A stretch of 64,000 nucleotides of DNA, taken from the IMG/VR virus record IMGVR_UViG_3300002140_000265, positions 1 to 64,000 of that record; one strand, 5' to 3'. Of this stretch, positions 1 to 64,000 are shown piece after piece. A program made the position numbers and the translations under genes. Positions within the stretch are counted from its first letter, which is position 1. The number at the start of each line of letters is the position of its first letter. The notes under the pieces were generated by a model that was not told the DNA's origin, ran no database searches, and was given only the letters and a program-made list of their open reading frames with translations. The DNA comes from a virus.

Positions 1-2
1 TT

Positions 3-578
3 TATTTATTTAGCTTTTTTGGAGCAATGGGTGGAACCGGATCTACCTTAGGCTGGTTATCAGTGCATAGAACGCATCATAAATACAGCGATAAAGATGG
101 TGATCCGCATAGTCCTCACAACGCTGGTTGGAAAATTATATTTGGAAAATATAACTATAATTTTAATCCAATGGATGCAAAAAGTGTATTGCGGGATAAA
201 TTTCACGTTACCCTACATAGGTATTACTACCTAATATTTGTTATATGGGGTTTGGCTCTATTTGCAATCGACCCATACCTAGGTCTTTACGGTTTTATAA
301 TCCCAGTCACCTTACAAACTTGGATTAGCAATGTGACAAATTGGGCTAACCACTCGACTGGTTATACAAATTTTAATACGAGTGATAATAGCAAAAACAC
401 TTGGTGGATTTCTGCTTTAAATTGGGGTGATGGTTGGCACAATAATCACCACGCCAGGCCAGGAAGTTATACTTTTCAACATAAATGGTGGGAAATCGAT
501 ATTAGCGCATACGCTATACGTTTAATTTGCCTGTTGTCTGGCACCACCAATACCATAAAAACATTTAATCAAAAATAA
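3..578 (+). CDS. Fatty-acid (acyl-CoA/acyl-lipid) desaturase, 5'-truncated by window edge
   Basis: Membrane di-iron desaturase that would introduce a double bond into a fatty acyl chain. The frame is open to the left edge, so the true start and the first histidine box (HxxxxH) lie outside the window. The second box HRTHH followed by SDKDGDPHSP and the third box HNNHH near the C-terminus are intact, with hydrophobic membrane segments between them. It is followed 7 nt later by a second desaturase on the same strand. The family is known in cyanophages as lipid-modifying auxiliary metabolic genes; substrate and position of desaturation cannot be read from the sequence. Confidence 0.88.
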   Translation, partial: YLFSFFGAMGGTGSTLGWLSVHRTHHKYSDKDGDPHSPHNAGWKIIFGKYNYNFNPMDAKSVLRDKFHVTLHRYYYLIFVIWGLALFAIDPYLGLYGFIIPVTLQTWISNVTNWANHSTGYTNFNTSDNSKNTWWISALNWGDGWHNNHHARPGSYTFQHKWWEIDISAYAIRLICLLSGTTNTIKTFNQK

Positions 579-585
579 TTTAATT

Positions 586-1332
586 ATGTTTAAAGCTACT
601 AGTAATAAAATCTTTTCAATTCAAATATGTTCCATAATATTATCAGTCATTGGTATATATGTTTATGGCTTAGGCATTGAAGAGATAGCAACCTTTTTTA
701 TTTTTTATTTTTTATTCTGTGGTGTAGGTCTAAGTATGATGCTGCATCGTTTTTACGCTCATAAGAGTTTTACATTTAAATCACCGATTGTTGAAAAACT
801 ATGTATACTGATTATGATACTCGCTGGCCGTGGTAGCCCTATTGGATGGGTGTATGTGCATAGAGAGCACCATGCATATTCTGATACTAGCAAAGATCCG
901 CATAAAGCAGACACTTTATTAATGCTATTGCCACATGTGACAAAAGTTAAAAATATTAATCTTCGAGTGGTACGTGATTTACTTGATAAAGAAAATATCT
1001 TTATTGACAAATGGTATCTATTATTTCATATTATATTTGTATCAATACTTACAATTATCAATCCATGGTTAACTGTATTTGTTTGGGCCTTACCGGTGTG
1101 TCTTACTGCAACTATGTTGGACTTATCAACATACGGTAATCATGTCGAAAATTTACCGCTAAGTTATAGAAACTTCGAAACAAAAGAATACAGCAGAAAT
1201 AGTTTAATGTTTGGATATTTGATGTTTGGCGAAGGTTGGCACAATAATCACCACGCAAAGGCAAGCGCATCTAGCTTTAAACGTAAATGGTGGGAGTTTG
1301 ATCCAGTCGGTAGTATTATAAAAATAGTATAA
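586..1332 (+). CDS. Fatty-acid desaturase (complete)
   Basis: A 248-residue integral membrane di-iron desaturase with all three histidine boxes: HRFYAH (about residues 55-60), HREHH followed by AYSDTSKDPH (about 93-106), and HNNHH near residue 219. Hydrophobic stretches flank the boxes as in the acyl-CoA desaturase family. It lies 7 nt behind another desaturase, but the two differ considerably, so they probably act on different positions or substrates rather than being a recent duplication. Length is slightly below typical bacterial desaturases (about 270-300 residues). The 3' end abuts, tail to tail, the PP-loop gene on the other strand. Confidence 0.9.
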   Translation: MFKATSNKIFSIQICSIILSVIGIYVYGLGIEEIATFFIFYFLFCGVGLSMMLHRFYAHKSFTFKSPIVEKLCILIMILAGRGSPIGWVYVHREHHAYSDTSKDPHKADTLLMLLPHVTKVKNINLRVVRDLLDKENIFIDKWYLLFHIIFVSILTIINPWLTVFVWALPVCLTATMLDLSTYGNHVENLPLSYRNFETKEYSRNSLMFGYLMFGEGWHNNHHAKASASSFKRKWWEFDPVGSIIKIV

Positions 1333-1333
1333 T

Positions 1334-2248
1334 CTATTTTTGATTTACTGATAATCGTTTTACTGCTTTGTGATAGTTTTCATAATACACACCACGATAT
1401 TGATTTTGCCATTCTATCTGTTCTATAAGAGCCTGGCATTGGATTAATGGCGTCTGAATTACAAACTCCATCCCTGCTGCTTTTTTACGACCCTTTGTAA
1501 AATCATATCCTTCCATATTAAAATCAGATCCATTATTAAACACATAAGATTTACTTGAGTTGGTACCTAGTTTACCTGGATATTTCTTATTAGCCAAGTC
1601 TTGTATGCGAGGATCTAATAGGAACGATAACATCATCTCAGGGGTGTAACTCAAAAGAAACGGGCAGCCTTCTAACTTGTTTATTCTAAAGTAGTTTAGA
1701 ATTGAGTGAATAACTTCTAATTCTTCAAGAACCCATTCATCTTTATCTTTTAGATATTTTAGATACGGTGGATCGTTGCCCATGGTCGCAAAGCCATCAC
1801 ACCAGCTAGCAACCTTCATGGTGCTTGTTAGCCACCAGCTACCGCAATTAAATGATTTAGCTAAATTAAATGCGTCACCGCTTTCTATAAAATTATCTAG
1901 GTTTAAGCAATATTCAATTGGTTTAACACCAATTGACCTGCAATGATCAAACGCATACTGTGTCTCGTGTATATTATAATCTTGATCGCTGTATTTACCT
2001 TGAAGTCTGATGATAACCGGCTTAAATTTAAATCCTAACCGATGATAGACATTAAACACATATTGACTATCCAAGCCGCCGCTGTAGAGTAGATACAGTT
2101 CACCCGCCTTATTCTCATACATGTATTTTGCCGTTTCCACGGTTTCCTCATAGTATGATTTGACTTTACGCTTGGGTGGATCTATTTCAACATGCCAAGT
2201 ATCTCCGTGGCCAGTGCCTCGTAAATAATTATCTTTTAGTAATTGCAT
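1334..2248 (-). CDS. PP-loop (N-type ATP pyrophosphatase) superfamily protein
   Basis: A 304-residue protein with the adenylation signature SGGLDS near residue 58, preceded by the beta-strand LYLLY; this is the PP-loop of asparagine synthetase, QueC/ExsB, NAD synthetase and tRNA thiolases. Such enzymes activate a carbonyl with ATP for attack by ammonia or sulfur. No N-terminal glutamine amidotransferase domain is present, so it is not a full asparagine synthetase. Its first 13 nt overlap the end of the Rieske oxygenase gene, implying co-translation and perhaps joint action on one small molecule. Substrate unknown. Confidence 0.7.
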   Translation of the reverse strand: MQLLKDNYLRGTGHGDTWHVEIDPPKRKVKSYYEETVETAKYMYENKAGELYLLYSGGLDSQYVFNVYHRLGFKFKPVIIRLQGKYSDQDYNIHETQYAFDHCRSIGVKPIEYCLNLDNFIESGDAFNLAKSFNCGSWWLTSTMKVASWCDGFATMGNDPPYLKYLKDKDEWVLEELEVIHSILNYFRINKLEGCPFLLSYTPEMMLSFLLDPRIQDLANKKYPGKLGTNSSKSYVFNNGSDFNMEGYDFTKGRKKAAGMEFVIQTPLIQCQALIEQIEWQNQYRGVYYENYHKAVKRLSVNQK

Positions 2249-3039
2249 CCCGTCATAATCCTATATTCAACCTGGCTTTTTTCCAAGTTTTCAATCGGTG
2301 CACGTTGCACCATCAACTCTGCTTGGCGCTTATCCTGTCCCCAAGCGCATTCCCATATATCAGAGTTTACATTGTATATATCATCTGATTTTTCGGAATC
2401 TTTATATTTAAACACGTACACATTAGTATTGCCATTTACTGTCTCACCAGCAACGGTAATGAATAATGAACCATTTTGATACTCGATCATTGTATCCGGA
2501 TAGACTGTGACCCAAGCCGCTTTGATAACACTATTTGACAAGACAACCTGTACGCTACCCCAGTCGTAATAATACCAATCAATATTATTAATATCATCCT
2601 CAGTAATACCGATTTTATTATACACACCAGGATGGACATGTTCAATGTGTTCAACATCCAGGAATAATTCTAATATACTTTCGCGTGATGCCTTTACTGT
2701 ATCAATCCTTGATTCACAAAGCACATAGTTATCAAACGATAAATCATTAAGACAATCATCGGATATTGGTGTTGTAAACTGTAGGCCACGCCATTCATAT
2801 AATGGTTTTGTTTCTAACGAATGGAAAGTGTTTATACCAACACCTTTGTGATTAAAGGTTTTACCGTGATAAGGACAGGTTCTATTTGATGTATTACCGT
2901 TGCATGTGCTAATTAGACTGCCTTGGTGTGGACAGATATTAGATACTAGAATGCCATCATACGCAACCCAATGGTTGTTTTTTTGATTTACTATCCTGTA
3001 CTGATTATCTTTTAAACTATTCTTGTGTGATATATACAT
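2236..3039 (-). CDS. Rieske non-haem iron oxygenase-like protein
   Basis: A 267-residue protein with an N-terminal Rieske [2Fe-2S] site: CPH (about residue 36) and, after about 16 residues, CPYH. Mid-protein a D/E-H-rich segment (DVEHIEHVH, about 127-135) resembles the mononuclear iron ligand region of ring-hydroxylating oxygenase alpha subunits. Known relatives hydroxylate or demethylate aromatic or aliphatic substrates using electrons from a reductase; no reductase gene is visible here. It is shorter than typical alpha subunits (350-450 residues). It is the promoter-proximal gene of a pair with the PP-loop protein and starts 3 nt from a divergent gene. Confidence 0.75.
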   Translation of the reverse strand: MYISHKNSLKDNQYRIVNQKNNHWVAYDGILVSNICPHQGSLISTCNGNTSNRTCPYHGKTFNHKGVGINTFHSLETKPLYEWRGLQFTTPISDDCLNDLSFDNYVLCESRIDTVKASRESILELFLDVEHIEHVHPGVYNKIGITEDDINNIDWYYYDWGSVQVVLSNSVIKAAWVTVYPDTMIEYQNGSLFITVAGETVNGNTNVYVFKYKDSEKSDDIYNVNSDIWECAWGQDKRQAELMVQRAPIENLEKSQVEYRIMTGCNY

Positions 3040-3042
3040 AAT

Positions 3043-3597
3043 ATGAGTTATATATTAAAAGTTTACGATGATAATACTATGTATAATGATTTACGTAATC
3101 TTATACTTGACTCTATAATAGACGATAAAAATCAAGCTGCTGGTAACATGGTAAGATTATCAGAAACTCTTTCGAGATTTAATTTATTTAATCTAGTCTA
3201 TGACGGCGATAAACCAATAGCTTGTGGTGGTTTGTACATTAGCGATTTTGATCCTCGATTTGCATTTATCGGCGTGCGCTCATATGTTTTACCAGAATAT
3301 AAACAAAAACGAATTATAAAAAATTATATTCTAACTGCGCATAAACAATGGGCTATTAAAAATAAAATCAAAGCGATAGGTATGTCGTTTAATGATTATA
3401 ATAAGAATCTTATAAAATTGTGGTCTAAGCCAAGACTCGGCATGCCGGCTGAATGTTTGCCTCAGCATTTATTTTATTCCAACTTTAATATAGTGCCATT
3501 CCCTGTAAACATAAGGGAAACCAAACAATATGTTGCCTATGAAAATTTAGATTCTTGGGAATATGATTGGAATAAATTACGCTGGCCAGACAGTTAA
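3043..3597 (+). CDS. GNAT-like acyltransferase (putative)
   Basis: A 184-residue protein with the outline of a GNAT N-acetyltransferase: a strand pair LVYDGDKPIACGGLYI (about 51-66), then FIGVRSYVLPEYKQKRI, which resembles the beta4-alpha3 acetyl-CoA pyrophosphate-binding segment. The usual Q/RxxGxG/A is not clear, so the assignment is structural guesswork. Its start codon is only 3 nt from the start of the divergent Rieske gene, leaving no room for separate promoters between them. Substrate unknown. Confidence 0.45.
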   Translation: MSYILKVYDDNTMYNDLRNLILDSIIDDKNQAAGNMVRLSETLSRFNLFNLVYDGDKPIACGGLYISDFDPRFAFIGVRSYVLPEYKQKRIIKNYILTAHKQWAIKNKIKAIGMSFNDYNKNLIKLWSKPRLGMPAECLPQHLFYSNFNIVPFPVNIRETKQYVAYENLDSWEYDWNKLRWPDS

Positions 3598-3600
3598 TGT

Positions 3601-3608
3601 TATAAATA
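3601..3608 (+). promoter_or_regulatory. T4-type late promoter
   Basis: Exact TATAAATA octamer immediately after the stop codon of the GNAT-like gene and 29 nt before the next start, with a GGAG ribosome site (3629-3632) between. This is the gp55 late sigma consensus; a gp55 homologue is encoded in this window. It would drive the plus-strand late operon to 7106. Confidence 0.8.
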
Positions 3609-3637
3609 GATTATATAACTTTTTCTACGGAGAATAA

Positions 3638-4171
3638 ATGTTAAGAAAGCTGGCAGTCTGTGCTGGCTTTATTATGGCTACATCACTTACGGTTGCGCAA
3701 CCAATCGTTACTGAATCGACTTCAAATAGCACAGTAACATCAAACGGTAAAAATGAGACAACCGTAAAGTCTCCACCACCATCGGCGATTTCGCCATCCA
3801 TTAATGCAAGCAACACCGACCTATGTACAGTTGGTGTTTCCGGTGCAGTGCAGACTCAGATCCTAGGAATCTCGGGTGGTACAACAGTGCGCGATATGAA
3901 TTGCGAAAGATTAAAGTTATCCAAAACCCTTTACGATATGGGTATGAAGGTTGCTGCTATCTCTACATTATGTCAAGACCCGAGAGTGTTCGACGCAATG
4001 TTGATGGCAGGAACCCCATGTCCGTATGAAGGTAAAATTGGTCCAGATGCTAGAGAGGCTTGGAAACAAGCAGGTAAGACTAGCAATGTGGAATCACCGG
4101 TTGAGGATAAAGATGAAACTACAACGTATATTGGCTGGGGTCTTGTTACTCTTCTGCTTCTCGGTATCTAA
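3638..4171 (+). CDS. Exported/membrane protein of unknown function, first gene of late operon
   Basis: A 177-residue protein. Residues 1-20 form a signal peptide (MLRK, hydrophobic core, cleavage near VAQ-P). The mature part has a Ser/Thr/Asn-rich linker, four cysteines (DLC, MNC, TLC, TPC) suggesting disulfides outside the cytoplasm, and a C-terminal hydrophobic segment (IGWGLVTLLLLGI) that may anchor it. The start is supported by GGAG 6 nt upstream and by a late promoter. It overlaps the following exported protein by 59 nt. Function not recognised; a late role in the envelope or on the virion is plausible. Confidence 0.7.
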   Translation: MLRKLAVCAGFIMATSLTVAQPIVTESTSNSTVTSNGKNETTVKSPPPSAISPSINASNTDLCTVGVSGAVQTQILGISGGTTVRDMNCERLKLSKTLYDMGMKVAAISTLCQDPRVFDAMLMAGTPCPYEGKIGPDAREAWKQAGKTSNVESPVEDKDETTTYIGWGLVTLLLLGI

Positions 4172-5606
4172 AGCAGAAACTAGTCAAAACCTCATAGACC
4201 CACAAGCCTGGGATGGTGCCACATACGGTACTGACCCAGGCGGTTGTTGTGCGTCTATCTCTGGCAGTGGGGCAATGATTGATAATACAACACAAACAAT
4301 CATGTTCTCTTATGGGAGAGACGTTCTTGCTCAAACCATCGCAATCAATGAAGCACTGAAACTGTCTGGCATTGAAGTTGATGGTTTCAACTACGGATGG
4401 ACATGGAGAAAACTCAGTAACAATGGTAAAGGTGGTGATACATTACAATTTGAAGTGACTGTAAAAGATGCTGCTGGTAACGAGGTTAAACAATATGTCT
4501 ATGATTATAGCAGCACATTACATGCTGATGATGTTTGGCATACTGAATCTGGAACCGAAACTTTTGCACAAAGTTACTTTGATCCACAAAGCATAGCATT
4601 GAGTATCATTGGTAAAGACGGTGGATTCTGGGGAGGTTACTATGGACCAGAAGTCAAAGATGTTTCTCTTACCTTGAACTACAGAGCAAATCCATGTGGC
4701 ACTAATCCATTATTTGATCCATCATGTCCAGGGTATGCTGAAGCGTATGCAAAGATGTTATATGACCAGAACTGTGCTGCCAATCCAATCTATGATACAG
4801 GATGTCCTGGTTATCAACAAGCGTACTTTAATCAGCAGTGTACAGCAGATGCATTATACAATTCGGCATGCCCAGGATATACTACTGCTTACTACAACCA
4901 GCAGTGTACATTGGATCCATTTTATGATATTCAATGCCCAGGATATGCCCAGGCTGTGATTGCGACATATGTTAACACCAACACAGATGAGGAAGAAGTA
5001 TTAGCAACGGTTACGGAAGAAGTGACCATGGTCTACGTTGACCCAATTGCTTCATTAACTACGGTAAGTTCGACCGGTGATGCCGTGGTTGATAGTGTCA
5101 TATCAGCACCAGTTACGGTTGTATCATTAACAGAACAGGTGATGTCAAATGAACCAGAATCAGAATCAATATCAGACTCCAGTGCTGATGTGGAAGAGCA
5201 AATGGGAGATGGTGGGGGAGAAGATAGTGGAGGATCCGAAGCAGGGTCCGATGAAAAAGAGGATAATGCAACTGGTGGGGATTCCAAATCTAAGTCATCG
5301 TCTGATTCAAGGCGCGATAAAATGAAAAAAGCCATGACTGAAAAAGCCATGGCACTAGCAGATGATATGTCTAAGGCAGCAACGGTCGAGGCACAAAAGG
5401 CCGTACAAGCACAAGTGCTCGCAGTTATGTCCTATGTTCCAGGTTTCGGAAGTTATGGTGGAACTATAGGCGGTGGTTCCTATTCCGACGCACAGATGTA
5501 CGCACCAACGACGGTACCAGAATCAAAGCGCGGGTTACGAAATGGTTTGGCCCAACAACTTCTCCATACAAAAATAGTGGACTCACAGTATAAGGAAAGT
5601 GACTAA
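4113..5606 (+). CDS. Exported protein with tandem Cys-Pro-Gly-Tyr repeats
   Basis: About 497 residues from the ATG at 4113, chosen because it begins a clean signal peptide (MKLQR, hydrophobic LAGVLLLFCF, SKA cleavage) and follows GAGG at 4103-4106; the frame is open further upstream without such features. The first ~200 mature residues look like a compact extracellular beta-rich domain. Then come four repeats of the form C-x3-P-[LIF]-[FY]-D/N-x2-CPGY-x2-AY-x2-QQ, next an acidic Ser/Glu/Gly-rich low-complexity linker, and a Gly/Ala-rich C-terminus. Paired cysteines in every repeat suggest disulfide-stabilised units. No known enzymatic domain; probably a surface or virion protein. Confidence 0.75.
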   Translation: MKLQRILAGVLLLFCFSVSKAETSQNLIDPQAWDGATYGTDPGGCCASISGSGAMIDNTTQTIMFSYGRDVLAQTIAINEALKLSGIEVDGFNYGWTWRKLSNNGKGGDTLQFEVTVKDAAGNEVKQYVYDYSSTLHADDVWHTESGTETFAQSYFDPQSIALSIIGKDGGFWGGYYGPEVKDVSLTLNYRANPCGTNPLFDPSCPGYAEAYAKMLYDQNCAANPIYDTGCPGYQQAYFNQQCTADALYNSACPGYTTAYYNQQCTLDPFYDIQCPGYAQAVIATYVNTNTDEEEVLATVTEEVTMVYVDPIASLTTVSSTGDAVVDSVISAPVTVVSLTEQVMSNEPESESISDSSADVEEQMGDGGGEDSGGSEAGSDEKEDNATGGDSKSKSSSDSRRDKMKKAMTEKAMALADDMSKAATVEAQKAVQAQVLAVMSYVPGFGSYGGTIGGGSYSDAQMYAPTTVPESKRGLRNGLAQQLLHTKIVDSQYKESD

Positions 5607-5609
5607 TTT

Positions 5610-5792
5610 ATGTACACATTTATAGTATATTTCTTCACCGTTGTTAATAACGGTACAGCATATGTTGTCAATACCATGCAAGTAAGTGGTGAAAAGGAAT
5701 GTGTTTCCATAGTTAAAATGGTTAACTCACAACCTACTGCTGGTGGAAAAAACGTTCGAGCAGCATGTCATATCTCTGAAACAAGGAAATAA
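5610..5792 (+). CDS. Small protein of unknown function
   Basis: A 60-residue frame that fits exactly between its neighbours (3 nt after one, 2 nt before the next). It begins with a hydrophobic segment (YTFIVYFFTVV) and has two cysteines in the C-terminal half. An AAGGAAAG ribosome site precedes it. The tight fit in the late operon is the main support; no family recognised. Confidence 0.6.
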   Translation: MYTFIVYFFTVVNNGTAYVVNTMQVSGEKECVSIVKMVNSQPTAGGKNVRAACHISETRK

Positions 5793-5794
5793 TT

Positions 5795-6238
5795 ATGTTA
5801 GCAGAACTCGCCGCTGCCAATGCTGCCTTTGATGTTATTAAACAGACACTTGCCAATGGTAGAGAAATCTATGACGCAGGCGAGGCACTGGCACGTTACT
5901 TTGGTTTAAAAGCAGAAATTGCCAAGAAGGCACACCAGCACGGATATAAAAGTGACATCGTTGCGTTTATGGCAGCGGAACAACTTGCTGCAAAAGAAAA
6001 TGAACTCAGAGAGATGATGATCTACCAAGGACGTGGTGGAATGTGGGATGACTGGGTACGGTTTCAAGCAGAGATGAAACGAAGTCGCGACGAAGAAGAA
6101 TTGCAGATACGTAAGGCTAAATTTGCAAGGAAGAAAAGAATTGTGAATATCTTCATGTACAGTGTATATACTGTTACGGGAACTTTGTTAATTACAAGTG
6201 CTGTGTTTATTACACTAGCAATTATTAAATATAACTAA
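5795..6238 (+). CDS. Coiled-coil protein with C-terminal membrane anchor
   Basis: A 147-residue protein. The N-terminal two thirds is helical and charged (Ala/Glu/Lys-rich, with a basic RKAKFARKKR patch just before the membrane). Residues about 117-143 form one transmembrane segment near the C-terminus. A GGAAA ribosome site precedes the ATG. It sits in the late operon ahead of the EF-hand and coiled-coil membrane proteins; a lysis or envelope role is inferred from position only. Confidence 0.65.
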   Translation: MLAELAAANAAFDVIKQTLANGREIYDAGEALARYFGLKAEIAKKAHQHGYKSDIVAFMAAEQLAAKENELREMMIYQGRGGMWDDWVRFQAEMKRSRDEEELQIRKAKFARKKRIVNIFMYSVYTVTGTLLITSAVFITLAIIKYN

Positions 6239-6248
6239 AGGAATTTAA

Positions 6249-6602
6249 ATGGCTAAAAAAGAATTAACAATAGAATCAGGTTCCATATTGGAAGCGGCAG
6301 ATTCAAATGGTGATGGGCACATTACCAATGAAGAGTTGCATATGCACTTGGAGTTTAAGCGCAAAGAGCTTGAGGATCAAGATGCACAACGTGATGCAAT
6401 GCGCAAGATGACATGGTTTGCACTATTAGGGATGCTTTTTTATCCTGGTGCTATTTTGATTACAGCAATGCTTGGTTATGACAGCGCGGCTAAAATTATT
6501 GGTGATATTGCACCAACGTATTTTGTTGCCATCTCTGCATTGGTTGCAGCATTCTTTGGCGCGAATGCTTATAGTAATAAAAAAGCAGACCCTAAAAAAT
6601 AA
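6249..6602 (+). CDS. EF-hand membrane protein, holin candidate
   Basis: A 117-residue protein with a complete EF-hand calcium loop, DSNGDGHITNEE (about residues 18-29; acidic or polar ligands at loop positions 1, 3, 5 and 12), then a charged amphipathic helix and two transmembrane segments (about 54-73 and 86-104) with a basic tail. Small size, two membrane spans, a charged C-terminus and location one gene from the endolysin fit a class II holin. The EF-hand is unusual for a holin and suggests calcium responsiveness. The holin call is inference; the domain content is direct. Confidence 0.6.
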   Translation: MAKKELTIESGSILEAADSNGDGHITNEELHMHLEFKRKELEDQDAQRDAMRKMTWFALLGMLFYPGAILITAMLGYDSAAKIIGDIAPTYFVAISALVAAFFGANAYSNKKADPKK

Positions 6603-6611
6603 GGAATTAAA

Positions 6612-7106
6612 ATGTCAACAGAAGTAGAGTTTGGTGGAGTCAAGTTCACTGGCGGTAAGATGTTTGCCTTGATCACAGCACTGTCTACTTTGGGTGGTGC
6701 TGCCTGGGGTGGCTTTGAGGTCTACAAAGACTACATGGACATGAAAGCAATTATCCAAAACATTGACACAACTGAAATTGAAAATCGTAATAGGATAATC
6801 GAACAAAAGTTGGATGATGCAATCGAATACACACGTGATATCAAATCTGGTTTAAGAGATGATATCTTGGGTATTGAAAAGCAAGGTGACAGAGTTGAGG
6901 ATATGGTACGTGCGACGGAAGAGAAAGTGCGTGATCAAATCCAAATTGCGGAGGGTCGGTTTGAAAACAAGCGTGACCAATTACAGAATGATTATGATCA
7001 AAAGGCCAGTGCATTGAGAGATGCAACTGACCAAAAGATCAAAGATGTTGAGGATAGGTTAAACAAGAAGCTTCAAAGAGCTCTGGATAACCCATTGGCA
7101 AATTAA
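6612..7106 (+). CDS. Membrane-anchored coiled-coil protein (possible spanin/holin partner)
   Basis: A 164-residue protein: N-terminal hydrophobic segment (about 16-35, Gly/Ala-rich) followed by a long, highly charged coiled coil (about 50-160; repeats such as DQKIKDVEDRLNKKLQ). One anchor plus an extended periplasmic coiled coil is typical of i-spanin-like proteins, but no recognised spanin signature is present. Last gene of the plus-strand late operon, ending at a strong terminator that faces the endolysin gene. Confidence 0.6.
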   Translation: MSTEVEFGGVKFTGGKMFALITALSTLGGAAWGGFEVYKDYMDMKAIIQNIDTTEIENRNRIIEQKLDDAIEYTRDIKSGLRDDILGIEKQGDRVEDMVRATEEKVRDQIQIAEGRFENKRDQLQNDYDQKASALRDATDQKIKDVEDRLNKKLQRALDNPLAN

Positions 7107-7130
7107 AAAAAGGACCTTTCGGTCCTTTTT
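7107..7130. terminator. Bidirectional intrinsic terminator
   Basis: Perfect inverted repeat AAAAAGGACC - TTTC - GGTCCTTTTT between convergent genes. The flanking A and T runs allow it to end transcription from both the plus-strand late operon and the minus-strand endolysin operon. Confidence 0.9.
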
Positions 7131-7132
7131 CT

Positions 7133-7597
7133 TTAAGCGTTAATACCTACCGAATAGACGGTTTTACCATCTACTCGAGATGCGGTCAATGCCTTACCTC
7201 TATTGCTACCATCTGCCTTATAGGAGACATGAACCCATCCGGAGTCAGGAATACCGGGTGTGTAGAACTCTAGAATCACCTGATCAAAGTCAGTGTTCTC
7301 TACAATCCAATTAGCAAGGTCACCATTGGCTACACCAGGAACTTCAATGTCTGCGGCTTCACCGTGACAATGTTGTGAGGTAGCTGAACCACCCACAGCA
7401 GAATTTAGTTCTGGTGAACGGTAACCACTATTAATTGTGGTAGTTCCAAAATGGTCACGTACCTTCTGTACGACATTTTCAAATAGAGCCGTTGCGGCTT
7501 CCAAATGCTCACCCTGTGGTGTGTTGTCGATACCCTTGCGTTCAGCAGTTTGTGACTTGGTGAACTCGGCCATTGAGAAGTTTTTACTTAGTTTCAT
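7133..7597 (-). CDS. Endolysin, M15 (VanY/D-Ala-D-Ala carboxypeptidase-like) peptidase
   Basis: A 154-residue single-domain zinc peptidase. The M15 motifs are clear: NSGYRSPELN (about 57-66), SQHCHGEAADI with zinc ligands His and Asp (about 74-84), and WVHVS with the third ligand. It would cleave peptidoglycan stem peptides during lysis. No signal peptide, so it needs a holin, consistent with membrane proteins across the terminator. Its 5' end overlaps the DUF3310-like gene by 14 nt. Last gene of a minus-strand early-type operon. Confidence 0.9.
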   Translation of the reverse strand: MKLSKNFSMAEFTKSQTAERKGIDNTPQGEHLEAATALFENVVQKVRDHFGTTTINSGYRSPELNSAVGGSATSQHCHGEAADIEVPGVANGDLANWIVENTDFDQVILEFYTPGIPDSGWVHVSYKADGSNRGKALTASRVDGKTVYSVGINA

Positions 7598-8009
7598 TTG
7601 TTTCCTTCGGTAAGTTATCGTGAATGTATAATTGAATCAAAGCGTAATGAAGTACTTTCATTAGGTCTTTACGAGCATCAATATATGTGCCCTTTTTACC
7701 ATAACGCTGTGCATATTTCATCACGTTACCGATACAAAATCCAGTGCCGTGGCCACCATCAATCACAAATTCAGTTGCCTGAAACTTATTCACTGAATAA
7801 TGGCCACCGTATGTAGAATCGATGTATCGTCTAAATTCTTCAATCAGTTGACCTTCATTGAATTTGTAATCTACTATTTCAGTCATGGTAAGAGCAATCC
7901 CGTTATATTTATAAGCTTTAGGCATAGTAAAAAAGGGGACCGAATCAGATGCAATTTTTTCAAATAATCCTTCATCTTTATTAGGATGTAGTCCGGCAAC
8001 TTGTGTCAT
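7584..8009 (-). CDS. DUF3310-like protein
   Basis: About 141 residues from the ATG at 8009; the longer open frame would run into the preceding HTH gene. The C-terminal half contains FCIGNVMKYAQRYGKKG followed by DARKDLMKVLHYALIQLY, matching the DUF3310 family pattern (hydrophobic-x-G-N-x-x-K-Y-x-x-R-x-x-x-K-G ... D-L-x-K-A-x-x-Y) found in many phages. Function unknown; members are associated with nucleotide or replication gene regions. Overlaps the endolysin gene. Confidence 0.65.
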   Translation of the reverse strand: MTQVAGLHPNKDEGLFEKIASDSVPFFTMPKAYKYNGIALTMTEIVDYKFNEGQLIEEFRRYIDSTYGGHYSVNKFQATEFVIDGGHGTGFCIGNVMKYAQRYGKKGTYIDARKDLMKVLHYALIQLYIHDNLPKETNETK

Positions 8010-8034
8010 TGAACTGTAGTCCCTCTCTTTACTA

Positions 8035-8280
8035 TTAGGCAGTAAAACCGGCCTGGAAAGCAGCGGCGACCATAGCCTTTGAAGGACGGCCGACACGGTA
8101 CTTGGTAGTTTTGGCACCAGTATACAGTGTTGCTTCATTAGAGTAAATACAAACACCTTTACGGCGCAACTCGCTTACAGCGGCAGTCGGGCTAGCCAAT
8201 TTAAACATTGACTTGATTTGCTTAGCGGTTACAGCTGCACCAGTTTGCAGGTAAGATTCGAGTTTAGCGATTTTAGACAT
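8035..8280 (-). CDS. Small winged-helix/HTH DNA-binding protein
   Basis: An 81-residue protein starting at the ATG at 8280 behind a GGAG site. Residues about 15-45 (AKQIKSMFKLASPTAAVSELRRKG) read as a helix-turn-helix followed by a wing-like beta segment (VCIYSN ... TKYRVG). Such small basic HTH proteins are common in aquatic phages and are presumed transcriptional or replication regulators. It is first in the operon after the promoter at 8357-8385. Confidence 0.65.
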   Translation of the reverse strand: MSKIAKLESYLQTGAAVTAKQIKSMFKLASPTAAVSELRRKGVCIYSNEATLYTGAKTTKYRVGRPSKAMVAAAFQAGFTA

Positions 8281-8356
8281 AATATCTCCATTATACAATT
8301 GCCCCGTTTCAAATACAAGAAAGGGTGGGACGAATCCTTTCTTGCGTGTAACTACT

Positions 8357-8385
8357 ATTATACTATGTTTCTTTTGGTTTGTACA
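8357..8385 (-). promoter_or_regulatory. Early/middle promoter, TGTACA-17-TATAAT
   Basis: Minus strand: TGTACA (8380-8385), 17-bp spacer, TATAAT (8357-8362). It lies at the 3' end of the preceding 75-residue gene and upstream of the HTH, DUF3310-like and endolysin genes. It shares the genome-wide motif found at other sites here. Confidence 0.7.
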
Positions 8386-8590
8386 CACTTCTTTTACGTG
8401 GAGTGTCACCAATGTGATCGACAGATACTCCAGTGGCATTCGCGCGCTGGTACCCTAAATTAGCAATTGTGTACTTACCACCGACAATACCAAGGAACGT
8501 ACGTTCTTTGGGTTCAACATATCGATATTTAGTAATAGGATAACCTTCTGGGGATATCTCAACTGATTCTATATATTTTTCTAAGCTCAT
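8363..8590 (-). CDS. Hypothetical protein
   Basis: A 75-residue protein from the ATG at 8590, preferred over an upstream ATG because it follows a good AGAGGTGA site. Polar and basic, with a YPITKYRYVEPKERTFLG segment; no family recognised. It starts 4 nt after the 2OG-type oxygenase gene ends and is probably co-transcribed with it. Confidence 0.55.
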   Translation of the reverse strand: MSLEKYIESVEISPEGYPITKYRYVEPKERTFLGIVGGKYTIANLGYQRANATGVSVDHIGDTPRKRSVYKPKET

Positions 8591-8594
8591 GGTA

Positions 8595-9335
8595 TCACCT
8601 CTGTTGCGACCATTTAATTGCATGATCTGGATATTTTTCAGCTGAACTTAATATCAGCTTTTTTGTTTCTTCTGTAGTAGTTGCCGCGGTTCTTTTTGTA
8701 AGAACTAAGACAGCCAACCTACGAAGATTAGGAACGTTAACATTTACTGCGTGTACAGCTCTCACATTATTAATATAAAAAGCTTGTTGCGGTTTTGTTA
8801 CTTTTGCTGAGTGCATCACATTTTGTATCTTAGGTGAAATGCCATCTACTGGAGGAATGAATCCCCATTCTGACCGTGACTGATATTTTTCTACTGTTGG
8901 TTTTATTAATAAAAAGTCCCCATCAGTTTCATTATTTTCAATATACAGTCTTAAACCAATTTCATCAGGATCTGCATGCCAATACGTTGTTCCTGTATAA
9001 TTTGTTTTTACAGGAAGGAATACTATAGAAGAAATGACTTCTGGTTCCAATGAAAAAATTGAACAAAAGTAAGTTGATAATTGTGAAAACTTAATATCGA
9101 AATCGTCAAGCCACGCATAGTTGTTTCTTGCATAAACTATGTCCCACGGATATACCTTGGAAAAATGCATTCCAGTATCTTGAATACGCGCTTCTTTCGA
9201 ACCATCTCGCCTATTTACAACGTGCTGATTAGGTGCATTTTTAGCGCACCATTTATCTAGCTCGAGCCTATTATAATCAGGAACAGGAGGAGTATCGATA
9301 GGCGTGTATAAAATATCTAAAATATCACTAGACAT
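8595..9335 (-). CDS. Putative Fe(II)/2-oxoglutarate-dependent oxygenase
   Basis: A 246-residue protein with a plausible double-stranded beta-helix iron site: HAD (about 119-121), a distal H in VRAVHAVN (about 193-199) and a following RRLAVLV strand whose Arg could bind 2-oxoglutarate. It shares an N-terminal motif (L-x-TP-[IL]-D-x-P) and a C-terminal [YM]-x-DHAI motif with the protein at 17134-17766, so the two appear to be distant paralogues. Substrate unknown; related phage proteins resemble aspartyl/prolyl hydroxylases. Preceded by a micro-ORF and an early promoter. Confidence 0.6.
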   Translation of the reverse strand: MSSDILDILYTPIDTPPVPDYNRLELDKWCAKNAPNQHVVNRRDGSKEARIQDTGMHFSKVYPWDIVYARNNYAWLDDFDIKFSQLSTYFCSIFSLEPEVISSIVFLPVKTNYTGTTYWHADPDEIGLRLYIENNETDGDFLLIKPTVEKYQSRSEWGFIPPVDGISPKIQNVMHSAKVTKPQQAFYINNVRAVHAVNVNVPNLRRLAVLVLTKRTAATTTEETKKLILSSAEKYPDHAIKWSQQR

Positions 9336-9344
9336 ATAATCACC

Positions 9345-9434
9345 TTAACTAATAAAGAAAAGCATAGCCAGTGGCGAAGTAATAATTAAAGCACATACAG
9401 CTGCTGCATAGACGTCTTTGAGTACTGATTTCAT
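9345..9434 (-). CDS. 29-residue membrane micro-protein
   Basis: ATG at 9434 behind a GGGAA site; encodes MKSVLKDVYAAAV followed by a hydrophobic segment ending in a TAA at 9345. One predicted transmembrane helix with a short basic N-terminus. It lies directly downstream of a strong early promoter and 9 nt before the oxygenase gene. A second micro-protein of the same design lies at 11586-11678. Real coding status is inferred from promoter, ribosome site and parallel architecture. Confidence 0.5.
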   Translation of the reverse strand: MKSVLKDVYAAAVCALIITSPLAMLFFIS

Positions 9435-9465
9435 TTTAGTATTCCCGTTTGGTTGGCATGGTACC

Positions 9466-9493
9466 ATTATACCATAACCGGTAGAAATGTACA
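9466..9493 (-). promoter_or_regulatory. Early/middle promoter, TGTACA-16-TGGTATAAT
   Basis: Minus strand: TGTACA (9488-9493), 16-bp spacer, TATAAT (9466-9471) with an extended TGG. Located just after the D-amino-acid dehydrogenase stop codon and upstream of the micro-ORF and oxygenase genes. Confidence 0.7.
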
Positions 9494-9515
9494 CAGTATT
9501 TTGTAATACTTTCGT

Positions 9516-10700
9516 CTAAAAATGCGCATTTAACACCGCATTTGTTAATTTTTTAGCAGTTGCCGGGCTTAGTGTCCAACCCAAGTGTCCGTGTCCAGTA
9601 TGGTAAAATACTCTGCTATCAACCTTACTTTGTTTGACAATAGGCATCATGTCTGGTGCCATAGGACGCAAACATGCCCATTGTGTGTAGTCACTGGTAT
9701 TTATATTGGGAAAGTTAGTGTGTACCCAATTCAACAAGGGTTCAATGCGATCACGTCTGATATCGTAGTCTTCTCCGGCAAGTTCGGCTGTACCTGCAAC
9801 ACGGAATCGGTTTCCTAGTGTGCTGGTAACAATCTTTGCCTCGTCATCTAATAGACTAACCTTTGGTACATACTTCATATTATCATCACTGACGTTGATA
9901 GTAATACTATATCCCTTAACTGGATAAACATCTAAAGTATCACCAATAGTATTTGCTAATCGCGTACTACCTACGCCGTTAGCAATAACTACAGCATCAT
10001 ATCCTAATAGCTTACCATTTACTTCCATTCCAAACTTAAATTCCACGCCATACTTTGACTCTAACACCTTACATAATTCAGTACAGAACTTGTGTATGTC
10101 ACCAGTCCAGTCTTCACCAGTCCATGCACCACCTACAATGCCACTAATTTGTGTTAGTGCAGGATCCATTGATTTGGTTTGCATTTCGCCTAGCATATCC
10201 CAAGAACACCCATTTGCGTTATACAATTCTTTTACATTGTGTGCGTTTTGTAGATATTCTGGATTCTTATAGAAGTGTAGGATGCCACTGTTTGATTGAT
10301 CGAACTCTAGACTCTCTTCTGCAATGATGTCTTTGTACAATGCTCGGGCTTCTAGTCCCATGCGAATAGTCTCCGCAGTGTTTGCATCTGCACGACCTCG
10401 CATAGTTGTCCACAAAAACTTGCTTATCCACTTGATACGAGCCCATTCAAAACTGGGTTTGATAAGCAAAGGAGCATCCTTGCGAAACATCCACTTAATA
10501 CCCTTAAATACATTACTCCAGGTATTCCACACCTCGCTGTTACTGACACTCACTTGTCCGCCATTGGCAAAACTAGTTCGCATGGCGGGATAGCGCTCTG
10601 CGTCATACACTGTTACCGCATATCCTGCTCGAGCAAGGTAATACGCTGCGCATACACCAGATATCCCTGCACCTACTACCGCAACTGTTTTTTTAGTCAT
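9516..10700 (-). CDS. dadA: D-amino-acid dehydrogenase (DadA-like flavoprotein)
   Basis: A 394-residue FAD-dependent oxidoreductase that fits DadA along its whole length: Rossmann GAGISGVCAAYYLARAG (about 10-26), SFANGGQVS (the family's S-x-A-N-[AG]-G-Q pattern), a KWMFRKDAPL segment, and the C-terminal NTGHG-type motif read here as YHTGHGHLGWT. DadA oxidatively deaminates D-amino acids (D-Ala and others) to 2-oxo acids, feeding electrons to the quinone pool. In a phage it would be a metabolic gene acting on D-Ala from peptidoglycan or on dissolved D-amino acids. It follows a class II aldolase by 5 nt. Length and motifs look intact. Confidence 0.87.
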   Translation of the reverse strand: MTKKTVAVVGAGISGVCAAYYLARAGYAVTVYDAERYPAMRTSFANGGQVSVSNSEVWNTWSNVFKGIKWMFRKDAPLLIKPSFEWARIKWISKFLWTTMRGRADANTAETIRMGLEARALYKDIIAEESLEFDQSNSGILHFYKNPEYLQNAHNVKELYNANGCSWDMLGEMQTKSMDPALTQISGIVGGAWTGEDWTGDIHKFCTELCKVLESKYGVEFKFGMEVNGKLLGYDAVVIANGVGSTRLANTIGDTLDVYPVKGYSITINVSDDNMKYVPKVSLLDDEAKIVTSTLGNRFRVAGTAELAGEDYDIRRDRIEPLLNWVHTNFPNINTSDYTQWACLRPMAPDMMPIVKQSKVDSRVFYHTGHGHLGWTLSPATAKKLTNAVLNAHF

Positions 10701-10705
10701 TATTT

Positions 10706-11329
10706 TTAATATTTTCCGCTTGCAAGCACAATCTTACAAATATGTTCTAAGCGTTCGATATGTTCGTATGCACGCCACGGCGATGTATCAATAGCAACAA
10801 CTCCATGACCTTTAATACCCACAATGTCATAAGCAATATTACCATTTTTGTCTAGTTGCAGATTTTCATGACACTGATCAGCAAGTTCTTGACTGATAGG
10901 AGGTACATCTCCAACATTAGGAGCAACTCGAGTATACCGATTCAGTTCTGGAAAGGCATCACTGATTGTGCTTAGATCAATACCAGCATGCATAGCAGCA
11001 ATACAATATGTGGGATGCACATGGACTACAACACGGACATCTCCAGCATGTTGTCCCATTGCTCTTTGTAAACCAAAGTGTAGAGGAATCTCTCCACTAG
11101 GTGTTAGTTTGGCGCTGATGTCTGTGTACTCTAACTGACGGTATTCAAAACTGTTTACAATCTTAATCTTTTTAAATTGATCTGGCTGTAGTGTCTGTTT
11201 ACGAACACCGCTCGGCGTGATATAAAAATGATCGCGATCATGGTGACGGATACTTACATTACCATCACGGCTGGTGATCCAATTGCGCTTATACGCGTCG
11301 ACCATTACTTCACATATTGTTTCTAGCAT
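10706..11329 (-). CDS. Class II aldolase/adducin-family protein
   Basis: A 207-residue protein with the class II aldolase pattern: SRDGNVSIR (about 20-28), KLTPSGEIPLH, the metal-binding HVHP (about 103-106) and a C-terminal GHGVV with a third His. The family includes L-fuculose-1-phosphate aldolase, ribulose-5-phosphate epimerase and methylthioribulose-1-phosphate dehydratase; the substrate cannot be chosen from sequence alone. Co-transcribed with the DadA-like gene, which suggests a shared catabolic or salvage role, but no known pathway joins them. Confidence 0.75.
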   Translation of the reverse strand: MLETICEVMVDAYKRNWITSRDGNVSIRHHDRDHFYITPSGVRKQTLQPDQFKKIKIVNSFEYRQLEYTDISAKLTPSGEIPLHFGLQRAMGQHAGDVRVVVHVHPTYCIAAMHAGIDLSTISDAFPELNRYTRVAPNVGDVPPISQELADQCHENLQLDKNGNIAYDIVGIKGHGVVAIDTSPWRAYEHIERLEHICKIVLASGKY

Positions 11330-11358
11330 TTAGCTTCCTTGATAATCTATATGGTTTA

Positions 11359-11547
11359 TTAAGTACTTATATGCCATAATCGATCGATTTCATCAGCAGC
11401 TTCTTCCAAAAGATCTGCAATACGATCCGACTTGCCTTCTTCTACACTTTTACGACTAGGAATCTGTCGACGAATTTCTGCTCGTTTTCTCAAACGATAC
11501 ACCAAACTCTGCTCACTTATGGGTAAGTTGCTTTCATCGTTGTTCAT
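11359..11547 (-). CDS. Small charged protein of unknown function
   Basis: 62 residues from the ATG at 11547 (GGGAA site upstream; a longer frame begins at 11568). Highly charged: LRKRAEIRRQIPSRKSVEEGK then DRIADLLEEAADEIDRL, probably two helices. The pattern is familiar from other phages as a conserved small protein but I know no function. It lies between a micro-ORF and the aldolase. Confidence 0.6.
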   Translation of the reverse strand: MNNDESNLPISEQSLVYRLRKRAEIRRQIPSRKSVEEGKSDRIADLLEEAADEIDRLWHIST

Positions 11548-11585
11548 ACTTCTATTCCCACCATCCATCTACTTTAGATTCAAAT

Positions 11586-11678
11586 TTACATAAAGAATGC
11601 AAAATACAGACCGAATGGGAAGAACAGGATGGTTGCGATAACAGCGGCACCGAAGAGGTCGAGAAAGAACTTAGTCAT
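11586..11678 (-). CDS. 30-residue membrane micro-protein
   Basis: ATG at 11678 behind AAAGGAAA; encodes MTKFFLDLFGAAVIATILFF and continues hydrophobic to a TAA at 11586. Almost the whole chain is one membrane helix. First frame after a perfect early promoter. Same layout as the 29-residue protein at 9345-9434, with a shared M-x-[KS]-x(2,3)-L-D plus Ala-rich start. Confidence 0.55.
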   Translation of the reverse strand: MTKFFLDLFGAAVIATILFFPFGLYFAFFM

Positions 11679-11705
11679 TTTGGTTTCCTTTATTTGTATG
11701 AGTTT

Positions 11706-11734
11706 ATTATATCAAGAAACCCTGAGTTTGTACA
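11706..11734 (-). promoter_or_regulatory. Early/middle promoter, TGTACA-17-TGATATAAT
   Basis: Minus strand: TGTACA (11729-11734), 17-bp spacer, TATAAT (11706-11711) with extended TGA. Downstream are the micro-ORF, the 62-residue protein, the class II aldolase and the DadA-like gene. Confidence 0.75.
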
Positions 11735-11776
11735 CTATTTTTGTAATACTTTTTTCTATTTTTTAGTGCCGATGCG

Positions 11777-11784
11777 TATTTATA
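11777..11784 (-). promoter_or_regulatory. Possible late promoter TATAAATA
   Basis: Exact octamer on the minus strand, just after the thyX stop codon and 43 nt upstream of the early promoter. If used, the aldolase-DadA operon would be transcribed both early and late. The leader to the first frame would be about 90 nt. Confidence 0.45.
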
Positions 11785-11787
11785 TAC

Positions 11788-12477
11788 TTAAGTACTACTT
11801 TCTACATATGATGATATCATAGGGAAGGCTTGAGTAATCGCTTGAGCGCACGCCTGAGCGATCTGGATGTGTTCCTTTTGGGTACCATTGCCTGACCGTA
11901 GTTCGATGTAGTGGATCCATGACCTAATGGTACCATTGACCTGTAGCCTGGACATCATGAGACCTTCTGGTAGTACGGCTCTGGCCTGTTCTTTGGCAAT
12001 ACCATTATCAATAGCCCAACTGTATGCTTCACGAGCAGCATCACGGACCTTAATCTGTTGTGCTTCCCACATCCAAGCAAGTCGCCGACCATCATCAGTG
12101 GTCATATCAAGCTCTACACTATTCTGTCTATTTTTCTCGTCCTGAAGGCGTGGTTCGCGAAGTACCATTTCCAAATCTTTAGTTGGATCTGCGTACCTTT
12201 GTGAGAACTCTTGAAAGGAGAACGAGCGGTGTCGTAGTAACTGACGGCCGATGTCTCTGGTTGTTTCAACTTCGATACAGGCTGAGACCATTTCAAATGG
12301 GGACCAGTGTTTGTGCTTGGCCAGATATCCGAGCAGTTTTTCAGCAGTCGCTGTATTAAACTGGTTGGCTGGATTGCTAACTCTGGCGCAGTATGCAATA
12401 AGGTCCTGCGCGTCATATAACCCTTGATCATATAATTGCCTCGTAGGTTTGGAAAAACTTATTAATGTTGCTTTCAT
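11788..12477 (-). CDS. thyX: Flavin-dependent thymidylate synthase
   Basis: A 229-residue ThyX with the signature RHR-x7-S (R82-H83-R84 ... S92) and the N-terminal ARVSNPANQ segment. It makes dTMP from dUMP with methylenetetrahydrofolate and FAD/NADPH. Its presence matters because a ThyA-fold enzyme is also encoded at 20654-21301 and therefore need not supply dTMP. The ATG overlaps the stop of the 52-residue upstream gene (ATGA). Confidence 0.93.
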   Translation of the reverse strand: MKATLISFSKPTRQLYDQGLYDAQDLIAYCARVSNPANQFNTATAEKLLGYLAKHKHWSPFEMVSACIEVETTRDIGRQLLRHRSFSFQEFSQRYADPTKDLEMVLREPRLQDEKNRQNSVELDMTTDDGRRLAWMWEAQQIKVRDAAREAYSWAIDNGIAKEQARAVLPEGLMMSRLQVNGTIRSWIHYIELRSGNGTQKEHIQIAQACAQAITQAFPMISSYVESST

Positions 12478-12632
12478 TTCTTTAGACTTTCTTCATATTC
12501 TTCTATGGATCTTTTAAGTGATGCAATAAACCCAAGTTCAATTAGATTCTTTTTGGCCTTAGCATCAAGCAATACCCGCATCGTTGCAGGACCTTCATCT
12601 GAATCTTCGTTATAATCAATTACATCAATCAT
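12474..12632 (-). CDS. 52-residue protein of unknown function
   Basis: Short acidic frame from ATG at 12632 (MIDVIDYNEDSDEG) with a helical Lys/Glu-rich C-terminal half. Both ends are coupled: the start overlaps the previous stop (TAATG) and the TGA overlaps the thyX start (ATGA). The translational coupling on both sides is good evidence that it is expressed. No family recognised. Confidence 0.6.
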   Translation of the reverse strand: MIDVIDYNEDSDEGPATMRVLLDAKAKKNLIELGFIASLKRSIEEYEESLKK

Positions 12633-12814
12633 TATTCATTCCATTCAAAATTTTCACCCATGACATTATAGTTATAATGTACTAGTAGTTCCATATACGC
12701 ATCTTTAATATCGTTTGGCATCTTATTAAAGTGGTCATTAACTACATTGGCCAATGCTCTGGATAATCTAAGTTCCTTGGCTGTGCCTCTTTCATGTGTT
12801 TCAAAATCACTCAT
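12632..12814 (-). CDS. 60-residue protein of unknown function
   Basis: Charged, helical small protein (KELRLSRALANVVNDHFNKM) between gp41 and the 52-residue gene. Its start overlaps the gp41 stop region, and its stop overlaps the next ATG. No family recognised. Confidence 0.6.
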   Translation of the reverse strand: MSDFETHERGTAKELRLSRALANVVNDHFNKMPNDIKDAYMELLVHYNYNVMGENFEWNE

Positions 12815-14184
12815 AATTTAAATCCTTCAAACTTCTGTCGTTTCACTGCTTGTGACTTATCATACATTGGGGTATCATCGGTCAATGTTTGTTGAGTTTC
12901 CTCTACATCATAAAGGCGCATTTTTGAACGGTCAACACCGATAACGAATCTTTTATGATATGTTGGATCATTGTATCTATTCTTTAATTGCTTGACCATC
13001 ATCTGACCTTGTTGCTCTAACTCTTCTGTTGAGATAAGGGCGAACATAAAATCGGCTGTTGCTGGGAGTCCAAAAGACTCGGAGGTGTCCTCAAGTCCGA
13101 CGTCTGAGTTTCCATATCCGCTTCTTGTTGTCTGAGTTGCAGATACGATTGGTACGTCAAATTCGACAGCAAGGCCACGTATTTCTTCGGCAATGGCCTT
13201 AATGTAGTTATAGGAGTTAATGGCACCGCCCATTCCTTTCATTCGTGATGAGGAGCAAATATTCAAGTAATCAATAAAAATGATCTGAGGTGTGAATTGT
13301 TTCTTAAGTTTGAGTTCATTCAACAAGCCACGGTAATGGCCAGTGTGTGCAGAACCCGTAGGGTATTCCTTAATAATCAACTTGCCTGTAGTCTGTTTAG
13401 ATATGTTTGATACCTTAGTGGTAAACATATCCTTAGACATTTTATCAATCTGGTCAATAGGTACATTCAACAAGTTAGCATCGATACGTTCAGCAATACG
13501 CTCCTCAGACATCTCTAATGTGATATAAAGCACATTTAAGTTCTGAGTCAAGGCTGATGCCGCCATATGACACATGAATAATGATTTACCCACACCAGTT
13601 CCTGCAAGTGCAATGTTTAGTGTTTTATTTGGCAAACCGCCCTTGGTGATTTTATTAAAGTAATCCAAGTCAAATGGTACGCGTTGCTCTTCAGTATGAT
13701 AGAAATCATATCGTCGTTCAACGTTTTCAATATAATCATGACCAACGTTAGTGTCGAAACCAACACCAAGTGCTTTAGTCAGAATATCAGGCAGTGCGTT
13801 CTTGGTAAGTGATTCATGTTTGCCATCAATAATGGAAATGGATTCCATAATCGCATTATACACTGCTCGGTCTTGGCACCACTTTTCAGTAGTATCCAAC
13901 AACCACTGCTCATCAACTTGCTCGTCAGAGAAAATATAGGGCAACACATCCATTGCCATATTATGTTGTTCACTGGTTAACTTATCGGTTTGATCTAACT
14001 CAATTTTAAAACTAGTTGATGTTGGCAATTTATTATATTTGGCAACAAACTTACCAGTCTCTTTAAACAGAGTTCGATAGATACCCTCAAAGTACTCAGG
14101 TTTAATAAATGGTAACACTTTACGCATATATTTCTCATCAGTAAGAATATTGCGTAAAATTGTTTGCTCAAGATTTACTTGCAA
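12811..14184 (-). CDS. 41: Replicative DNA helicase, T4 gp41-like (DnaB family)
   Basis: A 457-residue DnaB-type hexameric helicase that unwinds DNA 5'-3' on the lagging strand. The RecA-like domain has Walker A LAGTGVGKSLF (about 194-204), ITLEMSEERIAERI typical of DnaB motif H1a, Walker B IIFIDYLNI and motif H4 region SATQTTRSGY. An N-terminal helical domain precedes it (about 1-150). Its 5' end overlaps the 110-residue gene behind uvsX. The last ~35 residues are polar and probably disordered, possibly a contact for helicase loader or primase. Confidence 0.92.
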   Translation of the reverse strand: MQVNLEQTILRNILTDEKYMRKVLPFIKPEYFEGIYRTLFKETGKFVAKYNKLPTSTSFKIELDQTDKLTSEQHNMAMDVLPYIFSDEQVDEQWLLDTTEKWCQDRAVYNAIMESISIIDGKHESLTKNALPDILTKALGVGFDTNVGHDYIENVERRYDFYHTEEQRVPFDLDYFNKITKGGLPNKTLNIALAGTGVGKSLFMCHMAASALTQNLNVLYITLEMSEERIAERIDANLLNVPIDQIDKMSKDMFTTKVSNISKQTTGKLIIKEYPTGSAHTGHYRGLLNELKLKKQFTPQIIFIDYLNICSSSRMKGMGGAINSYNYIKAIAEEIRGLAVEFDVPIVSATQTTRSGYGNSDVGLEDTSESFGLPATADFMFALISTEELEQQGQMMVKQLKNRYNDPTYHKRFVIGVDRSKMRLYDVEETQQTLTDDTPMYDKSQAVKRQKFEGFKL

Positions 14185-14500
14185 CCTCAGCCTCTCTTTC
14201 CTTCATCGTTACACTACCATCAGTAAGGCCTAATTCAATAATGGCCTCTAGTATTAAAGCCGCGTGTTCTTGAAGGCCAGTTGTTGTTTCACTTAGATCA
14301 TTATCAGGCGATGATACAATTCTAAAATTAAATGTCATATGATCTTGTATTTCATTAAACGCAATTGCATTATACTGCAACACCGTTTCAACATAATCAC
14401 CGGTCATAAACCTAACACCCCAAGCATCTTCATTGTCTTGCAAGGGCACTAATACATAATCAACATTTTCTTTAAATTCATTCTCCGTCGGCGTCTGCAT
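14168..14500 (-). CDS. Hypothetical protein between uvsX and gp41
   Basis: A 110-residue acidic protein, overlapping uvsX by 23 nt and gp41 by 17 nt. In T4 this position holds gene 40, but I see no convincing similarity. A mixed alpha/beta composition is likely (DYVLVPLQDNEDAWGVRFMTG; then a helix ALILEAIIEL). Expressed with the recombination/replication genes. Confidence 0.6.
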   Translation of the reverse strand: MQTPTENEFKENVDYVLVPLQDNEDAWGVRFMTGDYVETVLQYNAIAFNEIQDHMTFNFRIVSSPDNDLSETTTGLQEHAALILEAIIELGLTDGSVTMKEREAEVASKS

Positions 14501-15515
14501 ATACCTCTCTCCTAATCATGTAAGTCTTAGCTAAATGTGCAGCAAAGTCTGTAGTGTCAAATACTGGTTTCCAGAACTCTTCGTTCAGTGTCTCTTTTTC
14601 TCGGTACTTACCCTCCAGCACTTCTCCACTAGACTTATCAACTTTTTGATACCATCCATTACTAGGCTTAATAACATATCCACCAGCAAGAGCAACGTCC
14701 AACAAACCTGACCAACGCTGGACACCACCTTCCCAAGAAACTGAGATAGGAATTTTTGATTTTTCTCTGACATATCGTGATTTTTCTACGTTAATGATAA
14801 AGTGGTAACCTTGAATTTCAGTGCCGACTTTATCTTGTTGACGGCCAAGAATCCAGATGTTATCGGCCGAATAATAAATGCCTGTGCCGCCAGATACAAT
14901 ATCTTTAGGGAACAGACCGATTTCTTTATATGTGTGGTTAACAGCAATCAGTGGAATATTTTTCATATTCAAGTATGGTGTGCACATACGGAAGAGACCT
15001 TTGAGAGCTTTGGCACGAGACATATCAGCTACTGATTTTTCATTCATAGCATCATCTAACTCTTTCTTTGATGCTAGGTTACCGACAGAGTCAATAACAA
15101 CGCATACCTTATCGCCACGTGTTAATCCTTCGAGTTGACCGATTAAGTCAAATTTAAGCTCTTCTACGTTAGTGATTGGTGTGTGCAACACACGCGATGG
15201 GTCAATATCAAATTGCTCAAAATAAGACTGAGGTGAACCAAACTCTGAATCATAGAATAGCATAACTGCATCTGGATATGCCTTCAGATATGCACTAGCC
15301 ATAATAAGAGCAAATGATGTTTTAAAATGCTTTGATGGACCAGCCAATACAGTCAGGCCTGGTGACAAACCACCATCAACTTTACCAGACAGTGCAACGT
15401 TAATCATCGGTACGTCAGTCGCAACCATATCTTTTTCAGTAAAAAATTTAGACTCCGACAAAATTTCAGTATGATCTAACTTACTGTTCTTTTTTAGTTT
15501 ATCCATAATGGACAT
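14478..15515 (-). CDS. uvsX: UvsX RecA-like recombinase
   Basis: A 345-residue strand-exchange protein. The T4-type Walker A variant GPSKHFKTSFA (about 58-68) and Walker B VCVVIDSVGNLASK (about 137-150) are present, as is the DNA-binding loop region SGGTGIYYS. It forms filaments on ssDNA for recombination-dependent replication with UvsY and gp41. Encoded next to gp41 as in T4; uvsY lies at 38 kb. Confidence 0.93.
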   Translation of the reverse strand: MSIMDKLKKNSKLDHTEILSESKFFTEKDMVATDVPMINVALSGKVDGGLSPGLTVLAGPSKHFKTSFALIMASAYLKAYPDAVMLFYDSEFGSPQSYFEQFDIDPSRVLHTPITNVEELKFDLIGQLEGLTRGDKVCVVIDSVGNLASKKELDDAMNEKSVADMSRAKALKGLFRMCTPYLNMKNIPLIAVNHTYKEIGLFPKDIVSGGTGIYYSADNIWILGRQQDKVGTEIQGYHFIINVEKSRYVREKSKIPISVSWEGGVQRWSGLLDVALAGGYVIKPSNGWYQKVDKSSGEVLEGKYREKETLNEEFWKPVFDTTDFAAHLAKTYMIRREVYADADGE

Positions 15516-15527
15516 AATATAATTTCC

Positions 15528-16484
15528 TTATACGATATTGTAGTACTCTTTGTACCACTCAACAAATTTAGCAACACCAACTTCTACTGATGTTGTTGGT
15601 TTATAACCAAGCGCTTGAAGTTTGGTAGTGTCTGACCAGGTAGTTTGTGCATCAGCCGGGTGTTTTTCAACCAATTCTTTAATTGCCTCCTTACCAACGT
15701 TCTTTTCGATTTCACTCACAAAGTCCATGAGTTGAACTTGTTTGCCATAACCTATATTATACACTGTTTTTAGCGGGACTGGTGTATTATTTGCGTGACT
15801 GATAACAATATTAATGCCTTGGATAATATCGTCAATGTAAGTAAAGTCACGAATCATATCACCATAATTAAATAATTTAATTGGTGTACCATCTATGATT
15901 GACTTAGTAAAGCTAAACAGCGCCATGTCTGGGCGACCCCATGGACCGTAGACAGTAAAGAATCGAAGGCCAATGGCAACTGGCAATTTGCTTGACATGA
16001 ACTGAGATTCATTAGCAGCCTTAGAGTATGCGTATGCATTTAGCTGATAACCTAATTTTTCGGTTTCATTCCAAGGCAGTTCATTACCTACCATGACAGC
16101 AGAGGTGGAAGCATAAATTACTCTATCCACTCCACGTTGCTCACAAATCTGAATTAAATTATTAGTGGCAGTAATATTATTATCGATATACAGCTGTGGA
16201 TTATTTAACGAATGTCGAACACCGGCATACGCAGCCAAGTGCACCACGACATCAGGTGCAGCTGAAGTAACTGCATATTCAACATCAACCGTATTAGTAA
16301 TATCACCTCTAATAACCATGATACCATTTTTTTCTAATAAAGAGCTGCGAGCAATCTTTAAATTAGCATCATAGTAATTATTAAAATTATCAATGCCAGT
16401 CACGCGGTGGCCTTCACCGTGGAGCTTTATTGCTGTGTGATATCCAATAAAGCCTGCACAGCCGGTTATTAAAATATTTGCCAT
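15528..16484 (-). CDS. NAD-dependent epimerase, UDP-glucuronate 4-epimerase-like
   Basis: A 318-residue extended short-chain dehydrogenase. N-terminal GCAGFIGYH Rossmann motif (about 8-16), GIDNFNNYYDANLK which is characteristic of UDP-glucuronate 4-epimerases, and the catalytic YAYSK (YxxxK) with an upstream STSAVM serine. It would interconvert UDP-glucuronate and UDP-galacturonate. The partner enzyme UDP-glucose 6-dehydrogenase is encoded at 21343-22149, so together they could take UDP-glucose to UDP-galacturonate. Use on DNA, capsid glycans or host surface is not decided by sequence. Confidence 0.85.
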   Translation of the reverse strand: MANILITGCAGFIGYHTAIKLHGEGHRVTGIDNFNNYYDANLKIARSSLLEKNGIMVIRGDITNTVDVEYAVTSAAPDVVVHLAAYAGVRHSLNNPQLYIDNNITATNNLIQICEQRGVDRVIYASTSAVMVGNELPWNETEKLGYQLNAYAYSKAANESQFMSSKLPVAIGLRFFTVYGPWGRPDMALFSFTKSIIDGTPIKLFNYGDMIRDFTYIDDIIQGINIVISHANNTPVPLKTVYNIGYGKQVQLMDFVSEIEKNVGKEAIKELVEKHPADAQTTWSDTTKLQALGYKPTTSVEVGVAKFVEWYKEYYNIV

Positions 16485-16485
16485 T

Positions 16486-16938
16486 TTATCTTTCGATAGT
16501 TCGAACAGTGATACCTACTTCATCAAACATACTCTTAGAAAATTCCCATGAATCTTGCCATTTTTTAGGAATGCCAGCGGTTTCAGTTATAATTTCTTTA
16601 ATGCCAACTTGTATAATGCCTTTGGCGCACTCAGAGCACGGCGGCAATCCATGAATATAAAGTGATGCACCATCAAGTGAAACACCATTATACGTAGCAT
16701 TATAAATGACATTCATCTCTGCATGGACGACATACATGTACTTAGTAGGTTTATCATCATATCTTTCGGCATAATCAAAAATACCTCTAGGAAAACCGTT
16801 ATAGCCTTGAGCCAAAACATTGCGTTTAGGGCCGACAGCAATTGCGCCTACCTTGGTTGAGGGGTCTTTAGACCATGATGCTACTTCTTTAGCAAGTCGT
16901 AAAAATACATGGTCCCAGCTGTTATGCTCGTTAGACAA
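16486..16938 (-). CDS. cd: dCMP deaminase
   Basis: Zinc deaminase making dUMP from dCMP. The zinc site is clear: HAE in VVHAEMNVIYN and the CxxC of PPCSECAKGI. I place the start at a TTG at 16938, overlapping the previous gene's stop, because it yields the family N-terminus (SNEHNSWDHVFLRLAKEVASWSKDPSTK). An in-frame ATG at 16995 would add 19 unusual residues and overlap the upstream gene by 65 nt. It supplies dUMP to ThyX and sets the dCMP/dUMP balance near a suspected dCMP-modifying enzyme. Confidence 0.85.
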   Translation of the reverse strand: MSNEHNSWDHVFLRLAKEVASWSKDPSTKVGAIAVGPKRNVLAQGYNGFPRGIFDYAERYDDKPTKYMYVVHAEMNVIYNATYNGVSLDGASLYIHGLPPCSECAKGIIQVGIKEIITETAGIPKKWQDSWEFSKSMFDEVGITVRTIER

Positions 16939-17128
16939 ATGTTTTTGATGGTTTCCAGTTGTCCCAGTCGGAGTTTGTATCATTTTTTTCATCATTTAAT
17001 GGTTTGTTGCGGTCAGAGTCGTAGTAATGTTCTGAGTGAACTAGCGTAGATTCATTAGCCCATTTATCGTGAGCTTTGTTCCATTCCTCAGGCGTAACGT
17101 CGTTAAGTCGTTTCTTGGGTTCTGTCAT
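16931..17128 (-). CDS. Small polar protein of unknown function
   Basis: 65 residues, rich in Asp, Asn, Lys and Trp (TPEEWNKAHDKWANES; DWDNWKPSKTFV). GGAAT site upstream of the ATG, 5 nt after the oxygenase-like gene. It overlaps the dCMP deaminase start. No family recognised. Confidence 0.5.
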   Translation of the reverse strand: MTEPKKRLNDVTPEEWNKAHDKWANESTLVHSEHYYDSDRNKPLNDEKNDTNSDWDNWKPSKTFV

Positions 17129-17133
17129 AATTT

Positions 17134-17766
17134 TTATTCCATTGTTTTTGTGTTAAAAATAGCATGGTCCTTATACATGTTAGCACTTTTTTCAATATAC
17201 TCATTATAATTAGCCTTTTGACGGCCATATATAGTTATTAAATGTTTAGTATACCCATGATGAAAATCAGCAGCATGTTTAGTTTTATGATCCCAATACA
17301 TCCATGTGTTTGTATCTTTAGGAAGTGTTTGGTATACTTTTTGGCCATTCAATCTGTAATTAAACGTTGGTTCAATATTAGTGTTATAAAGCATAGATCG
17401 CACACTTAATATTTTTTTATCTGGAAGTGCATCACTGTGTGGTATAACTGTTACAAAATTTGAAACAACTCTAACTATATCGATTTTAATAGGAAATTTA
17501 TCTAGGTTATCAAAAATCGATGGAAATAAGTCAGGCCGATTGACATTTTTCGCATCATATGTCACTATACTCCTTGAATTTATACCAGGCCTAGACCATA
17601 TCTCAAGGCCTTTCCATGGAGAACTCACATTGTTATGTGTTTTTATTACTTTAGGCGTATATGCAGATTCCTTGTTCCACAAATCCCACCAATCATCCCA
17701 GCTTGTAGGCTCAATTAATGGTAGATCTAATGGAGTAGAAATTAAGTCTTTTAAATCATTGCTCAT
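17134..17766 (-). CDS. Putative Fe(II)/2-oxoglutarate oxygenase, paralogue of 8595-9335
   Basis: A 210-residue protein. HSD in VTVIPHSDAL (about 108-117) and a distal His-rich segment WDHKTKHAADFHH with ITIYGR following fit a cupin-type iron site as in aspartyl/asparaginyl beta-hydroxylase-like phage proteins. It shares LxxLxSTPLDLP at the N-terminus and MYKDHAI at the C-terminus with the 8.6-kb protein. First gene after the promoter at 17778-17806, heading the operon that continues to dCMP deaminase, epimerase and UvsX. Substrate unknown. Confidence 0.55.
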   Translation of the reverse strand: MSNDLKDLISTPLDLPLIEPTSWDDWWDLWNKESAYTPKVIKTHNNVSSPWKGLEIWSRPGINSRSIVTYDAKNVNRPDLFPSIFDNLDKFPIKIDIVRVVSNFVTVIPHSDALPDKKILSVRSMLYNTNIEPTFNYRLNGQKVYQTLPKDTNTWMYWDHKTKHAADFHHGYTKHLITIYGRQKANYNEYIEKSANMYKDHAIFNTKTME

Positions 17767-17777
17767 AATATACGTCT

Positions 17778-17806
17778 ATTATACCATGAAAGCATCAAGT
17801 TGTAAA
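17778..17806 (-). promoter_or_regulatory. Early/middle promoter, TTTACA-17-TGGTATAAT
   Basis: Minus strand: TTTACA (17801-17806), 17-bp spacer, TATAAT (17778-17783) with extended TGG. It is embedded in the last codons of the upstream gene and sits 11 nt before the oxygenase-like start. Confidence 0.7.
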
Positions 17807-18834
17807 TCGTTTTTTGCAATATTCGGTTGGCCTTGTCTTTGTTCCCACCCAGACTCCCATCCAGATTTATTACTTATATCGGATGGCACATGATCAAAGG
17901 TGTTATCGCTGCGTGGTACATAGTTTTGGCCAAAGCGAACAAAGTCACACATTACGTCTTCGTTATCACGTGGTGCGCCTCCCATGCGCTCACAGAGAAG
18001 ATCCATGAATTCGTCCGTAGTATACCCGTTTGATAAGAGCTTCATGCATCGTATCGCGTTATTACCAAAGTAGCCATGCGACATATCATCAACTAAATCT
18101 TTGTGGTAGTCACCCATATCATATGAGAATGCAGCATACACAAAGTTAAATCGCTTGTGACCTTGTTCTATGTTATACTCATTCAAATAATCAACTACTT
18201 CTTTATGAGTCCTTTTACGGCCTTCCTTTGGCAACCATTCCATAAAACGATCAACTAAAGGTTCAAGTTCGTTTACCATAAAATCAAGACACGTAACGCC
18301 TTTACGGGGTGACGGTGGCTGGTTGCCAATCGAAGTAAATAAAGGCTTTCCAGATTGCTTTTTCTCAATCATGAAAGCTTTCATATCTTTGATATCACGC
18401 AGCTTACCAAAATGTTGAACTACATTATTGCGATAGCCGTGGTCACGCGTGAACGATGCGCCAGAACCTGTAATACGATGAACAAAGTAAGTATAGAACC
18501 AAGTCTTGGTATCCCAACTTTCAGTAATATAACTATCGACAAGATCCCAGTGTTTTTGGCCGAGAGCTGAGTTTTTAATTTGATGGTGTCTCTTGGGTGT
18601 GTTAACACGAAACTTTAAGTCCTGTAATACATTCGAAAAACCAGCCGCATCGCGTGTGTAACAATCGTAAATGTCAATATATTGCATTAATGGATCATTG
18701 ACTGCTTTATCAGCTTCTGATCCTAGATAAGATATATCGCCCCAGTTGCAATTATCTTGTAACCATTTTGCGCGTGGGTAATAGTAGTTAACTAATACAT
18801 CCAGAGCTTCTTCATTCAGCCATTTGTTTGACAT
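17779..18834 (-). CDS. Unrecognised protein, candidate base-hypermodification transferase (aGPT-pyrophosphorylase-like)
   Basis: 351 residues from the ATG at 18834, which follows GGGAAAAG and gives a 23-nt overlap with the PLP gene. Mostly helical with many aromatic residues. Notable segments are WFYTYFVHRITGSGASF (about 116-132), DHGYRNN, and FVYAAFSYDMGDYH. The general look recalls the helical proteins described as alpha-glutamyl/putrescinyl-thymine pyrophosphorylases or amino-acid:DNA transferases of phages with hypermodified bases, but I cannot establish this without profile comparison. Last gene of the four-gene overlapping operon with a ThyA-like enzyme, which is the main reason for the suggestion. 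Confidence 0.4.
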   Translation of the reverse strand: MSNKWLNEEALDVLVNYYYPRAKWLQDNCNWGDISYLGSEADKAVNDPLMQYIDIYDCYTRDAAGFSNVLQDLKFRVNTPKRHHQIKNSALGQKHWDLVDSYITESWDTKTWFYTYFVHRITGSGASFTRDHGYRNNVVQHFGKLRDIKDMKAFMIEKKQSGKPLFTSIGNQPPSPRKGVTCLDFMVNELEPLVDRFMEWLPKEGRKRTHKEVVDYLNEYNIEQGHKRFNFVYAAFSYDMGDYHKDLVDDMSHGYFGNNAIRCMKLLSNGYTTDEFMDLLCERMGGAPRDNEDVMCDFVRFGQNYVPRSDNTFDHVPSDISNKSGWESGWEQRQGQPNIAKNDLQLDAFMV

Positions 18835-19708
18835 TCTTTTCCCAATCGCGATATGAGTCTGTTTGATCAATAATCGATTTGTTAATAAGCTCTGGCTCAC
18901 GGCCTACGTTCCAAAATAGAATATCTTTATCACTATTCTTAGGTATAAATTTCCATACCTTTCCGTCGTAGGTATCTATGTTAGGAAATGGTGGTAAGTT
19001 CTCTTTTTTCTCGCTTGAAGTAAATGCAAGGTTTTCAGAAATGGGCTTAGCTTTACCAAGTTCACCCGCTTTCATATTACGTGATACACAGACAGATACA
19101 AATTCAGCATCTGGCCAAGCAATCTGAAGCGCGCGGGTGAGCACGCCCGTGGACGTGGCAGTATACACGACATCAGGCGCTGGTATGCGTGAAGCAGACT
19201 TTACAATACCTGCTGTCACACGTTCATGCTTTAATCCAAGAGGAACAAAGAATGCATTCGAATGTTCACTAGCCCATTTCTTTGCAATCAAATTTAGATT
19301 AGGCATTGCAGCAATACGATGAAAAGATACATCAGCCCCACGTTCGATACAACAGGCTTGATGCACTGAAATCTTCTGAGAAGAAGGCATGAACAGTCGC
19401 ACCTTCTTATTATGGCGCTTTGCTACATCAAGGATTGATACACCTGCTAAACCAGTCCTAGGCTGAACATACACAATGGTATCGATATGCTCAGGCAGCG
19501 ATGATATCAAACAATCTCCACCACGTACTTTTGATCCTACAAGAAAATCATCCCGCACCACCCTGATTCCGTCATGTGTCACAATTTCTGGCATTCCATA
19601 AGGATCTTCCCAATCCTTTGCCATCTCTAAATAATATTCTTTTGGATCGCCATAAAACGGATTTATGTCTCGGTTGACCCCGTCAATTACATGGTTATTA
19701 TGCGGCAA
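18812..19708 (-). CDS. Fold-type-II PLP enzyme (ACC deaminase/tryptophan synthase beta-like)
   Basis: A 298-residue protein whose order of motifs matches fold-type-II PLP enzymes: GSKVRGGD with a candidate Schiff-base Lys60, a long alternating alpha/beta region (VYVQPRTGLAGVSILDVAKRHNKKVRLF), and a phosphate-binding segment TATSTGVLTRAL replacing the usual Gly-rich loop. Relatives (ACC deaminase, D-cysteine desulfhydrase, threonine synthase) act on amino-acid substrates. The frame opens with TTG at 19708, overlapping the previous stop; the first in-frame ATG is at 19624. In this operon it may prepare or modify an amino-acid adduct. Reaction unknown. Confidence 0.65.
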   Translation of the reverse strand: MPHNNHVIDGVNRDINPFYGDPKEYYLEMAKDWEDPYGMPEIVTHDGIRVVRDDFLVGSKVRGGDCLISSLPEHIDTIVYVQPRTGLAGVSILDVAKRHNKKVRLFMPSSQKISVHQACCIERGADVSFHRIAAMPNLNLIAKKWASEHSNAFFVPLGLKHERVTAGIVKSASRIPAPDVVYTATSTGVLTRALQIAWPDAEFVSVCVSRNMKAGELGKAKPISENLAFTSSEKKENLPPFPNIDTYDGKVWKFIPKNSDKDILFWNVGREPELINKSIIDQTDSYRDWEKNVKQMAE

Positions 19709-20654
19709 GTGCTGTTACTCCCCAGTTTTTTCTAAAATGAAATGGCGGTGCAATGTGAAAAGACGAACCATGTTCCATAAACGTATTTGCGTATTTCTCA
19801 GGATCCATAGTGTACCATTCTTTTGGTGGCATTACAACTTTACCTTTTGACTCAGTATATAGCATATCAATAAAGTTATTGGTAAGCTCTTGTCGGTCTT
19901 TCCAAGAACCAAAAAAAGGAGTCTTCTTATAAAATCCAGATTTAGGAATGCGTCTTCCTTCAAACTCTACTGGAACTGGAGCAGCAAACCATACATCATC
20001 AGCTAATTCTTTGGCCTGGCTTACATAGTCCTTAATAGTATCTTTTAAAGAAAAATCAGGATAGCGTAAGATGTGGTGCCTAATATCAATTGACCCCATA
20101 CAAAAGGTAGCTTTACCAACAAGTTCGCCAAAATCCTGACGTAATCCTTTTTTTAAAGTTCCAAAAAGGGTTTTACCATCAGCGCGATACACCCGATCGC
20201 CTACGCCGCTAAACGCTATGGTATGCGAATCACCGATTGTGACACCATCAGTCAACAGGTCTTTCTGTTTGAGTGAGGAAATACTTTGTATCCGTTTTGA
20301 TACAAGGTCGCACCATTTCTCAGTAATGCCTTTATATGTAGTAGGAGCATCGAGCCGTTTCTTTAGCATAGCGCCGTAATCTGGCATATCCCAATCTAAA
20401 GACACGATGTTAGTGCAAGACATTACAAGGTTGATTTTATCAAATACTTCCTTATTTGCACCACCAAACAAATTAAGGGTGCCACCAAAATTAGCGCCAT
20501 GCTCAATATATACTACATCAGCATTCTTAATGTACGGAGTGCATTTATGATCTATAGATGCTTTGAGTTGATCTTTCCATAACAAAGACCAACCAAGCAC
20601 ATGCGACTTCTCATTCTTTGGAATGTTTGATATTGGATTAGTGATTACGTTCAT
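19698..20654 (-). CDS. SGNH-hydrolase-like protein (putative esterase/acyltransferase fold)
   Basis: A 318-residue protein. GDSHT (residues 141-145) matches SGNH block I with the nucleophilic serine; CMGSIDIRHH (about 185-194) resembles block III (G-x-x-D-x-R) of SGNH/PC-esterase-like proteins; SSFHIAP near residue 300 could supply the catalytic His. An N-terminal ~130 residues have no recognised domain. It touches the ThyA-like gene at its start (1-nt overlap) and overlaps the PLP gene by 11 nt. A role as acyl/amino-acyl transferase or hydrolase on the modified nucleotide is inference. Confidence 0.5.
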   Translation of the reverse strand: MNVITNPISNIPKNEKSHVLGWSLLWKDQLKASIDHKCTPYIKNADVVYIEHGANFGGTLNLFGGANKEVFDKINLVMSCTNIVSLDWDMPDYGAMLKKRLDAPTTYKGITEKWCDLVSKRIQSISSLKQKDLLTDGVTIGDSHTIAFSGVGDRVYRADGKTLFGTLKKGLRQDFGELVGKATFCMGSIDIRHHILRYPDFSLKDTIKDYVSQAKELADDVWFAAPVPVEFEGRRIPKSGFYKKTPFFGSWKDRQELTNNFIDMLYTESKGKVVMPPKEWYTMDPEKYANTFMEHGSSFHIAPPFHFRKNWGVTALAA

Positions 20655-21301
20655 TAGCTTACAAGATTAAAATGGCGTTCGTACACGTGCAAATTCTGAA
20701 CTTGCCATGTAATAGTACCGGTTTCAACATTTAAAGTATTTGCTACTTGGTGTAAAAGATGCAGCTGCCAGGCATAATCATTCTTATAGCCATAGACGAC
20801 ATCGTTGGAACGCATCTGAACTACACAATGCAACTTACTATCACGAATGTAGTATGTGACTGAATTGGTACAGATGAAGTCGTTTTTGCCATTCTCATTG
20901 TACTCATTCCAAATCGATGGACGAGTGTAGATCATAGACGCACGGCGAGAATCCGGATTAGTTTGTAATTCTTCCACGACTCTTTTAAATTGATTATAAA
21001 ATTTATCTGAGTAAACTAATAAGCCATAGTTTGAATTAATCTCGCCGTGCTTGTTTCCAGTCATTTTCCAGGCAGCAGGTACAGTACCTTCAATATCATT
21101 GACGTTGCTAGACATTGAATTGTACCATCGAAATTCACGCTGGATATATTCATAGCTTGGTTCGCCAAAGATAGCTGGCTCATCAGCTACGAATGATGCA
21201 CCAAGGATCTCAATGGTTTTTGATCCATTACGATCTGTGGTAAAACGCTCATCTGCCAAAGCTTTGACAAAAAGAGTGCGTATATCAGATACCTTTAACA
21301 T
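20654..21301 (-). CDS. ThyA-fold pyrimidine methylase/hydroxymethylase, probable dCMP hydroxymethylase
   Basis: A 215-residue member of the thymidylate synthase fold. Conserved: R119-R120 (phosphate, other subunit), catalytic C144 (FICTN), R164-S165-x-D167 (QMRSNDV) and H205-x-Y207 (NLHVY). The residue aligned with the TS substrate-selecting Asn (E. coli N177; in GLPFN) is Asp175 (GYKND). That Asn-to-Asp change is the known hallmark of T4 gp42-type dCMP hydroxymethylase. The C-terminal ~40 residues of ThyA are missing. ThyX is present elsewhere in the genome, so dTMP synthesis does not depend on this enzyme. First gene of the overlapping operon behind a perfect early promoter. Confidence 0.75.
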   Translation of the reverse strand: MLKVSDIRTLFVKALADERFTTDRNGSKTIEILGASFVADEPAIFGEPSYEYIQREFRWYNSMSSNVNDIEGTVPAAWKMTGNKHGEINSNYGLLVYSDKFYNQFKRVVEELQTNPDSRRASMIYTRPSIWNEYNENGKNDFICTNSVTYYIRDSKLHCVVQMRSNDVVYGYKNDYAWQLHLLHQVANTLNVETGTITWQVQNLHVYERHFNLVS

Positions 21302-21324
21302 TATTACTCCTGAGTTGATTTAAC

Positions 21325-21353
21325 ATTATACAACAGAATCTGTTATTTGTACA
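21325..21353 (-). promoter_or_regulatory. Early/middle promoter, TGTACA-17-TATAAT
   Basis: Minus strand: TGTACA (21348-21353), 17-bp spacer, TATAAT (21325-21330). It overlaps the 3' end of the UDP-glucose dehydrogenase gene and drives the ThyA-like/SGNH/PLP/unknown operon. A GGAG-type site precedes the ATG at 21301. Confidence 0.75.
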
Positions 21354-22149
21354 TAATTTTTTGTTCTTTTTCACGGTCATCTAACTCGTATTCAGCACGC
21401 ATCGTATTATTGGCACTTATAACAGCTTCTAATACTGATAATTTATCACTAAAGTTAACAAAAGCTTGGGTATCTTTAGGAAAACACGCTCCGCCAAACC
21501 CTAGTTTTCCATCAAACCCCGGCACTTTGGTGTGGCTGTGTCCAATACGAGAATCAGCACCTACAGCTTGAATAATTTGATTAAAATTATAACCATTATC
21601 AGCGCACATACTATAAAGTTGATTAAAGAAAGCTACCTTGGTTGCAAGGAAAGAATTAATAGTATATTTTACAACTGAAGCTTCTTCAATAGTCAATTTA
21701 TACGAAGGACAAATATTGCATAGGCTATATTGCTGATAATATCTTTCAAGCGTGTCTGAAGCCCGGGTATCTCCACCAAAAATGTGAAACGGTGGATTAA
21801 TAAATTGTTCAGAAGCCGACTTTTCAGTTAAAAACTCAGGGTTATACACCACACTGCTTGTTGCAAATTCCTTTAACACATCTGGCGGTACTGTAGATTT
21901 AATTACTACCATACTATGATTTAAAAAACCACGTAGCTTTAACTGCTCCATCGTATTACGGATAATACTAAAATCACCCATAGGTGTAGGAACACACACA
22001 AATATTAAGTCGGTGCTAATATCGATATGGTTAACATTATTGTTATACTTTGGATCAATAGTTTGCTTTATTACTTTTGGATTGGTAAATCCATAGTCAA
22101 CAGCTTTACCAACAAATCCATGGCCAATGATTGCAATTTTAAAGTGCAT
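21343..22149 (-). CDS. UDP-glucose/GDP-mannose dehydrogenase-like protein (short form)
   Basis: A 268-residue NAD-dependent sugar-nucleotide dehydrogenase. N-terminal Rossmann IIGHGFVGKAV (about 7-17), FVCVPTP (about 50-56), STVPP, YNPEFLTE, and the catalytic-cysteine motif GFGGACFPKDT near residue 217. It ends soon after the central helix, so the usual C-terminal UDP-binding domain (full length about 390-450 residues) is absent; activity on UDP-glucose therefore needs testing. Pairs logically with the UDP-glucuronate epimerase at 15.5 kb. Follows the NMAD1-like gene directly. Confidence 0.8.
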   Translation of the reverse strand: MHFKIAIIGHGFVGKAVDYGFTNPKVIKQTIDPKYNNNVNHIDISTDLIFVCVPTPMGDFSIIRNTMEQLKLRGFLNHSMVVIKSTVPPDVLKEFATSSVVYNPEFLTEKSASEQFINPPFHIFGGDTRASDTLERYYQQYSLCNICPSYKLTIEEASVVKYTINSFLATKVAFFNQLYSMCADNGYNFNQIIQAVGADSRIGHSHTKVPGFDGKLGFGGACFPKDTQAFVNFSDKLSVLEAVISANNTMRAEYELDDREKEQKIMYK

Positions 22150-22497
22150 TTACAATACCGGGTATTCTTTTGTTTTGCGGTTTAAAAAATCACGCGATGG
22201 ATCTTGACCGTCGATCTTACCGCGTGAATATGACACGGCAAAAGAAGCATAGTTGATCAGATCTTTAAGTGAGTCTTCGACTGATTCGAAGTTAGGTTCG
22301 TAGTTAGGATCGTTTTCCATGGCTTCTAGTACTGACCACAAACGGATTGTTTTAGTATTGATTAGTTCCATAATAGACATCACACCACGAGGGTAGTAGT
22401 CTGCTTGACGGATTCGTGACTTTTCATTTTGATAATCACGAGACTTTCGATCTTGGATTTCTGCACACTCTTGTAAGACTTTAATTGATTCACGCAT
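22150..22497 (-). CDS. DUF1599 / nucleotide-modification-associated domain 1-like protein
   Basis: A 115-residue helical protein: CAEIQDRKSRDYQN at the N-terminus, a central MSIMELINTKTIRLWSVLE, and FESVEDSLKDLINYASFA near residue 80. This order (K-x-x-DY; R/K-rich helix; E-S-x-x-D-x-L-x-D-L-x-N-Y) matches DUF1599, named nucleotide-modification-associated domain 1 because it recurs beside ThyA-like base-modifying enzymes in phages. Biochemical role unknown. It is the second-last gene before the modification operon and lies behind its own early promoter. Confidence 0.65.
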   Translation of the reverse strand: MRESIKVLQECAEIQDRKSRDYQNEKSRIRQADYYPRGVMSIMELINTKTIRLWSVLEAMENDPNYEPNFESVEDSLKDLINYASFAVSYSRGKIDGQDPSRDFLNRKTKEYPVL

Positions 22498-22516
22498 AGC
22501 AACTCCTAAAAATTAT

Positions 22517-22545
22517 ATTATACCATAGATTCGAGCTTATGTACA
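22517..22545 (-). promoter_or_regulatory. Early/middle promoter, TGTACA-17-TGGTATAAT
   Basis: Minus strand: TGTACA (22540-22545), 17-bp spacer, TATAAT (22517-22522), extended TGG. It lies inside the last codons of the nuclease-like gene and 19 nt before the NMAD1-like start, with a TAGGAG ribosome site in between. Confidence 0.75.
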
Positions 22546-22964
22546 CATATATATCGGCCTTTTTCGCCAAATACCCATTTTGCATAACAAATATACCTAT
22601 TCTCATCTCGTTGGAAAAAGATTATATGGTTAGATATATCTTTTTTCCATAACACTTTTCTTTTACGTAAACTATGTTTACCACCATGCAGTACTTCTTC
22701 CATCCATGCATCAGGATCACGATGAACGCCGAATGTTTTTACTTCAACAGAAACACCTTCTGGATTAAATAAATCTTTATAAGGCGTGACATCGTTACTA
22801 TAACCACATTTTTCAATAAGAAAATGTTCAGCGATTAGACCGTTACGAGTGTTTTCATAACTTGAATATCCATCTCGGTATTCTTCAGCCAAATGCTTTT
22901 CTAATTGATCTAAGTCAATATCGCTATCGACAAAAGTATCACCAACTTCAATATTCCACAACAT
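22518..22964 (-). CDS. Putative PD-(D/E)XK-type nuclease
   Basis: A 148-residue protein. RNGLIAEHFLIEKCG (about 41-55) provides a helix with Glu, followed by KDLFNPEGVSVEVKTF where D and the EVK triad fit the PD-(D/E)XK core, then a strand IIFFQRDENRYICYAKWV. The spacing is plausible for a small phage-type endonuclease but no closer family is recognised. One-nt overlap with the AEP-like gene. Could act in recombination, in DNA repair or in degradation of unmodified host DNA. Confidence 0.45.
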   Translation of the reverse strand: MLWNIEVGDTFVDSDIDLDQLEKHLAEEYRDGYSSYENTRNGLIAEHFLIEKCGYSNDVTPYKDLFNPEGVSVEVKTFGVHRDPDAWMEEVLHGGKHSLRKRKVLWKKDISNHIIFFQRDENRYICYAKWVFGEKGRYICVHKLESMV

Positions 22965-23896
22965 TAAAAATTCCTATACACATATTCTAAAGCCCGATCT
23001 GCTTCTTTATCTAAAGGCCGAGAAGCATACCAGTTACCGGTTTCGGCATCAAATTGCCTGCACATTTGGGAAATTTCTTGTACCGTGATAGGGTACTCGC
23101 TCTTAATAGCATTACCAGCAACAGCAACCATAATCTGATACATTTTGTGATACCATCCAGTACTGCTAATGACTTGATATTCTGATGCAAGTTTCTTAGG
23201 CCAGAATGGGCAATCTCTATAACCTGTCCATTTGATACTAGTGTTTTCTAGTTGAGACTTTCGGTGTTCAATAATTTGTTTTTGCCATTCGTCGGGCAAT
23301 CGATCCATGAAACTGTTGGCGTTATTGGCCCTATCGTTATATGGCCATTTGGCACAAAGAAAGTCCACATCAATATACTCACCGTTGTTAACAAAGAAAA
23401 AATTGTTAGCGCCAGCATACGTCGCAGGGATGTAATACATTCTGCTGAGGTCTTTAGTTTGTCTATCTCCGATTGATTCAAGTTCACTATTGAGTGCGAA
23501 CCAGAAATGTCGGATCTTCTCATTTGGTACAGATGTTGTAAGTGGGAAGACGAGCCTGAACTTCGGCCGTGCAACAGTGCTGCTTGCAGTACTATAACAA
23601 ATATAATGCCACTTACCAAACCTATTTCGTAAAGCATTTTCTAAATCTCCTTCAAATTCATGATCATCAACGTCAACCGCAGCCCAACCTCCCCATTCAA
23701 TTACGCTTTTATTAGAACGCGTAGCGCCTTCAACATAATTTGCAGGAGATATAAGATAAGCATCTTTTTTTGATTGCACTGGTTTTTGAGATAAAGCCTT
23801 AAGTGCCATCTCAAACTGTGCAAAAGTCTTAAACTCTAATGAGTTATGAGTCTTATTATCAAAAATACTTTTAAAGCGCGTCAGGCAAATAACCAT
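22964..23896 (-). CDS. AEP-type primase-like protein
   Basis: A 310-residue protein whose N-terminal ~200 residues resemble archaeo-eukaryotic primase/PrimPol domains: WAAVDVDDHEF (about 71-81; the acidic metal-binding motif), YICYSTASS ... RPKFRLVFPL (about 98-117), DLSRMYYIPA (about 144-153) and GEYIDVDF. A C-terminal helical part (about 215-310) could be a primase-associated domain. It may supply RNA or DNA primers for gp41/gp43; no DnaG-type gp61 appears in this window, though it could be elsewhere. Overlaps the MazG-like gene by 26 nt. Confidence 0.5.
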   Translation of the reverse strand: MVICLTRFKSIFDNKTHNSLEFKTFAQFEMALKALSQKPVQSKKDAYLISPANYVEGATRSNKSVIEWGGWAAVDVDDHEFEGDLENALRNRFGKWHYICYSTASSTVARPKFRLVFPLTTSVPNEKIRHFWFALNSELESIGDRQTKDLSRMYYIPATYAGANNFFFVNNGEYIDVDFLCAKWPYNDRANNANSFMDRLPDEWQKQIIEHRKSQLENTSIKWTGYRDCPFWPKKLASEYQVISSTGWYHKMYQIMVAVAGNAIKSEYPITVQEISQMCRQFDAETGNWYASRPLDKEADRALEYVYRNF

Positions 23897-24284
23897 GATT
23901 GTCCTTATGGCTTGGGGCAGTCCATCCTTCAGGTTTTATCAAGTCAGGCATTCCTAATGGATTTGGACGCTCAGGTTTTACACCGACATTTTTGCTCATG
24001 TTAGCTTTGAGTACTTCATTCCATGCTTTATCAGCATCAATGCCAAACGCTTCAAGTGTACCAATAGCAATAACACATAAGTCAATCAAGCCATCAATTA
24101 CTTCTTCGGCATCTTTTTCTTTATATGCCTTTTGTGTTTCATCGTATTCTTCTTTCAAGAAATTCATACGAAACTCAAGAAACTTATTAACTTTTTCTGG
24201 ATCAGCTTCGCGGGTTTTGCTCATCCATTCTGGCACGCCATAATGTGCGTGCATTTCTTTCATATCTGTAAACCAAGATTTCAT
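23871..24284 (-). CDS. MazG-like / all-alpha NTP pyrophosphohydrolase
   Basis: A 137-residue protein with the all-alpha NTP-PPase core: helix FLKEEYDET (the E-E-x-x-E/D motif, about 43-51) and VIDGLIDLCVIAIG (about 63-76, the E/D-x-x-D motif). Such phage enzymes hydrolyse (d)NTPs or related nucleotides. The C-terminal PERPNPLGMPDLIKPEGW tail is typical of phage members. It could remove unwanted nucleotides (for example unmodified dCTP) in a base-modifying phage, but this is speculative. Confidence 0.75.
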   Translation of the reverse strand: MKSWFTDMKEMHAHYGVPEWMSKTREADPEKVNKFLEFRMNFLKEEYDETQKAYKEKDAEEVIDGLIDLCVIAIGTLEAFGIDADKAWNEVLKANMSKNVGVKPERPNPLGMPDLIKPEGWTAPSHKDNHGYLPDAL

Positions 24285-24317
24285 AAAATATACCTTTTAA
24301 TTTTAACTAACATAGTC

Positions 24318-24346
24318 ATTATACCATATATACACGCTGATGTACA
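24318..24346 (-). promoter_or_regulatory. Early/middle promoter, TGTACA-17-TGGTATAAT
   Basis: Minus strand: TGTACA (24341-24346), 17-bp spacer, TATAAT (24318-24323), extended TGG. Located in the short gap after the DNA polymerase stop codon; drives the MazG-like, AEP-like and nuclease-like genes. Confidence 0.75.
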
Positions 24347-24353
24347 TATCTTA

Positions 24354-26861
24354 TTAAGCAAAAAAGTCTTCAAGTGTCTGCTTATCTTCAAGCGACCACT
24401 TTACCGCATCAAGAATGAACATAAGCGGATCGATGAACGTTTTATTAAACTGTAAGTCATAGTTAATATAACGATGCAAACCAAGCTCATTAGGCAAATG
24501 GTCTGGAAATGAAATTACATTTTCTTTGATACGGTTTGGCATCCGTAGATACGCAAACTTTATTTTATCACCATTACGAATAAGCTCATACTTTGAATCA
24601 AGGCTGAGATCCTTTACTGCTTTATTATACATAAGCGATCCGCGGACGTGGATGGGAGTGCCTTTCTTATAAATGGTCTGATTATTTTTCCACTCAGTGA
24701 TATTACTTACGCCACGAGGAAAGGCAACCGCTTCTGGAGGCAGTTTTTTAAACTCTTCTCTGAACTTATTAATAAACTGCCTGGTTTCTTCTTCACTGCC
24801 TTTGATAATAATTTTAAATATTTCTTTAAACTTATCACGCACTACTGCTGGCGTCGATGATTTAATAGCTTCAATGCCCATAATCTTAAGCTTTGGTTCT
24901 GCGTATTGCACACCTTCGCTATTATGTACATTTAATATATAGCGCTTCTTAGCAGTCCAGATACCACGGTCAGCGATCACTTCGCGTTTCATGACCATTC
25001 GATTTTTATGGCCGTTCATGTTCTTGAATAACTCTTCATAAGCTCGTGCTAGCACAGGCTCAAAGTGTTGACTACATACCTTATCTAAGAATGCCACCTT
25101 TGCATCTGTGCCATCATCAGGTTTCCATTTCATAGTATCGACCAGCGGGCCAAAGTTTACATACAACGAATCAGTATCAATCGCAATAACATAATCCTTA
25201 TTTTTAGTTTTAAGGATTTTATTCATGGATTCATTCATTGCTTTTTCAGCCCATTGAATTGCTAACTGGCCAGTAAGTGTTACACCTTCGGCTAGACGAA
25301 TATCAAAGTATCTGAAGTAAGCATTACCAAGCGCACCATAAAGTGAGTTAAGCAGAATCTTAAGGGCCATTTGAGTATTCTCAAGGCGGTTGATTTCTTT
25401 CTCAAGTTCAAACGTCTTGTTTTTTTCATACGCGCTCTGCGATGCAAGCATAGCCTTTTTAGTAGCAGAGCGTTCGTCATAGTAATCTATAATAATACCA
25501 GGAACTACGCCATCAATATCTTTACGATATGTGGAACCATTTGCAGCTGCAGCATATTCATCAACATCTGCTTTATTGCCATCAAGATAATAATCTACGC
25601 CAGACTTAACAAACTTATCAGTCACGGTCTCTGGCGACATGTTATTCTGCACAATGATATTTGGATAAAGCGAATTCAAGTCAAAAGATACAACCCAATT
25701 GTGAAGTCCAACTTTAGGATCTTTAACATAACCACCCGCAAATGCAGTCTTATGATTGGTATCATTGCCAATCGGTGGCATTGTTTTCTGAGACTTAAGT
25801 TTACGGTAGATAATTGATTCCCAAATCGCCGTAACACCAAATGTGTCCTGGTAATTCACACCACCCTTATACGCCATGGTCATGGCAAGGGTAATAAGAC
25901 CCATCTTATCCTCAAGCCGATCTACAAGTTCCACGTCCTTCATGTTATAGTCAATGTACTTTTGGTAATCATCCTTGTAGAGATTTTTAAGAGAACCTGA
26001 TTCCTCGAACGAAAGCTTAGTATCACCAAGTACAACATAGGCGATGTGATTTAGTTTGTAGGACTCTTGATTACCGTAGGAGTAACCAAACTTCTGAAAG
26101 AGCTCTAGATAGTCTAAGGTTTGTATGCCTTCGATATTATAGGTATCATTAACTCTGTTTAACCGAGTGACCTGGCGGTAATTCAGCATACCCCATGGCG
26201 AGAATTTCTTGGCCCAATCTTCGCCTAATATTTTAGTGACGCGATTGACCAAATAAGGCATATCGAAGAATCGTACATTCCAACCAGTAATCACATCAGG
26301 TGAGAACTGCGGTGCTTGCCAGTGTGTAAGGAACGACTTAAACAACTCGGCCTCAGATGAGCACTTGATGTACCTTACAGGTTTAATTAAAGCCTTTTCT
26401 GTGTCGTAATCACCGTAACCCCAGACATAATACATCCCATCAATATTATTTTTGATAGTAATAGCCAACACTTCGTTCTCTGCTTTACTTGGCTCGGGAA
26501 AGCCATCGTCATAAGCAGTTTCAATATCGATTGTGGTTACGTTAATACGGTCACGGTCAAACTTGATATCGCCTGGAAATTTCTCTGATATAAATTGATG
26601 GATTTGGTTAGGGTTACCATAGATGTTAAAACCAGAAACATCTTTGTATTTCTCCATCCATTCTTTACCTTCACGCATGCTATCCATCTTGACAGGACCA
26701 ATCACGGCGCCATCAAGCCCACGCCAACCTACGTCTTTCTGTGAGGGCACATAGTACGTGGGTTGGAATGGTTCTTTACGCTGGTAGCGACGGCCTTGGT
26801 CATCATATCCACGGAATAGGATATTGTTACCATAACGAAAAACTGACGTGTAAAAAGACAT
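24354..26861 (-). CDS. 43: DNA polymerase, T4 gp43-like (family B)
   Basis: An 835-residue replicative polymerase with 3'-5' exonuclease. Exo I TTIDIETAY (about 108-116), Exo II region ITGWNVRFFDMPY, polymerase motif A DLNSLYPNIIV (about 393-403), motif B KILLNSLYGALGN (about 501-513) and motif C AIDTDSLYV (about 568-576). Slightly shorter than T4 gp43 (898). The extreme C-terminus LEDFFA resembles a clamp-binding peptide. It has its own early promoter upstream. Confidence 0.97.
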   Translation of the reverse strand: MSFYTSVFRYGNNILFRGYDDQGRRYQRKEPFQPTYYVPSQKDVGWRGLDGAVIGPVKMDSMREGKEWMEKYKDVSGFNIYGNPNQIHQFISEKFPGDIKFDRDRINVTTIDIETAYDDGFPEPSKAENEVLAITIKNNIDGMYYVWGYGDYDTEKALIKPVRYIKCSSEAELFKSFLTHWQAPQFSPDVITGWNVRFFDMPYLVNRVTKILGEDWAKKFSPWGMLNYRQVTRLNRVNDTYNIEGIQTLDYLELFQKFGYSYGNQESYKLNHIAYVVLGDTKLSFEESGSLKNLYKDDYQKYIDYNMKDVELVDRLEDKMGLITLAMTMAYKGGVNYQDTFGVTAIWESIIYRKLKSQKTMPPIGNDTNHKTAFAGGYVKDPKVGLHNWVVSFDLNSLYPNIIVQNNMSPETVTDKFVKSGVDYYLDGNKADVDEYAAAANGSTYRKDIDGVVPGIIIDYYDERSATKKAMLASQSAYEKNKTFELEKEINRLENTQMALKILLNSLYGALGNAYFRYFDIRLAEGVTLTGQLAIQWAEKAMNESMNKILKTKNKDYVIAIDTDSLYVNFGPLVDTMKWKPDDGTDAKVAFLDKVCSQHFEPVLARAYEELFKNMNGHKNRMVMKREVIADRGIWTAKKRYILNVHNSEGVQYAEPKLKIMGIEAIKSSTPAVVRDKFKEIFKIIIKGSEEETRQFINKFREEFKKLPPEAVAFPRGVSNITEWKNNQTIYKKGTPIHVRGSLMYNKAVKDLSLDSKYELIRNGDKIKFAYLRMPNRIKENVISFPDHLPNELGLHRYINYDLQFNKTFIDPLMFILDAVKWSLEDKQTLEDFFA

Positions 26862-26881
26862 CTTACTCCTTATTTTCTACC

Positions 26882-26910
26882 ATTATAACACAAAATACAA
26901 GAGTTGTATA
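26882..26910 (-). promoter_or_regulatory. Early/middle promoter for gp43, TATACA-17-TGTTATAAT
   Basis: Minus strand: TATACA (26905-26910), 17-bp spacer, TATAAT (26882-26887), extended TGT. It ends 20 nt before the polymerase ATG, with an AAGGAGTAAG ribosome site between. Confidence 0.7.
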
Positions 26911-27195
26911 TCACGAAATAATGCTAGTAGTAGGTGTGATTACTTTTCCAAACATAGTTTGATATTGTTGACGAAGACCGTCGACGGGTTCTATAAGAAA
27001 CATGATATGCTCATTCTTAAAAAAGATACCATCCTTAGGTACACCATACGCCATGAATGGGGCAAGGCCTAGTTGATTTTGTTGGGTTGGGATTAAGACT
27101 GCAATATCGGATAGAAGGTATCCGTCTGTCTGTATGGCGGCATCTGCAATGAGTTCTTCGCCTGAGGTTAGACGAACGATTTGAATATTTGACAT
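26911..27195 (-). CDS. Lsm/Sm-fold-like small protein
   Basis: A 94-residue protein: IVRLTSGEELIADAAIQTDGYLLSDIAVLIP reads as an Sm1-like strand pattern (L-x-[ST]-G-E-x-[LI]), and KNEHIMFLIEP resembles a later strand. A similar protein is encoded at 36077-36448. Such proteins recur in aquatic T4-like phages; RNA binding is possible but unproven. Located directly upstream of the polymerase. Confidence 0.5.
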   Translation of the reverse strand: MSNIQIVRLTSGEELIADAAIQTDGYLLSDIAVLIPTQQNQLGLAPFMAYGVPKDGIFFKNEHIMFLIEPVDGLRQQYQTMFGKVITPTTSIIS

Positions 27196-27221
27196 TTTTT
27201 CACTCTATAATTTAATTGTAT

Positions 27222-27250
27222 ATTATATCACAAAAACAATATAATGTAAA
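27222..27250 (-). promoter_or_regulatory. Early/middle promoter, TTTACA-17-TGATATAAT
   Basis: Minus strand: TTTACA (27245-27250), 17-bp spacer, TATAAT (27222-27227), extended TGA. It begins one base after the terminator hairpin of the preceding gene, so termination and re-initiation are back to back. Confidence 0.7.
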
Positions 27251-27251
27251 T

Positions 27252-27267
27252 AGGGCCCGAAGGCCCT
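27252..27267 (-). terminator. Hairpin terminator with TTCG loop
   Basis: Minus strand AGGGCC-TTCG-GGCCCT followed by ATTTAC. A stable UUCG tetraloop stem just after the 73-residue gene; the U-run is short, so strength is uncertain. Confidence 0.7.
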
Positions 27268-27273
27268 TTGTGC

Positions 27274-27495
27274 TTAATCTTTTTTAGAGACGAAGGTATA
27301 CATTTCTGCTGCCTTCTTCATTAAGTCTTCAGTTGAATATAGGGTCAATGCTGCTTGCATCTCTTCGGCAGATTTCTTACCTTGATCAAACATTTGTTGA
27401 GTGAAAAAATAATTCATCTCCCATTGTTTGTCCATATAATCTTTTGCCATTTGAAGCATTTCTGTACGAATCTCGAAGGGGTTTTTATTACTCAT
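27274..27495 (-). CDS. Small helical protein, phage-conserved type
   Basis: 73 residues from the ATG at 27495, which follows GGAG; an ATG four codons upstream overlaps this site. Helical and amphipathic: NPFEIRTEMLQMAKDYMDKQWEMN then KKSAEEMQAALTLYSTEDLMKKAAEMY. The NPFEIR opening is common to a small protein of many aquatic T4-like phages. Function unknown. Adjacent to the phasin-like gene, which it resembles in composition. Confidence 0.6.
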   Translation of the reverse strand: MSNKNPFEIRTEMLQMAKDYMDKQWEMNYFFTQQMFDQGKKSAEEMQAALTLYSTEDLMKKAAEMYTFVSKKD

Positions 27496-27506
27496 AATAT
27501 TCTCCA

Positions 27507-27722
27507 TTATTTAACTTTGGCAGGAGACAAAGCAGTTGCCTTGTCCCAAAACAATTTGTTAACGGTAACGGTGTTATCGACAAGCATTTTGGCAAACGCT
27601 GTTTGTGTATCAATAAACTTGACTGCTACTTCTTGTAACTCAGGTTGGTCTTTGAAGATTTGATCTGCAACAATTTTCTTTGTTGCTTGAAACTGATCGA
27701 TGTAAAAGTTGGGTGTGAACAT
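27507..27722 (-). CDS. Phasin-like small protein
   Basis: 71 residues. FIDTQTAFAKMLVDNTVTVNKLFWDKAT is the kind of amphipathic helix found in phasins, the coat proteins of polyhydroxyalkanoate granules in proteobacteria. The match is by pattern only. A GGAGAA site precedes the ATG. If correct it points to a proteobacterial host storing PHA; alternatively it is simply a helical phage protein. Confidence 0.4.
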   Translation of the reverse strand: MFTPNFYIDQFQATKKIVADQIFKDQPELQEVAVKFIDTQTAFAKMLVDNTVTVNKLFWDKATALSPAKVK

Positions 27723-27807
27723 ATTAGTTCTCCTATGTGTGTTGTGTTAAGTGAACGGCGGAGCTTTTGTTTTGTATGAGATGCTCCTCAACTCATAATA
27801 TTATATA

Positions 27808-27990
27808 TTAATACTTCAATTGGCCGACACCGGCTTTTTGAATTTCTCTCTGACGTCTCTCCAAGTCAGCCAGATCAACAGAGCGGGCCAAATAGGCTTC
27901 GACCTGTCGTTGGCGGGCTTTAATCATGCTGTCAAGCATGCTGAGTCCCATTTTCTGAAAGAAACTGAGGATTTTTTTGATTTGTGTCAT
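27808..27990 (-). CDS. DUF3563-like small protein
   Basis: 60 residues ending in AYLARSVDLADLERRQREIQ, which matches the short DUF3563 family (A-Y-L-A-x-[SA]-x-D-x-x-D-L-E-x-R-x-R-E), known mainly from proteobacteria. Function unknown. Its 5' end overlaps the Hsp20 gene by 59 nt in another frame and it follows it in the same transcript. Confidence 0.6.
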   Translation of the reverse strand: MTQIKKILSFFQKMGLSMLDSMIKARQRQVEAYLARSVDLADLERRQREIQKAGVGQLKY

Positions 27991-28417
27991 GTGTGTTCTC
28001 CACGAATTGATTAATAGGAATCGTACGTGGACGCTTTTCGACTGGGATGACTCTTTCTAGTTCAATGACAAGCAGTCCGTCCCTTAGATTAGCTCCTTTT
28101 ACTTCTACGTGTTCAGACAGTCGAAAGGAACGCTTGAAGGATCTTCCTGAAATTCCCCGATGCAAGTAATCAGTCGGTAAATATTTACTGGACTTATCAC
28201 CTGTGACGTGCAAAATACCATCCTGTTGATTGAGCTCGAGATCGCTCTCTTTGAACCCTACAACAGCAAGTTCAATTGCATATTTGTTATCGGTAAGTTT
28301 AAGGATATTATGTGGCGGATAATTATCACCCGTTGATTGATTGGATAATTTATCCAACTCATCAAAGATGTTATCAAAGCCAATAAACGCTGAGCGCGGC
28401 AACTTAAAATGTGTCAT
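27932..28417 (-). CDS. hsp20: Small heat-shock protein (Hsp20/alpha-crystallin)
   Basis: A 161-residue sHSP. The alpha-crystallin domain spans about 38-130: AIELAVVGFKESDLEL, GILHVTGDK, and LRDGLLVIELERVIP; the C-terminal IPI (RTIPIN) is the I-x-I oligomerisation motif. It prevents aggregation of proteins late in infection. Hsp20 genes are typical of T4-like cyanophages and relatives. A late promoter lies 63 nt upstream. Confidence 0.92.
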   Translation of the reverse strand: MTHFKLPRSAFIGFDNIFDELDKLSNQSTGDNYPPHNILKLTDNKYAIELAVVGFKESDLELNQQDGILHVTGDKSSKYLPTDYLHRGISGRSFKRSFRLSEHVEVKGANLRDGLLVIELERVIPVEKRPRTIPINQFVENTHDTNQKNPQFLSENGTQHA

Positions 28418-28480
28418 GATTATGACCTCCTAATAAAAGCAAGGTTGTAGTTATGGACCCGAGTATTCGGCATCCAATTC

Positions 28481-28488
28481 TATTTATA
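28481..28488 (-). promoter_or_regulatory. T4-type late promoter TATAAATA
   Basis: Exact octamer on the minus strand 63 nt upstream of the hsp20 ATG, in the gap after regA. It separates the late stress/small-protein genes from the upstream replication operon. Confidence 0.75.
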
Positions 28489-28585
28489 TCCTGCTTACTT
28501 TATACAGGGACAACTAACGAGTGCCAGTCCAATTGTTCGAATGCTTTTTTACCGTTTGCATTACAACGGCCCTAAGGTGGGATCA

Positions 28586-29002
28586 TTATGGCATCTTATT
28601 ACCGATATTATATTTCGGGCAAAGTTCCCAATCATTTTTTTCTTTATAAGGAATAATCTTAATCTGGCGCATTGGCGCCGTAGGGTGCGCATTAGCCACG
28701 TTATCAATGCTAAGAAGGCCCCAATCGCTCATTAATACTGCTACCGTATTACGCCTAGCAATATCGTTTTCTTCAAGATTTGATTTTTTACCGTCAAGCA
28801 AAAACAACTCTTTAAAGTGTACAATAAAATATCGTCCTTGTTTGTGTAAGATGTGACAAGACTGATACAATTTCTTGTCTTTACGAGATGCTACGCCTAT
28901 ACGAGTTAGGGTTTCCCGGATCTTTAAAAAATCATCTGGCTCATTCAAGGCAACCTCCAACATTGAGTTGGGTGTCCATTCAATCAAATTACTTTCTTCC
29001 AC
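28586..29002 (-). CDS. regA: RegA translational repressor
   Basis: A 138-residue homologue of T4 RegA: FLKIRETLTRIGVASRKDKKLYQSCHIL (about 26-53) and RYFIVHFKELFLLDG are near-identical in pattern, as is the terminal W-E-L-x-P-K-Y-x-I-G-N. RegA binds the start regions of early phage mRNAs and blocks their translation. It overlaps gp62 by 14 nt, as in the T4 order regA-62-44-45. Confidence 0.93.
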   Translation of the reverse strand: MEESNLIEWTPNSMLEVALNEPDDFLKIRETLTRIGVASRKDKKLYQSCHILHKQGRYFIVHFKELFLLDGKKSNLEENDIARRNTVAVLMSDWGLLSIDNVANAHPTAPMRQIKIIPYKEKNDWELCPKYNIGNKMP

Positions 29003-29366
29003 CTTTGTTCACCTTTTTATATAGTTGTTCTAATTGTTCAGGTGATAGAAGGCTAAGTACTTGACGAGCTTTTAAATCGTTATAACCATAATACTCTTTG
29101 ATAACATCCACATCACCGTCAGCTTTTTTCTTTTCCCATTTTGAAAAGCGCTTTCGTTTTCTAATGATATTTATCAAAAAATCAAATTGCATTTTTTTGT
29201 CAAGCTGGTGATTGACATTCATTTCATTAGCAGCAAGGACGGTGTCTGGAAAGTAAGATAATGACCTATTGATCATATAACCATTATAAGCTTTCTCAGT
29301 TATATTATCTGTTATTAGGTTTTCTTTGCTATAGTTAATAGCATTTACAAACTCAAATGGATTCAT
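28989..29366 (-). CDS. 62: Clamp-loader small subunit, gp62-like
   Basis: A 125-residue protein in the gp62 position. It has the short aquatic-phage form: NPFEFVNAINYSKENLI, SLSYFPDTVLAANEMN, KRKRFSKWEKK and a GGRK terminus. It partners gp44 to load the gp45 sliding clamp. Shorter than T4 gp62 (187 residues). Overlaps both neighbours slightly. Confidence 0.85.
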   Translation of the reverse strand: MNPFEFVNAINYSKENLITDNITEKAYNGYMINRSLSYFPDTVLAANEMNVNHQLDKKMQFDFLINIIRKRKRFSKWEKKKADGDVDVIKEYYGYNDLKARQVLSLLSPEQLEQLYKKVNKGGRK

Positions 29367-29788
29367 AATTTATTTTCCAATTCTTTGGTAGCGACGCGTT
29401 TGCGCAAGTCACTAGATGAAAATCGGTGGTCACGTTTATTAAAATATAGTTCGATGCCACGGTTACGACATTCATCTTTACCCGTGAAATCTTTTTGGCG
29501 GTATTCTTCTCCAAGTATCCGTACATTAATAGGATACATGTTTATTATATCAAGTAAATCTGATTCTGTACAATATACTACTACTTCGTCTACATATTTA
29601 ACAGCATCAAGTTGGACTTGGCGCTCAACAATGCTTTGAACCGGAGCATTTTTCTCTGTACGATCCAAGCTAGGATCTACCTGCAATGCACATATTAAGT
29701 AATCACAAGTAGATTTAGCTTCTCTCAGCATAGCAATATGACCGGCGTGAAGTAAGTCAAATGTAGATGCAGTAAGACCAATTTTCAT
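29363..29788 (-). CDS. Cytidylyltransferase-like nucleotidyltransferase
   Basis: 141 residues from the ATG at 29788 (the frame is open further, into the preceding gene). HAGH in TFDLLHAGHIAML (about 12-20) is the HxGH nucleotide-binding motif; SSSDLRKR near the C-terminus takes the place of the ISTT-x-x-x-R motif. It resembles glycerol-3-phosphate or ethanolamine-phosphate cytidylyltransferases and related adenylyltransferases. Lies unexpectedly between clamp-loader genes. Substrate unknown. Confidence 0.75.
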   Translation of the reverse strand: MKIGLTASTFDLLHAGHIAMLREAKSTCDYLICALQVDPSLDRTEKNAPVQSIVERQVQLDAVKYVDEVVVYCTESDLLDIINMYPINVRILGEEYRQKDFTGKDECRNRGIELYFNKRDHRFSSSDLRKRVATKELENKL

Positions 29789-29798
29789 AATATAGTTT

Positions 29799-30182
29799 TT
29801 ATTTTGTTTTCTTACCTTTAGCTCTATTACGATCAGCGGCTGCCGCGGCTTTACGTCGTTCTGCCGCAATTTCCTTGGGTGTTTTCTTTACAGATTCAGC
29901 TGGGACCTTTGGTGTGGTAACAGCGGCAACCTTTGGTGGGTTACGTTTCTTTCTTTCCTTAATAGGCTTATTAGCTTCGTGTGGTGGTGCGCTGGGAAAG
30001 GGCCAATAACTAACTGGGTCTGTTGGAAGTGGAGGCGGTTGAACTATAACCGGTTCCTCAGCAGGGGTTTCTGCCACAACCTCACCGGTTGGCTCAAGTT
30101 TATATGGTGCTTCCTTACTGTAATCGGTCTCAGTGTCTTTACCGAAAAGTGAGTTCCATAGTGCTTTTAGTTGTTTAAACAT
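29799..30182 (-). CDS. Pro/Lys-rich low-complexity protein
   Basis: 127 residues from the ATG at 30182 (GAGGAAG site). A short hydrophobic N-terminus (FKQLKALWNSLFG), an acidic then proline-rich middle (VIVQPPPLPTDP), and a strongly basic Ala/Lys/Arg-rich tail. Probably disordered with a nucleic-acid-binding tail. No family recognised. Confidence 0.55.
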   Translation of the reverse strand: MFKQLKALWNSLFGKDTETDYSKEAPYKLEPTGEVVAETPAEEPVIVQPPPLPTDPVSYWPFPSAPPHEANKPIKERKKRNPPKVAAVTTPKVPAESVKKTPKEIAAERRKAAAAADRNRAKGKKTK

Positions 30183-30183
30183 T

Positions 30184-30609
30184 TTAATCTTCCTCATTAA
30201 GTTTTTCAAATACTATCAAATCTGACATGTCATCATTAAATGATAAATTTTCATAGTTAACCTTTATATATCCTTTTCGTCCTAACGCTGCGCCAGCAAT
30301 CATCATTTTAAATGATGACAAGTGGTCAATCACATCATCTTCACACGTCACAATAGTGCCTTCTGCTTGCAATAGCATAAGAGTTATAATAATCAGCTCT
30401 TGCAATTTTGGATCAGTGTCTACTACTTCAGTAAGTCCTGACATATAATCCAAATCAACATCTGATAGGTTGGTAAGATAGTTACCAACACTCATATACG
30501 GATTATCCATTAGATTAGCTGCAAGCAATCTAGTATGGTTAGAGAATTGTTTTTTTGCTATTACGTCAGGTAACTGTACGTAATAGTATTTAGGTTGTTT
30601 TTCAGTCAT
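30184..30609 (-). CDS. Conserved hypothetical protein of the clamp-loader region
   Basis: A 141-residue acidic protein with helical segments (KLQELIIITLMLLQAEG; DDVIDHLSSFKMMIAGAALGRKG) and a DMSDLIVFEKLNEED tail. Sits between gp44 and the Pro/Lys-rich gene with 1-nt spacing downstream. Function unknown. Confidence 0.6.
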   Translation of the reverse strand: MTEKQPKYYYVQLPDVIAKKQFSNHTRLLAANLMDNPYMSVGNYLTNLSDVDLDYMSGLTEVVDTDPKLQELIIITLMLLQAEGTIVTCEDDVIDHLSSFKMMIAGAALGRKGYIKVNYENLSFNDDMSDLIVFEKLNEED

Positions 30610-30641
30610 GATATATCTATAATATAAAACGTTTTGGCACG

Positions 30642-31580
30642 CTAGATAAACTCAACGTTGGCCATGATTTCTGTCATACACGCAACTACGTTTAGTTCAT
30701 GGTCAGCTACAAAGGAATTTTTATATTGATAGTCGGCCAGAATTAAAATTAACTGGGGCAATGATTCCGGTTTCACGCGGGCAGTAGCTCTGTCGTAAAT
30801 GGCTCTAAAAATAACAGAAGCATCGGTGTCAATATTATTGGCAACCCACGAACGCATTTTTTTAAAGTCCTTATCCTTTATAAGCTTTAACAAAGTATCA
30901 TAGTTATCATTAGTTAAGTTTTTAGTGACACCAGAATCAATAAAACCAGACAACGAATACCGTTGGCACTCATTAATAACACGACGCCAGTCTGGAGCAA
31001 ACTTCATGATTAAGTCTGCAACTGCCATTTCTTCATAGCTTACGCCTTCTTCCTCAAGGATAAACTTCATGCGTTTCATAAACTGAGCCGCAAGTTGTGC
31101 TAGGTCTTTCTTAGTTGTATTAAATTCATAAACACCGCAGCGAGAATGCAAAGGCTCAATGATTCGGTTTTTAAAATTACAAGTAAGAATAAACCTACAA
31201 TTCTGGCTGAACTCTTCAATGAACCCGCGAAGTGCTGGTTGAGTAGATTGAGGATTCAAGTAATCAGCCTCATCAAGAATTACAACCTTGTATCCACCTT
31301 GCAGAGAAATAGTGGATGCAAACTGCTTGATTTTACCTCGTAAGGTATCTATGTTTCCATCTTCAGAGCCATTAATAACAATAAAATCAAGGTCAAGAGA
31401 CTGGCACAAAGCACGAGCAACAGTGGTTTTACCCAGCCCAGCAGTGCCAGTAAAAAGCATATTAGGTAAATCCCCTTTAGCGACAATTGCATTGAAGGTG
31501 TCCTTTAGCTGTTGCGGCAGAATAGTATCATTAATTTTTTTAGGCCGATACTTTTCGCACCATAGAAATTCATTAGACAT
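30642..31580 (-). CDS. 44: Clamp-loader ATPase, gp44-like (AAA+)
   Basis: A 312-residue AAA+ ATPase. Walker A GTAGLGKTTVA (about 44-54), Walker B VVILDEADYL (about 101-110), sensor 1 ILTCNFKNRI and an arginine-finger region HSRCGVYEF. Forms the clamp loader with gp62 and opens the gp45 ring using ATP. Length matches T4 gp44 (319). Confidence 0.95.
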   Translation of the reverse strand: MSNEFLWCEKYRPKKINDTILPQQLKDTFNAIVAKGDLPNMLFTGTAGLGKTTVARALCQSLDLDFIVINGSEDGNIDTLRGKIKQFASTISLQGGYKVVILDEADYLNPQSTQPALRGFIEEFSQNCRFILTCNFKNRIIEPLHSRCGVYEFNTTKKDLAQLAAQFMKRMKFILEEEGVSYEEMAVADLIMKFAPDWRRVINECQRYSLSGFIDSGVTKNLTNDNYDTLLKLIKDKDFKKMRSWVANNIDTDASVIFRAIYDRATARVKPESLPQLILILADYQYKNSFVADHELNVVACMTEIMANVEFI

Positions 31581-31643
31581 TTGACAAGTTACTCCATACT
31601 TTAATAAATTTATTCACACTAACTCGATCAATTATCTGACACA

Positions 31644-31847
31644 TTAACTATTCATGGCCTTGTCTTGCTGAAGTTGTTCAACCAGTTGAATAACCTGAAC
31701 GCATTGATCCCGCAGTTGACCGATAGTCGATAGCTCTTCACCTTTAAATCCACCGCGTGAAGTGATAGCATCAACCACAGCAACTGTACTACGGCCGATA
31801 CGGTTTGAAATTTCGTTGATTTGTTCTTGAGTTGTTTTTTCTGTCAT
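31644..31847 (-). CDS. Small protein between gp45 and gp44
   Basis: 67 residues from the ATG at 31847, immediately behind the gp45 stop with a GGAGC site. Helical, Gln-rich at the C-terminus (QVIQLVEQLQQD). The gp45-gp44 gap in T4 relatives often has no gene, so this is an insertion. No family recognised. Confidence 0.5.
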   Translation of the reverse strand: MTEKTTQEQINEISNRIGRSTVAVVDAITSRGGFKGEELSTIGQLRDQCVQVIQLVEQLQQDKAMNS

Positions 31848-31848
31848 G

Positions 31849-32526
31849 TTAAGCTCCAAATGTAGATGATTTTTCTAGTGCAATCCAGTACTGCACATTA
31901 AGTTTTTTGTGTTGAAAGTGCGAAATAAGTTTAGAAGAGATCGAAACATCATAATCGCCAGGCACGATTTTAAGATTGCTGATACCCATAATAAAGTTAA
32001 AAGATTTTTCAGCGTCAAAGGTACCATCAACATCAATTGAATATGTATTCGATGTTGAATTAGCATTATCAACTACTGCAAAGTTTAATACACCATTCTT
32101 ACCGGTAATTGAAACATCGCTGTGCCCCAATGCCGATGCTGCTCGCTTTAGCTTTGTAAGTGTGTCAGTAGTAAGTTCAAATGTTACTTCAGCCGCTGGC
32201 ATTTTAATATCCTTACTTGGTGATGTAAGGGTTTCCTCAGGCGAGAAGAAGTATTTAACTTTAGATCTACCAGCGGTATCGCCGACTACAACATAACCTT
32301 CATTAAAGTTGAGTTGTGGCTTATCAACCAGGTCAAGGACGCTGATGAATTCATTCAGGTCATAGACACCAAATGCTTGTGGAAAAGATTCCGTGACATC
32401 TGCTGATGCCATGATGTTACGTGCCTCAGACATTGTCTTAAGTGTGTTGCCTTCTCGAACCATTATATTCTGGTTAATACCAGAGAAGTTCTTGAGAATC
32501 GTAAGAGTACTGTCGCTTAGTTCCAT
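31849..32526 (-). CDS. 45: Sliding clamp, gp45-like
   Basis: A 225-residue processivity factor in the gp45 position and of T4 length (228). It has the alternating strand-helix composition of the clamp fold (MELSDSTLTILKNFSGINQNI at the start; ISSKLISHFQHKKLNVQYWIALE near the end). It tethers gp43 and also couples gp55-driven late transcription to replication. A dedicated promoter lies just upstream in the 3' end of gp46. Confidence 0.92.
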   Translation of the reverse strand: MELSDSTLTILKNFSGINQNIMVREGNTLKTMSEARNIMASADVTESFPQAFGVYDLNEFISVLDLVDKPQLNFNEGYVVVGDTAGRSKVKYFFSPEETLTSPSKDIKMPAAEVTFELTTDTLTKLKRAASALGHSDVSITGKNGVLNFAVVDNANSTSNTYSIDVDGTFDAEKSFNFIMGISNLKIVPGDYDVSISSKLISHFQHKKLNVQYWIALEKSSTFGA

Positions 32527-32558
32527 AATAGGTTCCTCATAAAAAATGTGTATGGTGT

Positions 32559-32587
32559 ATTATACCACGGTTTCGACTTCTTGTAAA
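32559..32587 (-). promoter_or_regulatory. Early/middle promoter for gp45, TTTACA-17-TGGTATAAT
   Basis: Minus strand: TTTACA (32582-32587), 17-bp spacer, TATAAT (32559-32564), extended TGG; inside the last codons of gp46 and 33 nt before the gp45 ATG. Confidence 0.75.
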
Positions 32588-34299
32588 CCTTTTATTTTAC
32601 TGAAGTTCTTATCTTTATAAAATTCAATCTTGTTTTCAAACTTGCCGTCTAGAATCTCCCCCTTGTGAGAGATGACAAAAATATTCGAATCGTCAGGGAG
32701 AGTATATAAAATTTTAAGTAGATTTTCCACCCCGTCAATATCAAGGCTCGAGTCAAATGTTTCATCTAGAATAAGTAGGTTAGTTGCAATAGAATTTTTC
32801 ATCTTAGCAACCTGGCGCCAAGTGAATAATAGTGAAAGGTCAATCCGCTGTTTCTCACCTTCAGAAAACGATTCATAACTAAATTCATCACGGTGGCGTG
32901 AACGAATAGTTTCTTGAAATGATTCATCAAGATCAAAGTGTACAAAGAAATCAAGGATTTGTAAGTACTGGTTTACAAGCTTATTGATAACAGGCAAATA
33001 CTGTTTAATAATTTTTGTTTTAATGCCAGTGTCTTTTAGCATCTCAGCTAGTACATTATTATAAGATAAATCTTCATTGAGACTTAACTTATGTTCCGTA
33101 TAGCCGTTCTTTTCGTTACAGTACTTGCTAAGTTCTTCTTTAGCAGTTTTTAAGTCTGCCACATCTGAACTGCTTATTTCGCCGTCAAGAGCCCGTATTT
33201 CATTTTGCAACCTGGCAATTTCTTTATTATTCACAAGCATATCACGCTGCCACTGTTGTATTTCAGAAAGCGTTGTAGTCGCATACTCTAAAGCAGTTGC
33301 AATGTTGGCTGATTCTTTATTGGCAAGGTCCATGGCTGACTTAAGTTCTTTGGCTTTTGCCTTAGCACCTTCTAGCTTTTCAGATCTTAGATCTGCACCA
33401 ATATCTTGCGAGCATGTCGGGCACGTGTCATTAACCTCATAAAATTTTGCATCTTTAGCTACTGCTGCTACTTGCTGTTTAAACTGAGCTTGGTATTCCA
33501 ATAAAGTCTTTTGCTTATCGGTAAGGCTATCTGCTTTAGCCTGAGCTCCTGTTAAATCATTTTCAACTGATTCTGCCAATGTTGCATTCTGGTCAACAAG
33601 ATCTTGAATTAAAGATTGATTCGATAGAATTTTAGATTGTTTTGCTTCGATGTTTGAATTCGTAAGTATCTGTACATCTTTAATGTATTTTTCTTGGGCT
33701 TCAATCCGCGTCTTTGTAATATCAATCCCGTAATTAGTCTGTCTAATATTTTCTTTTAAAGTATTTGTCTGCTCACGCAACAAAATATTCATCTTTGAAA
33801 ATATGTTAATACCTAACAAGTCTTCAATCACATCACGTCTGTGTCCTGCCTGGAGTTGCATGAATGGAATAAAAGACGAAGACCCTAGAACCACAACTTG
33901 ATGGAACGATTTATGGTTCAGTTTAAGGATGTTTTGTTCTAGGATCTTCTGATATTCCTTAGAGTGCGATGATTGATTGAGCATTTGGTCGTTCTTCCAA
34001 ATCTCAAACACACCGGGAGAGATACCCCTAACAATTTTAAAGCTATTACTGCCTATTGTAAACTCAACCTCAACGACACAATTCTTACCATTTACTGAAT
34101 TAACCAGTTGTGGTTTGTTAATGTTCCGATGTGGCTTACCAAAGAGACCGAAGGAGATAGCATCCAACATTGTTGATTTGCCAGCACCATTCTGCCCAAC
34201 TACTAATGTAGATTTATTACGCGTTAAATCAATTTCAGTAAAAGAATTCCCAGTTGATAGAAAATTCTTCCATTTTATATGTGTAAATCTAATGGTCAT
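32560..34299 (-). CDS. 46: Recombination endonuclease subunit, gp46-like (Rad50/SbcC family)
   Basis: A 579-residue SMC-like ATPase. Walker A VVGQNGAGKSTMLDAI (about 32-47), long coiled coils (about 180-440) around a zinc-hook CPTC (about 291-294), ABC signature FSEGEKQRIDLSL (about 478-490) and Walker B LLILDETFD. With gp47 it processes DNA ends for recombination-dependent replication. Overlaps gp47 by 4 nt. Confidence 0.95.
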   Translation of the reverse strand: MTIRFTHIKWKNFLSTGNSFTEIDLTRNKSTLVVGQNGAGKSTMLDAISFGLFGKPHRNINKPQLVNSVNGKNCVVEVEFTIGSNSFKIVRGISPGVFEIWKNDQMLNQSSHSKEYQKILEQNILKLNHKSFHQVVVLGSSSFIPFMQLQAGHRRDVIEDLLGINIFSKMNILLREQTNTLKENIRQTNYGIDITKTRIEAQEKYIKDVQILTNSNIEAKQSKILSNQSLIQDLVDQNATLAESVENDLTGAQAKADSLTDKQKTLLEYQAQFKQQVAAVAKDAKFYEVNDTCPTCSQDIGADLRSEKLEGAKAKAKELKSAMDLANKESANIATALEYATTTLSEIQQWQRDMLVNNKEIARLQNEIRALDGEISSSDVADLKTAKEELSKYCNEKNGYTEHKLSLNEDLSYNNVLAEMLKDTGIKTKIIKQYLPVINKLVNQYLQILDFFVHFDLDESFQETIRSRHRDEFSYESFSEGEKQRIDLSLLFTWRQVAKMKNSIATNLLILDETFDSSLDIDGVENLLKILYTLPDDSNIFVISHKGEILDGKFENKIEFYKDKNFSKIKGLQEVETVV

Positions 34300-35357
34300 G
34301 CAATTTCTAGTGTTTGCGCTTCAGCCATAAGTTCGCTGATTTGCATTTTAATACGGCCTTTATCTAAGTCTGTATCTACTGCCTCAACATAACTGCTAAG
34401 GAGTTCGTCGGTATCTTCGAAAGAGATATTTTCATCATTTACATTTTCACCGATAAACTCATTAAATGTTTCAGCAATTTTTAACTCATGGATTTGTCGT
34501 CCTTGAATTCTATCCACAAACCTATCAAAAATAAATGCGTCGGTCTTATTGTTAACAATAATCTTGACAAACTTATTATCAAATTTTGTCACGTCATAGG
34601 TATTATAATCTATTTTGCTATCGTCGTACACTACTTTTTCAAATAATGTAGTAGGATTTTTTACAGCGGTTAACTCACGAGTATCAGTGTCTAACACATG
34701 GAAATACTTTGGGTCACCAGCATCAGACCAGAAATATTCTAGCTGTGAGCCTAGATAATGGATATTATCCTTCTGTGACTTTGTATGGTAATGGCCTGAT
34801 AGAACCATTTCAAACTTTTTAAACAAAGATGCATCCATGCCGTCTGTAGCTTTTACACCGCGCATTAGATCAAAGCCATTTAACTCTAAGTGAGCACCAA
34901 GGATATCAGCCTCGCAGTTACGAATAAATTCCATTGACTTGTCATAGTTATCTGCACAAATCCATGGCAGCAGCCCGATTTTTAACTTATCATATTCAAG
35001 CACTGTTGGTTCCATTACGATATGAATCTCATTCATAAAATGGCCAAAGAGCTCTTTCAATGAGTTTAGATCGTTGGTATTTTTATAATAGGTATCATGG
35101 TTACCAGGGATGATATCCATCTTAATACCGTGTTTACGCAATGGCTCAAGAAAGTGTCTACGGTTATGATGCATCGCTTTAAAGTTAATAAACTTACGAT
35201 GGTCATAGTAGTCACCTAAGTGAATAATCTGCGTAATGTTATTTTCTAACAAATACGGAAAGAACACATTATCATAGAAGTCTTCATGGTTCTTAAGAAA
35301 GATATCAGAAGAGTTGCGTATTCCGCAATGCGTGTCATTTAAGAAGGCAATTTTCAT
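34296..35357 (-). CDS. 47: Recombination nuclease subunit, gp47-like (Mre11/SbcD family)
   Basis: A 353-residue calcineurin-like phosphoesterase. Metal motifs: FLNDTHCGIR (about 5-14), HLGDYYDHR (about 46-54), IPGNHD (about 87-92) and SGHYHTK (about 194-200). The two-metal nuclease partner of gp46. Coupled to gp55 upstream and gp46 downstream by 4-nt overlaps. Confidence 0.95.
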   Translation of the reverse strand: MKIAFLNDTHCGIRNSSDIFLKNHEDFYDNVFFPYLLENNITQIIHLGDYYDHRKFINFKAMHHNRRHFLEPLRKHGIKMDIIPGNHDTYYKNTNDLNSLKELFGHFMNEIHIVMEPTVLEYDKLKIGLLPWICADNYDKSMEFIRNCEADILGAHLELNGFDLMRGVKATDGMDASLFKKFEMVLSGHYHTKSQKDNIHYLGSQLEYFWSDAGDPKYFHVLDTDTRELTAVKNPTTLFEKVVYDDSKIDYNTYDVTKFDNKFVKIIVNNKTDAFIFDRFVDRIQGRQIHELKIAETFNEFIGENVNDENISFEDTDELLSSYVEAVDTDLDKGRIKMQISELMAEAQTLEIA

Positions 35358-35926
35358 TCTAAAAAGTCACTTAAGTCAGAATCAAGGGAGCGAGATTTGC
35401 GTGTTTTTTTATCTTCTTTAATTACTTCTTTAAAATGGTCATCAGCCGTTTTTACGCGCTCAATTCTCTGACGAAGAGATTCAACGATTTGTTCACCGAT
35501 TTCAAGATCTTCGGTGCCAAACAATTCGCTTAGATCAACTTTACTTAAATAAGCCATCTTCACATCTTGCTGCTTTTTCTCCTTAGCAATTCGACGTAAA
35601 AAGGCGTACCAAGTGATTTGTGTAAAATACGCAAATGCATTTGGTTTACCTGTCCTGGTGGCGGCTTCTAAGTTATAGTTATGAATTGCTTTTAAACAAT
35701 TTTCGACAGCATCCATTACCATTTCTTCACGGTACGTGTACCGAATAAAATTTGACTTGTGAGACAGGCCTTCGGCGATGCGCAAAAAGCATTCGGCGAT
35801 ATAGTTAGTGACAATGGGCGCTTGTACATTTTCTGCGCGAGCTTTATTAGCTGCAGTAACGTATTCAACTACAGCAAGAGAAAATTCGCTGTTTTTTACA
35901 TAGTGTGGCTTTTCTGTTTTAGTCAT
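35354..35926 (-). CDS. 55: Late-transcription sigma factor, gp55-like
   Basis: A 190-residue small sigma factor, T4 length 185. Residues about 45-130 hold the region 2-like core (FLRIAEGLSHKSNFIRYTYREEMVMDAVENCLKAIHNY is interrupted by matches to T4). The C-terminal LDSDLSDFLE corresponds to the T4 sliding-clamp-binding tail SLDFLYE. It directs host RNA polymerase to TATAAATA promoters, which are found exactly at several late genes here. Confidence 0.92.
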   Translation of the reverse strand: MTKTEKPHYVKNSEFSLAVVEYVTAANKARAENVQAPIVTNYIAECFLRIAEGLSHKSNFIRYTYREEMVMDAVENCLKAIHNYNLEAATRTGKPNAFAYFTQITWYAFLRRIAKEKKQQDVKMAYLSKVDLSELFGTEDLEIGEQIVESLRQRIERVKTADDHFKEVIKEDKKTRKSRSLDSDLSDFLE

Positions 35927-35948
35927 CCATCACTCCTTTCAATTGTAT

Positions 35949-35979
35949 ATTATAACATGATATGGCTAAAAAGTGTGTA
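35949..35979 (-). promoter_or_regulatory. Possible promoter for gp55 (TGTTATAAT)
   Basis: Minus strand TATAAT (35949-35954) with extended TGT, 23 nt before the gp55 ATG and an AAAGGAG site. The -35 element is poor (TACACA at 19-bp spacing), so it may rely on the extended -10. Confidence 0.45.
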
Positions 35980-36011
35980 TTATTTGCTTTATTGAGAAAA
36001 GAAAATAGTTG

Positions 36012-36040
36012 TGTACTAGAATCCAAAAACGTGATATAAT
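36012..36040 (+). promoter_or_regulatory. Plus-strand promoter TGTACT-17-TGATATAAT, antisense to neighbouring genes
   Basis: TGTACT (36012-36017), 17-bp spacer, TATAAT (36035-36040) with extended TGA: a full match to the early-promoter motif used elsewhere on the minus strand. It points into the 3' end of the minus-strand gene at 36077-36448. Downstream are an AAAGGAG and a 29-codon frame (36047-36136) of doubtful coding value, so an antisense or small RNA is possible. Confidence 0.55.
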
Positions 36041-36076
36041 CCTAGTATGAACGCCGGAGGGGAAAGGAGTACCCTA

Positions 36077-36448
36077 TTAATGAATCTTAGTACCAGTAGC
36101 AGCAATATTCAATTCTTCACTTTCCATCGATTCTAGCTCATCCTCTGTCACAGTCATTCTATTTTCTATAGCCAATGATGCATCTTTAATTGCCTCTGCA
36201 TAGTGTTCAAGCATTTCATCCGTTGGAATGCCTTCTGCGATAATATGAGAACTATTAATTTTTTGTTCTGACTGTTCTTGGAATACCATAAAAGGTTTAA
36301 AATAGTAGTACTTTAAACCACGTTTATCGTCTTCTATATTTATAATTTTAAAGGTATCTACTGTGATGAAATATCCTTGAGCGTCATGGGAAACAATAGA
36401 ACAAATAATTTCATCATTGTTGCTTAGCTTAAACTGTTTTACTTCCAT
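36077..36448 (-). CDS. Lsm/Sm-fold-like small protein, second copy
   Basis: A 123-residue protein with KQFKLSNNDEIICSIVSHDAQGYFITVDTFKIINI, comparable to the Sm-like strand pattern of the protein at 26911-27195, then an acidic Glu/Met-rich tail. It lies between uvsW and gp55. A convergent plus-strand promoter fires into its 3' end. RNA-related function is only a suggestion. Confidence 0.5.
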   Translation of the reverse strand: MEVKQFKLSNNDEIICSIVSHDAQGYFITVDTFKIINIEDDKRGLKYYYFKPFMVFQEQSEQKINSSHIIAEGIPTDEMLEHYAEAIKDASLAIENRMTVTEDELESMESEELNIAATGTKIH

Positions 36449-36478
36449 ATTATTTTATCCTGACGTTGTTTATTAATT

Positions 36479-37966
36479 TTAATCAATACTTATTTCATAA
36501 GTTTTATAATCAAACTCTTCTGCTTTGTACATCTTAAGTCTTTCAAAGGCATGTAACAAACAAAAGTTCTTTTTAGTATGATAGGATAAATCATCCGTGA
36601 TATCAAAGAGTTTTGTAACCCTGCCATCATCGCTTTTTCTTAAACCCCTACCAATACTCTGTAACACTCGTATCTGTGATTTCGATGGAGATGCAAATAC
36701 AATATTGTGTAGGTTTCTAATATTTATGCCGGTAGAAAAGGTTCCCATCGATGCAACAATAATTGCATCACTTTGTTTTTCGGTGATCTTACGGATTGCT
36801 TCTCTATCAGCAGTTTCTGTTTGACCAGAGACAAAAAAAACTTTTCTATCTTCATGTGCCTTGGCTCTTATTATATCATATAATACCTTACCGTGTTTCT
36901 CTACATACTGAAACAGCACCAGCGTGTTACCGGTTTGATCTACTACTAGGTTTCTAATAAGATTATTTCTTTTCTCATTAGTAACTATAAAATCAATTTC
37001 ATCTTGATATGTCAAACCGTTACATGCTTCTCGAGTAGTGTTGCTATAATTTAACACAAGTCGCGTGATTGCCAATTTAGCAAGGGTGTCGTTATCTTGC
37101 AACTCGCGAGTCGTGGTAACCTTAAACACTCTTCCAAAAAGACCTTGTAATACCAATTCGTGTGTCAGTGAACCATCAAGCGTGCCTGTTGTACCAAATC
37201 GGTATTCAGCTTCAGTGCACTTTTCCATAATTGTGGTAAGCGATTTAGATTTAAACCCATGGCACTCATCACCAAAGACAGCACCAAATTGCGAAAACCA
37301 ATCTAATGGAAATTTATAAATCGATTGCCAGGTTGATACGTACACCTTTGCGTCTGAGTTCTTATCTTTACCGGAGTAAATTCGGTGCACTTCATTCTTT
37401 GAATCAAATAGATCATTAGTTGCATAATCGTTGAAGTCACCGTACATTTGCTCTACTAATGAAGTTGTTGGCACAATGACCAAAACCCTTTTGTCTGAGT
37501 TAGCTATAAACCAACGAAGCAATGTATAGATGATTAACGATTTACCAGAGCCCGTGGGCGATACTAATACGCCTTTCTTTTTATGAATAGCATTACATAC
37601 TGCATCAAACTGATAATCTCTGACTGGAAACGGTAGATTAAGGTTTTGAACAAAACTCATAATATCGACCGGCGATACTTTGTTGCTTGACTCCGGAGGA
37701 CCGTAATCACTTGCGTGTTGATCTAATTCGTATTCACGCTGCTCACAAAATTTAAGTAAGTGATAAAACAACCCGCCAGGTAATGTGCCAGTCCGAGCAT
37801 TATAGAGACGAATTTTACCATCCCATACTTTATTCTTAAACGCTGGCATAAATTTATAACCAGGAACAAAGAATGAGAAGTGCTCATTTAACTCTTGGCC
37901 GATTCCCTGATCACACTGTAACCCCATGGTAGCATGATTTAACTTCCAGATTGAAATTTTTTCCAT
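36479..37966 (-). CDS. uvsW: UvsW-like recombination helicase
   Basis: A 495-residue superfamily 2 helicase. Motif I SPTGSGKSLIIY (about 136-147), motif II GDECHGFKS (DExH, about 231-239), motif III FGTTGTLDGS, and motif VI QSIGRGLRKSDDG (about 437-449). An N-terminal ~100-residue substrate-binding domain precedes the motor. It remodels R-loops and branched DNA and helps switch from origin- to recombination-dependent replication. Overlaps uvsY by 28 nt. Confidence 0.93.
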   Translation of the reverse strand: MEKISIWKLNHATMGLQCDQGIGQELNEHFSFFVPGYKFMPAFKNKVWDGKIRLYNARTGTLPGGLFYHLLKFCEQREYELDQHASDYGPPESSNKVSPVDIMSFVQNLNLPFPVRDYQFDAVCNAIHKKKGVLVSPTGSGKSLIIYTLLRWFIANSDKRVLVIVPTTSLVEQMYGDFNDYATNDLFDSKNEVHRIYSGKDKNSDAKVYVSTWQSIYKFPLDWFSQFGAVFGDECHGFKSKSLTTIMEKCTEAEYRFGTTGTLDGSLTHELVLQGLFGRVFKVTTTRELQDNDTLAKLAITRLVLNYSNTTREACNGLTYQDEIDFIVTNEKRNNLIRNLVVDQTGNTLVLFQYVEKHGKVLYDIIRAKAHEDRKVFFVSGQTETADREAIRKITEKQSDAIIVASMGTFSTGINIRNLHNIVFASPSKSQIRVLQSIGRGLRKSDDGRVTKLFDITDDLSYHTKKNFCLLHAFERLKMYKAEEFDYKTYEISID

Positions 37967-38385
37967 TCAATTATATTCTTCACTGTTTGGTGTCGCCACT
38001 TAATGTTTTCTATGATCTCATGTAAAGTATCTATAACGGTCTTATAGTACTGGATTTTCTCTTCCGACCGTTGAATATCTGGATCCGAATCATAGTAATA
38101 ATCCATCTCGCCCTTTAAGACTTTCAAGCCATTAAATGGATCTGGTTCCCAATTCTTTTCTTTGATTTCCTCTGGCGATAGCTTACCGTTGTAGTATAAC
38201 CACTTATCTTTAAGCAGTTCTTTTTGCTTAAACTCTGAACGCTTAAGCATTAACTTGTAATTAGAGGAGAGCGTGAGATATTTTGCGTGTAGCTTAGGTG
38301 AGACTCGTGAAGCCTCATCTAAACGCATATCATTGATTTCGCAGTCAGTTGACCACTCGTTTAGAATATCTTGTAATTCTAACAT
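37939..38385 (-). CDS. uvsY: UvsY-like recombination mediator
   Basis: 148 residues from the ATG at 38385. Helical and lysine-rich (DEASRVSPKLHAKYLTLSS; LKRSEFKQKELLKDKWLYYNGKL; IIENIKWRHQTVKNIIEWKKFQ), fitting UvsY in length and in the terminal R-x-F-x-x-G-like motif. It loads UvsX on gp32-coated ssDNA. Located between uvsW and a tail-tube paralogue. Confidence 0.8.
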   Translation of the reverse strand: MLELQDILNEWSTDCEINDMRLDEASRVSPKLHAKYLTLSSNYKLMLKRSEFKQKELLKDKWLYYNGKLSPEEIKEKNWEPDPFNGLKVLKGEMDYYYDSDPDIQRSEEKIQYYKTVIDTLHEIIENIKWRHQTVKNIIEWKKFQSGS

Positions 38386-38403
38386 AATATAGTTCCATTT
38401 CAA

Positions 38404-38961
38404 TTATAATGTAGTTGATACTGTAAATGATTCAGTAATTGCACCTGTCGTTTTATTTATATTCATTAATTCAAAGTATGAGAATCTGAATGAAGCAGCA
38501 AAAGAAATAAACTCACTACCGCTTGCAGTTGATTCTAATTGAATGTCACCTAATGATGTGGGTACACAATCCAAATAACGAATTTGCTTTGTAACATTAT
38601 TTGCGCTTGATAACATATGTAATGTTATATCAGCATACGTTGGTGGGTTATTAGCCGATCTATTCAATGCTGATGTTGGCGGGGTATCCAACAATCTACG
38701 AATCCATTTATACATCTCTTCATAAGAAGACATATCTTCATCTAGAATAATATTTGCAGTAAGTTCATTAAATGTTATTTTATCACCAGCAAATGGAATG
38801 CCCGCAATTTTTCTAAATGGTACCTCAACAGAGTTTAACAGCATGCCTGGATGCGTAATACTCTGACAAAAGAATTCCAGGTTAGGATAGTTCTTCCGAT
38901 CAAGACTGATCTTGAACGAAGTAGGTTGCAGGTAATTAATGTTATTAGTTAGTGTTGCCAT
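38404..38961 (-). CDS. gp19-like tail tube paralogue
   Basis: A 185-residue protein related to the tail tube fold: an N-terminal PTSFKISLDRKNYPNLEFFCQSITHPG, VEVPFRKIAGIPFAGD and EEMYKWIRRLL match the tube pattern also seen in gp19 at 44284-44811 (VPFRGRILKMAGDR; FERWMNGIN). A second gp19-like gene may form a tube-initiator or baseplate-capping protein, as T4 gp54 does. Directly behind a late promoter although placed with recombination genes. Confidence 0.75.
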   Translation of the reverse strand: MATLTNNINYLQPTSFKISLDRKNYPNLEFFCQSITHPGMLLNSVEVPFRKIAGIPFAGDKITFNELTANIILDEDMSSYEEMYKWIRRLLDTPPTSALNRSANNPPTYADITLHMLSSANNVTKQIRYLDCVPTSLGDIQLESTASGSEFISFAASFRFSYFELMNINKTTGAITESFTVSTTL

Positions 38962-38980
38962 ATGTTTTCCTATATACTTC

Positions 38981-38988
38981 TATTTATA
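38981..38988 (-). promoter_or_regulatory. T4-type late promoter TATAAATA
   Basis: Exact octamer 19 nt upstream of the gp19-like ATG, after the gp23 terminator. Leader would be only ~12 nt, with GGAAAA as ribosome site. Confidence 0.75.
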
Positions 38989-39007
38989 TTAATTATAGTG
39001 CACAAAA

Positions 39008-39035
39008 AAAGGGAACCCCTTGCGAGATTCCCTTT
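39008..39035 (-). terminator. Intrinsic terminator after gp23
   Basis: Minus strand AAAGGGAA ... TTCCCTTT stem with a 12-nt loop and a seven-base T-run. Ends the major capsid transcript before the next late promoter. Confidence 0.88.
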
Positions 39036-39039
39036 AAAG

Positions 39040-39055
39040 GCCCAGTGGACTGGGC
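39040..39055. other. Second hairpin downstream of gp23
   Basis: GCCCAG-TGGA-CTGGGC perfect stem just upstream (in transcript terms) of the gp23 terminator. May protect the abundant gp23 mRNA or reinforce termination. Confidence 0.7.
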
Positions 39056-39072
39056 TCTTATTATACCAAGAA

Positions 39073-40407
39073 TTAAGCGAGGATGTTATCAACGCGGAAG
39101 ATTCTGTAGTATTGGTTGGTACGAGCAGCAGCCAAACCATCAGCAGGAGCAGCGCCAACGAATGGGTTTGAAGCCATACCGTAGCGAGTCTTGAAGCCAA
39201 TTTTAGGCTGGAACGTATCCTCACCAACCGCACGAACCATGGTCAATGGAACGTATGGGCAGTAGAACATACCGGCGTCGTATGGGTTAGTACCCTTGTA
39301 ACCAACGGTAACGTAATCAGCAGTTGCATAAGGATCGATATAAACCTTAGTGCGACCGTTCAATACACCAGCGAAAGTAGAACCAGTGTCATCAACATTC
39401 AAGTTGGTAGACATAGCAGGTGTGTAGTCCAACATACCTGAAGCGGCCAAAGCAGAAGCGACGTCAGAAGAGCAAACAATGAAGTTGCCCTTACCGCGAC
39501 GAGTTTCTTTAGCAATAGCGTTAGCTTCGCGTTCGATTTGAAGGATCAGACCCTTGAACTTCTCAACAGACCAACGGCCATCGGCATCGGTGGTCAAGTT
39601 GAAAATACCCTTAACTTGCAAACCGTCTTGGCGTGCGCCAATCTTAGCTTGTGAGTTCATGGTACGGATAACTTCACGGTTGATTTCAGCCAAGATCTCT
39701 GTGGAGAGAATGTTAGCCAATTCCGTTTCAGCATCCAAGCCATGAATTGCCTTCAAGTCTTGAGCCAATTCCAAGCTGTATTCAGCCTTCAAAGCACGTG
39801 ACTTAGCAGTAACGGTAGCCTTTTCAATGGTGAAACCCATTTCAGCAAATGCCTCAGTAGCAGCGCCGAGGTTTTCAGCTTCAGCCGTTGTGTACGCATC
39901 ACCGATACCAGGAACATAAGATGAACCTGAGTCAACAATTGAGCTATCACCGTTAGTGTCTGTAACACCCTCGAGACCTGAGGTACCACCTTGTGAGGCA
40001 GTAGAAGAGTCACCAGAGAAACCAACAGCAGCTTCGTTGAACAGAGCTTCTTGGTTAACAGAAACACCAGCTTTGGTGGTTTTGTATTGGCTCTTCATTG
40101 CGAAGATCAAACCGGTAGGACCAGTCATTGGCTGAACACCAGCGATGTCATAAGCCATCAAGTTAGGCATTGCGCGACGAACCAAAGCAATAAGGACGGG
40201 ATCCCAATTAGCTGCGGCAGTAGTAGCGTTTGTTGGTGTTTCCATCAACATGCCGGCTTGAGCGTGTTGCTCAGCGAATGCACGTTCTTGGTTTTCCAAG
40301 ATTTGTGCCGTAACGGCACGGCGGTGTGAATCTTTAATAGCGCCAGCAGATTCTTCGTTCAGAACCGGTGACCACTTTTCTACAAGTTTGTCGTATGATT
40401 GTTGCAT
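39073..40407 (-). CDS. 23: Major capsid protein, gp23-like
   Basis: A 444-residue HK97-fold capsid precursor. Recognisable gp23 elements include FAEQHAQAG near residue 40, NWDPVLIALVRRAMPNLMAYDIAGVQPMTGPTGLIFAM (pattern spread over 68-105) and the C-terminal NPYDAGMFYCPYVPLTMVRAVGEDTFQPKIGFKTRYG (pattern over 386-422). The N-terminal ~50-60 residues would be removed by the gp21 protease. Followed by two strong hairpins, as expected for the most expressed gene. Confidence 0.97.
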   Translation of the reverse strand: MQQSYDKLVEKWSPVLNEESAGAIKDSHRRAVTAQILENQERAFAEQHAQAGMLMETPTNATTAAANWDPVLIALVRRAMPNLMAYDIAGVQPMTGPTGLIFAMKSQYKTTKAGVSVNQEALFNEAAVGFSGDSSTASQGGTSGLEGVTDTNGDSSIVDSGSSYVPGIGDAYTTAEAENLGAATEAFAEMGFTIEKATVTAKSRALKAEYSLELAQDLKAIHGLDAETELANILSTEILAEINREVIRTMNSQAKIGARQDGLQVKGIFNLTTDADGRWSVEKFKGLILQIEREANAIAKETRRGKGNFIVCSSDVASALAASGMLDYTPAMSTNLNVDDTGSTFAGVLNGRTKVYIDPYATADYVTVGYKGTNPYDAGMFYCPYVPLTMVRAVGEDTFQPKIGFKTRYGMASNPFVGAAPADGLAAARTNQYYRIFRVDNILA

Positions 40408-40419
40408 TTTGGATATTCC

Positions 40420-41478
40420 TTATTTTGCGGTTTTCTTGAGAGCGTTTAAGTACTGAGCCATAGAACCAGAAGCTACAACGGCAATATCACCATCTTCGTC
40501 TTCAGTGATTTCTTGGGTATTTTCAGTAACTTTCTTGGTAAAGTATGATTCCTTGACGGTTTGAACTTTCTTAGCAAAAGTATCAGCGTCTTCAAAATCA
40601 ATATCTTCAACCAAGGACTTGAGTTTTTCAACTTGGGTTGCGGCGAGGTCTTGAGCAGATTCGCGGATGATAGCATCACGCTTATAAACTTCAAGCTCTT
40701 CGGCCATGGCGATAGCATCAGCAGTTGTTTGATTGAGTTTAGACTCAAGCTCTTCAACTGATTCGGCCAACTCGTCAACCATATCAACCTTACCTTCTGG
40801 GATTTCGATGTAAGATTCAACGAATAGATCTTTCAATCCAGTCATGAACTTTTCAGCGATTTCAGCACGGAGGCCGGATTGAATAGCGACGCGGTTGTCG
40901 TCCATCCACTTTTCAACTACGTAGTTGAGGTAGCTGTCAACTTTCTCGACCAATTCTTCTTTCGTTGAACTGATTTCCTCAGACAATTCTTCATTGTACC
41001 GAGCTTCGAGGCGGTCAATTTCTTCTGATAGCTTAGATTTAATCGCAGCTTCAAAAATAACTTCAGCTTTTTCCTTGAATTCTTCAGATAGAGTAGCTTC
41101 TGATTGAACCAAAGCATTCAAGTCAGATGAAAAATCTGCTTCGTATTCAAAGGTAGCATTTTCAGCTACAACTTCTTCATCTTCAGCATCGATTTCTTCA
41201 GACATCAACTTTGACATCATCATTGCAAGATCTTCCTTCTTCATGCCGTGCATTTTAACATAAGCAGCATTGATCATGCCAGCCTTTGTTTTAGGCATAG
41301 GATCTTGCTTAGTGCTGTCACCCTTCCGCTTTTTAGCGGTACCGGTAGCATCACCTGCCTTATCCACTGAATCCACAGATTGTGCCTCAGCATTTTTAGG
41401 ATCATGAGTAGCGGCTTCCACGATATCGTTCTCTTCATCGTGGAGTTCGACTTGATCCATTTTCTGGTCTTTAGTCAT
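40420..41478 (-). CDS. 22: Prohead core scaffold, gp22-like
   Basis: A 352-residue acidic, coiled-coil-rich protein directly upstream of gp23. Many Glu/Lys heptads (EIDRLEARYNEELSEEISS; VDELAESVEELESKLNQ) and a C-terminal SGSMAQYLNALKKTAK that resembles the conserved scaffold-capsid contact. It forms the core of the prohead and is digested by gp21. Somewhat longer than T4 gp22 (269). Confidence 0.9.
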   Translation of the reverse strand: MTKDQKMDQVELHDEENDIVEAATHDPKNAEAQSVDSVDKAGDATGTAKKRKGDSTKQDPMPKTKAGMINAAYVKMHGMKKEDLAMMMSKLMSEEIDAEDEEVVAENATFEYEADFSSDLNALVQSEATLSEEFKEKAEVIFEAAIKSKLSEEIDRLEARYNEELSEEISSTKEELVEKVDSYLNYVVEKWMDDNRVAIQSGLRAEIAEKFMTGLKDLFVESYIEIPEGKVDMVDELAESVEELESKLNQTTADAIAMAEELEVYKRDAIIRESAQDLAATQVEKLKSLVEDIDFEDADTFAKKVQTVKESYFTKKVTENTQEITEDEDGDIAVVASGSMAQYLNALKKTAK

Positions 41479-41486
41479 TATGACTC

Positions 41487-42146
41487 CTATTTTTTTGATT
41501 TGAGTAACGAGAGGAAATTCTTGAACTCACGTGTCTGTGTCTCATAGAGATCAGTTCTTGATGCTTTCTTAATTTCGGTCTCCATCTTCTCAATAGTCCT
41601 AGCTTCAATAATACCATTATTCCAAACCCAATCAACACCTTCCATTATCCCATTAACGAATGCTCCAGGTGCAGATGGATCTTGTACAATATCAATTGCA
41701 TTAAGAATAAAATCTGGTTTTACAACCATCGCGCCATTATTACGCTCTAGACTTCCCATACCACGAGTTGAAACCCCAAGTTGAACGCCACCTTCAAGCA
41801 GACCTTGTACGATCTTACCCATAGGTGTATCCAAAATAGCGGCTTTTCCGACAATATCATTACCTTCCCACTGGAGGCTGGTAATGAGATGCGAAACTTT
41901 ATCAAGGTTGACCGTTGGACCCTCAGGGTGATTTAACTCACCAACGGATCGACCTTTTGCAACCTGCTCAGTAACATATTTACCGACAGCAGATTCCATA
42001 ATTGGTTTTGGATAGACTCTACCATTGCGATTCTTTTGCTCTGCTTGAGCAAACACGCCTTCGATGTAGTACTTCTTACCGCCGTCTTTTTTGGCTTCGG
42101 TGAGAACACTTAAATCTTGGTCGTGAAATTCTGCAATAAGTTTCAT
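41487..42146 (-). CDS. 21: Prohead protease, gp21-like
   Basis: A 219-residue serine protease. The N-terminal YIEGVFAQAEQKNRNGRVYP, SVGELNHPEGP (catalytic His, about 68-78) and LGVSTRGMGS (nucleophile Ser, about 127-136) match the phage prohead protease family. It cleaves capsid, scaffold and core proteins during maturation. Confidence 0.93.
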   Translation of the reverse strand: MKLIAEFHDQDLSVLTEAKKDGGKKYYIEGVFAQAEQKNRNGRVYPKPIMESAVGKYVTEQVAKGRSVGELNHPEGPTVNLDKVSHLITSLQWEGNDIVGKAAILDTPMGKIVQGLLEGGVQLGVSTRGMGSLERNNGAMVVKPDFILNAIDIVQDPSAPGAFVNGIMEGVDWVWNNGIIEARTIEKMETEIKKASRTDLYETQTREFKNFLSLLKSKK

Positions 42147-42147
42147 C

Positions 42148-42345
42148 TTAATCCCTGTACTGTTTTATAAATTCTGATGCTGCTTTCACTGCATCATTCT
42201 GGCTTTTAAAGCTATCAAGTAAATCGCTATCTACATAGGCTTCAAATCGGCCAGAGTTTTTTCTAACCTCTACACTAAACCCATTTACCTGTTTTGAATA
42301 AACTGGTTTTTCTTTTTTAGTGCGAACGTCTTTAAACTTTTTCAT
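42148..42345 (-). CDS. Small basic protein between gp67 and gp21 (gp68 position)
   Basis: 65 basic residues (MKKFKDVRTKKEKPVYSKQ) with a beta-rich middle (GFSVEVRKNSGRFEAYVDS) and a terminal helix. It occupies the position of T4 prohead core gene 68 but is less than half its length and shows no clear similarity. A late-promoter octamer sits only 3 nt before its ATG. Confidence 0.55.
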   Translation of the reverse strand: MKKFKDVRTKKEKPVYSKQVNGFSVEVRKNSGRFEAYVDSDLLDSFKSQNDAVKAASEFIKQYRD

Positions 42346-42348
42346 AAT

Positions 42349-42356
42349 TATTTATA
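42349..42356 (-). promoter_or_regulatory. TATAAATA octamer at the small basic gene
   Basis: Exact late octamer 3 nt before the ATG at 42345. The transcript would start at or inside this gene, so it more likely serves gp21 and gp22 downstream. Confidence 0.45.
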
Positions 42357-42375
42357 TAAAAATAGATTTGGGCAA

Positions 42376-42672
42376 TTAATTTTCTGATTCTTCTTCATCA
42401 TCATCGTCGTCAGCAATTGGTTCATTGTCTTCTTCGACGTCAGTATCTTCAATGTCTTCGATGTCATCTAAATCAGCGTCATCAATTTCAACGTCCTCGT
42501 CGTCTTCTTCGCTGTCTTCAACACCATTATAGATGCTATTAGCGACTTTAATTTCTTCTTGATTCAACAAGTCGGTAGTTTTAATGGTCATAATTTCACC
42601 AAATACTTGACTTGCCTTATTATAATCTTGGTCCAAAGCATGTCTAATTAGATCTTTAATCTCTTCACTCAT
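42376..42672 (-). CDS. 67: Prohead core protein, gp67-like
   Basis: A 98-residue protein with an N-terminal helix pair (LIRHALDQDYNKASQVFGEIM then LLNQEEIKVANSIYNG) matching T4 gp67, followed by a long Asp/Glu run. An internal prohead core component cleaved by gp21. Located between portal and protease genes as in T4. Confidence 0.85.
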   Translation of the reverse strand: MSEEIKDLIRHALDQDYNKASQVFGEIMTIKTTDLLNQEEIKVANSIYNGVEDSEEDDEDVEIDDADLDDIEDIEDTDVEEDNEPIADDDDDEEESEN

Positions 42673-42693
42673 TTTATTCTCCTAAAGCTTATA

Positions 42694-44226
42694 TTATTGA
42701 GCAGGTGTGTTATCACCATCACTCGTTTCATCATCTGGTGCAATATCACCTGATTTCTTTTCGTCGTCGATTTGTTTCTTAATATCCTCTACTTCATCAT
42801 CACTCATCAATAAGACTTTCTTATAGATGAATTCCTTAGAGAAGAACTCTCCGACGTAATTCTGCATCTGATCTAACATTGTAATCTTTTCACGCAACAT
42901 CTCTGCATCACGTAATTCAGTAAAATGATTATCACGGACGTAGTCAATAATGATGTCCTGTTTCCAATCATCCCAATCTTCTTCAGTAATAAGACCTTTA
43001 AGGATAAGTTGTTTCTTGAGAATACCCAAGAACAAATGCGAAAACCTACGACGTAATTTATCAATAAACTTCTGGAACTTTAATTCGTCCCTACTAATTT
43101 CAGTTGATCTACCTAGACTAAAGTTATTTTCTTGCTCTAATCTACTAATGGGAACATTCAATGAACGATATAGTTTCTTTTGAAAATATAAGATATCATC
43201 AATCTGTCCTAGGTTTTCACCACCTGGTAATGTAGTAATCTCAGTACCACGACCGCCTTCACGGCGAGGCAACCAAAAATCTTCAAGCATAGACATATGC
43301 TTACGATCATCACGGATCTCACCTGTTTGTGCATCATACACAAGCTTGTTACGATAGCGTGACATAATATTCTTCATATATTCTTCGGCCTTACCTTTGG
43401 GTAAGTTACCTACATCAATATAGAAAATGCGCCGTTCTGGTGCTCGGGCCAAACGATAAATGACTAAAGAGTCTTCCATCATTCTCAACTGGTTGATTGG
43501 TTTCAATGCTTTGTGCAAATAAGAAACAATCTTTTTACGATCCTCAGACAAGAGCCCAGATGTAACATAGCTTACCGAATCATCAGTAAGTTTTACACCA
43601 CCAGTTCTTGCGCCTGGTTTCTCTTGGTAAATATAGTACTCATCAACATTTTCAATAAGTTCGACTCCAGTCGCTGGGTCTTTTTTCTTTTTAATCTGTT
43701 TTACTTTACGAATCTTTGAAGCGTCAATAGGTCTAATTTCCTGAATGCCTGCTTTTAAATTAGATTCATTTACCACCAAGTGATGGTATAGTCTGCCGTC
43801 AACATACCAGCGACGGAAAATATCATGCCCATACTCACCAAATTCAAGCATGTTGTAAACAATATCAAATTCAGCCTTGATTTGTTTTTTAATAGAGTCA
43901 GAAACATCTTCAACGTTATCTAAATTAATGTCAACGTTTTGTTTGAGTTCTGATGTAGAAATTGCTTCACCAGTAATGTCTTCAATCGCCATATCAACCT
44001 CAGGCTGATAAGCTACACCACGGTATTGCATAATTAATTGATGGTTATCTTTTGTCTCATCGCCATCAATATTTAAATATTGTCCATAATGCATGGAACC
44101 AGCTGTCACATAACCAGCGCCATCATCATCTCTGGCAGGAACAATCGACGGGGTCTTTGCAGGATCATCTCCTTTAGACTTCTTTATCTCAAAACCAAAT
44201 AATTTAAAACTTTTTTCGTCTGCCAT
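42694..44226 (-). CDS. 20: Portal vertex protein, gp20-like
   Basis: A 510-residue portal subunit. Conserved elements: YRGVAYQPEVDMAIEDITGEAI (pattern near 68-90), LYRLARAPERRIFYIDVGNLPKGKAEEY (pattern over 251-280), LEDFWLPRREGGRGTEI and NVPISRLEQE. The dodecameric ring is the DNA gateway and head assembly initiator. The last ~30 residues are acidic and disordered. Confidence 0.96.
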   Translation of the reverse strand: MADEKSFKLFGFEIKKSKGDDPAKTPSIVPARDDDGAGYVTAGSMHYGQYLNIDGDETKDNHQLIMQYRGVAYQPEVDMAIEDITGEAISTSELKQNVDINLDNVEDVSDSIKKQIKAEFDIVYNMLEFGEYGHDIFRRWYVDGRLYHHLVVNESNLKAGIQEIRPIDASKIRKVKQIKKKKDPATGVELIENVDEYYIYQEKPGARTGGVKLTDDSVSYVTSGLLSEDRKKIVSYLHKALKPINQLRMMEDSLVIYRLARAPERRIFYIDVGNLPKGKAEEYMKNIMSRYRNKLVYDAQTGEIRDDRKHMSMLEDFWLPRREGGRGTEITTLPGGENLGQIDDILYFQKKLYRSLNVPISRLEQENNFSLGRSTEISRDELKFQKFIDKLRRRFSHLFLGILKKQLILKGLITEEDWDDWKQDIIIDYVRDNHFTELRDAEMLREKITMLDQMQNYVGEFFSKEFIYKKVLLMSDDEVEDIKKQIDDEKKSGDIAPDDETSDGDNTPAQ

Positions 44227-44247
44227 TTAATTAATCCTTAGAGTAAG

Positions 44248-44269
44248 GGGGCGGTGATTAAACCGCCCC
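44248..44269. other. Strong hairpin between gp19 and gp20
   Basis: GGGGCGGT - GATTAA - ACCGCCCC perfect 8-bp GC stem in the gap between gp19 (upstream) and gp20 (downstream). No T-run follows, so it is more likely an mRNA processing or partial-termination element that lowers portal expression relative to tail tube. Confidence 0.75.
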
Positions 44270-44283
44270 GTCCTCTTATATAT

Positions 44284-44811
44284 TTAAGTTGTAGTATCGG
44301 ATTCAAAGTACTGATACGCAAACGTAACTTGGAATCTTTCGATTTCGTCAGCCGATGCATAACTTAACTCAATTGGTGATAAATCCGTGGGAAATGAACC
44401 ACGGAAGTTATATCGCTTAACTGACTCGCCATCTCTATCCAATTGGTCAACAAACAAATCAGACTCGTATGCAATTGGTGCTGCAAGACCAGTATTTGCC
44501 GAATGTGAGTTGATACCATTCATCCAACGTTCAAAGGAATTCCGAATAGTAAAATCAGTATCATTGATGATGGTCACTGTCCATTCTGGGAATGTACGGT
44601 CACCAGCCATCTTTAAAATACGACCACGGAAAGGAACATTAATAATTCCGAAGGTTGAGCCAGGTAACTGAGCCGCTTCACATAAGAATGAAGTCAGTTC
44701 AGCATCACCATTGGCATAACCCGGAAAGTTAATGGTTGCCTTAAAGAGGTTGGGCCGTGCGCCACCACCTCTGAGTTTTGATTTAAAATCATCTACGCCT
44801 AAAATTGCCAT
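44284..44811 (-). CDS. 19: Tail tube protein, gp19-like
   Basis: A 175-residue tube subunit (T4 163). Residues about 20-60 (LFKATINFPGYANGDAELTSFLCEAAQLPGS is the family pattern), VPFRGRILKMAGDR and FERWMNGIN are the typical gp19 features. Forms the inner tube beneath the sheath. Follows gp18 by 13 nt. Confidence 0.95.
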   Translation of the reverse strand: MAILGVDDFKSKLRGGGARPNLFKATINFPGYANGDAELTSFLCEAAQLPGSTFGIINVPFRGRILKMAGDRTFPEWTVTIINDTDFTIRNSFERWMNGINSHSANTGLAAPIAYESDLFVDQLDRDGESVKRYNFRGSFPTDLSPIELSYASADEIERFQVTFAYQYFESDTTT

Positions 44812-44824
44812 TTTTTATTTCTCC

Positions 44825-46612
44825 TTAAACTGTGCCAACGACTTCATCAAAGTCGACGCCAGTTCTAACGGCCACAAAGTTCAGTGTGACAAAGTTGATG
44901 GAACGTGCAGGCTTAATAAAGATACTTGCAATGAATTCATTTCTGTCAATCACTGCTGATGTATTATTAGTTTCGTCTGCTACAACGCGGAAGTCCGTGA
45001 TACCACGTCTGCCTTGTACTTCACGAAGCACTGGCTCAACAATGTTAACGAATTCGGCACGAGTAAATTCATCGTTGAATTCAAACAAGACTTGTTCCGC
45101 TGCTCTACCAATTGCTCTTTCCAATACCAAGAACAAACGTCTTACGTTAATTCTATCAAAGGCAGACACACGGCCGAGGAATGTTTTATCACCAAAGAGC
45201 AATACGCCTTGGCCAGGAATATTTGCAATCGGGTTAACGCCAGCTTTATACAACTGATCGCGTTGACCTTTTGTTGGGCTATATGCCAAAGCAGTAACGC
45301 CTAACAATTGACCACGTCTTGAACCAGCAGGTGAGAACCAAGGGGCCCGGTTAAAGTCCGTAGCAGCCATGATACCAGCAACTGTTGATGCAGCAGGAAT
45401 GAATTGATATGCATCATTGTACTTATCATACACTTTTAGCATGTTGTTATCAACAACCAAGTATGATGATCTAGTAAACTGCGAAGTGGTAGCAACAGTA
45501 TTTGTAACTCTTGTAGCATCGTTCGATGTATTTAAAATCGAGGCTCTATCTGGAGATGCAACAACTATGCAATCTTTACGGCCAACCGCTTTAGCAACCA
45601 AATCATTTACCATCGTAACGTGATCTGCTTGTGCCGTACGACTAGGTGCAATGATAAAATCAACTTCTACTTGATCTTTATCAGCAAACAAGTCATAACC
45701 TGCAATAAGTTCTGCAGTACCAATAAATGGTGTATCGTTACCATTAACCATGGAAATTGTTGATGGAGCTCTATCGGCAGAATCAACAAAATAAGAGGTG
45801 TTTAACGCGGTTAAATCGCCTGCACCAGCAGAATCAAGTGCTGCAGAAAAATTTAGGAATTTAACATATTCAGATCTAGCGTTGATTACTTCTTTGAGAT
45901 AAACAGTAGAACCTACATCGTCTTTAGCATCTCTTAAAATAGACAAATTAGGGAATGTCTCTAAAATAGTGCCTCTCGTGCCGGTAAATGCCCCATCCTG
46001 GTCAATAATAGCAACGTGGACTTCATCGCCTGAAGAACCTTTGCTTTGAGCATAGATAGAAGTCCCAGGTTTTGCATCAAAGCTACTAGAATATGCCCAC
46101 GCGTCAAATTTAGTATTTGTGGTGTCTGCAGGTAGAATTGAAATTTGTAAACTGTTGCCTAATGCTCCAGCGTATTTACCAATAAACTCAATTTTGCCAG
46201 CATTCCCAAAGCCATCACTATCAATCGCTGCTAGCGAAGCTTCAACAGTTCTGAATGATTCTTCGTTCCTAACTTGACGTCTATAAGACGCGTTAGGTGA
46301 TCCGCTTGACCATGCTAGTGAGTTTGTATCACCACTATCTTGTCCAAGTGATTCACGGACAACATAAAGTGTGCTTGAATATTTTAAAAATTGAGTAGCT
46401 GATAAAAACGAAACGTTAGTAGTCGCGTCTGGTGCAGCAAAAGTATTTACTAATTCTGCTTCATTTGCTATAATTTGTCGCTGACCGATTGGTCCCCATT
46501 TGTATACTCCAACAATTGCGCCTGTAGTAGACTGAACATTCGGTACGCCGCCTGTTAAATCAATTTCTCTAACTACAACCGCAGGAGATTCGGTAGGTGC
46601 TGAAAGTGCCAT
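44825..46612 (-). CDS. 18: Contractile tail sheath protein, gp18-like
   Basis: A 595-residue sheath subunit. The N-terminal SPAVVVREIDLTGGVPNVQSTTGAIVGVYKWGPIGQ pattern (about 8-45) and the C-terminal VNIVEPVLREVQGRRGITDFRVVADE ... NFVTLNFVAVRTGV pattern are characteristic. The middle (about 100-330) is the variable protruding region. Late promoter 63 nt upstream. Contracts to drive the tube through the envelope. Confidence 0.96.
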   Translation of the reverse strand: MALSAPTESPAVVVREIDLTGGVPNVQSTTGAIVGVYKWGPIGQRQIIANEAELVNTFAAPDATTNVSFLSATQFLKYSSTLYVVRESLGQDSGDTNSLAWSSGSPNASYRRQVRNEESFRTVEASLAAIDSDGFGNAGKIEFIGKYAGALGNSLQISILPADTTNTKFDAWAYSSSFDAKPGTSIYAQSKGSSGDEVHVAIIDQDGAFTGTRGTILETFPNLSILRDAKDDVGSTVYLKEVINARSEYVKFLNFSAALDSAGAGDLTALNTSYFVDSADRAPSTISMVNGNDTPFIGTAELIAGYDLFADKDQVEVDFIIAPSRTAQADHVTMVNDLVAKAVGRKDCIVVASPDRASILNTSNDATRVTNTVATTSQFTRSSYLVVDNNMLKVYDKYNDAYQFIPAASTVAGIMAATDFNRAPWFSPAGSRRGQLLGVTALAYSPTKGQRDQLYKAGVNPIANIPGQGVLLFGDKTFLGRVSAFDRINVRRLFLVLERAIGRAAEQVLFEFNDEFTRAEFVNIVEPVLREVQGRRGITDFRVVADETNNTSAVIDRNEFIASIFIKPARSINFVTLNFVAVRTGVDFDEVVGTV

Positions 46613-46674
46613 CTTTTTTTCCTTTTAGGTTAATGATATGATCTCATAATACGGTTGTTTTCTCAATATACCAT

Positions 46675-46682
46675 TATTTATA
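46675..46682 (-). promoter_or_regulatory. T4-type late promoter TATAAATA
   Basis: Exact octamer 63 nt upstream of gp18, directly behind the gp17 stop; gives the sheath and tube genes independent late transcription. Confidence 0.8.
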
Positions 46683-46685
46683 AAT

Positions 46686-48281
46686 TTATAGATTTGGGTC
46701 ATAGTCAATAGCCCATTCGACGCCTCGTGGTGTTTCTATTTGCGCAATGTGATCGCTGCCGTCATCAATAAACCCAAAGGGTACTAAATCATTATCAATC
46801 TCTTGCATTCGCTGGTCAAAGAGCATTTTCTTAAGATCAATATTTGTCATATCGTTAAAATACTGTGTTGAAACAAAGAATCCAAACATAACTAAGTTCA
46901 TCATCAAGTCGTCATGGTTACCATTACTGGCTTCGTATGACTGACCACGAGCTTCGAACGTTGAAATTTCTAAAATTGTATTTTCATCTACAATTTTAAG
47001 TTTATTATTTTCTAATACATCCTTAATTGCAGAACACCCAAGACGTTTTACTTTACGTGTCATTTCAACACCAAGCGCATTTGCCTTGATTGCAGACTCA
47101 ACGTGCATATTTTCATATTCTAAATCATGATATAATCCATTGCAGACAACACCGCCTTGATCATTGGCTTCAATTACCACGTATGCTTCATTGTAGATTT
47201 TCGCATACTTATATATAATATTAGGGAAGAGAATGGGAGACATAACATTATTGCGATATACAGCAACTTGTTCAAATGGACTCACACTAATATCGATCAC
47301 GTTAAACGTAGAATAATCCTGTCCTCTTCCCTTACTTACATCCACAGTCATGATATAGTCATGGCCCTTCACAGTCTCTTTATAAATGTTGAGGCAATAA
47401 TTCTCCAATCGTCGAATTGGTTCAGTAGATCTAAACTCCATCAATGTCTCTGCGTTAATTAGAGTATCACCTGTCCCGAAAAAAGTATTTCCAAATTCCT
47501 GGTCAAATTGCAATTGACTTGTATTGGCAACGGTTTGTTTCTTCCATCGCTCGTCTCTACCTGGAACGTCCCACCAATCAACACGGAATGGTTTAAATTC
47601 ACTTACACCTTGAATAGCACCTTCCCAGATCTTTTGGAATGTGTTACCAATACCATTAGCTGTAGAAGTGATAATAACTTTGGTTTGTGTACCAGCAGCA
47701 ATTACAGGATAGGTAGATGTGTAGAATTCTGTTGCGCGTTCAACAAAAGCAAACTCGTCCAAATACAATAAGTTAACTGATAAGCCTCGGACTGAAGAAC
47801 CGGATGTTGCACGAGCCAAGATCCTTGAATTATTTGAGAACTCGATCGAACCCTTGTTAAGTGCCTTACAACCAGGTTGGAGAAAGAATGGAATATTCTC
47901 CAACATGAGTGTAATACGACTCAACATTTCACGTGCAGTATCACCCTTGTTGGCAAGAATTACAATCGTTTTCTCTGAGTGAAACAGTGCGTACCAGAGC
48001 AAATAGGCACAAGCAGATATGGATTTACCACTCTGTCGGCAGGCCAAAACAATATTAAATCTATTTGTATTAAACTCCACAAACATATCACGTTGATATT
48101 GATACAGATTAAATGGCACTAATCCTTTATCGAGTGAAATTACTTTAATGTATTTTTCGGTAAAGTACGCTGGGTCGTGCATGCACTTGGCATACTCTTG
48201 AATTAACTCAGTTGTCCATTGCTGATTTATGCCATCACGCTTGACATTCGGATTGCCAAGATAATTTTCACTTGTTACCAT
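46686..48281 (-). CDS. 17: Terminase large subunit, gp17-like
   Basis: A 531-residue packaging motor. ATPase: Walker A-like CRQSGKSISACAY (about 82-94), Walker B LLYLDEFAF (about 172-180). Nuclease: TVDVSKGRGQDYS (about 314-326, catalytic Asp), EANDQGG, and NGNHDDLMMNLVMFG near residue 463. Shorter N-terminus than T4 gp17 (610). Overlaps the small acidic gene upstream by 7 nt. Confidence 0.96.
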   Translation of the reverse strand: MVTSENYLGNPNVKRDGINQQWTTELIQEYAKCMHDPAYFTEKYIKVISLDKGLVPFNLYQYQRDMFVEFNTNRFNIVLACRQSGKSISACAYLLWYALFHSEKTIVILANKGDTAREMLSRITLMLENIPFFLQPGCKALNKGSIEFSNNSRILARATSGSSVRGLSVNLLYLDEFAFVERATEFYTSTYPVIAAGTQTKVIITSTANGIGNTFQKIWEGAIQGVSEFKPFRVDWWDVPGRDERWKKQTVANTSQLQFDQEFGNTFFGTGDTLINAETLMEFRSTEPIRRLENYCLNIYKETVKGHDYIMTVDVSKGRGQDYSTFNVIDISVSPFEQVAVYRNNVMSPILFPNIIYKYAKIYNEAYVVIEANDQGGVVCNGLYHDLEYENMHVESAIKANALGVEMTRKVKRLGCSAIKDVLENNKLKIVDENTILEISTFEARGQSYEASNGNHDDLMMNLVMFGFFVSTQYFNDMTNIDLKKMLFDQRMQEIDNDLVPFGFIDDGSDHIAQIETPRGVEWAIDYDPNL

Positions 48282-48535
48282 TCGTCCTCATCATCATCTT
48301 CATCGTCATCATCCATTAAATAATATTCACCTGACTGCATAAAATAATTTAACACTAAAACCTCTGCTTCGTCTTGTGTTAAAGCTGCAACTCTTGCCGT
48401 AGCAAACCCTTGCTCATTAATCATGAGACTAAAAGGAAACCTACCGTGAAAACAAAAGTCCTCGGATATCTCAAATTCGACATAAAAATGTTCTAATTGC
48501 ATTACTCTGTTAAGTACTGTTTGAACTTCCTGCAT
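48275..48535 (-). CDS. Small acidic protein between gp16 and gp17
   Basis: 86 residues ending in a run of Asp/Glu (DDDDEDDDEDEW). The rest is alpha/beta (HFYVEFEISEDFCFHGRFPFSL). Short intergenic distances on both sides fix it in the packaging operon. Function unknown. Confidence 0.6.
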   Translation of the reverse strand: MQEVQTVLNRVMQLEHFYVEFEISEDFCFHGRFPFSLMINEQGFATARVAALTQDEAEVLVLNYFMQSGEYYLMDDDDEDDDEDEW

Positions 48536-48544
48536 GAGAATCTC

Positions 48545-48898
48545 CTAAGTTTTTGGTGTAACGTCTATGGCATTATTAGTCTGTTGTAATAATTTTTGTA
48601 ATTCAGCAGTAGAGCCCAAGAATATATTATTCTGTTGATTCTCTATTTGTGCTTGTTGTTTTTGGGGTTGATCTTTTAGATTAATATCCCTATTCTTTTT
48701 ATTTAGGTCCATTAATCTATCGTTCACATCGCTGACGTTTTTAATCATCGTTGCAAGTACTTCGAATGCTCTAGGATGCTCTGATTCACGTGCAACCTCC
48801 ATCATCGTCTCTAATGAACTTTTACCTTTTTCAATTAAGTCATAATATGTCTCACGCGAATATTCGTAATCCGTTTTGATATAATCAGAATCGTTCAT
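48545..48898 (-). CDS. 16: Terminase small subunit, gp16-like
   Basis: A 117-residue protein: YSRETYYDLIEKGKSSLETM, ARESEHPRAFEVLATMIKNVSDVND and LMDLNKKNRDI match the central coiled coil of T4 gp16. It recognises DNA for packaging and stimulates gp17. The Gln-rich C-terminal part is variable. Confidence 0.9.
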   Translation of the reverse strand: MNDSDYIKTDYEYSRETYYDLIEKGKSSLETMMEVARESEHPRAFEVLATMIKNVSDVNDRLMDLNKKNRDINLKDQPQKQQAQIENQQNNIFLGSTAELQKLLQQTNNAIDVTPKT

Positions 48899-48903
48899 AT
48901 TTT

Positions 48904-49698
48904 TTAGGCGCTGTCGTCAAAAGACAAATCAATGGTTGTATTAAATCCAAAATCACTATCTGCAGAACCATACACACCCAGCGGATTTGTAACTGTAGTA
49001 AGTGTTTCTAATTTAATATCAGAATCTGCCAAGCCAACACCAGATTGAAACAAATTAGTAACGGCGCTGGTAATAACAGAAGAATTTGCAACGGGTCCAT
49101 GAAAATTAATTTTCATTTCAAAGTCTAAAGTATATATAATGGTTCTTCGTTGCTCTAATGCACCATCATAGTCATCTGTAAATGAGACCGACTGCATCGC
49201 AATAGGCACATCCTCTTTAAACTCTGGGTAAGCATCGGGAAATGGTTTAATCGTCAATGTGTACTGAGGATTAAAAAACGGTAGAATCTGTTCAACAATT
49301 TGCAATGCATCATCATGAGACTTTGCATACACATTTAATTGAAACGTAATCGTGTATGGTACAGGTGCAAAGAATGATTGTCTTGTTGTAGCTGCAGAAC
49401 CAAGTGTATTAAATGAACTGGTCTTTGCTAATTGTCGTGTTGTATCATATGCAAAAGATGTAATCTCAAATGACATCCGTGGCAATTTAACTGCTACTTG
49501 ACTGTTATTCGTAAGGCTTGGATTTTCTCTAATGCGCTCCAGGTATTTGGATTTTGGCGCATACGACAATGGCGCTTTCACTTGGCTAATGACGCTACCA
49601 GAAGAGTTCTTCCGAAGGACGTATATGTTATTGAACAGACGCCCAAAAATGGCTACTGCTTTTCTAACCTTTTCGTGATAAAAATACGTTCCAAACAT
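48904..49698 (-). CDS. 15: Tail sheath stabiliser/terminator, gp15-like
   Basis: A 264-residue protein in gp15 position (T4 272). Conserved pattern YEKVRKAVAIFGRLFNNI-like start (FYHEKVRKAVAIFGRLFN), RMSFEI and YTITFQLNVYAKSHDDALQIVEQILPFFNPQYT (pattern over 125-158). It caps the completed tail and joins it to the neck. Confidence 0.92.
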   Translation of the reverse strand: MFGTYFYHEKVRKAVAIFGRLFNNIYVLRKNSSGSVISQVKAPLSYAPKSKYLERIRENPSLTNNSQVAVKLPRMSFEITSFAYDTTRQLAKTSSFNTLGSAATTRQSFFAPVPYTITFQLNVYAKSHDDALQIVEQILPFFNPQYTLTIKPFPDAYPEFKEDVPIAMQSVSFTDDYDGALEQRRTIIYTLDFEMKINFHGPVANSSVITSAVTNLFQSGVGLADSDIKLETLTTVTNPLGVYGSADSDFGFNTTIDLSFDDSA

Positions 49699-50597
49699 TA
49701 ATTATTCTCCGCGTCACCAAAAGGATTATCTTCTGTAAAATCTAAGAAAGAATCCGATAAATCACTAAAGTCATCATTCTGTTCATTATTGGAAATTTGG
49801 TTATTTTCACTAATACTTAGAATGCTATAATCAGAATCTATTCTATAGTCGCCTCGTATCTTAATCGGCCTTGACGTAACGAACTCGTGGTATTTACCAT
49901 CAGTAGCACCGACGTGTATAAGTTCTAAATTACGATCAGAGTCTGACCAACGAGATACTTCACCAACCATCAATATGCCGGCAGCTGAATCTAAAGTCTG
50001 TAATGCAGTATCGCCTATAGCAATTGGTGCATTACTTGCTCTATTTAACTTAAGTATATATTCGTAAGCATTAGCCTGTTCAATTGCATCAATATCATTA
50101 ACACCAGTGTCAAGGTTCTCATCGTTGTATTCAAAGAGTTGACAGCGCATTTTATAGAGAGGCAAATTACCTAACTGATAAAATGGTTGCTCATGCTCAA
50201 CGTGGTTAATTTGAAACAACTTTTTAGTCAAAGGCAAATAAATTAAATCGCCTTCGTTTGGTCGTTCAGTTGATATCTCATTTTGGTATTTGCCAACAGT
50301 TGCTGCCCAACGCTTGCGCGCTACAACAAAGGTTGCTTCATCCCGGATTTCGACTCCAAAGCGACTAAACAAATCACCTTCACCGTCAAAGCCTTCGATG
50401 TTTTCAATGTACATCTCAATCTTATAAGATGAATTGAATTGTGAAGGGACATCGTCGCCAAAGATTCTGTCCTCATTCACCAAAGTGCGTGGCAGATAGT
50501 AAACATCTTGTCCGTAGATCTTAAGCGACTCTATGATAATACCTTCATAGAGATTCTGCTCCGATCTTACTTGATCTGAAAAGTATAGATTACGCAT
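49698..50597 (-). CDS. 14: Neck protein, gp14-like
   Basis: A 299-residue protein with the gp14 features YGQDVYYLPR near residue 29, EMYIENIEGFDGEGDLFSRFG (pattern over 61-81) and LIYLPLTKKLFQINHVEHE. Forms the head-completion and neck collar with gp13. Overlaps gp15 by one nucleotide. Confidence 0.93.
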   Translation of the reverse strand: MRNLYFSDQVRSEQNLYEGIIIESLKIYGQDVYYLPRTLVNEDRIFGDDVPSQFNSSYKIEMYIENIEGFDGEGDLFSRFGVEIRDEATFVVARKRWAATVGKYQNEISTERPNEGDLIYLPLTKKLFQINHVEHEQPFYQLGNLPLYKMRCQLFEYNDENLDTGVNDIDAIEQANAYEYILKLNRASNAPIAIGDTALQTLDSAAGILMVGEVSRWSDSDRNLELIHVGATDGKYHEFVTSRPIKIRGDYRIDSDYSILSISENNQISNNEQNDDFSDLSDSFLDFTEDNPFGDAENN

Positions 50598-50599
50598 TA

Positions 50600-51355
50600 T
50601 TATCCTACAAAGAAGTCAGGCGGCATTTCGTTCTCAAGCCGGATATCTTCTTTTAGTTTTTCTAACTCAGCAGACGCATCGTCATAGATTTGTCTACCGT
50701 TTAACGTTACACCGCCTGGCAATTGCATACCATCAAACTTAATAAGGTTTTGGCCCCATTGTTGTTTAATAAGTGCTGTTGAATACGCCTTTAACCACTT
50801 ATCGTTATAAATGGCAGTGTGTGATTCTGGGTTTATTGTTTCATAAACCTCAGCAACAATGTAATCGCCTTCTTTAATATCTTCGTCAGAAAAATCACCA
50901 AAGATATAAAGTCGATTCTGTCTTCTTGAGAATTGAACTTGCGGTGTACCATTCAGCTTAGTCTCTAACAATGACATATACTGTTGCATTTGCTCGTAGT
51001 ATGCCAAGTCGCCAACAAAGCCTGCAAGATTGTGTACATCATTTAACATGATTTGATATTTGATATCAAAAAAGTTACGGCTATTCGCAAACGTTGAAGT
51101 AATTGGAAACAACTTCGTGATGTAAATAATATCAGTCGATAAAGTAATATACTTATTTGTCACGTCGTCAGCTGTCACAAGATGCTTTAAGTAAGTCTTG
51201 ACCGTTGCGTCTGAGTGATATTCTTTATAATAATCTAATGCCTCATCAATGCGATCATCTACCTGATCTTCATCAACGTTAACTTCAATCACTGGCTCAC
51301 CAAGCTTGCGTTTGCAATAATCAATGAGTGTAGCTCTACTGTTTGGTGATGCCAT
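50600..51355 (-). CDS. 13: Neck protein, gp13-like
   Basis: A 251-residue protein: LIDYCKRKLGEPVIEVNVDEDQVDDRIDEALDYY (pattern over 11-44) and WGQNLIKFDGMQLPGGVTLNGRQIYDDA (pattern over 197-224) are typical of gp13. Connects the portal to the tail with gp14. A late promoter lies 60 nt upstream. Confidence 0.94.
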   Translation of the reverse strand: MASPNSRATLIDYCKRKLGEPVIEVNVDEDQVDDRIDEALDYYKEYHSDATVKTYLKHLVTADDVTNKYITLSTDIIYITKLFPITSTFANSRNFFDIKYQIMLNDVHNLAGFVGDLAYYEQMQQYMSLLETKLNGTPQVQFSRRQNRLYIFGDFSDEDIKEGDYIVAEVYETINPESHTAIYNDKWLKAYSTALIKQQWGQNLIKFDGMQLPGGVTLNGRQIYDDASAELEKLKEDIRLENEMPPDFFVG

Positions 51356-51415
51356 TCTAATTTGTCCCTGTTGCCTATTTTAATTTAAATAGTGCTAAAA
51401 TATGAATCTTAATGC

Positions 51416-51423
51416 TATTTATA
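51416..51423 (-). promoter_or_regulatory. T4-type late promoter TATAAATA
   Basis: Exact octamer 60 nt upstream of gp13, at the 3' edge of the 58-residue gene. Heads the gp13-gp17 transcript. Confidence 0.8.
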
Positions 51424-51439
51424 ATAAATAGAAAACAAA

Positions 51440-51616
51440 CTATGGAATTGTTTTTACACCTTGAATCACTCTTAGGCTGGTTCCGTCAGAATCATATATG
51501 ATAAGCTGATTGTCAGGATCATTAGTCACCCTGACACTAGTAAGCCTAAGCGTATCGCTAGCCGTCATTTCTTGAAATTTGTCGTTTGCTATTACGAGTG
51601 GAATTCTATCTGGCAT
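51440..51616 (-). CDS. 58-residue late protein
   Basis: Frame from ATG at 51616 (MPDRIPLVIANDKFQEMTAS) to TAG at 51440. It has its own late promoter 26 nt upstream. Beta-rich and slightly acidic (TNDPDNQLIIYDSDGTSLRV), resembling the short repeats of tail-fibre or decoration proteins. This fills what would otherwise be a ~300-nt empty gap between gp13 and the halogenase. Confidence 0.65.
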   Translation of the reverse strand: MPDRIPLVIANDKFQEMTASDTLRLTSVRVTNDPDNQLIIYDSDGTSLRVIQGVKTIP

Positions 51617-51642
51617 TGGTTTTTCTCAAAAGGGTTATTATC

Positions 51643-51650
51643 TATTTATA
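51643..51650 (-). promoter_or_regulatory. T4-type late promoter TATAAATA
   Basis: Exact octamer 26 nt upstream of the 58-residue gene, right after the halogenase stop codon. Confidence 0.78.
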
Positions 51651-51656
51651 CGATTT

Positions 51657-53267
51657 TTATTTATTGTATATGGTGTCACGCAAGAACTCATAATGGCTAG
51701 GTAATGTATCCACATGTTTTTTAAGCACCTTTCTGTGTTCTTGCCACTCTTTAAAAACCTTAGATGTAAGTTCTTCAGGCTCTTGGTACAGTAGTCTTAA
51801 ATACTCTTCATGAGGTTGGTTAATGCAATTATGCCCCATACCTGCAGTAATGTATAGAATGCCTCCACCTTCTGATGCAAATGACTTTTCTTTGTGTATA
51901 TTTGAAGCTACAGATGCATACGTGTTTCCAACTGCATTTGCAATGCGTTCATTCATACCAACTGAGTAAGTCATTGACGTCACTTTTTTCCAATAAGGAG
52001 TGTCATCACGCATGCTCAATGCATAGTGCAGTGAAATAAAATCTTTAAAATTCACAATTTGCTCGTAGAATGCAAAGTTATAGCAATCAATATCAAACTG
52101 CGTCACAGTGCCATTACGAGCTCCTAAGGTGTGTATTAGTTTGATGATGCCTTCATGTGTCAACATCAGGCCAGTAGATTCAAGCGGCTCTATGAACCCC
52201 ATTGATAATCCTATGCCAACTACGTTCTTTTCCCAGCTGCGCTTGTGTACACCATGTTTAATTTTTATATGTCTAACTTCAGCTTCTTCGGCTCTTTTAA
52301 TTTGATGCGGTAAACGCATGTTAGCTGATTTTAAATGATTTCGAAACTGTTCTTCTGCTTCTTCCTCTGTTGCAAATTGCGATGAGTAAACATATCCAGT
52401 GCCTATTCTATTCCACAATGGAATATTCCAAACCCAACCTGACTCAATTGCAGTACAACTAGTAACTGATTCCATTTCGTGTTCCTTATCTGCATAAGGA
52501 ATTACTGTTGCGATAGCTCGGTCGTTGAGCAACGTGTCAGAAAAAGACACGAATGGCACTTGCATTGTTTCTTCTAACAACAAAGACTTGAACCCCGTGC
52601 AATCTATAAAGAGATCGGCAGTAAGAGTATCACCGTTTTTAGTTGTTAGGTGATCTATTTCTCCCATGTCGTTTTTTCTAATATCAACAACATCGTCTAA
52701 TATATGTGTTAATCCATTTGGTTTACATATGCGGTCTCTTAGGTATTGGCCAAAGAGAGTTGCATCCATATGGTATGCAGTATCATTATAGAAATCAAAC
52801 CCCTTAACGCTGCCATCTTCATTTTTTGTTAACTTGTTGCTATCAATCATTGCGATTGAATCGTGGTAAAATTCAGCAAAAGTGTATGGGTCTAATGATG
52901 GGTCTTTCGCTTTCGCGATAAACCATTCCATTATCATCCTTGGTTTATTCGCTGTATTGTACCGACCAAACGGATAGTGGAACACGTGCGGTGTGTCTGT
53001 TGGGTTTTCCCTAAAATTTATAAACTTAATAGAAGTCTTATAAGTTGCGTTGCAGTAACTCATCCAGTCTTCATCTTTAAGACCTAGGTAGGTAAAAAAG
53101 GTGTTAATTTGCCCAATAGTGCTTTCTCCTACACCGATTGTAGGAGTCGACGGTGATTCAATCAAACTAACTTCAATGTCAGGCACCTGTTTGATTAGCG
53201 CTGCTGCAGTCATCCAACCTGAGCTTCCGCCACCAACGATTAGGATTTTTTTAATGTGTTTGCTCAT
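51657..53267 (-). CDS. Flavin-dependent tryptophan-halogenase-like enzyme
   Basis: A 536-residue FADH2-dependent halogenase. FAD motif GGGSSGWMTAA (residues 12-22), GVGEST (45-50), the catalytic lysine in ATYKTSIKF (K77, equivalent to PrnA K79), and the WxWxIP motif WVWNIP (about 277-282) that separates halogenases from monooxygenases. A related cyanophage enzyme (VirX1) has been shown to halogenate, preferring iodide, a range of small aromatics. Last of a three-gene operon with a 2OG oxygenase and a U32-like protein (4-nt overlaps). Substrate here unknown. Confidence 0.93.
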   Translation of the reverse strand: MSKHIKKILIVGGGSSGWMTAAALIKQVPDIEVSLIESPSTPTIGVGESTIGQINTFFTYLGLKDEDWMSYCNATYKTSIKFINFRENPTDTPHVFHYPFGRYNTANKPRMIMEWFIAKAKDPSLDPYTFAEFYHDSIAMIDSNKLTKNEDGSVKGFDFYNDTAYHMDATLFGQYLRDRICKPNGLTHILDDVVDIRKNDMGEIDHLTTKNGDTLTADLFIDCTGFKSLLLEETMQVPFVSFSDTLLNDRAIATVIPYADKEHEMESVTSCTAIESGWVWNIPLWNRIGTGYVYSSQFATEEEAEEQFRNHLKSANMRLPHQIKRAEEAEVRHIKIKHGVHKRSWEKNVVGIGLSMGFIEPLESTGLMLTHEGIIKLIHTLGARNGTVTQFDIDCYNFAFYEQIVNFKDFISLHYALSMRDDTPYWKKVTSMTYSVGMNERIANAVGNTYASVASNIHKEKSFASEGGGILYITAGMGHNCINQPHEEYLRLLYQEPEELTSKVFKEWQEHRKVLKKHVDTLPSHYEFLRDTIYNK

Positions 53268-53845
53268 TTAAAGTTTACTGTTATTACCAGTCTTGTGTCA
53301 TGTTGTTTTGGTTTTGTACTAGCATGAAAATTAAAACCATCAAATATCACCAGCCTATTTTTCACAGGTGCTACACTAGTTTTTACTGTAAAATTTGTAT
53401 CTTCTGCATAAAGCCTTAGCGACTCGTTATTTATGTCAGTACCTGCATCTGATAGATGCTGATTAAATACTACTGTGTCACCGTCGCTGTTTGAAACGTA
53501 GTAGCAAGCGGTGCAGTGTGGCCACAAAAAATCCACATGTGGGGTATTGTACTGTTTATCATCTAGTGATGGCAACAACAACCCAACGCGTATTCTATAT
53601 AATTCTTCTATTTTTCTACCAAGAGATTGTTCTATAGAATACACTAGTGGTTTAATATAAGGAAACCACTCACTAGGGCTTTTACCATAATCATATGCAG
53701 GATGCACAAACCCAGAATTGTTTCCATACTTTGGGTTAGTTACATCCTCGATATAATACCAATTGAACCCAGTTTGTTTTAGGTCTCGTTCTATATCATC
53801 TGCATAACCAACTGGCAATAAATTGTCAACGATTATAGGTGTCAT
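53264..53845 (-). CDS. Fe(II)/2-oxoglutarate-dependent oxygenase
   Basis: A 193-residue double-stranded beta-helix enzyme. Iron ligands HVD in NTPHVDFLWPH (about 102-104) and His in FDGFNFHAS (about 176), followed by RLVITVNF whose Arg binds 2-oxoglutarate; the prolyl-4-hydroxylase-like layout. Overlaps by 4 nt with genes on both sides, so it is a dedicated partner of the halogenase and the U32-like protein. Confidence 0.8.
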   Translation of the reverse strand: MTPIIVDNLLPVGYADDIERDLKQTGFNWYYIEDVTNPKYGNNSGFVHPAYDYGKSPSEWFPYIKPLVYSIEQSLGRKIEELYRIRVGLLLPSLDDKQYNTPHVDFLWPHCTACYYVSNSDGDTVVFNQHLSDAGTDINNESLRLYAEDTNFTVKTSVAPVKNRLVIFDGFNFHASTKPKQHDTRLVITVNFK

Positions 53846-55071
53846 GTTTTTACGCGTAGCTGCAAAGCAGAATCTATATCTTCCATACCAAATGTACGTT
53901 CACATTCGTGGCAATCCCAACATTGATTTTTACAGCTGGTTAACAATTTCTCTAATCTTTTACCACCATCGGTAGACCAAATACCTGAATACTTTTTATA
54001 AGTTGACCTAAAGTCATCTTTGGTATGTCTGGTATCAATCCAACCAGGAATCCAATCATGTATTGGTTCTAAATTATTATCTAATATATCTTGAAAGTTA
54101 TCAGCATAAATTGTTTCACCCTTAAAAGTTATTGTCTGTTTTGTTTTTGGGTTTCCACTATAAAACCATACAGCCTTCATGTGTTCAATTGACGAGTGAT
54201 CAAACATTGGAGTAGACAATCGGCCAGAAACTTTTAATACATCGACCAGATCAAGCCATTGGTTATATGAATCACTGGAACTTGCAACCAAGTTTATTCC
54301 AGACCTAGGCAATTTTATAAATTGCTCTGAACCTCGCCAACCGTTGCAGGTTAGATTGGCCGGGCCTTTAAAATAATCAGTGCTAATAACTTCACCCACT
54401 GAATCATGCTCGCGTTTAAATGGACAACTATAGACACATGATTCGGCCACAAGCAATGAGGTTAAAACCTTTTTTCTGGGATTTTTCTCATTTAAATAAT
54501 CCTGTGCTCGTTTAATTCGTCTAAGTTCTTTAATATTTCTATTTAAACTTCTATCCAATAATATTGTATTATATCCCAAATATGCAAAATCAATAAACTG
54601 CTGAGCATCTGCACAGATTTGATTTACAGTGCTTTTCCATCTCATATCAGGACATCTATTTTGCAGTTCACCTGTACGCATAATATGTGTTGATGATATG
54701 GTACAGCTTCTCAAGCCACGATCATAAAATCCACCAATCCATTCCACAAATTGTTGCCTAATTTCATCATTAAATACAACTTCGTGTGGAAATTCCATTG
54801 TATTCACAGTAAGTGAAATTTCAATGCCTAATTCGTTTTGTATTTTAAAAAGATATTCTATTTGTTCATCACTGGCTTCAACACCCATTGGATTGCCGCA
54901 ACGTTTATCCTCACCGTTGTAAGTATAATAAAAATATTTTCCAAAATAGACATCATGGATATTATCTCTAAATGCCTGATCTGCGTTTTTTAAAATTGTA
55001 TAATAGGTATGTGTGTAATTACCATGAAATTTGTCATAATGTGCTATTGAAAATCTTCGAAATGTATTCAT
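53842..55071 (-). CDS. Peptidase U32/UbiU-V-like Fe-S protein (putative)
   Basis: A 409-residue protein. ILLDRSLNRNIKELRRIKR followed by LVAESCVYSCPFKREHD (about 208-224) resembles the U32 family segment in which conserved cysteines bind an iron-sulfur cluster; more cysteines occur at NLTCNGWRG and in the C-terminal CWDCHECERTFG. A TIM-barrel-like N-terminal half is likely. Relatives act in tRNA hydroxylation (RlhA/TrhP) and ubiquinone hydroxylation (UbiU-UbiV). With a halogenase and an oxygenase it suggests a modification pathway; the assignment is by pattern. Confidence 0.5.
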   Translation of the reverse strand: MNTFRRFSIAHYDKFHGNYTHTYYTILKNADQAFRDNIHDVYFGKYFYYTYNGEDKRCGNPMGVEASDEQIEYLFKIQNELGIEISLTVNTMEFPHEVVFNDEIRQQFVEWIGGFYDRGLRSCTISSTHIMRTGELQNRCPDMRWKSTVNQICADAQQFIDFAYLGYNTILLDRSLNRNIKELRRIKRAQDYLNEKNPRKKVLTSLLVAESCVYSCPFKREHDSVGEVISTDYFKGPANLTCNGWRGSEQFIKLPRSGINLVASSSDSYNQWLDLVDVLKVSGRLSTPMFDHSSIEHMKAVWFYSGNPKTKQTITFKGETIYADNFQDILDNNLEPIHDWIPGWIDTRHTKDDFRSTYKKYSGIWSTDGGKRLEKLLTSCKNQCWDCHECERTFGMEDIDSALQLRVKT

Positions 55072-55092
55072 AAAATAATTATCACTGTAAAT

Positions 55093-55488
55093 TTACGCTG
55101 GAGGATTATTTCTTATATAAGTTAGTACTGCTGCTGGATCATCTTTTGGTATCTGTGCTTTTACTGCTGTAATATGACTTGCCCAGGGACCTGTTGCAGA
55201 TATGGTCCCATTTGCTAAAATTTCCTTGTACAACATGTCCAATTGGTCACCAATACCAGTATAGGCTACGGCTCTGGCAAGCTTGTATGCATTGTCAGCA
55301 AATCCAGGTTGTGTAAGTGGATCAAATGCAATAAATTCTCCACTGGATTCATTATATGTATGTGATGTCAATGTGTCGTCTGGGCAATCAACCCATCGGA
55401 ACGAAGCTGCTGCTTCAAACTCATTGCCCAGATCAACAACATCACACACTCGGCCTGGTTCTAAACTATTCAATAATGCTTTTTTCAT
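55093..55488 (-). CDS. Tail-fibre assembly/attachment-type protein
   Basis: A 131-residue protein at the end of the adhesin cluster. The C-terminal GIGDQLDMLYKEILANG ... WASHITAVKAQIPKDD parallels YPSIADQLDLIYHEGVDAWKAQIAAVK in the protein at 59970-60257, so both belong to the same family of small tail-fibre-associated (assembly chaperone-like) proteins. It is 2 nt behind the last glycine-rich adhesin. Confidence 0.6.
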   Translation of the reverse strand: MKKALLNSLEPGRVCDVVDLGNEFEAAASFRWVDCPDDTLTSHTYNESSGEFIAFDPLTQPGFADNAYKLARAVAYTGIGDQLDMLYKEILANGTISATGPWASHITAVKAQIPKDDPAAVLTYIRNNPPA

Positions 55489-55490
55489 GT

Positions 55491-56153
55491 TTAAGAAAAC
55501 TCCAAAATAATAACTGCTCCTGCATTTCCAGGAGTACCTGTGCCACTTTCATTTGTGCGCCAACCAGAACCTCCTGATCCCGGCGCGCCTGGCCCGACAA
55601 CACCACCGTTGTTGGCTCTATTAGGGCCTCTTCCACCACCCAAATATGTATCACCACCACGGCCTAATCCACCATGCCCCATACTGTTTCCATGACCAGT
55701 GCCCATAGCCCCGTAAAGATTTACATTACCTGATGATCCGAGACCTGGAACTCCACCAGTATGACTATAATTTCTATTTGCGCCATAACCACCACTAGCT
55801 GATAAATAACTACCAAAACTACTGGTACTACCATCACCAGCTGCGGCATAATAACCTACTGCGCCGCCGCCACCACCTACTGTCACTGTTACTGTACTTA
55901 CTGCTGATACATCTATGATTTTTTCCGAGTAACCACCACCGCCACCACTTTCGCAATAACCAGCTGCGCCGCCACCGCCACCAACCACTTTAACTAATAC
56001 ACTGGTGCATCCGCTAGGCTTAGTCCATGTATGAGTACCTGCTGTGATATATGATGATATTGACTTAACTTTACCAGTATCGTTTGTACTGTCAAACTTC
56101 GTAGTTTGAGTAGTACCATCAGTAAAAGTAATTGATCCAGTAATTAATGACAT
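55491..56153 (-). CDS. Glycine-rich tail-fibre adhesin, copy 3
   Basis: A 220-residue protein of the tandem trio. N-terminal GSITFTDGTTQTTKFDS, then TAGTHTWTKPSGCTSVLVKVVGGGGGAAGY, and a glycine-rich body with GGGGGYSEK and GYYAAAGDGS blocks. Polyglycine-rich distal fibre adhesins (such as gp38 of S16-like phages) fold as stacks of PGII helices with variable loops that bind receptors. Variable stretches lie between conserved blocks shared by the three copies. Confidence 0.75.
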   Translation of the reverse strand: MSLITGSITFTDGTTQTTKFDSTNDTGKVKSISSYITAGTHTWTKPSGCTSVLVKVVGGGGGAAGYCESGGGGGYSEKIIDVSAVSTVTVTVGGGGGAVGYYAAAGDGSTSSFGSYLSASGGYGANRNYSHTGGVPGLGSSGNVNLYGAMGTGHGNSMGHGGLGRGGDTYLGGGRGPNRANNGGVVGPGAPGSGGSGWRTNESGTGTPGNAGAVIILEFS

Positions 56154-56160
56154 CTTGTAT

Positions 56161-56844
56161 TTATTTATATGAATAAACTATGACTGCGCCAATGGATCCA
56201 TTGGTACCAGCCCAATTTTGCATTGCACCACCTACACCACCAGCACCCGGACTGCCGGGATTAAGATTACCCGTATTAGTTGAATGAGATGCGCCGGAGC
56301 CTCCACCAAAAAAACTTTTACCACCACGGCCAACCGCTTCTCGGCCACCTGTATTTCCATGTCCAGTGCCTGAGCCTCCGCGTACATTAATATCGCCACC
56401 CGTGCCTGCGCCGCCAACTCCACCAGTATGATTGGAATTTCTATTTGCACCATAGCCACCGGTTGCGCTACAATAAGATCCAAAACTACTGGTACCACCA
56501 TCACCAGCTGCGGCATAATAACCTACAGCACCACCACCTCCACCTATTGTCACTGTTACTGTACTTACTGCTGATACATCAACTAGTTTTTCTGAATAAC
56601 CACCAGCACCACCGGATTCGTTATAGCTGGCCCCACCGCCCCCAGCTCCTACAACCTGCACCAAAGCTTTTGTGCAACCACTAGGCTTAGTCCATGTATG
56701 AGTACCTGCTGTGGTATAAGAGTTAATTTGTATTATTTTTCCCTGATCATCGGTTGAATCAAATTTTGTAGCTTGGGTTGTACCATCAGTGAATTGAACT
56801 GTTCCATTTATTGCCATAATTTTCTCACTTAAAAGAATAAACAA
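56161..56844 (-). CDS. Glycine-rich tail-fibre adhesin, copy 2
   Basis: About 217-227 residues; the likely start is MAINGTVQFTDGTTQ at 56817, the longer frame overlapping copy 1 by 20 nt. Same architecture as its neighbours: a QFTDGTTQATKFDST head, HTWTKPSGCTKALVQV, then GGAGGYSEKLVD and GYYAAAGDGGTSSFGSY blocks with divergent loops (GGREAVGRGGKSFFGG). A receptor-binding role is inferred from the family. Confidence 0.75.
   Translation of the reverse strand: MFILLSEKIMAINGTVQFTDGTTQATKFDSTDDQGKIIQINSYTTAGTHTWTKPSGCTKALVQVVGAGGGGASYNESGGAGGYSEKLVDVSAVSTVTVTIGGGGGAVGYYAAAGDGGTSSFGSYCSATGGYGANRNSNHTGGVGGAGTGGDINVRGGSGTGHGNTGGREAVGRGGKSFFGGGSGASHSTNTGNLNPGSPGAGGVGGAMQNWAGTNGSIGAVIVYSYK
56162..56169 (-). 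promoter_or_regulatory. TATAAATA octamer at adhesin copy 2/3 junction
   Basis: Exact late octamer formed by the last codons and stop of adhesin copy 2, 8 nt before the copy 3 ATG. A transcript from it would be nearly leaderless, so use is uncertain. Confidence 0.35.
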
Positions 56845-57484
56845 TCACTGCGCCTGGTTGACCTGCATTACCGGCACCGCCGTCATTCGTTCTGCCACCA
56901 GGCCCACCACATCCAGGTGATCCTATATCCATCTGTGTAGTTGTAGTAGATCTATTCACAGTACTACCGCCACCTAAATAAGTGCCACCACCAGTACCGC
57001 CGGGGTAATGTCCTGCGCTGTTTGCGTGGCCAGTACCATCGCCACCGTATAGGTTAATACCGCCATTACTACCAACGCCACCATGACCGCCAGTATGACT
57101 ATAGTTTCTATTTGAACCATACCCGCCAGTGGCGCTACAATAAGATCCAAAACTACTGGTACCACCATCACCAGCTGCGGCATAATATCCCACAGCACCA
57201 CCACCACCGCCTACGGTTACAGCAACGGTGCTTACGGCTGATACGTCGATGTTTTCCTCTGCATATCCACCGCCGCCACCACTTTCACAATAACCTGCGG
57301 CACCACCACCACCACCGATAATTTTTACCAATACATTAGTACATCCAGTAGGTTTAGTCCATGTATGTGCACCTGCGGTATTATAATAATTTATACTAAT
57401 AGGTATCCCGGTATCCATAGTACTATCAAATTTCGTACTTTGGGTAGTACCATCATTGAATTGAACAGTTCCAATTATTGGCAT
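56825..57484 (-). CDS. Glycine-rich tail-fibre adhesin, copy 1
   Basis: A 219-residue first member of the trio. Head MPIIGTVQFNDGTTQSTKFDS, HTWTKPTGCTNVLVKII, and repeating glycine-rich blocks. It follows the 324-residue fibre protein by 3 nt. Three divergent copies in a row would allow exchange of receptor specificity by recombination through the conserved blocks. Confidence 0.75.
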   Translation of the reverse strand: MPIIGTVQFNDGTTQSTKFDSTMDTGIPISINYYNTAGAHTWTKPTGCTNVLVKIIGGGGGAAGYCESGGGGGYAEENIDVSAVSTVAVTVGGGGGAVGYYAAAGDGGTSSFGSYCSATGGYGSNRNYSHTGGHGGVGSNGGINLYGGDGTGHANSAGHYPGGTGGGTYLGGGSTVNRSTTTTQMDIGSPGCGGPGGRTNDGGAGNAGQPGAVIVYSFK

Positions 57485-57487
57485 TGC

Positions 57488-58462
57488 TTAACCCCTTTTA
57501 GGCGGTACTGTTGATGGGTCAACTTCTATTAATGCGAATTTATATGTTTTACTTTTTTTGTTATTATATAAGAATAAATCTTCATCACCCTCAACAATGG
57601 TCCAATCACCGAATGCGTTCTTTAAATTTAAGTCACTAGTGTATATGTTATTCCAACGTAATGAAGTACTTCCTAAATCATACGTTGCATTTAATGTAGG
57701 TATAATATCACCAGAAACATCAACGCTACCAAAAGCAGTAACAGGTGCTGGTGCTGATGCAGCAATCATTGCCTGAATATAGTACGAATCAATGAAATCA
57801 GACGTAAAGTGAACATCAGCTTCAAACTCTGTACCAACAGAATCTAAGTATTTAAACTTAGGATTGATTTTAACCGTACCACCATTTTCTGTTGCTACTG
57901 GGTAAAACTGCATACTAACAGCCTGCGTATATGAATACGCACCAACGCTATCATATACATCGTATCGAAGCGATGATTTATTAAACACATAATCAGAATC
58001 AATCAGATTAGTAATAGCGGCAGAGTCTACGCCATCTGCGGCTACATCTACAAAGGATAATATGCCTGAGCTATTAGTCTGAAGAACTTGCCCTGTGGTG
58101 CCGTCGGCAACAGGTAACGTAAATGTGTTTACAAATGATTGTAGATTTGAATCATAGGCAAGAAATGAAGTTCCAGCCAGGCCAAGTACTTCACTTTTTC
58201 TGTATATATCAACGAGTGATACTGGAAAATATGCTATAGATTTAAATTCATCAGATGCCGCAGCTGGTACTTGAAGCACCACATTTGTGTTATCAGTTGC
58301 AGTAAAATCGGATGAGGATAGTGCAACACCATTAAGATAAACATCAACATAGCCAGTAACATAACCACCGGTGATAGAAAAGCTTGACTGTGCTGAATCA
58401 GCTATAATTTCAGTTATAGTTCTAATTGTTTTACCGAAAGGAGGTATGCCCAAATAACTCAT
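57488..58462 (-). CDS. Tail-fibre structural protein
   Basis: A 324-residue beta-rich protein. YVDVYLNGVALSSSDFTATDNTNVVL (pattern over 36-61) and FKSIAYFPVSLVD resemble short fibre repeats of aquatic T4-like phages, and LNATYDLGSTSLRWNNIYTSDL is the typical motif preceding fibre C-termini. Behind a late promoter 26 nt upstream. Likely a shaft that carries the adhesins encoded next. Confidence 0.75.
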   Translation of the reverse strand: MSYLGIPPFGKTIRTITEIIADSAQSSFSITGGYVTGYVDVYLNGVALSSSDFTATDNTNVVLQVPAAASDEFKSIAYFPVSLVDIYRKSEVLGLAGTSFLAYDSNLQSFVNTFTLPVADGTTGQVLQTNSSGILSFVDVAADGVDSAAITNLIDSDYVFNKSSLRYDVYDSVGAYSYTQAVSMQFYPVATENGGTVKINPKFKYLDSVGTEFEADVHFTSDFIDSYYIQAMIAASAPAPVTAFGSVDVSGDIIPTLNATYDLGSTSLRWNNIYTSDLNLKNAFGDWTIVEGDEDLFLYNNKKSKTYKFALIEVDPSTVPPKRG

Positions 58463-58487
58463 AATTGATTCCGATTAATTTTAATAG

Positions 58488-58495
58488 TATTTATA
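58488..58495 (-). promoter_or_regulatory. T4-type late promoter TATAAATA
   Basis: Exact octamer 26 nt upstream of the 324-residue fibre gene, just beyond the stop of the 50-residue gene. Confidence 0.78.
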
Positions 58496-58499
58496 TAAG

Positions 58500-58652
58500 T
58501 CATTCATCTGCGGGTTCTGGTGTATTACCCTCGTCCAGCCACTTCAGGTATTCTTGGTAATCTGTGTTGGCAGGGTCGAAGGGGATAAAGGCGTTGTCGG
58601 ACAGCCGTTGAACCTGAGCGCCATATTTTTCACTAGTTAATTTGTAAATCAT
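58500..58652 (-). CDS. 50-residue tail-fibre-associated protein
   Basis: ATG at 58652 ([20 protein letters not shown]) to TGA at 58500. It contains [28 protein letters not shown], in part a pattern very common in small proteins beside phage fibre genes (I-P-x-D-P-x-N-x-D-Y-x-x-[YF]-x-x-W). Two nt after the preceding fibre gene. Function probably assembly-related. Confidence 0.7.
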
Positions 58653-58654
58653 TT

Positions 58655-59773
58655 TTATAACTCCGCGTTAGCGTTCCAAATTATTTGATGTCCTGCTGGG
58701 CCTCCAGACCCGCCAGCGCCAGTAGTGACGTTCCAAAACGTGGTATTATGTTCTGTCGTATATCTAAAACCACGCGAATATCCGCCTTCGTATCGGGGCA
58801 CACTATTGCTTTGATTATTTGGATATTGGTTGCCAGACAAAGTCATATTTGTCATCGTTGGAACTACTCTTTTTGATACTTTAAAGTCAATATTAGAAGT
58901 AGAGCCAGCGTCAAAGATAGCTGTAATCGCTGCGTAACCAGAACCAGAAGCGGCTCCCCACTCATAATACCGCTGACACAACGCCAACTCCTGCCCATAC
59001 TGCCTACGCTCAAAAGGAGTCGCTACGCTTCCCGCTTCGAGTTGTACGCCTGTGATGTAAAAGGTTGCTCCGCTTGTGCCGACTACGCTGACTGCGCCTG
59101 TTGGAGCGTTGTAGTTGGCCCCAGCCCATGCGCCAGCAGTACCGCTGTATGTTGAACCAATACCAAGCCCCCAAGTTACTTTTATACCAACACCATTAGT
59201 TGTTAGCCATGTGCCGCTGGTATCTCCAACCACAGTAACTGTCTTTTGCTCCCAAGTGTTTGCCGTGTTGATGGTATATGTGAAAGGATAACTTCTGTTT
59301 GATGCTGAGTTTTGAAAAGACCCGCCAAATGTTCCTGTAAGACTAGACCGCACCCAAAACGAAAGCGTTACAGTCTTGGCGTTTGCAGTTCCCCAATCCA
59401 AGTCGGCAACATTGTAGCCCTCAATTCTTTGCTGAACCCAAAAGTTTTCGTTAGCACCGACAGTGTAAGCGGAGGATGAAGTACAACCAAGATAGTTTGA
59501 AAATCCAGCTGGTGGTGTTACAGAACCAGCATTTTGTTGGGCTGTGAACTTAGATGAAACCGCACCATATATGTTTGTCCTGTCGACAGCAAACTTAAGA
59601 TCAGCACTATCGTTTGTAACACTCGCCCCAGCGTTCCTCTGGTCAATCCGCATATCTGAATTTATCAGGCGGTTGCGCCCAGCCATGTTTGACACGGTAG
59701 GCGTTTGCCCGTTTATGGTTGCTGTGTTGCCACCGCTAGCGTCAGTGATGGCGTTTGTTGCTAATGTGCTCAT
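58655..59773 (-). CDS. Tail-fibre protein with carbohydrate-binding-like domain
   Basis: 372 residues from the ATG at 59773, whose ATGA overlaps the previous stop. [21 protein letters not shown] near residue 30 is a widespread fibre motif. The following ~190 residues look like a jelly-roll lectin/CBM ([61 protein letters not shown] as separate blocks). The last ~90 residues form a distinct tip. Likely binds cell-surface glycans. Confidence 0.78.
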
Positions 59774-59973
59774 TTGTTTGCCCTTATCTCTGCGGCTTTG
59801 TTTAAAGTCCATTGAATTGCTGGCGTAGGCTCGTACTCTCTTTCTTGATCCTCTGCCATTTCATCCACAACCTTGGCGGCGCTTTCAGTAGCGTTAGCCC
59901 AGCACTCACGGAATAAATCTTCGTAGCTATCATAGCCACCGCCTAGTGAGGCAAACCATTGTTCAAATGTCAT
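59770..59973 (-). CDS. Small acidic tail-region protein
   Basis: 67 residues from the ATG at 59973, overlapping the previous TGA (ATGA), and itself overlapping the next start. MTFEQWFASLGGGYDSYEDLFRECW and a Glu-rich helix follow. Coupled translation on both sides supports expression. No family recognised. Confidence 0.6.
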   Translation of the reverse strand: MTFEQWFASLGGGYDSYEDLFRECWANATESAAKVVDEMAEDQEREYEPTPAIQWTLNKAAEIRANK

Positions 59974-60257
59974 GGCTTTGGATACTCCTGTTTCACTGCG
60001 GCAATCTGAGCCTTCCAAGCGTCAACGCCTTCGTGGTAGATTAAATCTAGCTGGTCAGCAATTGATGGGTAGGCTTGGGCACGTTGGCGCTGGTATTCTT
60101 TGTTGTCGTACTCAGCTTGTAGGCGAGCAACTTCGGCTGTGATTTCGGCTTCTGTTGGTTGCGTTTGCTCAGTGTCCAGCCATTCAAGAACATCGCCACG
60201 CAGAACCCACTGAGCGTTGGGTCGTAGAGATTGAAGTGCTTTTGGTTTGTCAATCAT
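59970..60257 (-). CDS. Tail-fibre assembly-type small protein
   Basis: A 95-residue protein: WVLRGDVLEWLDTEQTQPTEAEI, LQAEYDNKEYQRQRAQAYPSI and ADQLDLIYHEGVDAWKAQI. This arrangement recurs beside phage tail fibres and is presumed to act in fibre assembly. Overlaps both neighbours by 4 nt. Confidence 0.65.
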   Translation of the reverse strand: MIDKPKALQSLRPNAQWVLRGDVLEWLDTEQTQPTEAEITAEVARLQAEYDNKEYQRQRAQAYPSIADQLDLIYHEGVDAWKAQIAAVKQEYPKP

Positions 60258-60883
60258 GCCGCAATCTCCATAAGTGTTATTGTGGATAAGGGAATTGTGT
60301 CGTATGCTCCTGCCGAGGCTTGAAAAATATGCGATCTATTGATATAAACAAGATTCCCACCATAACAGCCCATTTGTATCTTATAAGTTATACTAGATGT
60401 AGTGTTTGGGCTGTCTAAATAAACGTTTGAAGTTGGAGATACTGAATATCCATCATTAGTTGAATGGTAGTTGTTTGCAACCGCGTTCCCAACTGGTCTT
60501 CCACCTTCTGATGTTCCATTTCCTATATATGTTGAATCTCTTAAAATACGAACAAACATATTGTATGAGTCTTGTTGACCTAAAAATACATTGTATTGAA
60601 CTAATATTTTTGAGCTTGCGCTAGATGGCGTAATACTTGCTTGTAGTCCAGTGTCTACTGTTGTATCGTTGCTAGTAGAGGCTGAAGCAGTTGTTCCCAG
60701 ATAACCCTGAACCACCTGCAACACACTCCCCGCTGGCATAGCACTAGCAGGTACACCCGCACTCGTCAACACCGTCCCAGCTTCATCAGGAAGCGTCAGC
60801 GTCCGGTCGGTATTGCCGTTAGGTGCACTAATTGTGAACGTTCCCGTCCCGCTGGCATCCCCAGCAATAACAACCTTAGACAT
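60254..60883 (-). CDS. Tail-fibre protein
   Basis: A 209-residue fibre-like protein: SAPNGNTDRTLTLPDEAGTVLT (about 19-40) is the common phage fibre N-terminal linker pattern, followed by a beta-rich domain (SSKILVQYNVFLGQQ; ITYKIQMGCYGGNLVYINRS). One-nt overlap with the preceding gene. Likely a distal fibre or a small head fibre. Confidence 0.7.
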   Translation of the reverse strand: MSKVVIAGDASGTGTFTISAPNGNTDRTLTLPDEAGTVLTSAGVPASAMPAGSVLQVVQGYLGTTASASTSNDTTVDTGLQASITPSSASSKILVQYNVFLGQQDSYNMFVRILRDSTYIGNGTSEGGRPVGNAVANNYHSTNDGYSVSPTSNVYLDSPNTTSSITYKIQMGCYGGNLVYINRSHIFQASAGAYDTIPLSTITLMEIAA

Positions 60884-61110
60884 TACAACCCCTCGACGAT
60901 AGCTTTCAATGCGTCCACATCAGCGGCAGCATCAATAGACGTTTGTACACCTTCATACTTGGTACGAATGGCAGCACGTGCCTCTTCAGCCGCTACAGCC
61001 TCAGATGGGATAGTAGCCTTTACATCCAGTGGTGCAAACTCTTCAGTGCGCTTGGCACGGCGAACTTCATGGGCAATGCCCTTTGCTTTGTCTACGTTAA
61101 CTGTAATCAT
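60883..61110 (-). CDS. Small Ala/Glu-rich tail-region protein
   Basis: 75 residues, mostly helical (AVAAEEARAAIRTKYEGVQTS). MITVNVDKAKGIAHEVRRAKR begins it. This composition is typical of small proteins near fibre genes in aquatic phages. Start overlaps the stop of the 56-residue gene (ATGA). Confidence 0.6.
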   Translation of the reverse strand: MITVNVDKAKGIAHEVRRAKRTEEFAPLDVKATIPSEAVAAEEARAAIRTKYEGVQTSIDAAADVDALKAIVEGL

Positions 61111-61277
61111 CCTGTCTCTCCGTTAATTTGTTTCCACGCCTGTTCATCAAGCGCGATAAGTTCAGCCCACTGTTCTTCAGTGAAGCCATCACCCTTCCAT
61201 GTGTCCTTAATGAAAGTAACACCCTCATTATCTGCAACATGGTTTATGTATTTAATAAGCAGTTCTTTGTAGTCCAT
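61107..61277 (-). CDS. 56-residue tail-region protein
   Basis: ATG at 61277 (MDYKELLIKYINHVADNEG) to TGA at 61107, which overlaps the following ATG. It continues with DTWKGDGFTEEQWAELIALDEQAW. Helical and acidic. Accepted because of coupling and the protein-like composition. Confidence 0.65.
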   Translation of the reverse strand: MDYKELLIKYINHVADNEGVTFIKDTWKGDGFTEEQWAELIALDEQAWKQINGETG

Positions 61278-61286
61278 ATTTATCTC

Positions 61287-61472
61287 TTAAGCTGTGTATT
61301 CCCATGCGTTGCGGAATGTACGGTCGCTAGGCACATCAGCCACATCGACTATCTTGTAAGCCTTACCTGCTGGTACAGCCTGTAGCACCTGCTCTTGTGT
61401 AGCGCCGGGTGCGGGAACGATGACAGCAACACCGCCTTCGTCTGTTGGGTAAATTACTCGTTTGTTGTCCAT
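61287..61472 (-). CDS. Small tail-region protein
   Basis: A 61-residue protein: RVIYPTDEGGVAVIVPAPGA then KAYKIVDVADVPSDRTFRNAWEY. The FRNAWE ending occurs in many small phage tail proteins. Follows the short-fibre paralogues. Function unknown. Confidence 0.6.
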   Translation of the reverse strand: MDNKRVIYPTDEGGVAVIVPAPGATQEQVLQAVPAGKAYKIVDVADVPSDRTFRNAWEYTA

Positions 61473-61498
61473 GTTAGACTCCTTAAAAAATTAGTTGG

Positions 61499-61861
61499 TT
61501 AGCGGAAGACAGAAAACTGCATTATTGCAAAATCAGAATACGCTGCACCGTCATATGCATACACCTGTAGTTGGGTTGTTGACCTTATACCTGTTCCATC
61601 AAATTTTGCGTTTGATACATTTCGGTTTAGTACATCACCATCAGTTACACAATAACCTGTATCCACCATAGCCGTAGTAAAGTTAACCGTATAGTCACCA
61701 GTTCCGTTATCAGTAATACTACTCACATTGTAGGCTGCCCTAATCGCCACAGTCCCTGTGCCATTAAAGTTAACCCACGCCTTACAAGCCTGTTGACCTG
61801 TTTGCATTGAGGTGCTATCTGGGAAGGTAACACCATTTGTTCCGCTTATTGTTGTACCCAT
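61499..61861 (-). CDS. Short tail protein, tandem paralogue C
   Basis: A 120-residue protein with the repeat domain KAWVNFNGTGTVAIRAAYNVSSITDNGTGDYTVNFTTAM (given here as pattern: K-A-W-V-N-F-N-G-T-G ... S-I-T-D-N-G-T-G). Two neighbours share the domain. A small beta-sandwich at a fibre or baseplate tip is likely. Confidence 0.65.
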   Translation of the reverse strand: MGTTISGTNGVTFPDSTSMQTGQQACKAWVNFNGTGTVAIRAAYNVSSITDNGTGDYTVNFTTAMVDTGYCVTDGDVLNRNVSNAKFDGTGIRSTTQLQVYAYDGAAYSDFAIMQFSVFR

Positions 61862-61870
61862 AAAAACCCT

Positions 61871-62239
61871 TTAGCTGAAGATGGTTACGTTGATATAAAT
61901 TCTGTCAGCAATTGTGCCAGCATTATTGTTGGTTCCCAAAGACACACTATTCACATTCCAGACGTAAGGATTAACCATTGTGTCAGTATTTGTCACTCCC
62001 CCGCTTGAAGAATTACAAATTGCTGAGTAATCTGCATCTGCCATAGCAGTCGTAAAGTTCACTGTGTAATTACCAGTCCCATTATCCGTAATACTCGCTA
62101 CATTAAATGCCCTACGGATAGCCACTGCACCTGTTCCGTTAAAGTTCACCCAAGCCTTTGCTGTCCCGTTCACCACTGTGTCTACTGGAACGGTTGAGTT
62201 GCTAGGGGTGCTTAGTGTTTCTGTTTTAATTGTTGACAT
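61871..62239 (-). CDS. Short tail protein, tandem paralogue B
   Basis: A 122-residue protein. WVNFNGTGAVAIRRAF and SITDNGTGNYTVNFTTAMA align with the neighbour at 61499-61861. The N-terminal ~30 residues and the C-terminal loop differ, suggesting diversifying tips on a shared scaffold. Confidence 0.65.
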   Translation of the reverse strand: MSTIKTETLSTPSNSTVPVDTVVNGTAKAWVNFNGTGAVAIRRAFNVASITDNGTGNYTVNFTTAMADADYSAICNSSSGGVTNTDTMVNPYVWNVNSVSLGTNNNAGTIADRIYINVTIFS

Positions 62240-62247
62240 ATTAGCTC

Positions 62248-62610
62248 CTAGCGGAAGATGGCTACCATCACTGTGTCAGTGTCTGTATAGTTGTTGGTGT
62301 AGTCTCGCAACTCAATTTGCACTTGGCTTGCTGTATTAGCACCTAAAACTGTAGTTACACCAGACCCCATATACGACCCCGACGAACCATTAGGGTTAAC
62401 AGACCCAGCAACTACATAGTTTTCATCCGGCATTGCACTAGATAGGTTTATGCGATACCTAGCAGCACCTCCATCCGTAATAGAACTCACATTCCCACTT
62501 GCTCTTATAGCCACAACGCCAGTGCCGTTGAAGTTCACCCAAGCCCTACACTTGTAGTTCTCTGAGCCGTCATCGTTAAGCCAGCCGTTAAAGTTAATAT
62601 TTCCGCTCAT
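62248..62610 (-). CDS. Short tail protein, tandem paralogue A
   Basis: About 120 residues from the ATG at 62610 (ATGA overlap with the preceding stop). CRAWVNFNGTGVVAIRASGN and SSITDGGAARYRINLSSAM match the other two paralogues but are the most divergent. Same unit, same strand, 8-9 nt spacing. Confidence 0.65.
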   Translation of the reverse strand: MSGNINFNGWLNDDGSENYKCRAWVNFNGTGVVAIRASGNVSSITDGGAARYRINLSSAMPDENYVVAGSVNPNGSSGSYMGSGVTTVLGANTASQVQIELRDYTNNYTDTDTVMVAIFR

Positions 62611-62825
62611 ACAACCACCCAAAAAGAACCAGTTGGAACAGTAACCGTAACACCGGTAGCAACCGTTATGTCACCCACGCTCATAGCGTTCTTGTTTGTG
62701 CCAATGGTGTAATCGCTTGTGATTGTGTTATCAGTTTCGTAAAAAGCAATGTTTGTTTCACTGCCTCCTTTACCTAAGCCAGCAGCGCCTGTGATGTAAC
62801 CATTTCCATTTAATACAATACTCAT
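62607..62825 (-). CDS. Small fibre-tip-like protein
   Basis: A 72-residue protein. Its C-terminal ~45 residues (IAFYETDNTITSDYTIGTN; NAMSVGDITVATG; TVTVPTGSFWVVV) are the same domain that ends the 160-residue neighbour. Translationally coupled to paralogue A. Confidence 0.6.
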   Translation of the reverse strand: MSIVLNGNGYITGAAGLGKGGSETNIAFYETDNTITSDYTIGTNKNAMSVGDITVATGVTVTVPTGSFWVVV

Positions 62826-62834
62826 ATCTATCCT

Positions 62835-63317
62835 TTAAATAACAACCCAGCGTGAACCATCTGGGATTGTAACTGAAGCACCACTATTAATCGTAATTGG
62901 TCCAGCAGACATTGCATTACTATTAGCTGTGATTGAATAACTTGTTGTTATAGTCTTGCCATTCTCGTAGAATATGGCATCATCACCACCACCAGTCGCT
63001 CCACCACCACCTCCAACTTCACCCCAAGCAGTACCATTATAACCTTCAAATCCATTTGTTTCAGTATTAAAACGAAACTTACCAGCAACACCAGCACCAC
63101 GTTGTGCCTCAGTGCCTTTAGGTACTGTTACTGCATCAGTGCCTGGTAATGCAATATTATCATTCAGCTTTGCAGAAGTAACTGCACCAGCGCCAATTTT
63201 ATCAGCAGTGATAGCATCAGCTGATATATCAGCAGAATGTATCCCAAGATTTGCAATTTTATTTGTAGTGATTGCCGAGTCTGCCAGTGATCCAGTTATA
63301 ATTTTACTGAGTGCCAT
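62835..63317 (-). CDS. Tail-fibre-like protein
   Basis: A 160-residue protein. N-terminal SLADSAITTNKIANLGIHSADI (the A-[ID]-T-x-x-K-I repeat common in phage fibres), GKFRFNTETNGFEGYNGTAW (fibre-tip pattern), a Gly-rich linker, and the terminal domain shared with 62607-62825 (FYENGKTITTSYSIT ... SGASVTIPDGSRWVV). Confidence 0.7.
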   Translation of the reverse strand: MALSKIITGSLADSAITTNKIANLGIHSADISADAITADKIGAGAVTSAKLNDNIALPGTDAVTVPKGTEAQRGAGVAGKFRFNTETNGFEGYNGTAWGEVGGGGGATGGGDDAIFYENGKTITTSYSITANSNAMSAGPITINSGASVTIPDGSRWVVI

Positions 63318-63373
63318 ATTATTCTTTTATTTATGTTAACAAGATGTGCTTATGATAAATATGCTTTGCTACT

Positions 63374-63727
63374 TTACTCACCCACAACCTCATTCCATTG
63401 TTGTGCATCCTCATCCCAGGCATAAACCTTACCATCATCGGGGTATGCTGCAGGACAATCCCATAAGCAAGTGTCTTCGTTTAGAGTCCAACTTACATAT
63501 GGTTTTGGTGGGATGAAAGCATCACGGACTGAATCGTAAGTATATCCAACACCAGCATAGTTCTTACGCAGTGGTGTGCCACCATTAGTATGAACACCAC
63601 CGTGTGTGTTGTAGCTAGTCTGAATCCATTGACCGGGGCTTGAGTCCACGAATGTATCAAAGAATTCAGGTTCAGCAACGATGACTTGTATCACCATACC
63701 GTTATTTACTTTTGCAAAATGTGCCAT
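63374..63727 (-). CDS. Conserved small structural-type protein
   Basis: A 117-residue protein: FAKVNNGMVIQVIVAEPEFFDTF (about 4-26), WIQTSYNTHGG, RKNYAGVGYTYDSVRDAFIPPKPY and WTLNEDTCLWDCPAAYPDDG (separate blocks). This arrangement is very common in aquatic T4-like phages near tail-fibre genes; its function is unknown. Confidence 0.7.
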   Translation of the reverse strand: MAHFAKVNNGMVIQVIVAEPEFFDTFVDSSPGQWIQTSYNTHGGVHTNGGTPLRKNYAGVGYTYDSVRDAFIPPKPYVSWTLNEDTCLWDCPAAYPDDGKVYAWDEDAQQWNEVVGE

Positions 63728-63742
63728 GTTTAATTTTTTCCT

Positions 63743-64000
63743 TTATGCTGTAAATGTGCCTGAGCTTGTGAAGGTGTGGATCGTGTAACCGCCAGACGAA
63801 GTGACTGTGCCGCCAGTACCACGCTGTGAGCCAGCATAACGGATGATAGCTACACCTGAGCCCCCGTTAGAACCAGTAGTATTACCCGCACCGCCACCGC
63901 CGCCTCCAGAGCCGGTGTTTGCTGCTCCAGCAGTACCATTAGAACCACTACTAGTTCCCGACGTACCGCCACCACCTGAACCGCCAGCCGCAGCAGGATC
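63743..64000 (-). CDS. Glycine-rich tail-fibre protein, C-terminal part only
   Basis: Open frame from the right edge, ending with TAA at 63743; the start lies beyond the window. The visible 85 residues are extremely Gly/Ser/Thr-rich (GGSGGGGTSGTSSGSNGT ... GSGGGGGGGAG), then SGVAIIRYAGSQRG, and finish with GYTIHTFTSSGTFTA, a typical end of glycine-rich phage fibre proteins. Confidence 0.7.
   Translation of the reverse strand, partial: DPAAAGGSGGGGTSGTSSGSNGTAGAANTGSGGGGGGAGNTTGSNGGSGVAIIRYAGSQRGTGGTVTSSGGYTIHTFTSSGTFTA

Follow-up and report, generated by a model that had tools for sequence, protein, structure and literature searches.

The window, by which we mean the whole 64,000-nucleotide stretch of DNA that was analysed, comes from an uncultured T4-like virus and carries on its minus strand a cassette of four overlapping genes (17779-21301), all of which were confirmed as real open reading frames. 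An earlier note on this DNA, made without database searches, had described the genes as overlapping by 1, 11 and 23 nt behind one perfect early promoter and had read them as a possible cytosine hypermodification system. The overlaps held when they were checked in the sequence. The mechanical open reading frame of the helical protein, called HEL here, begins at a GTG at 18900, and its start was instead set at the ATG because the alignment of its relatives begins near that codon. The promoter claim held in part: the motif TNTACA-N17-TATAAT recurs 10 times in the window, always on the minus strand, against an expectation of 0.16 and with none of 100 shuffles reaching 10, but scored as a generic sigma-70 site the cassette promoter is imperfect (10/12). 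Generic sigma-70 sites showed no excess between 14000 and 24500 (39 versus 37.8 in shuffles).

Table 1. Positions of the cassette genes, their promoter and other features in the window.
Feature	Position	Strand	Remarks
dCMP hydroxymethylase (T4 gp42 type, by homology)	20654..21301	-	215 aa
SGNH-fold enzyme (predicted) with an extra N-terminal domain	19698..20654	-	318 aa
Fold-type-II PLP enzyme (inferred)	18812..19708	-	298 aa; TTG start
HEL, helical protein, probably of HhH DNA-glycosylase-like fold (model prediction)	17779..18834	-	351 aa from ATG
Cassette promoter, TGTACA-N17-TATAAT	21325..21353	-	One of the 10 copies of TNTACA-N17-TATAAT; just before the first gene
dCMP deaminase	16486..16995	-	PF00383, E 4e-20; frequent neighbour of the cassette
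MazG-type nucleotide pyrophosphohydrolase	23871..24284	-	PF01503, E 3e-11; candidate dCTPase (role inferred)
ThyX-like gene	11788-12477		phrog_85
UDP-glucose dehydrogenase	21343-22149		Flanks the cassette
Epimerase	15528-16484		Flanks the cassette
FAD oxidoreductase	9516-10700		Not retained as part of the cassette

A dCMP deaminase was present in 85 of a set of 139 loci, many of which are short pieces. The ThyX-like gene of the window is inferred from sequence alone to be able to make dTMP, a point in favor of the dCMP reading of the hydroxymethylase. Flavin lyases occur in thymidine hypermodification systems, and the FAD oxidoreductase was considered as a cassette part of that kind; it was dropped because only two of the 16 records searched have one, one of the two being a contig of the same virus.

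The ThyA-like protein is very likely a dCMP-specific hydroxymethylase of the T4 gp42 type, an assignment inferred by homology from sequence alone. Its family profile scored 337.9 bits against T4 deoxycytidylate hydroxymethylase (1b49), compared with 85 for the best thymidylate synthase, and the protein matches phrog_160. The base-recognition position is Asp in dCMP enzymes and Asn in dUMP enzymes. All 14 cassette members of the family have Asp there (D175), gp58 of Pseudomonas phage M6 has Asn, and a scan based on the hydroxymethylase found Asp at 79 of 80 loci, the remaining one being unreadable by the pattern used.

The PLP enzyme is inferred from its sequence to be of fold type II and a distant relative of gp52 from the thymidine-hypermodification cluster of phage M6 (BLASTP E 5e-7; hhalign probability 96), with which its family has in common the C-terminal stretch PFP..YD.K.WK...FWN(I/V)G. 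It matches phrog_7093 and scored 19.9 bits against PF00291 (PALP), under the cut-off of 35. K60 is conserved in 93 of 93 sequences, its role as the Schiff-base Lys being assigned by position only. M6 gp52 is reported to be a decarboxylase of the base-linked amino acid, leaving an aminoalkyl chain on thymine. Decarboxylation of an N-linked glycine by a PLP enzyme, as in M6, needs a radical SAM enzyme; genes of this type were present in four of nine cassette records, far from the cassette, and a search found none in the other five, including that of the window's virus.

HEL received no name from Pfam, NCBIfam or PDB sequence searches, and a search of 50,697 phage records returned nothing for it. 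No Pfam pathway model passed for any of its 32 members, including ADDT (PF18724), which was absent from 14 records even at E 10, and HMUDK_hel (PF18723), which was absent from seven cassette records, two of them from the same virus. Designed helical proteins were the sole PDB hits of the HEL profile and were taken as chance. The best BFVD match of the AF2 model (pLDDT 88.4) was a viral protein named "Amino acid:DNA transferase domain-containing" (E 1.8e-15), and in a second look with VIA-align the highest-ranking matches were HhH glycosylases (Z 8.3 to 4.1), weaker than those in BFVD. At the level of profiles, HEL showed a weak relation to M6 gp55, with P 8e-4 in the smaller set and P 0.0078 (reverse 0.029) in the larger one, where scores of 29.2 and 25.2 compare with up to 23.7 for unrelated controls. 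HEL probably has an HhH DNA-glycosylase-like fold and may belong to the HhH-fold superfamily of ADDT, HMUDK_hel and PPlases, with the reservation that this rests on a predicted model and that a plain Foldseek search of the PDB returned nothing (best E 2.0). Solved structures exist for M6 gp51 (25qc) and for a gp51 relative (8z2m and 8z2n). None of these three entries was among the leading PDB matches of the HEL model, which is not evidence of absence.

The 318-aa protein, which matches phrog_13881, also obtained no name from Pfam, NCBIfam or PDB sequence searches. Its AF2 model (pLDDT 89.7) matches the natural GDSL lipase 4hf7 over residues 129-310 (Z 11.3), outranked by two designed scaffolds (Z 11.6 and 11.4), and the other proteins it resembles in structure are esterases, acylhydrolases and, at Z 9.8, a peptidoglycan O-acetyltransferase. 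The motif G141-D142-S143-H144 (GDSH) is present in 141 of 141 sequences, 41 of them from loci of the CT protein described below, and H300 in 140 of 141. On the predicted fold and the GDS nucleophile motif, the protein is placed in the SGNH hydrolase superfamily, its substrate being undetermined. The motifs of SGNH enzymes include an Asn in block III (GxND) and DxxH in block V; here, block III reads G187-S-I-D190, without the usual Asn, and His300 is without the DxxH spacing.

The N-terminal domain of the SGNH protein was also considered as the acceptor domain of T4 beta-glucosyltransferase (PF09198), which remains a weak, sub-threshold lead (best E 0.0023, 18.1 bits versus 27). Matches at E up to 1 occurred in three of 39 SGNH members, all sub-threshold, a PDB search with one member gave no beta-glucosyltransferase-type match, and the putative catalytic base residues of this idea are unconserved (D87 in 80 and D89 in 87 of 141).

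Linkage across viruses shows that the four-gene set is not a chance assembly. All four genes were found in 67 of 185 distinct sequence groups, and SGNH, PLP and HEL together in 16 more. The gene order varies among loci and includes TS-deaminase-SGNH-PLP-HEL-uvsX, TS-HEL-PLP-SGNH and PLP-SGNH-HEL. Most loci in these groups had been fetched with the cassette genes themselves, and a scan with the hydroxymethylase only (80 loci, 56 with at least 6 kb downstream) is for this reason the less biased test. Among the 56 flank-rich loci, 21 carried SGNH, PLP and HEL, six carried SGNH, CT and inositol-phosphate synthase, and 29 carried none of these. SGNH without partners was not seen in the 56, but it did occur by itself in one of the 24 loci with shorter flanks.

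The second combination represents a sister cassette in which CT replaces HEL, and myo-inositol-1-phosphate synthase, often with an FkbM methyltransferase, replaces the PLP enzyme. The SGNH family occurs with CT in 47 of the 185 groups, 46 of which also have the synthase, and in none of the 185 does HEL or PLP occur together with either CT or the synthase. SGNH is present in 59 of 60 CT loci. Of 18 distinct hydroxymethylase-like proteins from such loci, 17 have the gp42-type Asp and the other is an ordinary ThyA-like protein. CT is weakly like M6 gp55 by profile, has no structure model and gave no profile signal with HEL; the connection between HEL and CT rests solely on M6 gp55, on their common partner SGNH and on the fact that they exclude each other. 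Aeromonas phages in culture, namely 44RR2.8t and its relatives, have the sister cassette, and part of the idea is therefore directly testable.

According to the earlier note, its reading would be refuted if the 351- and 318-residue proteins belonged to unrelated pathways. The result was mostly the opposite, with SGNH adjoining HEL or CT and fused to CT in phage 44RR2.8t, where the synthase is missing. The exceptions are Aeromonas phage 25 and Tenacibaculum phage PTm1, in which SGNH is present and profile searches of both stretches found no HhH-type partner; PF18723 and PF18724 were likewise not found in the whole records of these two phages. In phage 25, SGNH adjoins a UDP-galactopyranose mutase gene, and for gene 227nc no relation to HEL, CT or any of the M6 proteins was seen.

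We consider it likely, with a probability of roughly 0.72, that the cassette makes a hypermodified cytosine in viral DNA from hmC, the chemistry, the product and all activities being inferred. The cytosine claim of the earlier note is supported by the dCMP-type hydroxymethylase, the M6-related PLP enzyme, the match of the HEL model to amino acid:DNA transferase names and the gene linkage, with the product and every activity unshown. The modified base would be larger, of undetermined structure, and a new DNA base if made. In the proposed pathway, the gp42-type enzyme, which has strong homology support, would produce hydroxymethyl-dCMP that is incorporated in DNA as 5hmC. The SGNH enzyme would have hmC in DNA as its substrate and work at the 5-hydroxymethyl group, its preferred role being an esterification that creates a leaving group, as a putative counterpart of the 5hmU-DNA-kinase in the thymidine pathway. 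Going by its fold relatives, HEL may bind the flipped base and replace the activated hydroxyl by an amino acid, and the PLP enzyme, by analogy to M6 gp52, may decarboxylate or otherwise trim the attached amino acid to an aminoalkyl side chain. In other phages, where the same SGNH family is paired with CT and inositol-1-phosphate synthase, the side chain is perhaps inositol, and it is because of this pairing that the side-chain module is regarded as exchangeable. The retention of S143 and GDSH in both cassettes fits one SGNH step common to both. The SGNH of phage 25, lying beside the mutase gene without a detected HhH-type protein, is a poor fit to an activating role.

Several observations count against the main reading, namely HEL falling below Pfam thresholds, the weak links to gp55, the empty plain Foldseek search of the PDB despite a solved M6 gp51 structure, the missing structure model of CT and its lack of a profile link to HEL, the SGNH block III without Asn, the SGNH of phage 25 beside the mutase gene, the lack of the cassette in 29 of the 56 flank-rich hydroxymethylase loci and the absence of radical SAM genes in five of nine records.

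A bolder reading, which we regard as possible but clearly less likely than not, is a new, modular cytosine chemistry in which SGNH would activate hmC via an ester, not a phosphate, and an HhH-fold transferase would swap the ester for a phage-specific nucleophile, here an amino acid trimmed by the PLP enzyme and in the sister cassette inositol.

Amongst the rival explanations, it remains possible that the substrate of the PLP enzyme is a free amino acid, which it would turn into a donor, for example by beta-replacement as in cysteine synthases, and that HEL or SGNH would transfer this donor to hmC; the target would still be cytosine, with the PLP enzyme working off DNA. In favor of this are the similarity, if only weak, of the PLP family to PALP and cysteine synthase in Pfam and the PDB, the PLP relative in phage Mae-JY30 that adjoins two ParB/sulfiredoxin genes, a class that includes serine kinases, and a serine hydroxymethyltransferase gene inside one cassette (L086). 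Against it, the nearest functional relative found, M6 gp52, is reported to decarboxylate an amino acid that is attached to the base, and the only other serine hydroxymethyltransferase gene among the loci (contig of L043/L136) directly follows the hydroxymethylase gene, so that supply of methylene-folate to the hydroxymethylase suits it better than a donor role.

Alternatively, SGNH could perform a late step and not activation, acylating or deacylating the finished side chain (amino acid, inositol or sugar), although on balance we lean against this. Its structural matches and its occurrence without a detected HhH-type protein in phages 25 and PTm1 favor a late step; however, a single step would have to accept very unlike side chains, yet GDSH is invariant, and SGNH never stood without partners in the flank-rich hydroxymethylase loci. 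It is very unlikely that the hydroxymethylase makes plain hmC and that its three companions belong to an unrelated pathway, for instance in amino-acid or surface-sugar metabolism, since the flanking UDP-glucose dehydrogenase and epimerase (a dehydrogenase relative occurs in 29 of the set of 139 loci) are outweighed by the many long-flank cassette loci that retain SGNH, PLP and HEL without sugar genes and by the resemblance of both HEL and PLP to base-hypermodification proteins.

In phage DNA, thymine is already known to receive complex amino-acid chemistry after priming by a kinase. Under the preferred reading of hypermodified cytosine, the cassette points to such chemistry on cytosine via hmC in numerous uncultured T4-like viruses, with SGNH perhaps in the kinase's place. 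The enzymes involved would be related to ones known until now from the modification of thymine. If true, this would mean new hypermodified bases and new enzymes writing on hmC-DNA, useful for hmC mapping, and possibly an account of hmC protection in some gp42-bearing phages. The core papers of the field are Iyer 2013, Lee 2018, Lee 2022 and Wen 2024. A limited search of the literature (PMC8056088, PMC11946847, PMC9599517, PMC11955845, PMC6449724 and PMC12838424 among the sources) turned up no study of hmC modified with amino acids or inositol, and no mention of aminoalkyl-cytosine made by this route or of inositol-cytosine occurring naturally in DNA.

Amongst known systems, the thymidine hypermodification of Pseudomonas phage M6 (5-(2-aminoethyl)dU) resembles the cassette in combining within one cluster a ThyA-fold hydroxymethylase, a related fold-II PLP enzyme and helical proteins, gp51 (ADDT) and gp55 (HMUDK_hel). 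It differs in that its hydroxymethylase is dUMP-type whereas that of the cassette is dCMP-type, a criterion by which the cassette does not qualify as a 5hmU route. The cassette also has an added SGNH enzyme, no nearby radical SAM gene in nine records and a HEL under every Pfam threshold. With M6 as positive control, a search of 13 records for the 5hmU-DNA-kinase PF18748 had no hit; most of the 13 are fragments, and they comprise three Aeromonas phages and 10 viral records, of which two come from one virus. The CmoA/CmoX/CmoY system, which makes 5-carboxymethylcytosine-glycine amide, likewise attaches an amino acid to a group at C5 of cytosine in phage DNA, but with a C5-methyltransferase using carboxy-SAM and an ATP-dependent ligase, and no hydroxymethylase, SGNH, PLP or HhH protein appears in the sections consulted (PMC12783734). 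The T4 hmC pathway, with gp42 and alpha/beta-glucosyltransferases, is similar in its dCMP hydroxymethylase and in the T4-like replication genes around it, whereas the conserved neighbours in the cassette are SGNH, PLP and HEL. The clusters of SGNH, CT and inositol-1-phosphate synthase share with the cassette both the SGNH family and the gp42-type Asp of the hydroxymethylase.

The family of the first cassette enzyme is shown by profile comparison: the score reached 337.9 bits with the T4 deoxycytidylate hydroxymethylase (1b49), and no thymidylate synthase exceeded 85 bits. In this hydroxymethylase/ThyA family, an Asp at the base-recognition position denotes dCMP and an Asn denotes dUMP. Asp was found in all 14 cassette members of the family alignment (A5) and Asn in gp58 of Pseudomonas phage M6, and the hydroxymethylase scan showed Asp in 79 of its 80 loci, the pattern failing in the remaining one. 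The profile score, the Asp and the nucleotide-metabolism genes of the window (ThyX-like, dCMP deaminase and MazG-type; see table) together therefore make hydroxymethyl-dCMP the very likely, inferred first product. The earlier note had proposed cytosine hypermodification, and this held as far as it could be tested here and was sharpened: the cassette is likely, by inference, a cytosine-directed relative of thymidine hypermodification pathways. In the proposed route, hydroxymethylcytosine (hmC) would be present in DNA, the SGNH protein would act on its hydroxymethyl group, the helical 351-aa protein HEL would perform the transfer, and the PLP enzyme would trim the side chain.

The four minus-strand open reading frames and their overlaps of 1, 11 and 23 nt, also described in the earlier note, were confirmed in the sequence; HEL probably starts at ATG 18834 (351 aa), because its relatives align from there. 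The motif TNTACA-N17-TATAAT occurs ten times in the window, always on the minus strand, against 0.16 copies expected. A generic sigma-70 scan of 14000-24500 returned 39 sites against 37.8 expected, and such a scan alone would not have revealed the recurrent motif. The full virus record comprises 65,886 bases, of which the window is a portion; all four cassette proteins are also encoded, with 100% identity, on a 102-kb IMG/VR contig (L007). The cassette is surrounded by T4-like replication genes, and the viral DNA polymerase is nearest to that of Phage C48C1 (53.9%), followed at about 48% by marine Synechococcus phages and records of marine viruses.

Coordinates of features in the window and in fetched loci or contigs (L numbers)
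Feature	Sequence	Coordinates	Strand	Context
Two fatty-acid desaturase-like ORFs and a Rieske-type protein	window	27-3039		
FAD oxidoreductase	window	9516-10700		
Class II aldolase-like protein	window	10706-11329		
ThyX-like gene	window	11788-12477		
NDP-sugar epimerase	window	15528-16484		flanks cassette
dCMP deaminase	window	16486-16995		
210-aa protein	window	17134-17766		after HEL
Promoter motif copy	window	17778-17806	-	at HEL end, ahead of next gene
Promoter motif copy	window	21325-21353	-	ahead of first cassette gene
UDP-glucose dehydrogenase	window	21343-22149		flanks cassette
MazG-type pyrophosphohydrolase	window	23871-24284		
SGNH-CT fusion locus	L004 (44RR2.8t)	6402-10382		
SGNH and UDP-galactopyranose mutase	L005 (Aeromonas phage 25)	5770-9041		
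Serine hydroxymethyltransferase	L043	4434-5573		directly after hydroxymethylase gene
Serine hydroxymethyltransferase	L086	1271-2473		inside cassette, between PLP and HEL
HEL2	L088	8875-9864		
HEL2	L359	2118-3077		
Inositol-phosphate synthase amid 7-deazaguanine genes	L366 (Stenotrophomonas phage IME-SM1)	7323-12623		
ADDT gene and inositol-1-phosphate synthase	L367 (Caulobacter phage Cr30)	5729-9176		

Three scans for the cassette yielded 38, 64 and 45 loci. Merging overlapping or near-identical pieces reduced 286 loci, from these and further scans, to 185 groups, which contained hydroxymethylase, SGNH, PLP and HEL (67 groups), SGNH, PLP and HEL (16), SGNH with CT, its different partner in a sister cassette, and inositol-1-phosphate synthase (46, 22 of them with the hydroxymethylase), SGNH and CT only (1, 44RR2.8t), the hydroxymethylase alone (32) or partial sets (23). 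Neither HEL nor PLP occurred together with CT or the synthase in any of the 185 groups. Since most of these groups were fetched by the cassette genes themselves, counts from the hydroxymethylase scan, which kept the top 80 of 95 relatives, are fairer: 56 of the 80 loci had at least 6 kb downstream, and these included 21 with SGNH, PLP and HEL, 6 with SGNH, CT and the synthase, and 29 with none of these genes. In assembled genomes, SGNH and PLP accompanied HEL in 7 of 8 loci. The varying gene order with a constant gene set argues for joint function over mere block inheritance. Gene linkage and mutual exclusion are shown for the groups examined; that the cassette belongs to a modular family, in which the side-chain module comes in two or more forms, is inferred and probable. 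Two of the assembled-genome HEL loci lie in a Rhodobacteraceae bin, a possible hint of the host for which mis-binning is not excluded. HEL is broken into several ORFs in one locus (L111) and SGNH likewise in another (L138), through assembly error or decay.

The PLP protein gave only a weak, below-cut-off PALP match in Pfam. Its alignment with M6 gp52 spans 246 residues (24% identity, E 5e-7; hhalign probability 96), and we take the C-terminal stretch common to both proteins to be specific, an inference from sequence alone. K60, R52, R84 and the STG loop are conserved in all 93 family members. In M6, gp52 lies between gp51 (ADDT, PF18724) and gp53 (a weak radical SAM match), after which come gp54 (the 5hmU DNA kinase) and gp55 (HMUDK_hel); gp52 reportedly decarboxylates the base-linked amino acid. 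At E 1e-5, relatives in phage records were limited to two Erythrobacter phages, in one of which the relative is part of an 809-aa ORF, and Microcystis phage Mae-JY30, where it adjoins ParB/sulfiredoxin genes.

The predicted SGNH model (pLDDT 89.7) resembles SGNH/GDSL esterases over residues ~129-313, the first 128 residues forming an additional domain. Its best natural match was chain 4hf7 (Z 11.3), outranked by two designed scaffolds (Z 11.6 and 11.4); the tool gives 7 to 8 as the usual best Z reached by chance. The residues G141-D142-S143-H144 are invariant in 141 distinct sequences, 41 of them from CT loci, and His300 is kept in 140. Sub-threshold matches to T4 beta-glucosyltransferase, from 3 of 39 members, are a lead only. 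The family is present in 40 phage records (38 Aeromonas, 2 Stenotrophomonas), and a divergent query added three (Tenacibaculum phages PTm1 and PTm5).

It is possible, as an inference, that SGNH stands in for the kinase of the thymidine pathway. An activating role is preferred because the transferase and side-chain genes change around a constant SGNH, because both systems preserve the GDSH motif, and because no 5hmU-type kinase was found (0 of 13 records, mostly fragments, with M6 as positive control). However, the contexts in phage 25 and PTm1 are counter-evidence: SGNH is preceded by a UDP-galactopyranose mutase gene in phage 25, and searches of the two phages turned up no HhH-type protein. 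This phage 25 neighbourhood may represent a third side-chain module. An unknown 358-aa protein also precedes its SGNH and, by eye, is perhaps a glycosyltransferase.

In the sister cassette, ORF233c of 44RR2.8t is SGNH fused to CT, directly preceded by a sodium:solute symporter gene, a class that includes inositol transporters; inositol synthase was looked for in 44RR2.8t and not found. CT relatives occurred in 60 loci (L219-L278), with SGNH as neighbour or fusion in 59, the myo-inositol-1-phosphate synthase cluster in 59 (44RR2.8t being the sole exception), an FkbM methyltransferase cluster in 46 and a small conserved protein of unknown function in 51; the synthase and FkbM clusters were each identified via one member. 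The dCMP-type Asp was present in 17 of 18 distinct hydroxymethylase-like proteins of these loci, the 18th being an ordinary ThyA-like protein, and in the gp42 relatives of both 44RR2.8t and phage 25. CT, for which there is no structure model, matched HMUDK_hel below threshold (ORF233c, E 0.0036; UP87, E 0.0022) and, above controls, the families of M6 gp55 (P 3.3e-4, reverse 1.2e-4) and gp51 (P 7.9e-4, reverse 0.012). Cr30 has a clear ADDT gene (PF18724, E 1.3e-52) two genes ahead of inositol-1-phosphate synthase; no PF18748 kinase was found in its record, and a ThyA-like protein was all that was found there, leaving the target base undetermined. Taken together, the CT links, synthase, symporter, Asp and Cr30 pairing therefore make inositol a plausible alternative side chain, and inositol-decorated hmC is a tentative inference for the sister cassette. 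In IME-SM1 the synthase lies amid folE, queC and queE, SGNH is absent from the 17-kb stretch examined, and inositol may possibly serve another base modification.

For the window's cassette, the amino acid used is undetermined. The serine hydroxymethyltransferase of L086 could supply glycine, and that of the L043/L136 contig suits methylene-folate supply. M6 is reported to need radical SAM for its C-linked product; of 9 cassette records searched (fragments), 4 carry such genes, always distant from the cassette, and the remaining 5, which include the window's virus, show none. By inference, O-linked serine or C-linked glycine suits a PLP decarboxylase better than N-linked glycine.

Several other genes of the window were observed. 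The 210-aa protein has its own promoter copy and an HxD...H pattern, by eye 2-oxoglutarate/Fe(II) oxygenase-like, and no relative was found in other loci, including the 98%-similar contig L008. In five loci (L026, L029, L030, L031 and L032), relatives of the aldolase-like protein lie within the cassette or at its edge. The FAD oxidoreductase is near D-amino-acid dehydrogenases, under the curated cut-off, and was present in 2 of 16 related records. The epimerase/UDP-glucose dehydrogenase pair sits between HEL and uvsX in several other contigs. The desaturase-like and Rieske-type genes are probably auxiliary metabolic genes.

HEL was unnamed by every family library searched, with one PHROG match (E 0.0027) without function. 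None of 50,697 phage records matched it at E 0.01, and none matched a divergent member at E 0.1. Its predicted model (pLDDT 88.4) best matched a viral 'amino acid:DNA transferase domain-containing' protein (E 1.8e-15, TM 0.78/0.71, 25% identity), followed by two uncharacterised viral proteins and a second protein of that name (E 1.8e-4), with weaker matches to HMUDK_hel and Pplase1 proteins (E 0.03 to 0.11). Plain Foldseek gave no match in the PDB; in a second-look comparison the top ten were HhH DNA glycosylases (Z 8.3-4.1, unrelated rows at most 3.0), with the tool's warning that Z below 13 may be chance for helical proteins. About 155 columns align in order with the M6 gp55 family, at P 8e-4 with 32 HEL sequences and 0.0078 with 100 (reverse 0.029); the scores of 29.2 forward and 25.2 reverse compare with 23.7 for the best unrelated control. 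We infer that HEL is probably a distant member of the HhH-type hypermodification superfamily, with no Pfam family assigned. HEL2, a second related protein of ~330 aa (hhalign P 4.5e-7 to HEL), occurs in 24 loci and lies within the cassette wherever the cassette is complete, so some cassette versions have two such proteins. M6 likewise has two such helical proteins, as do the cassette versions with both HEL and HEL2.
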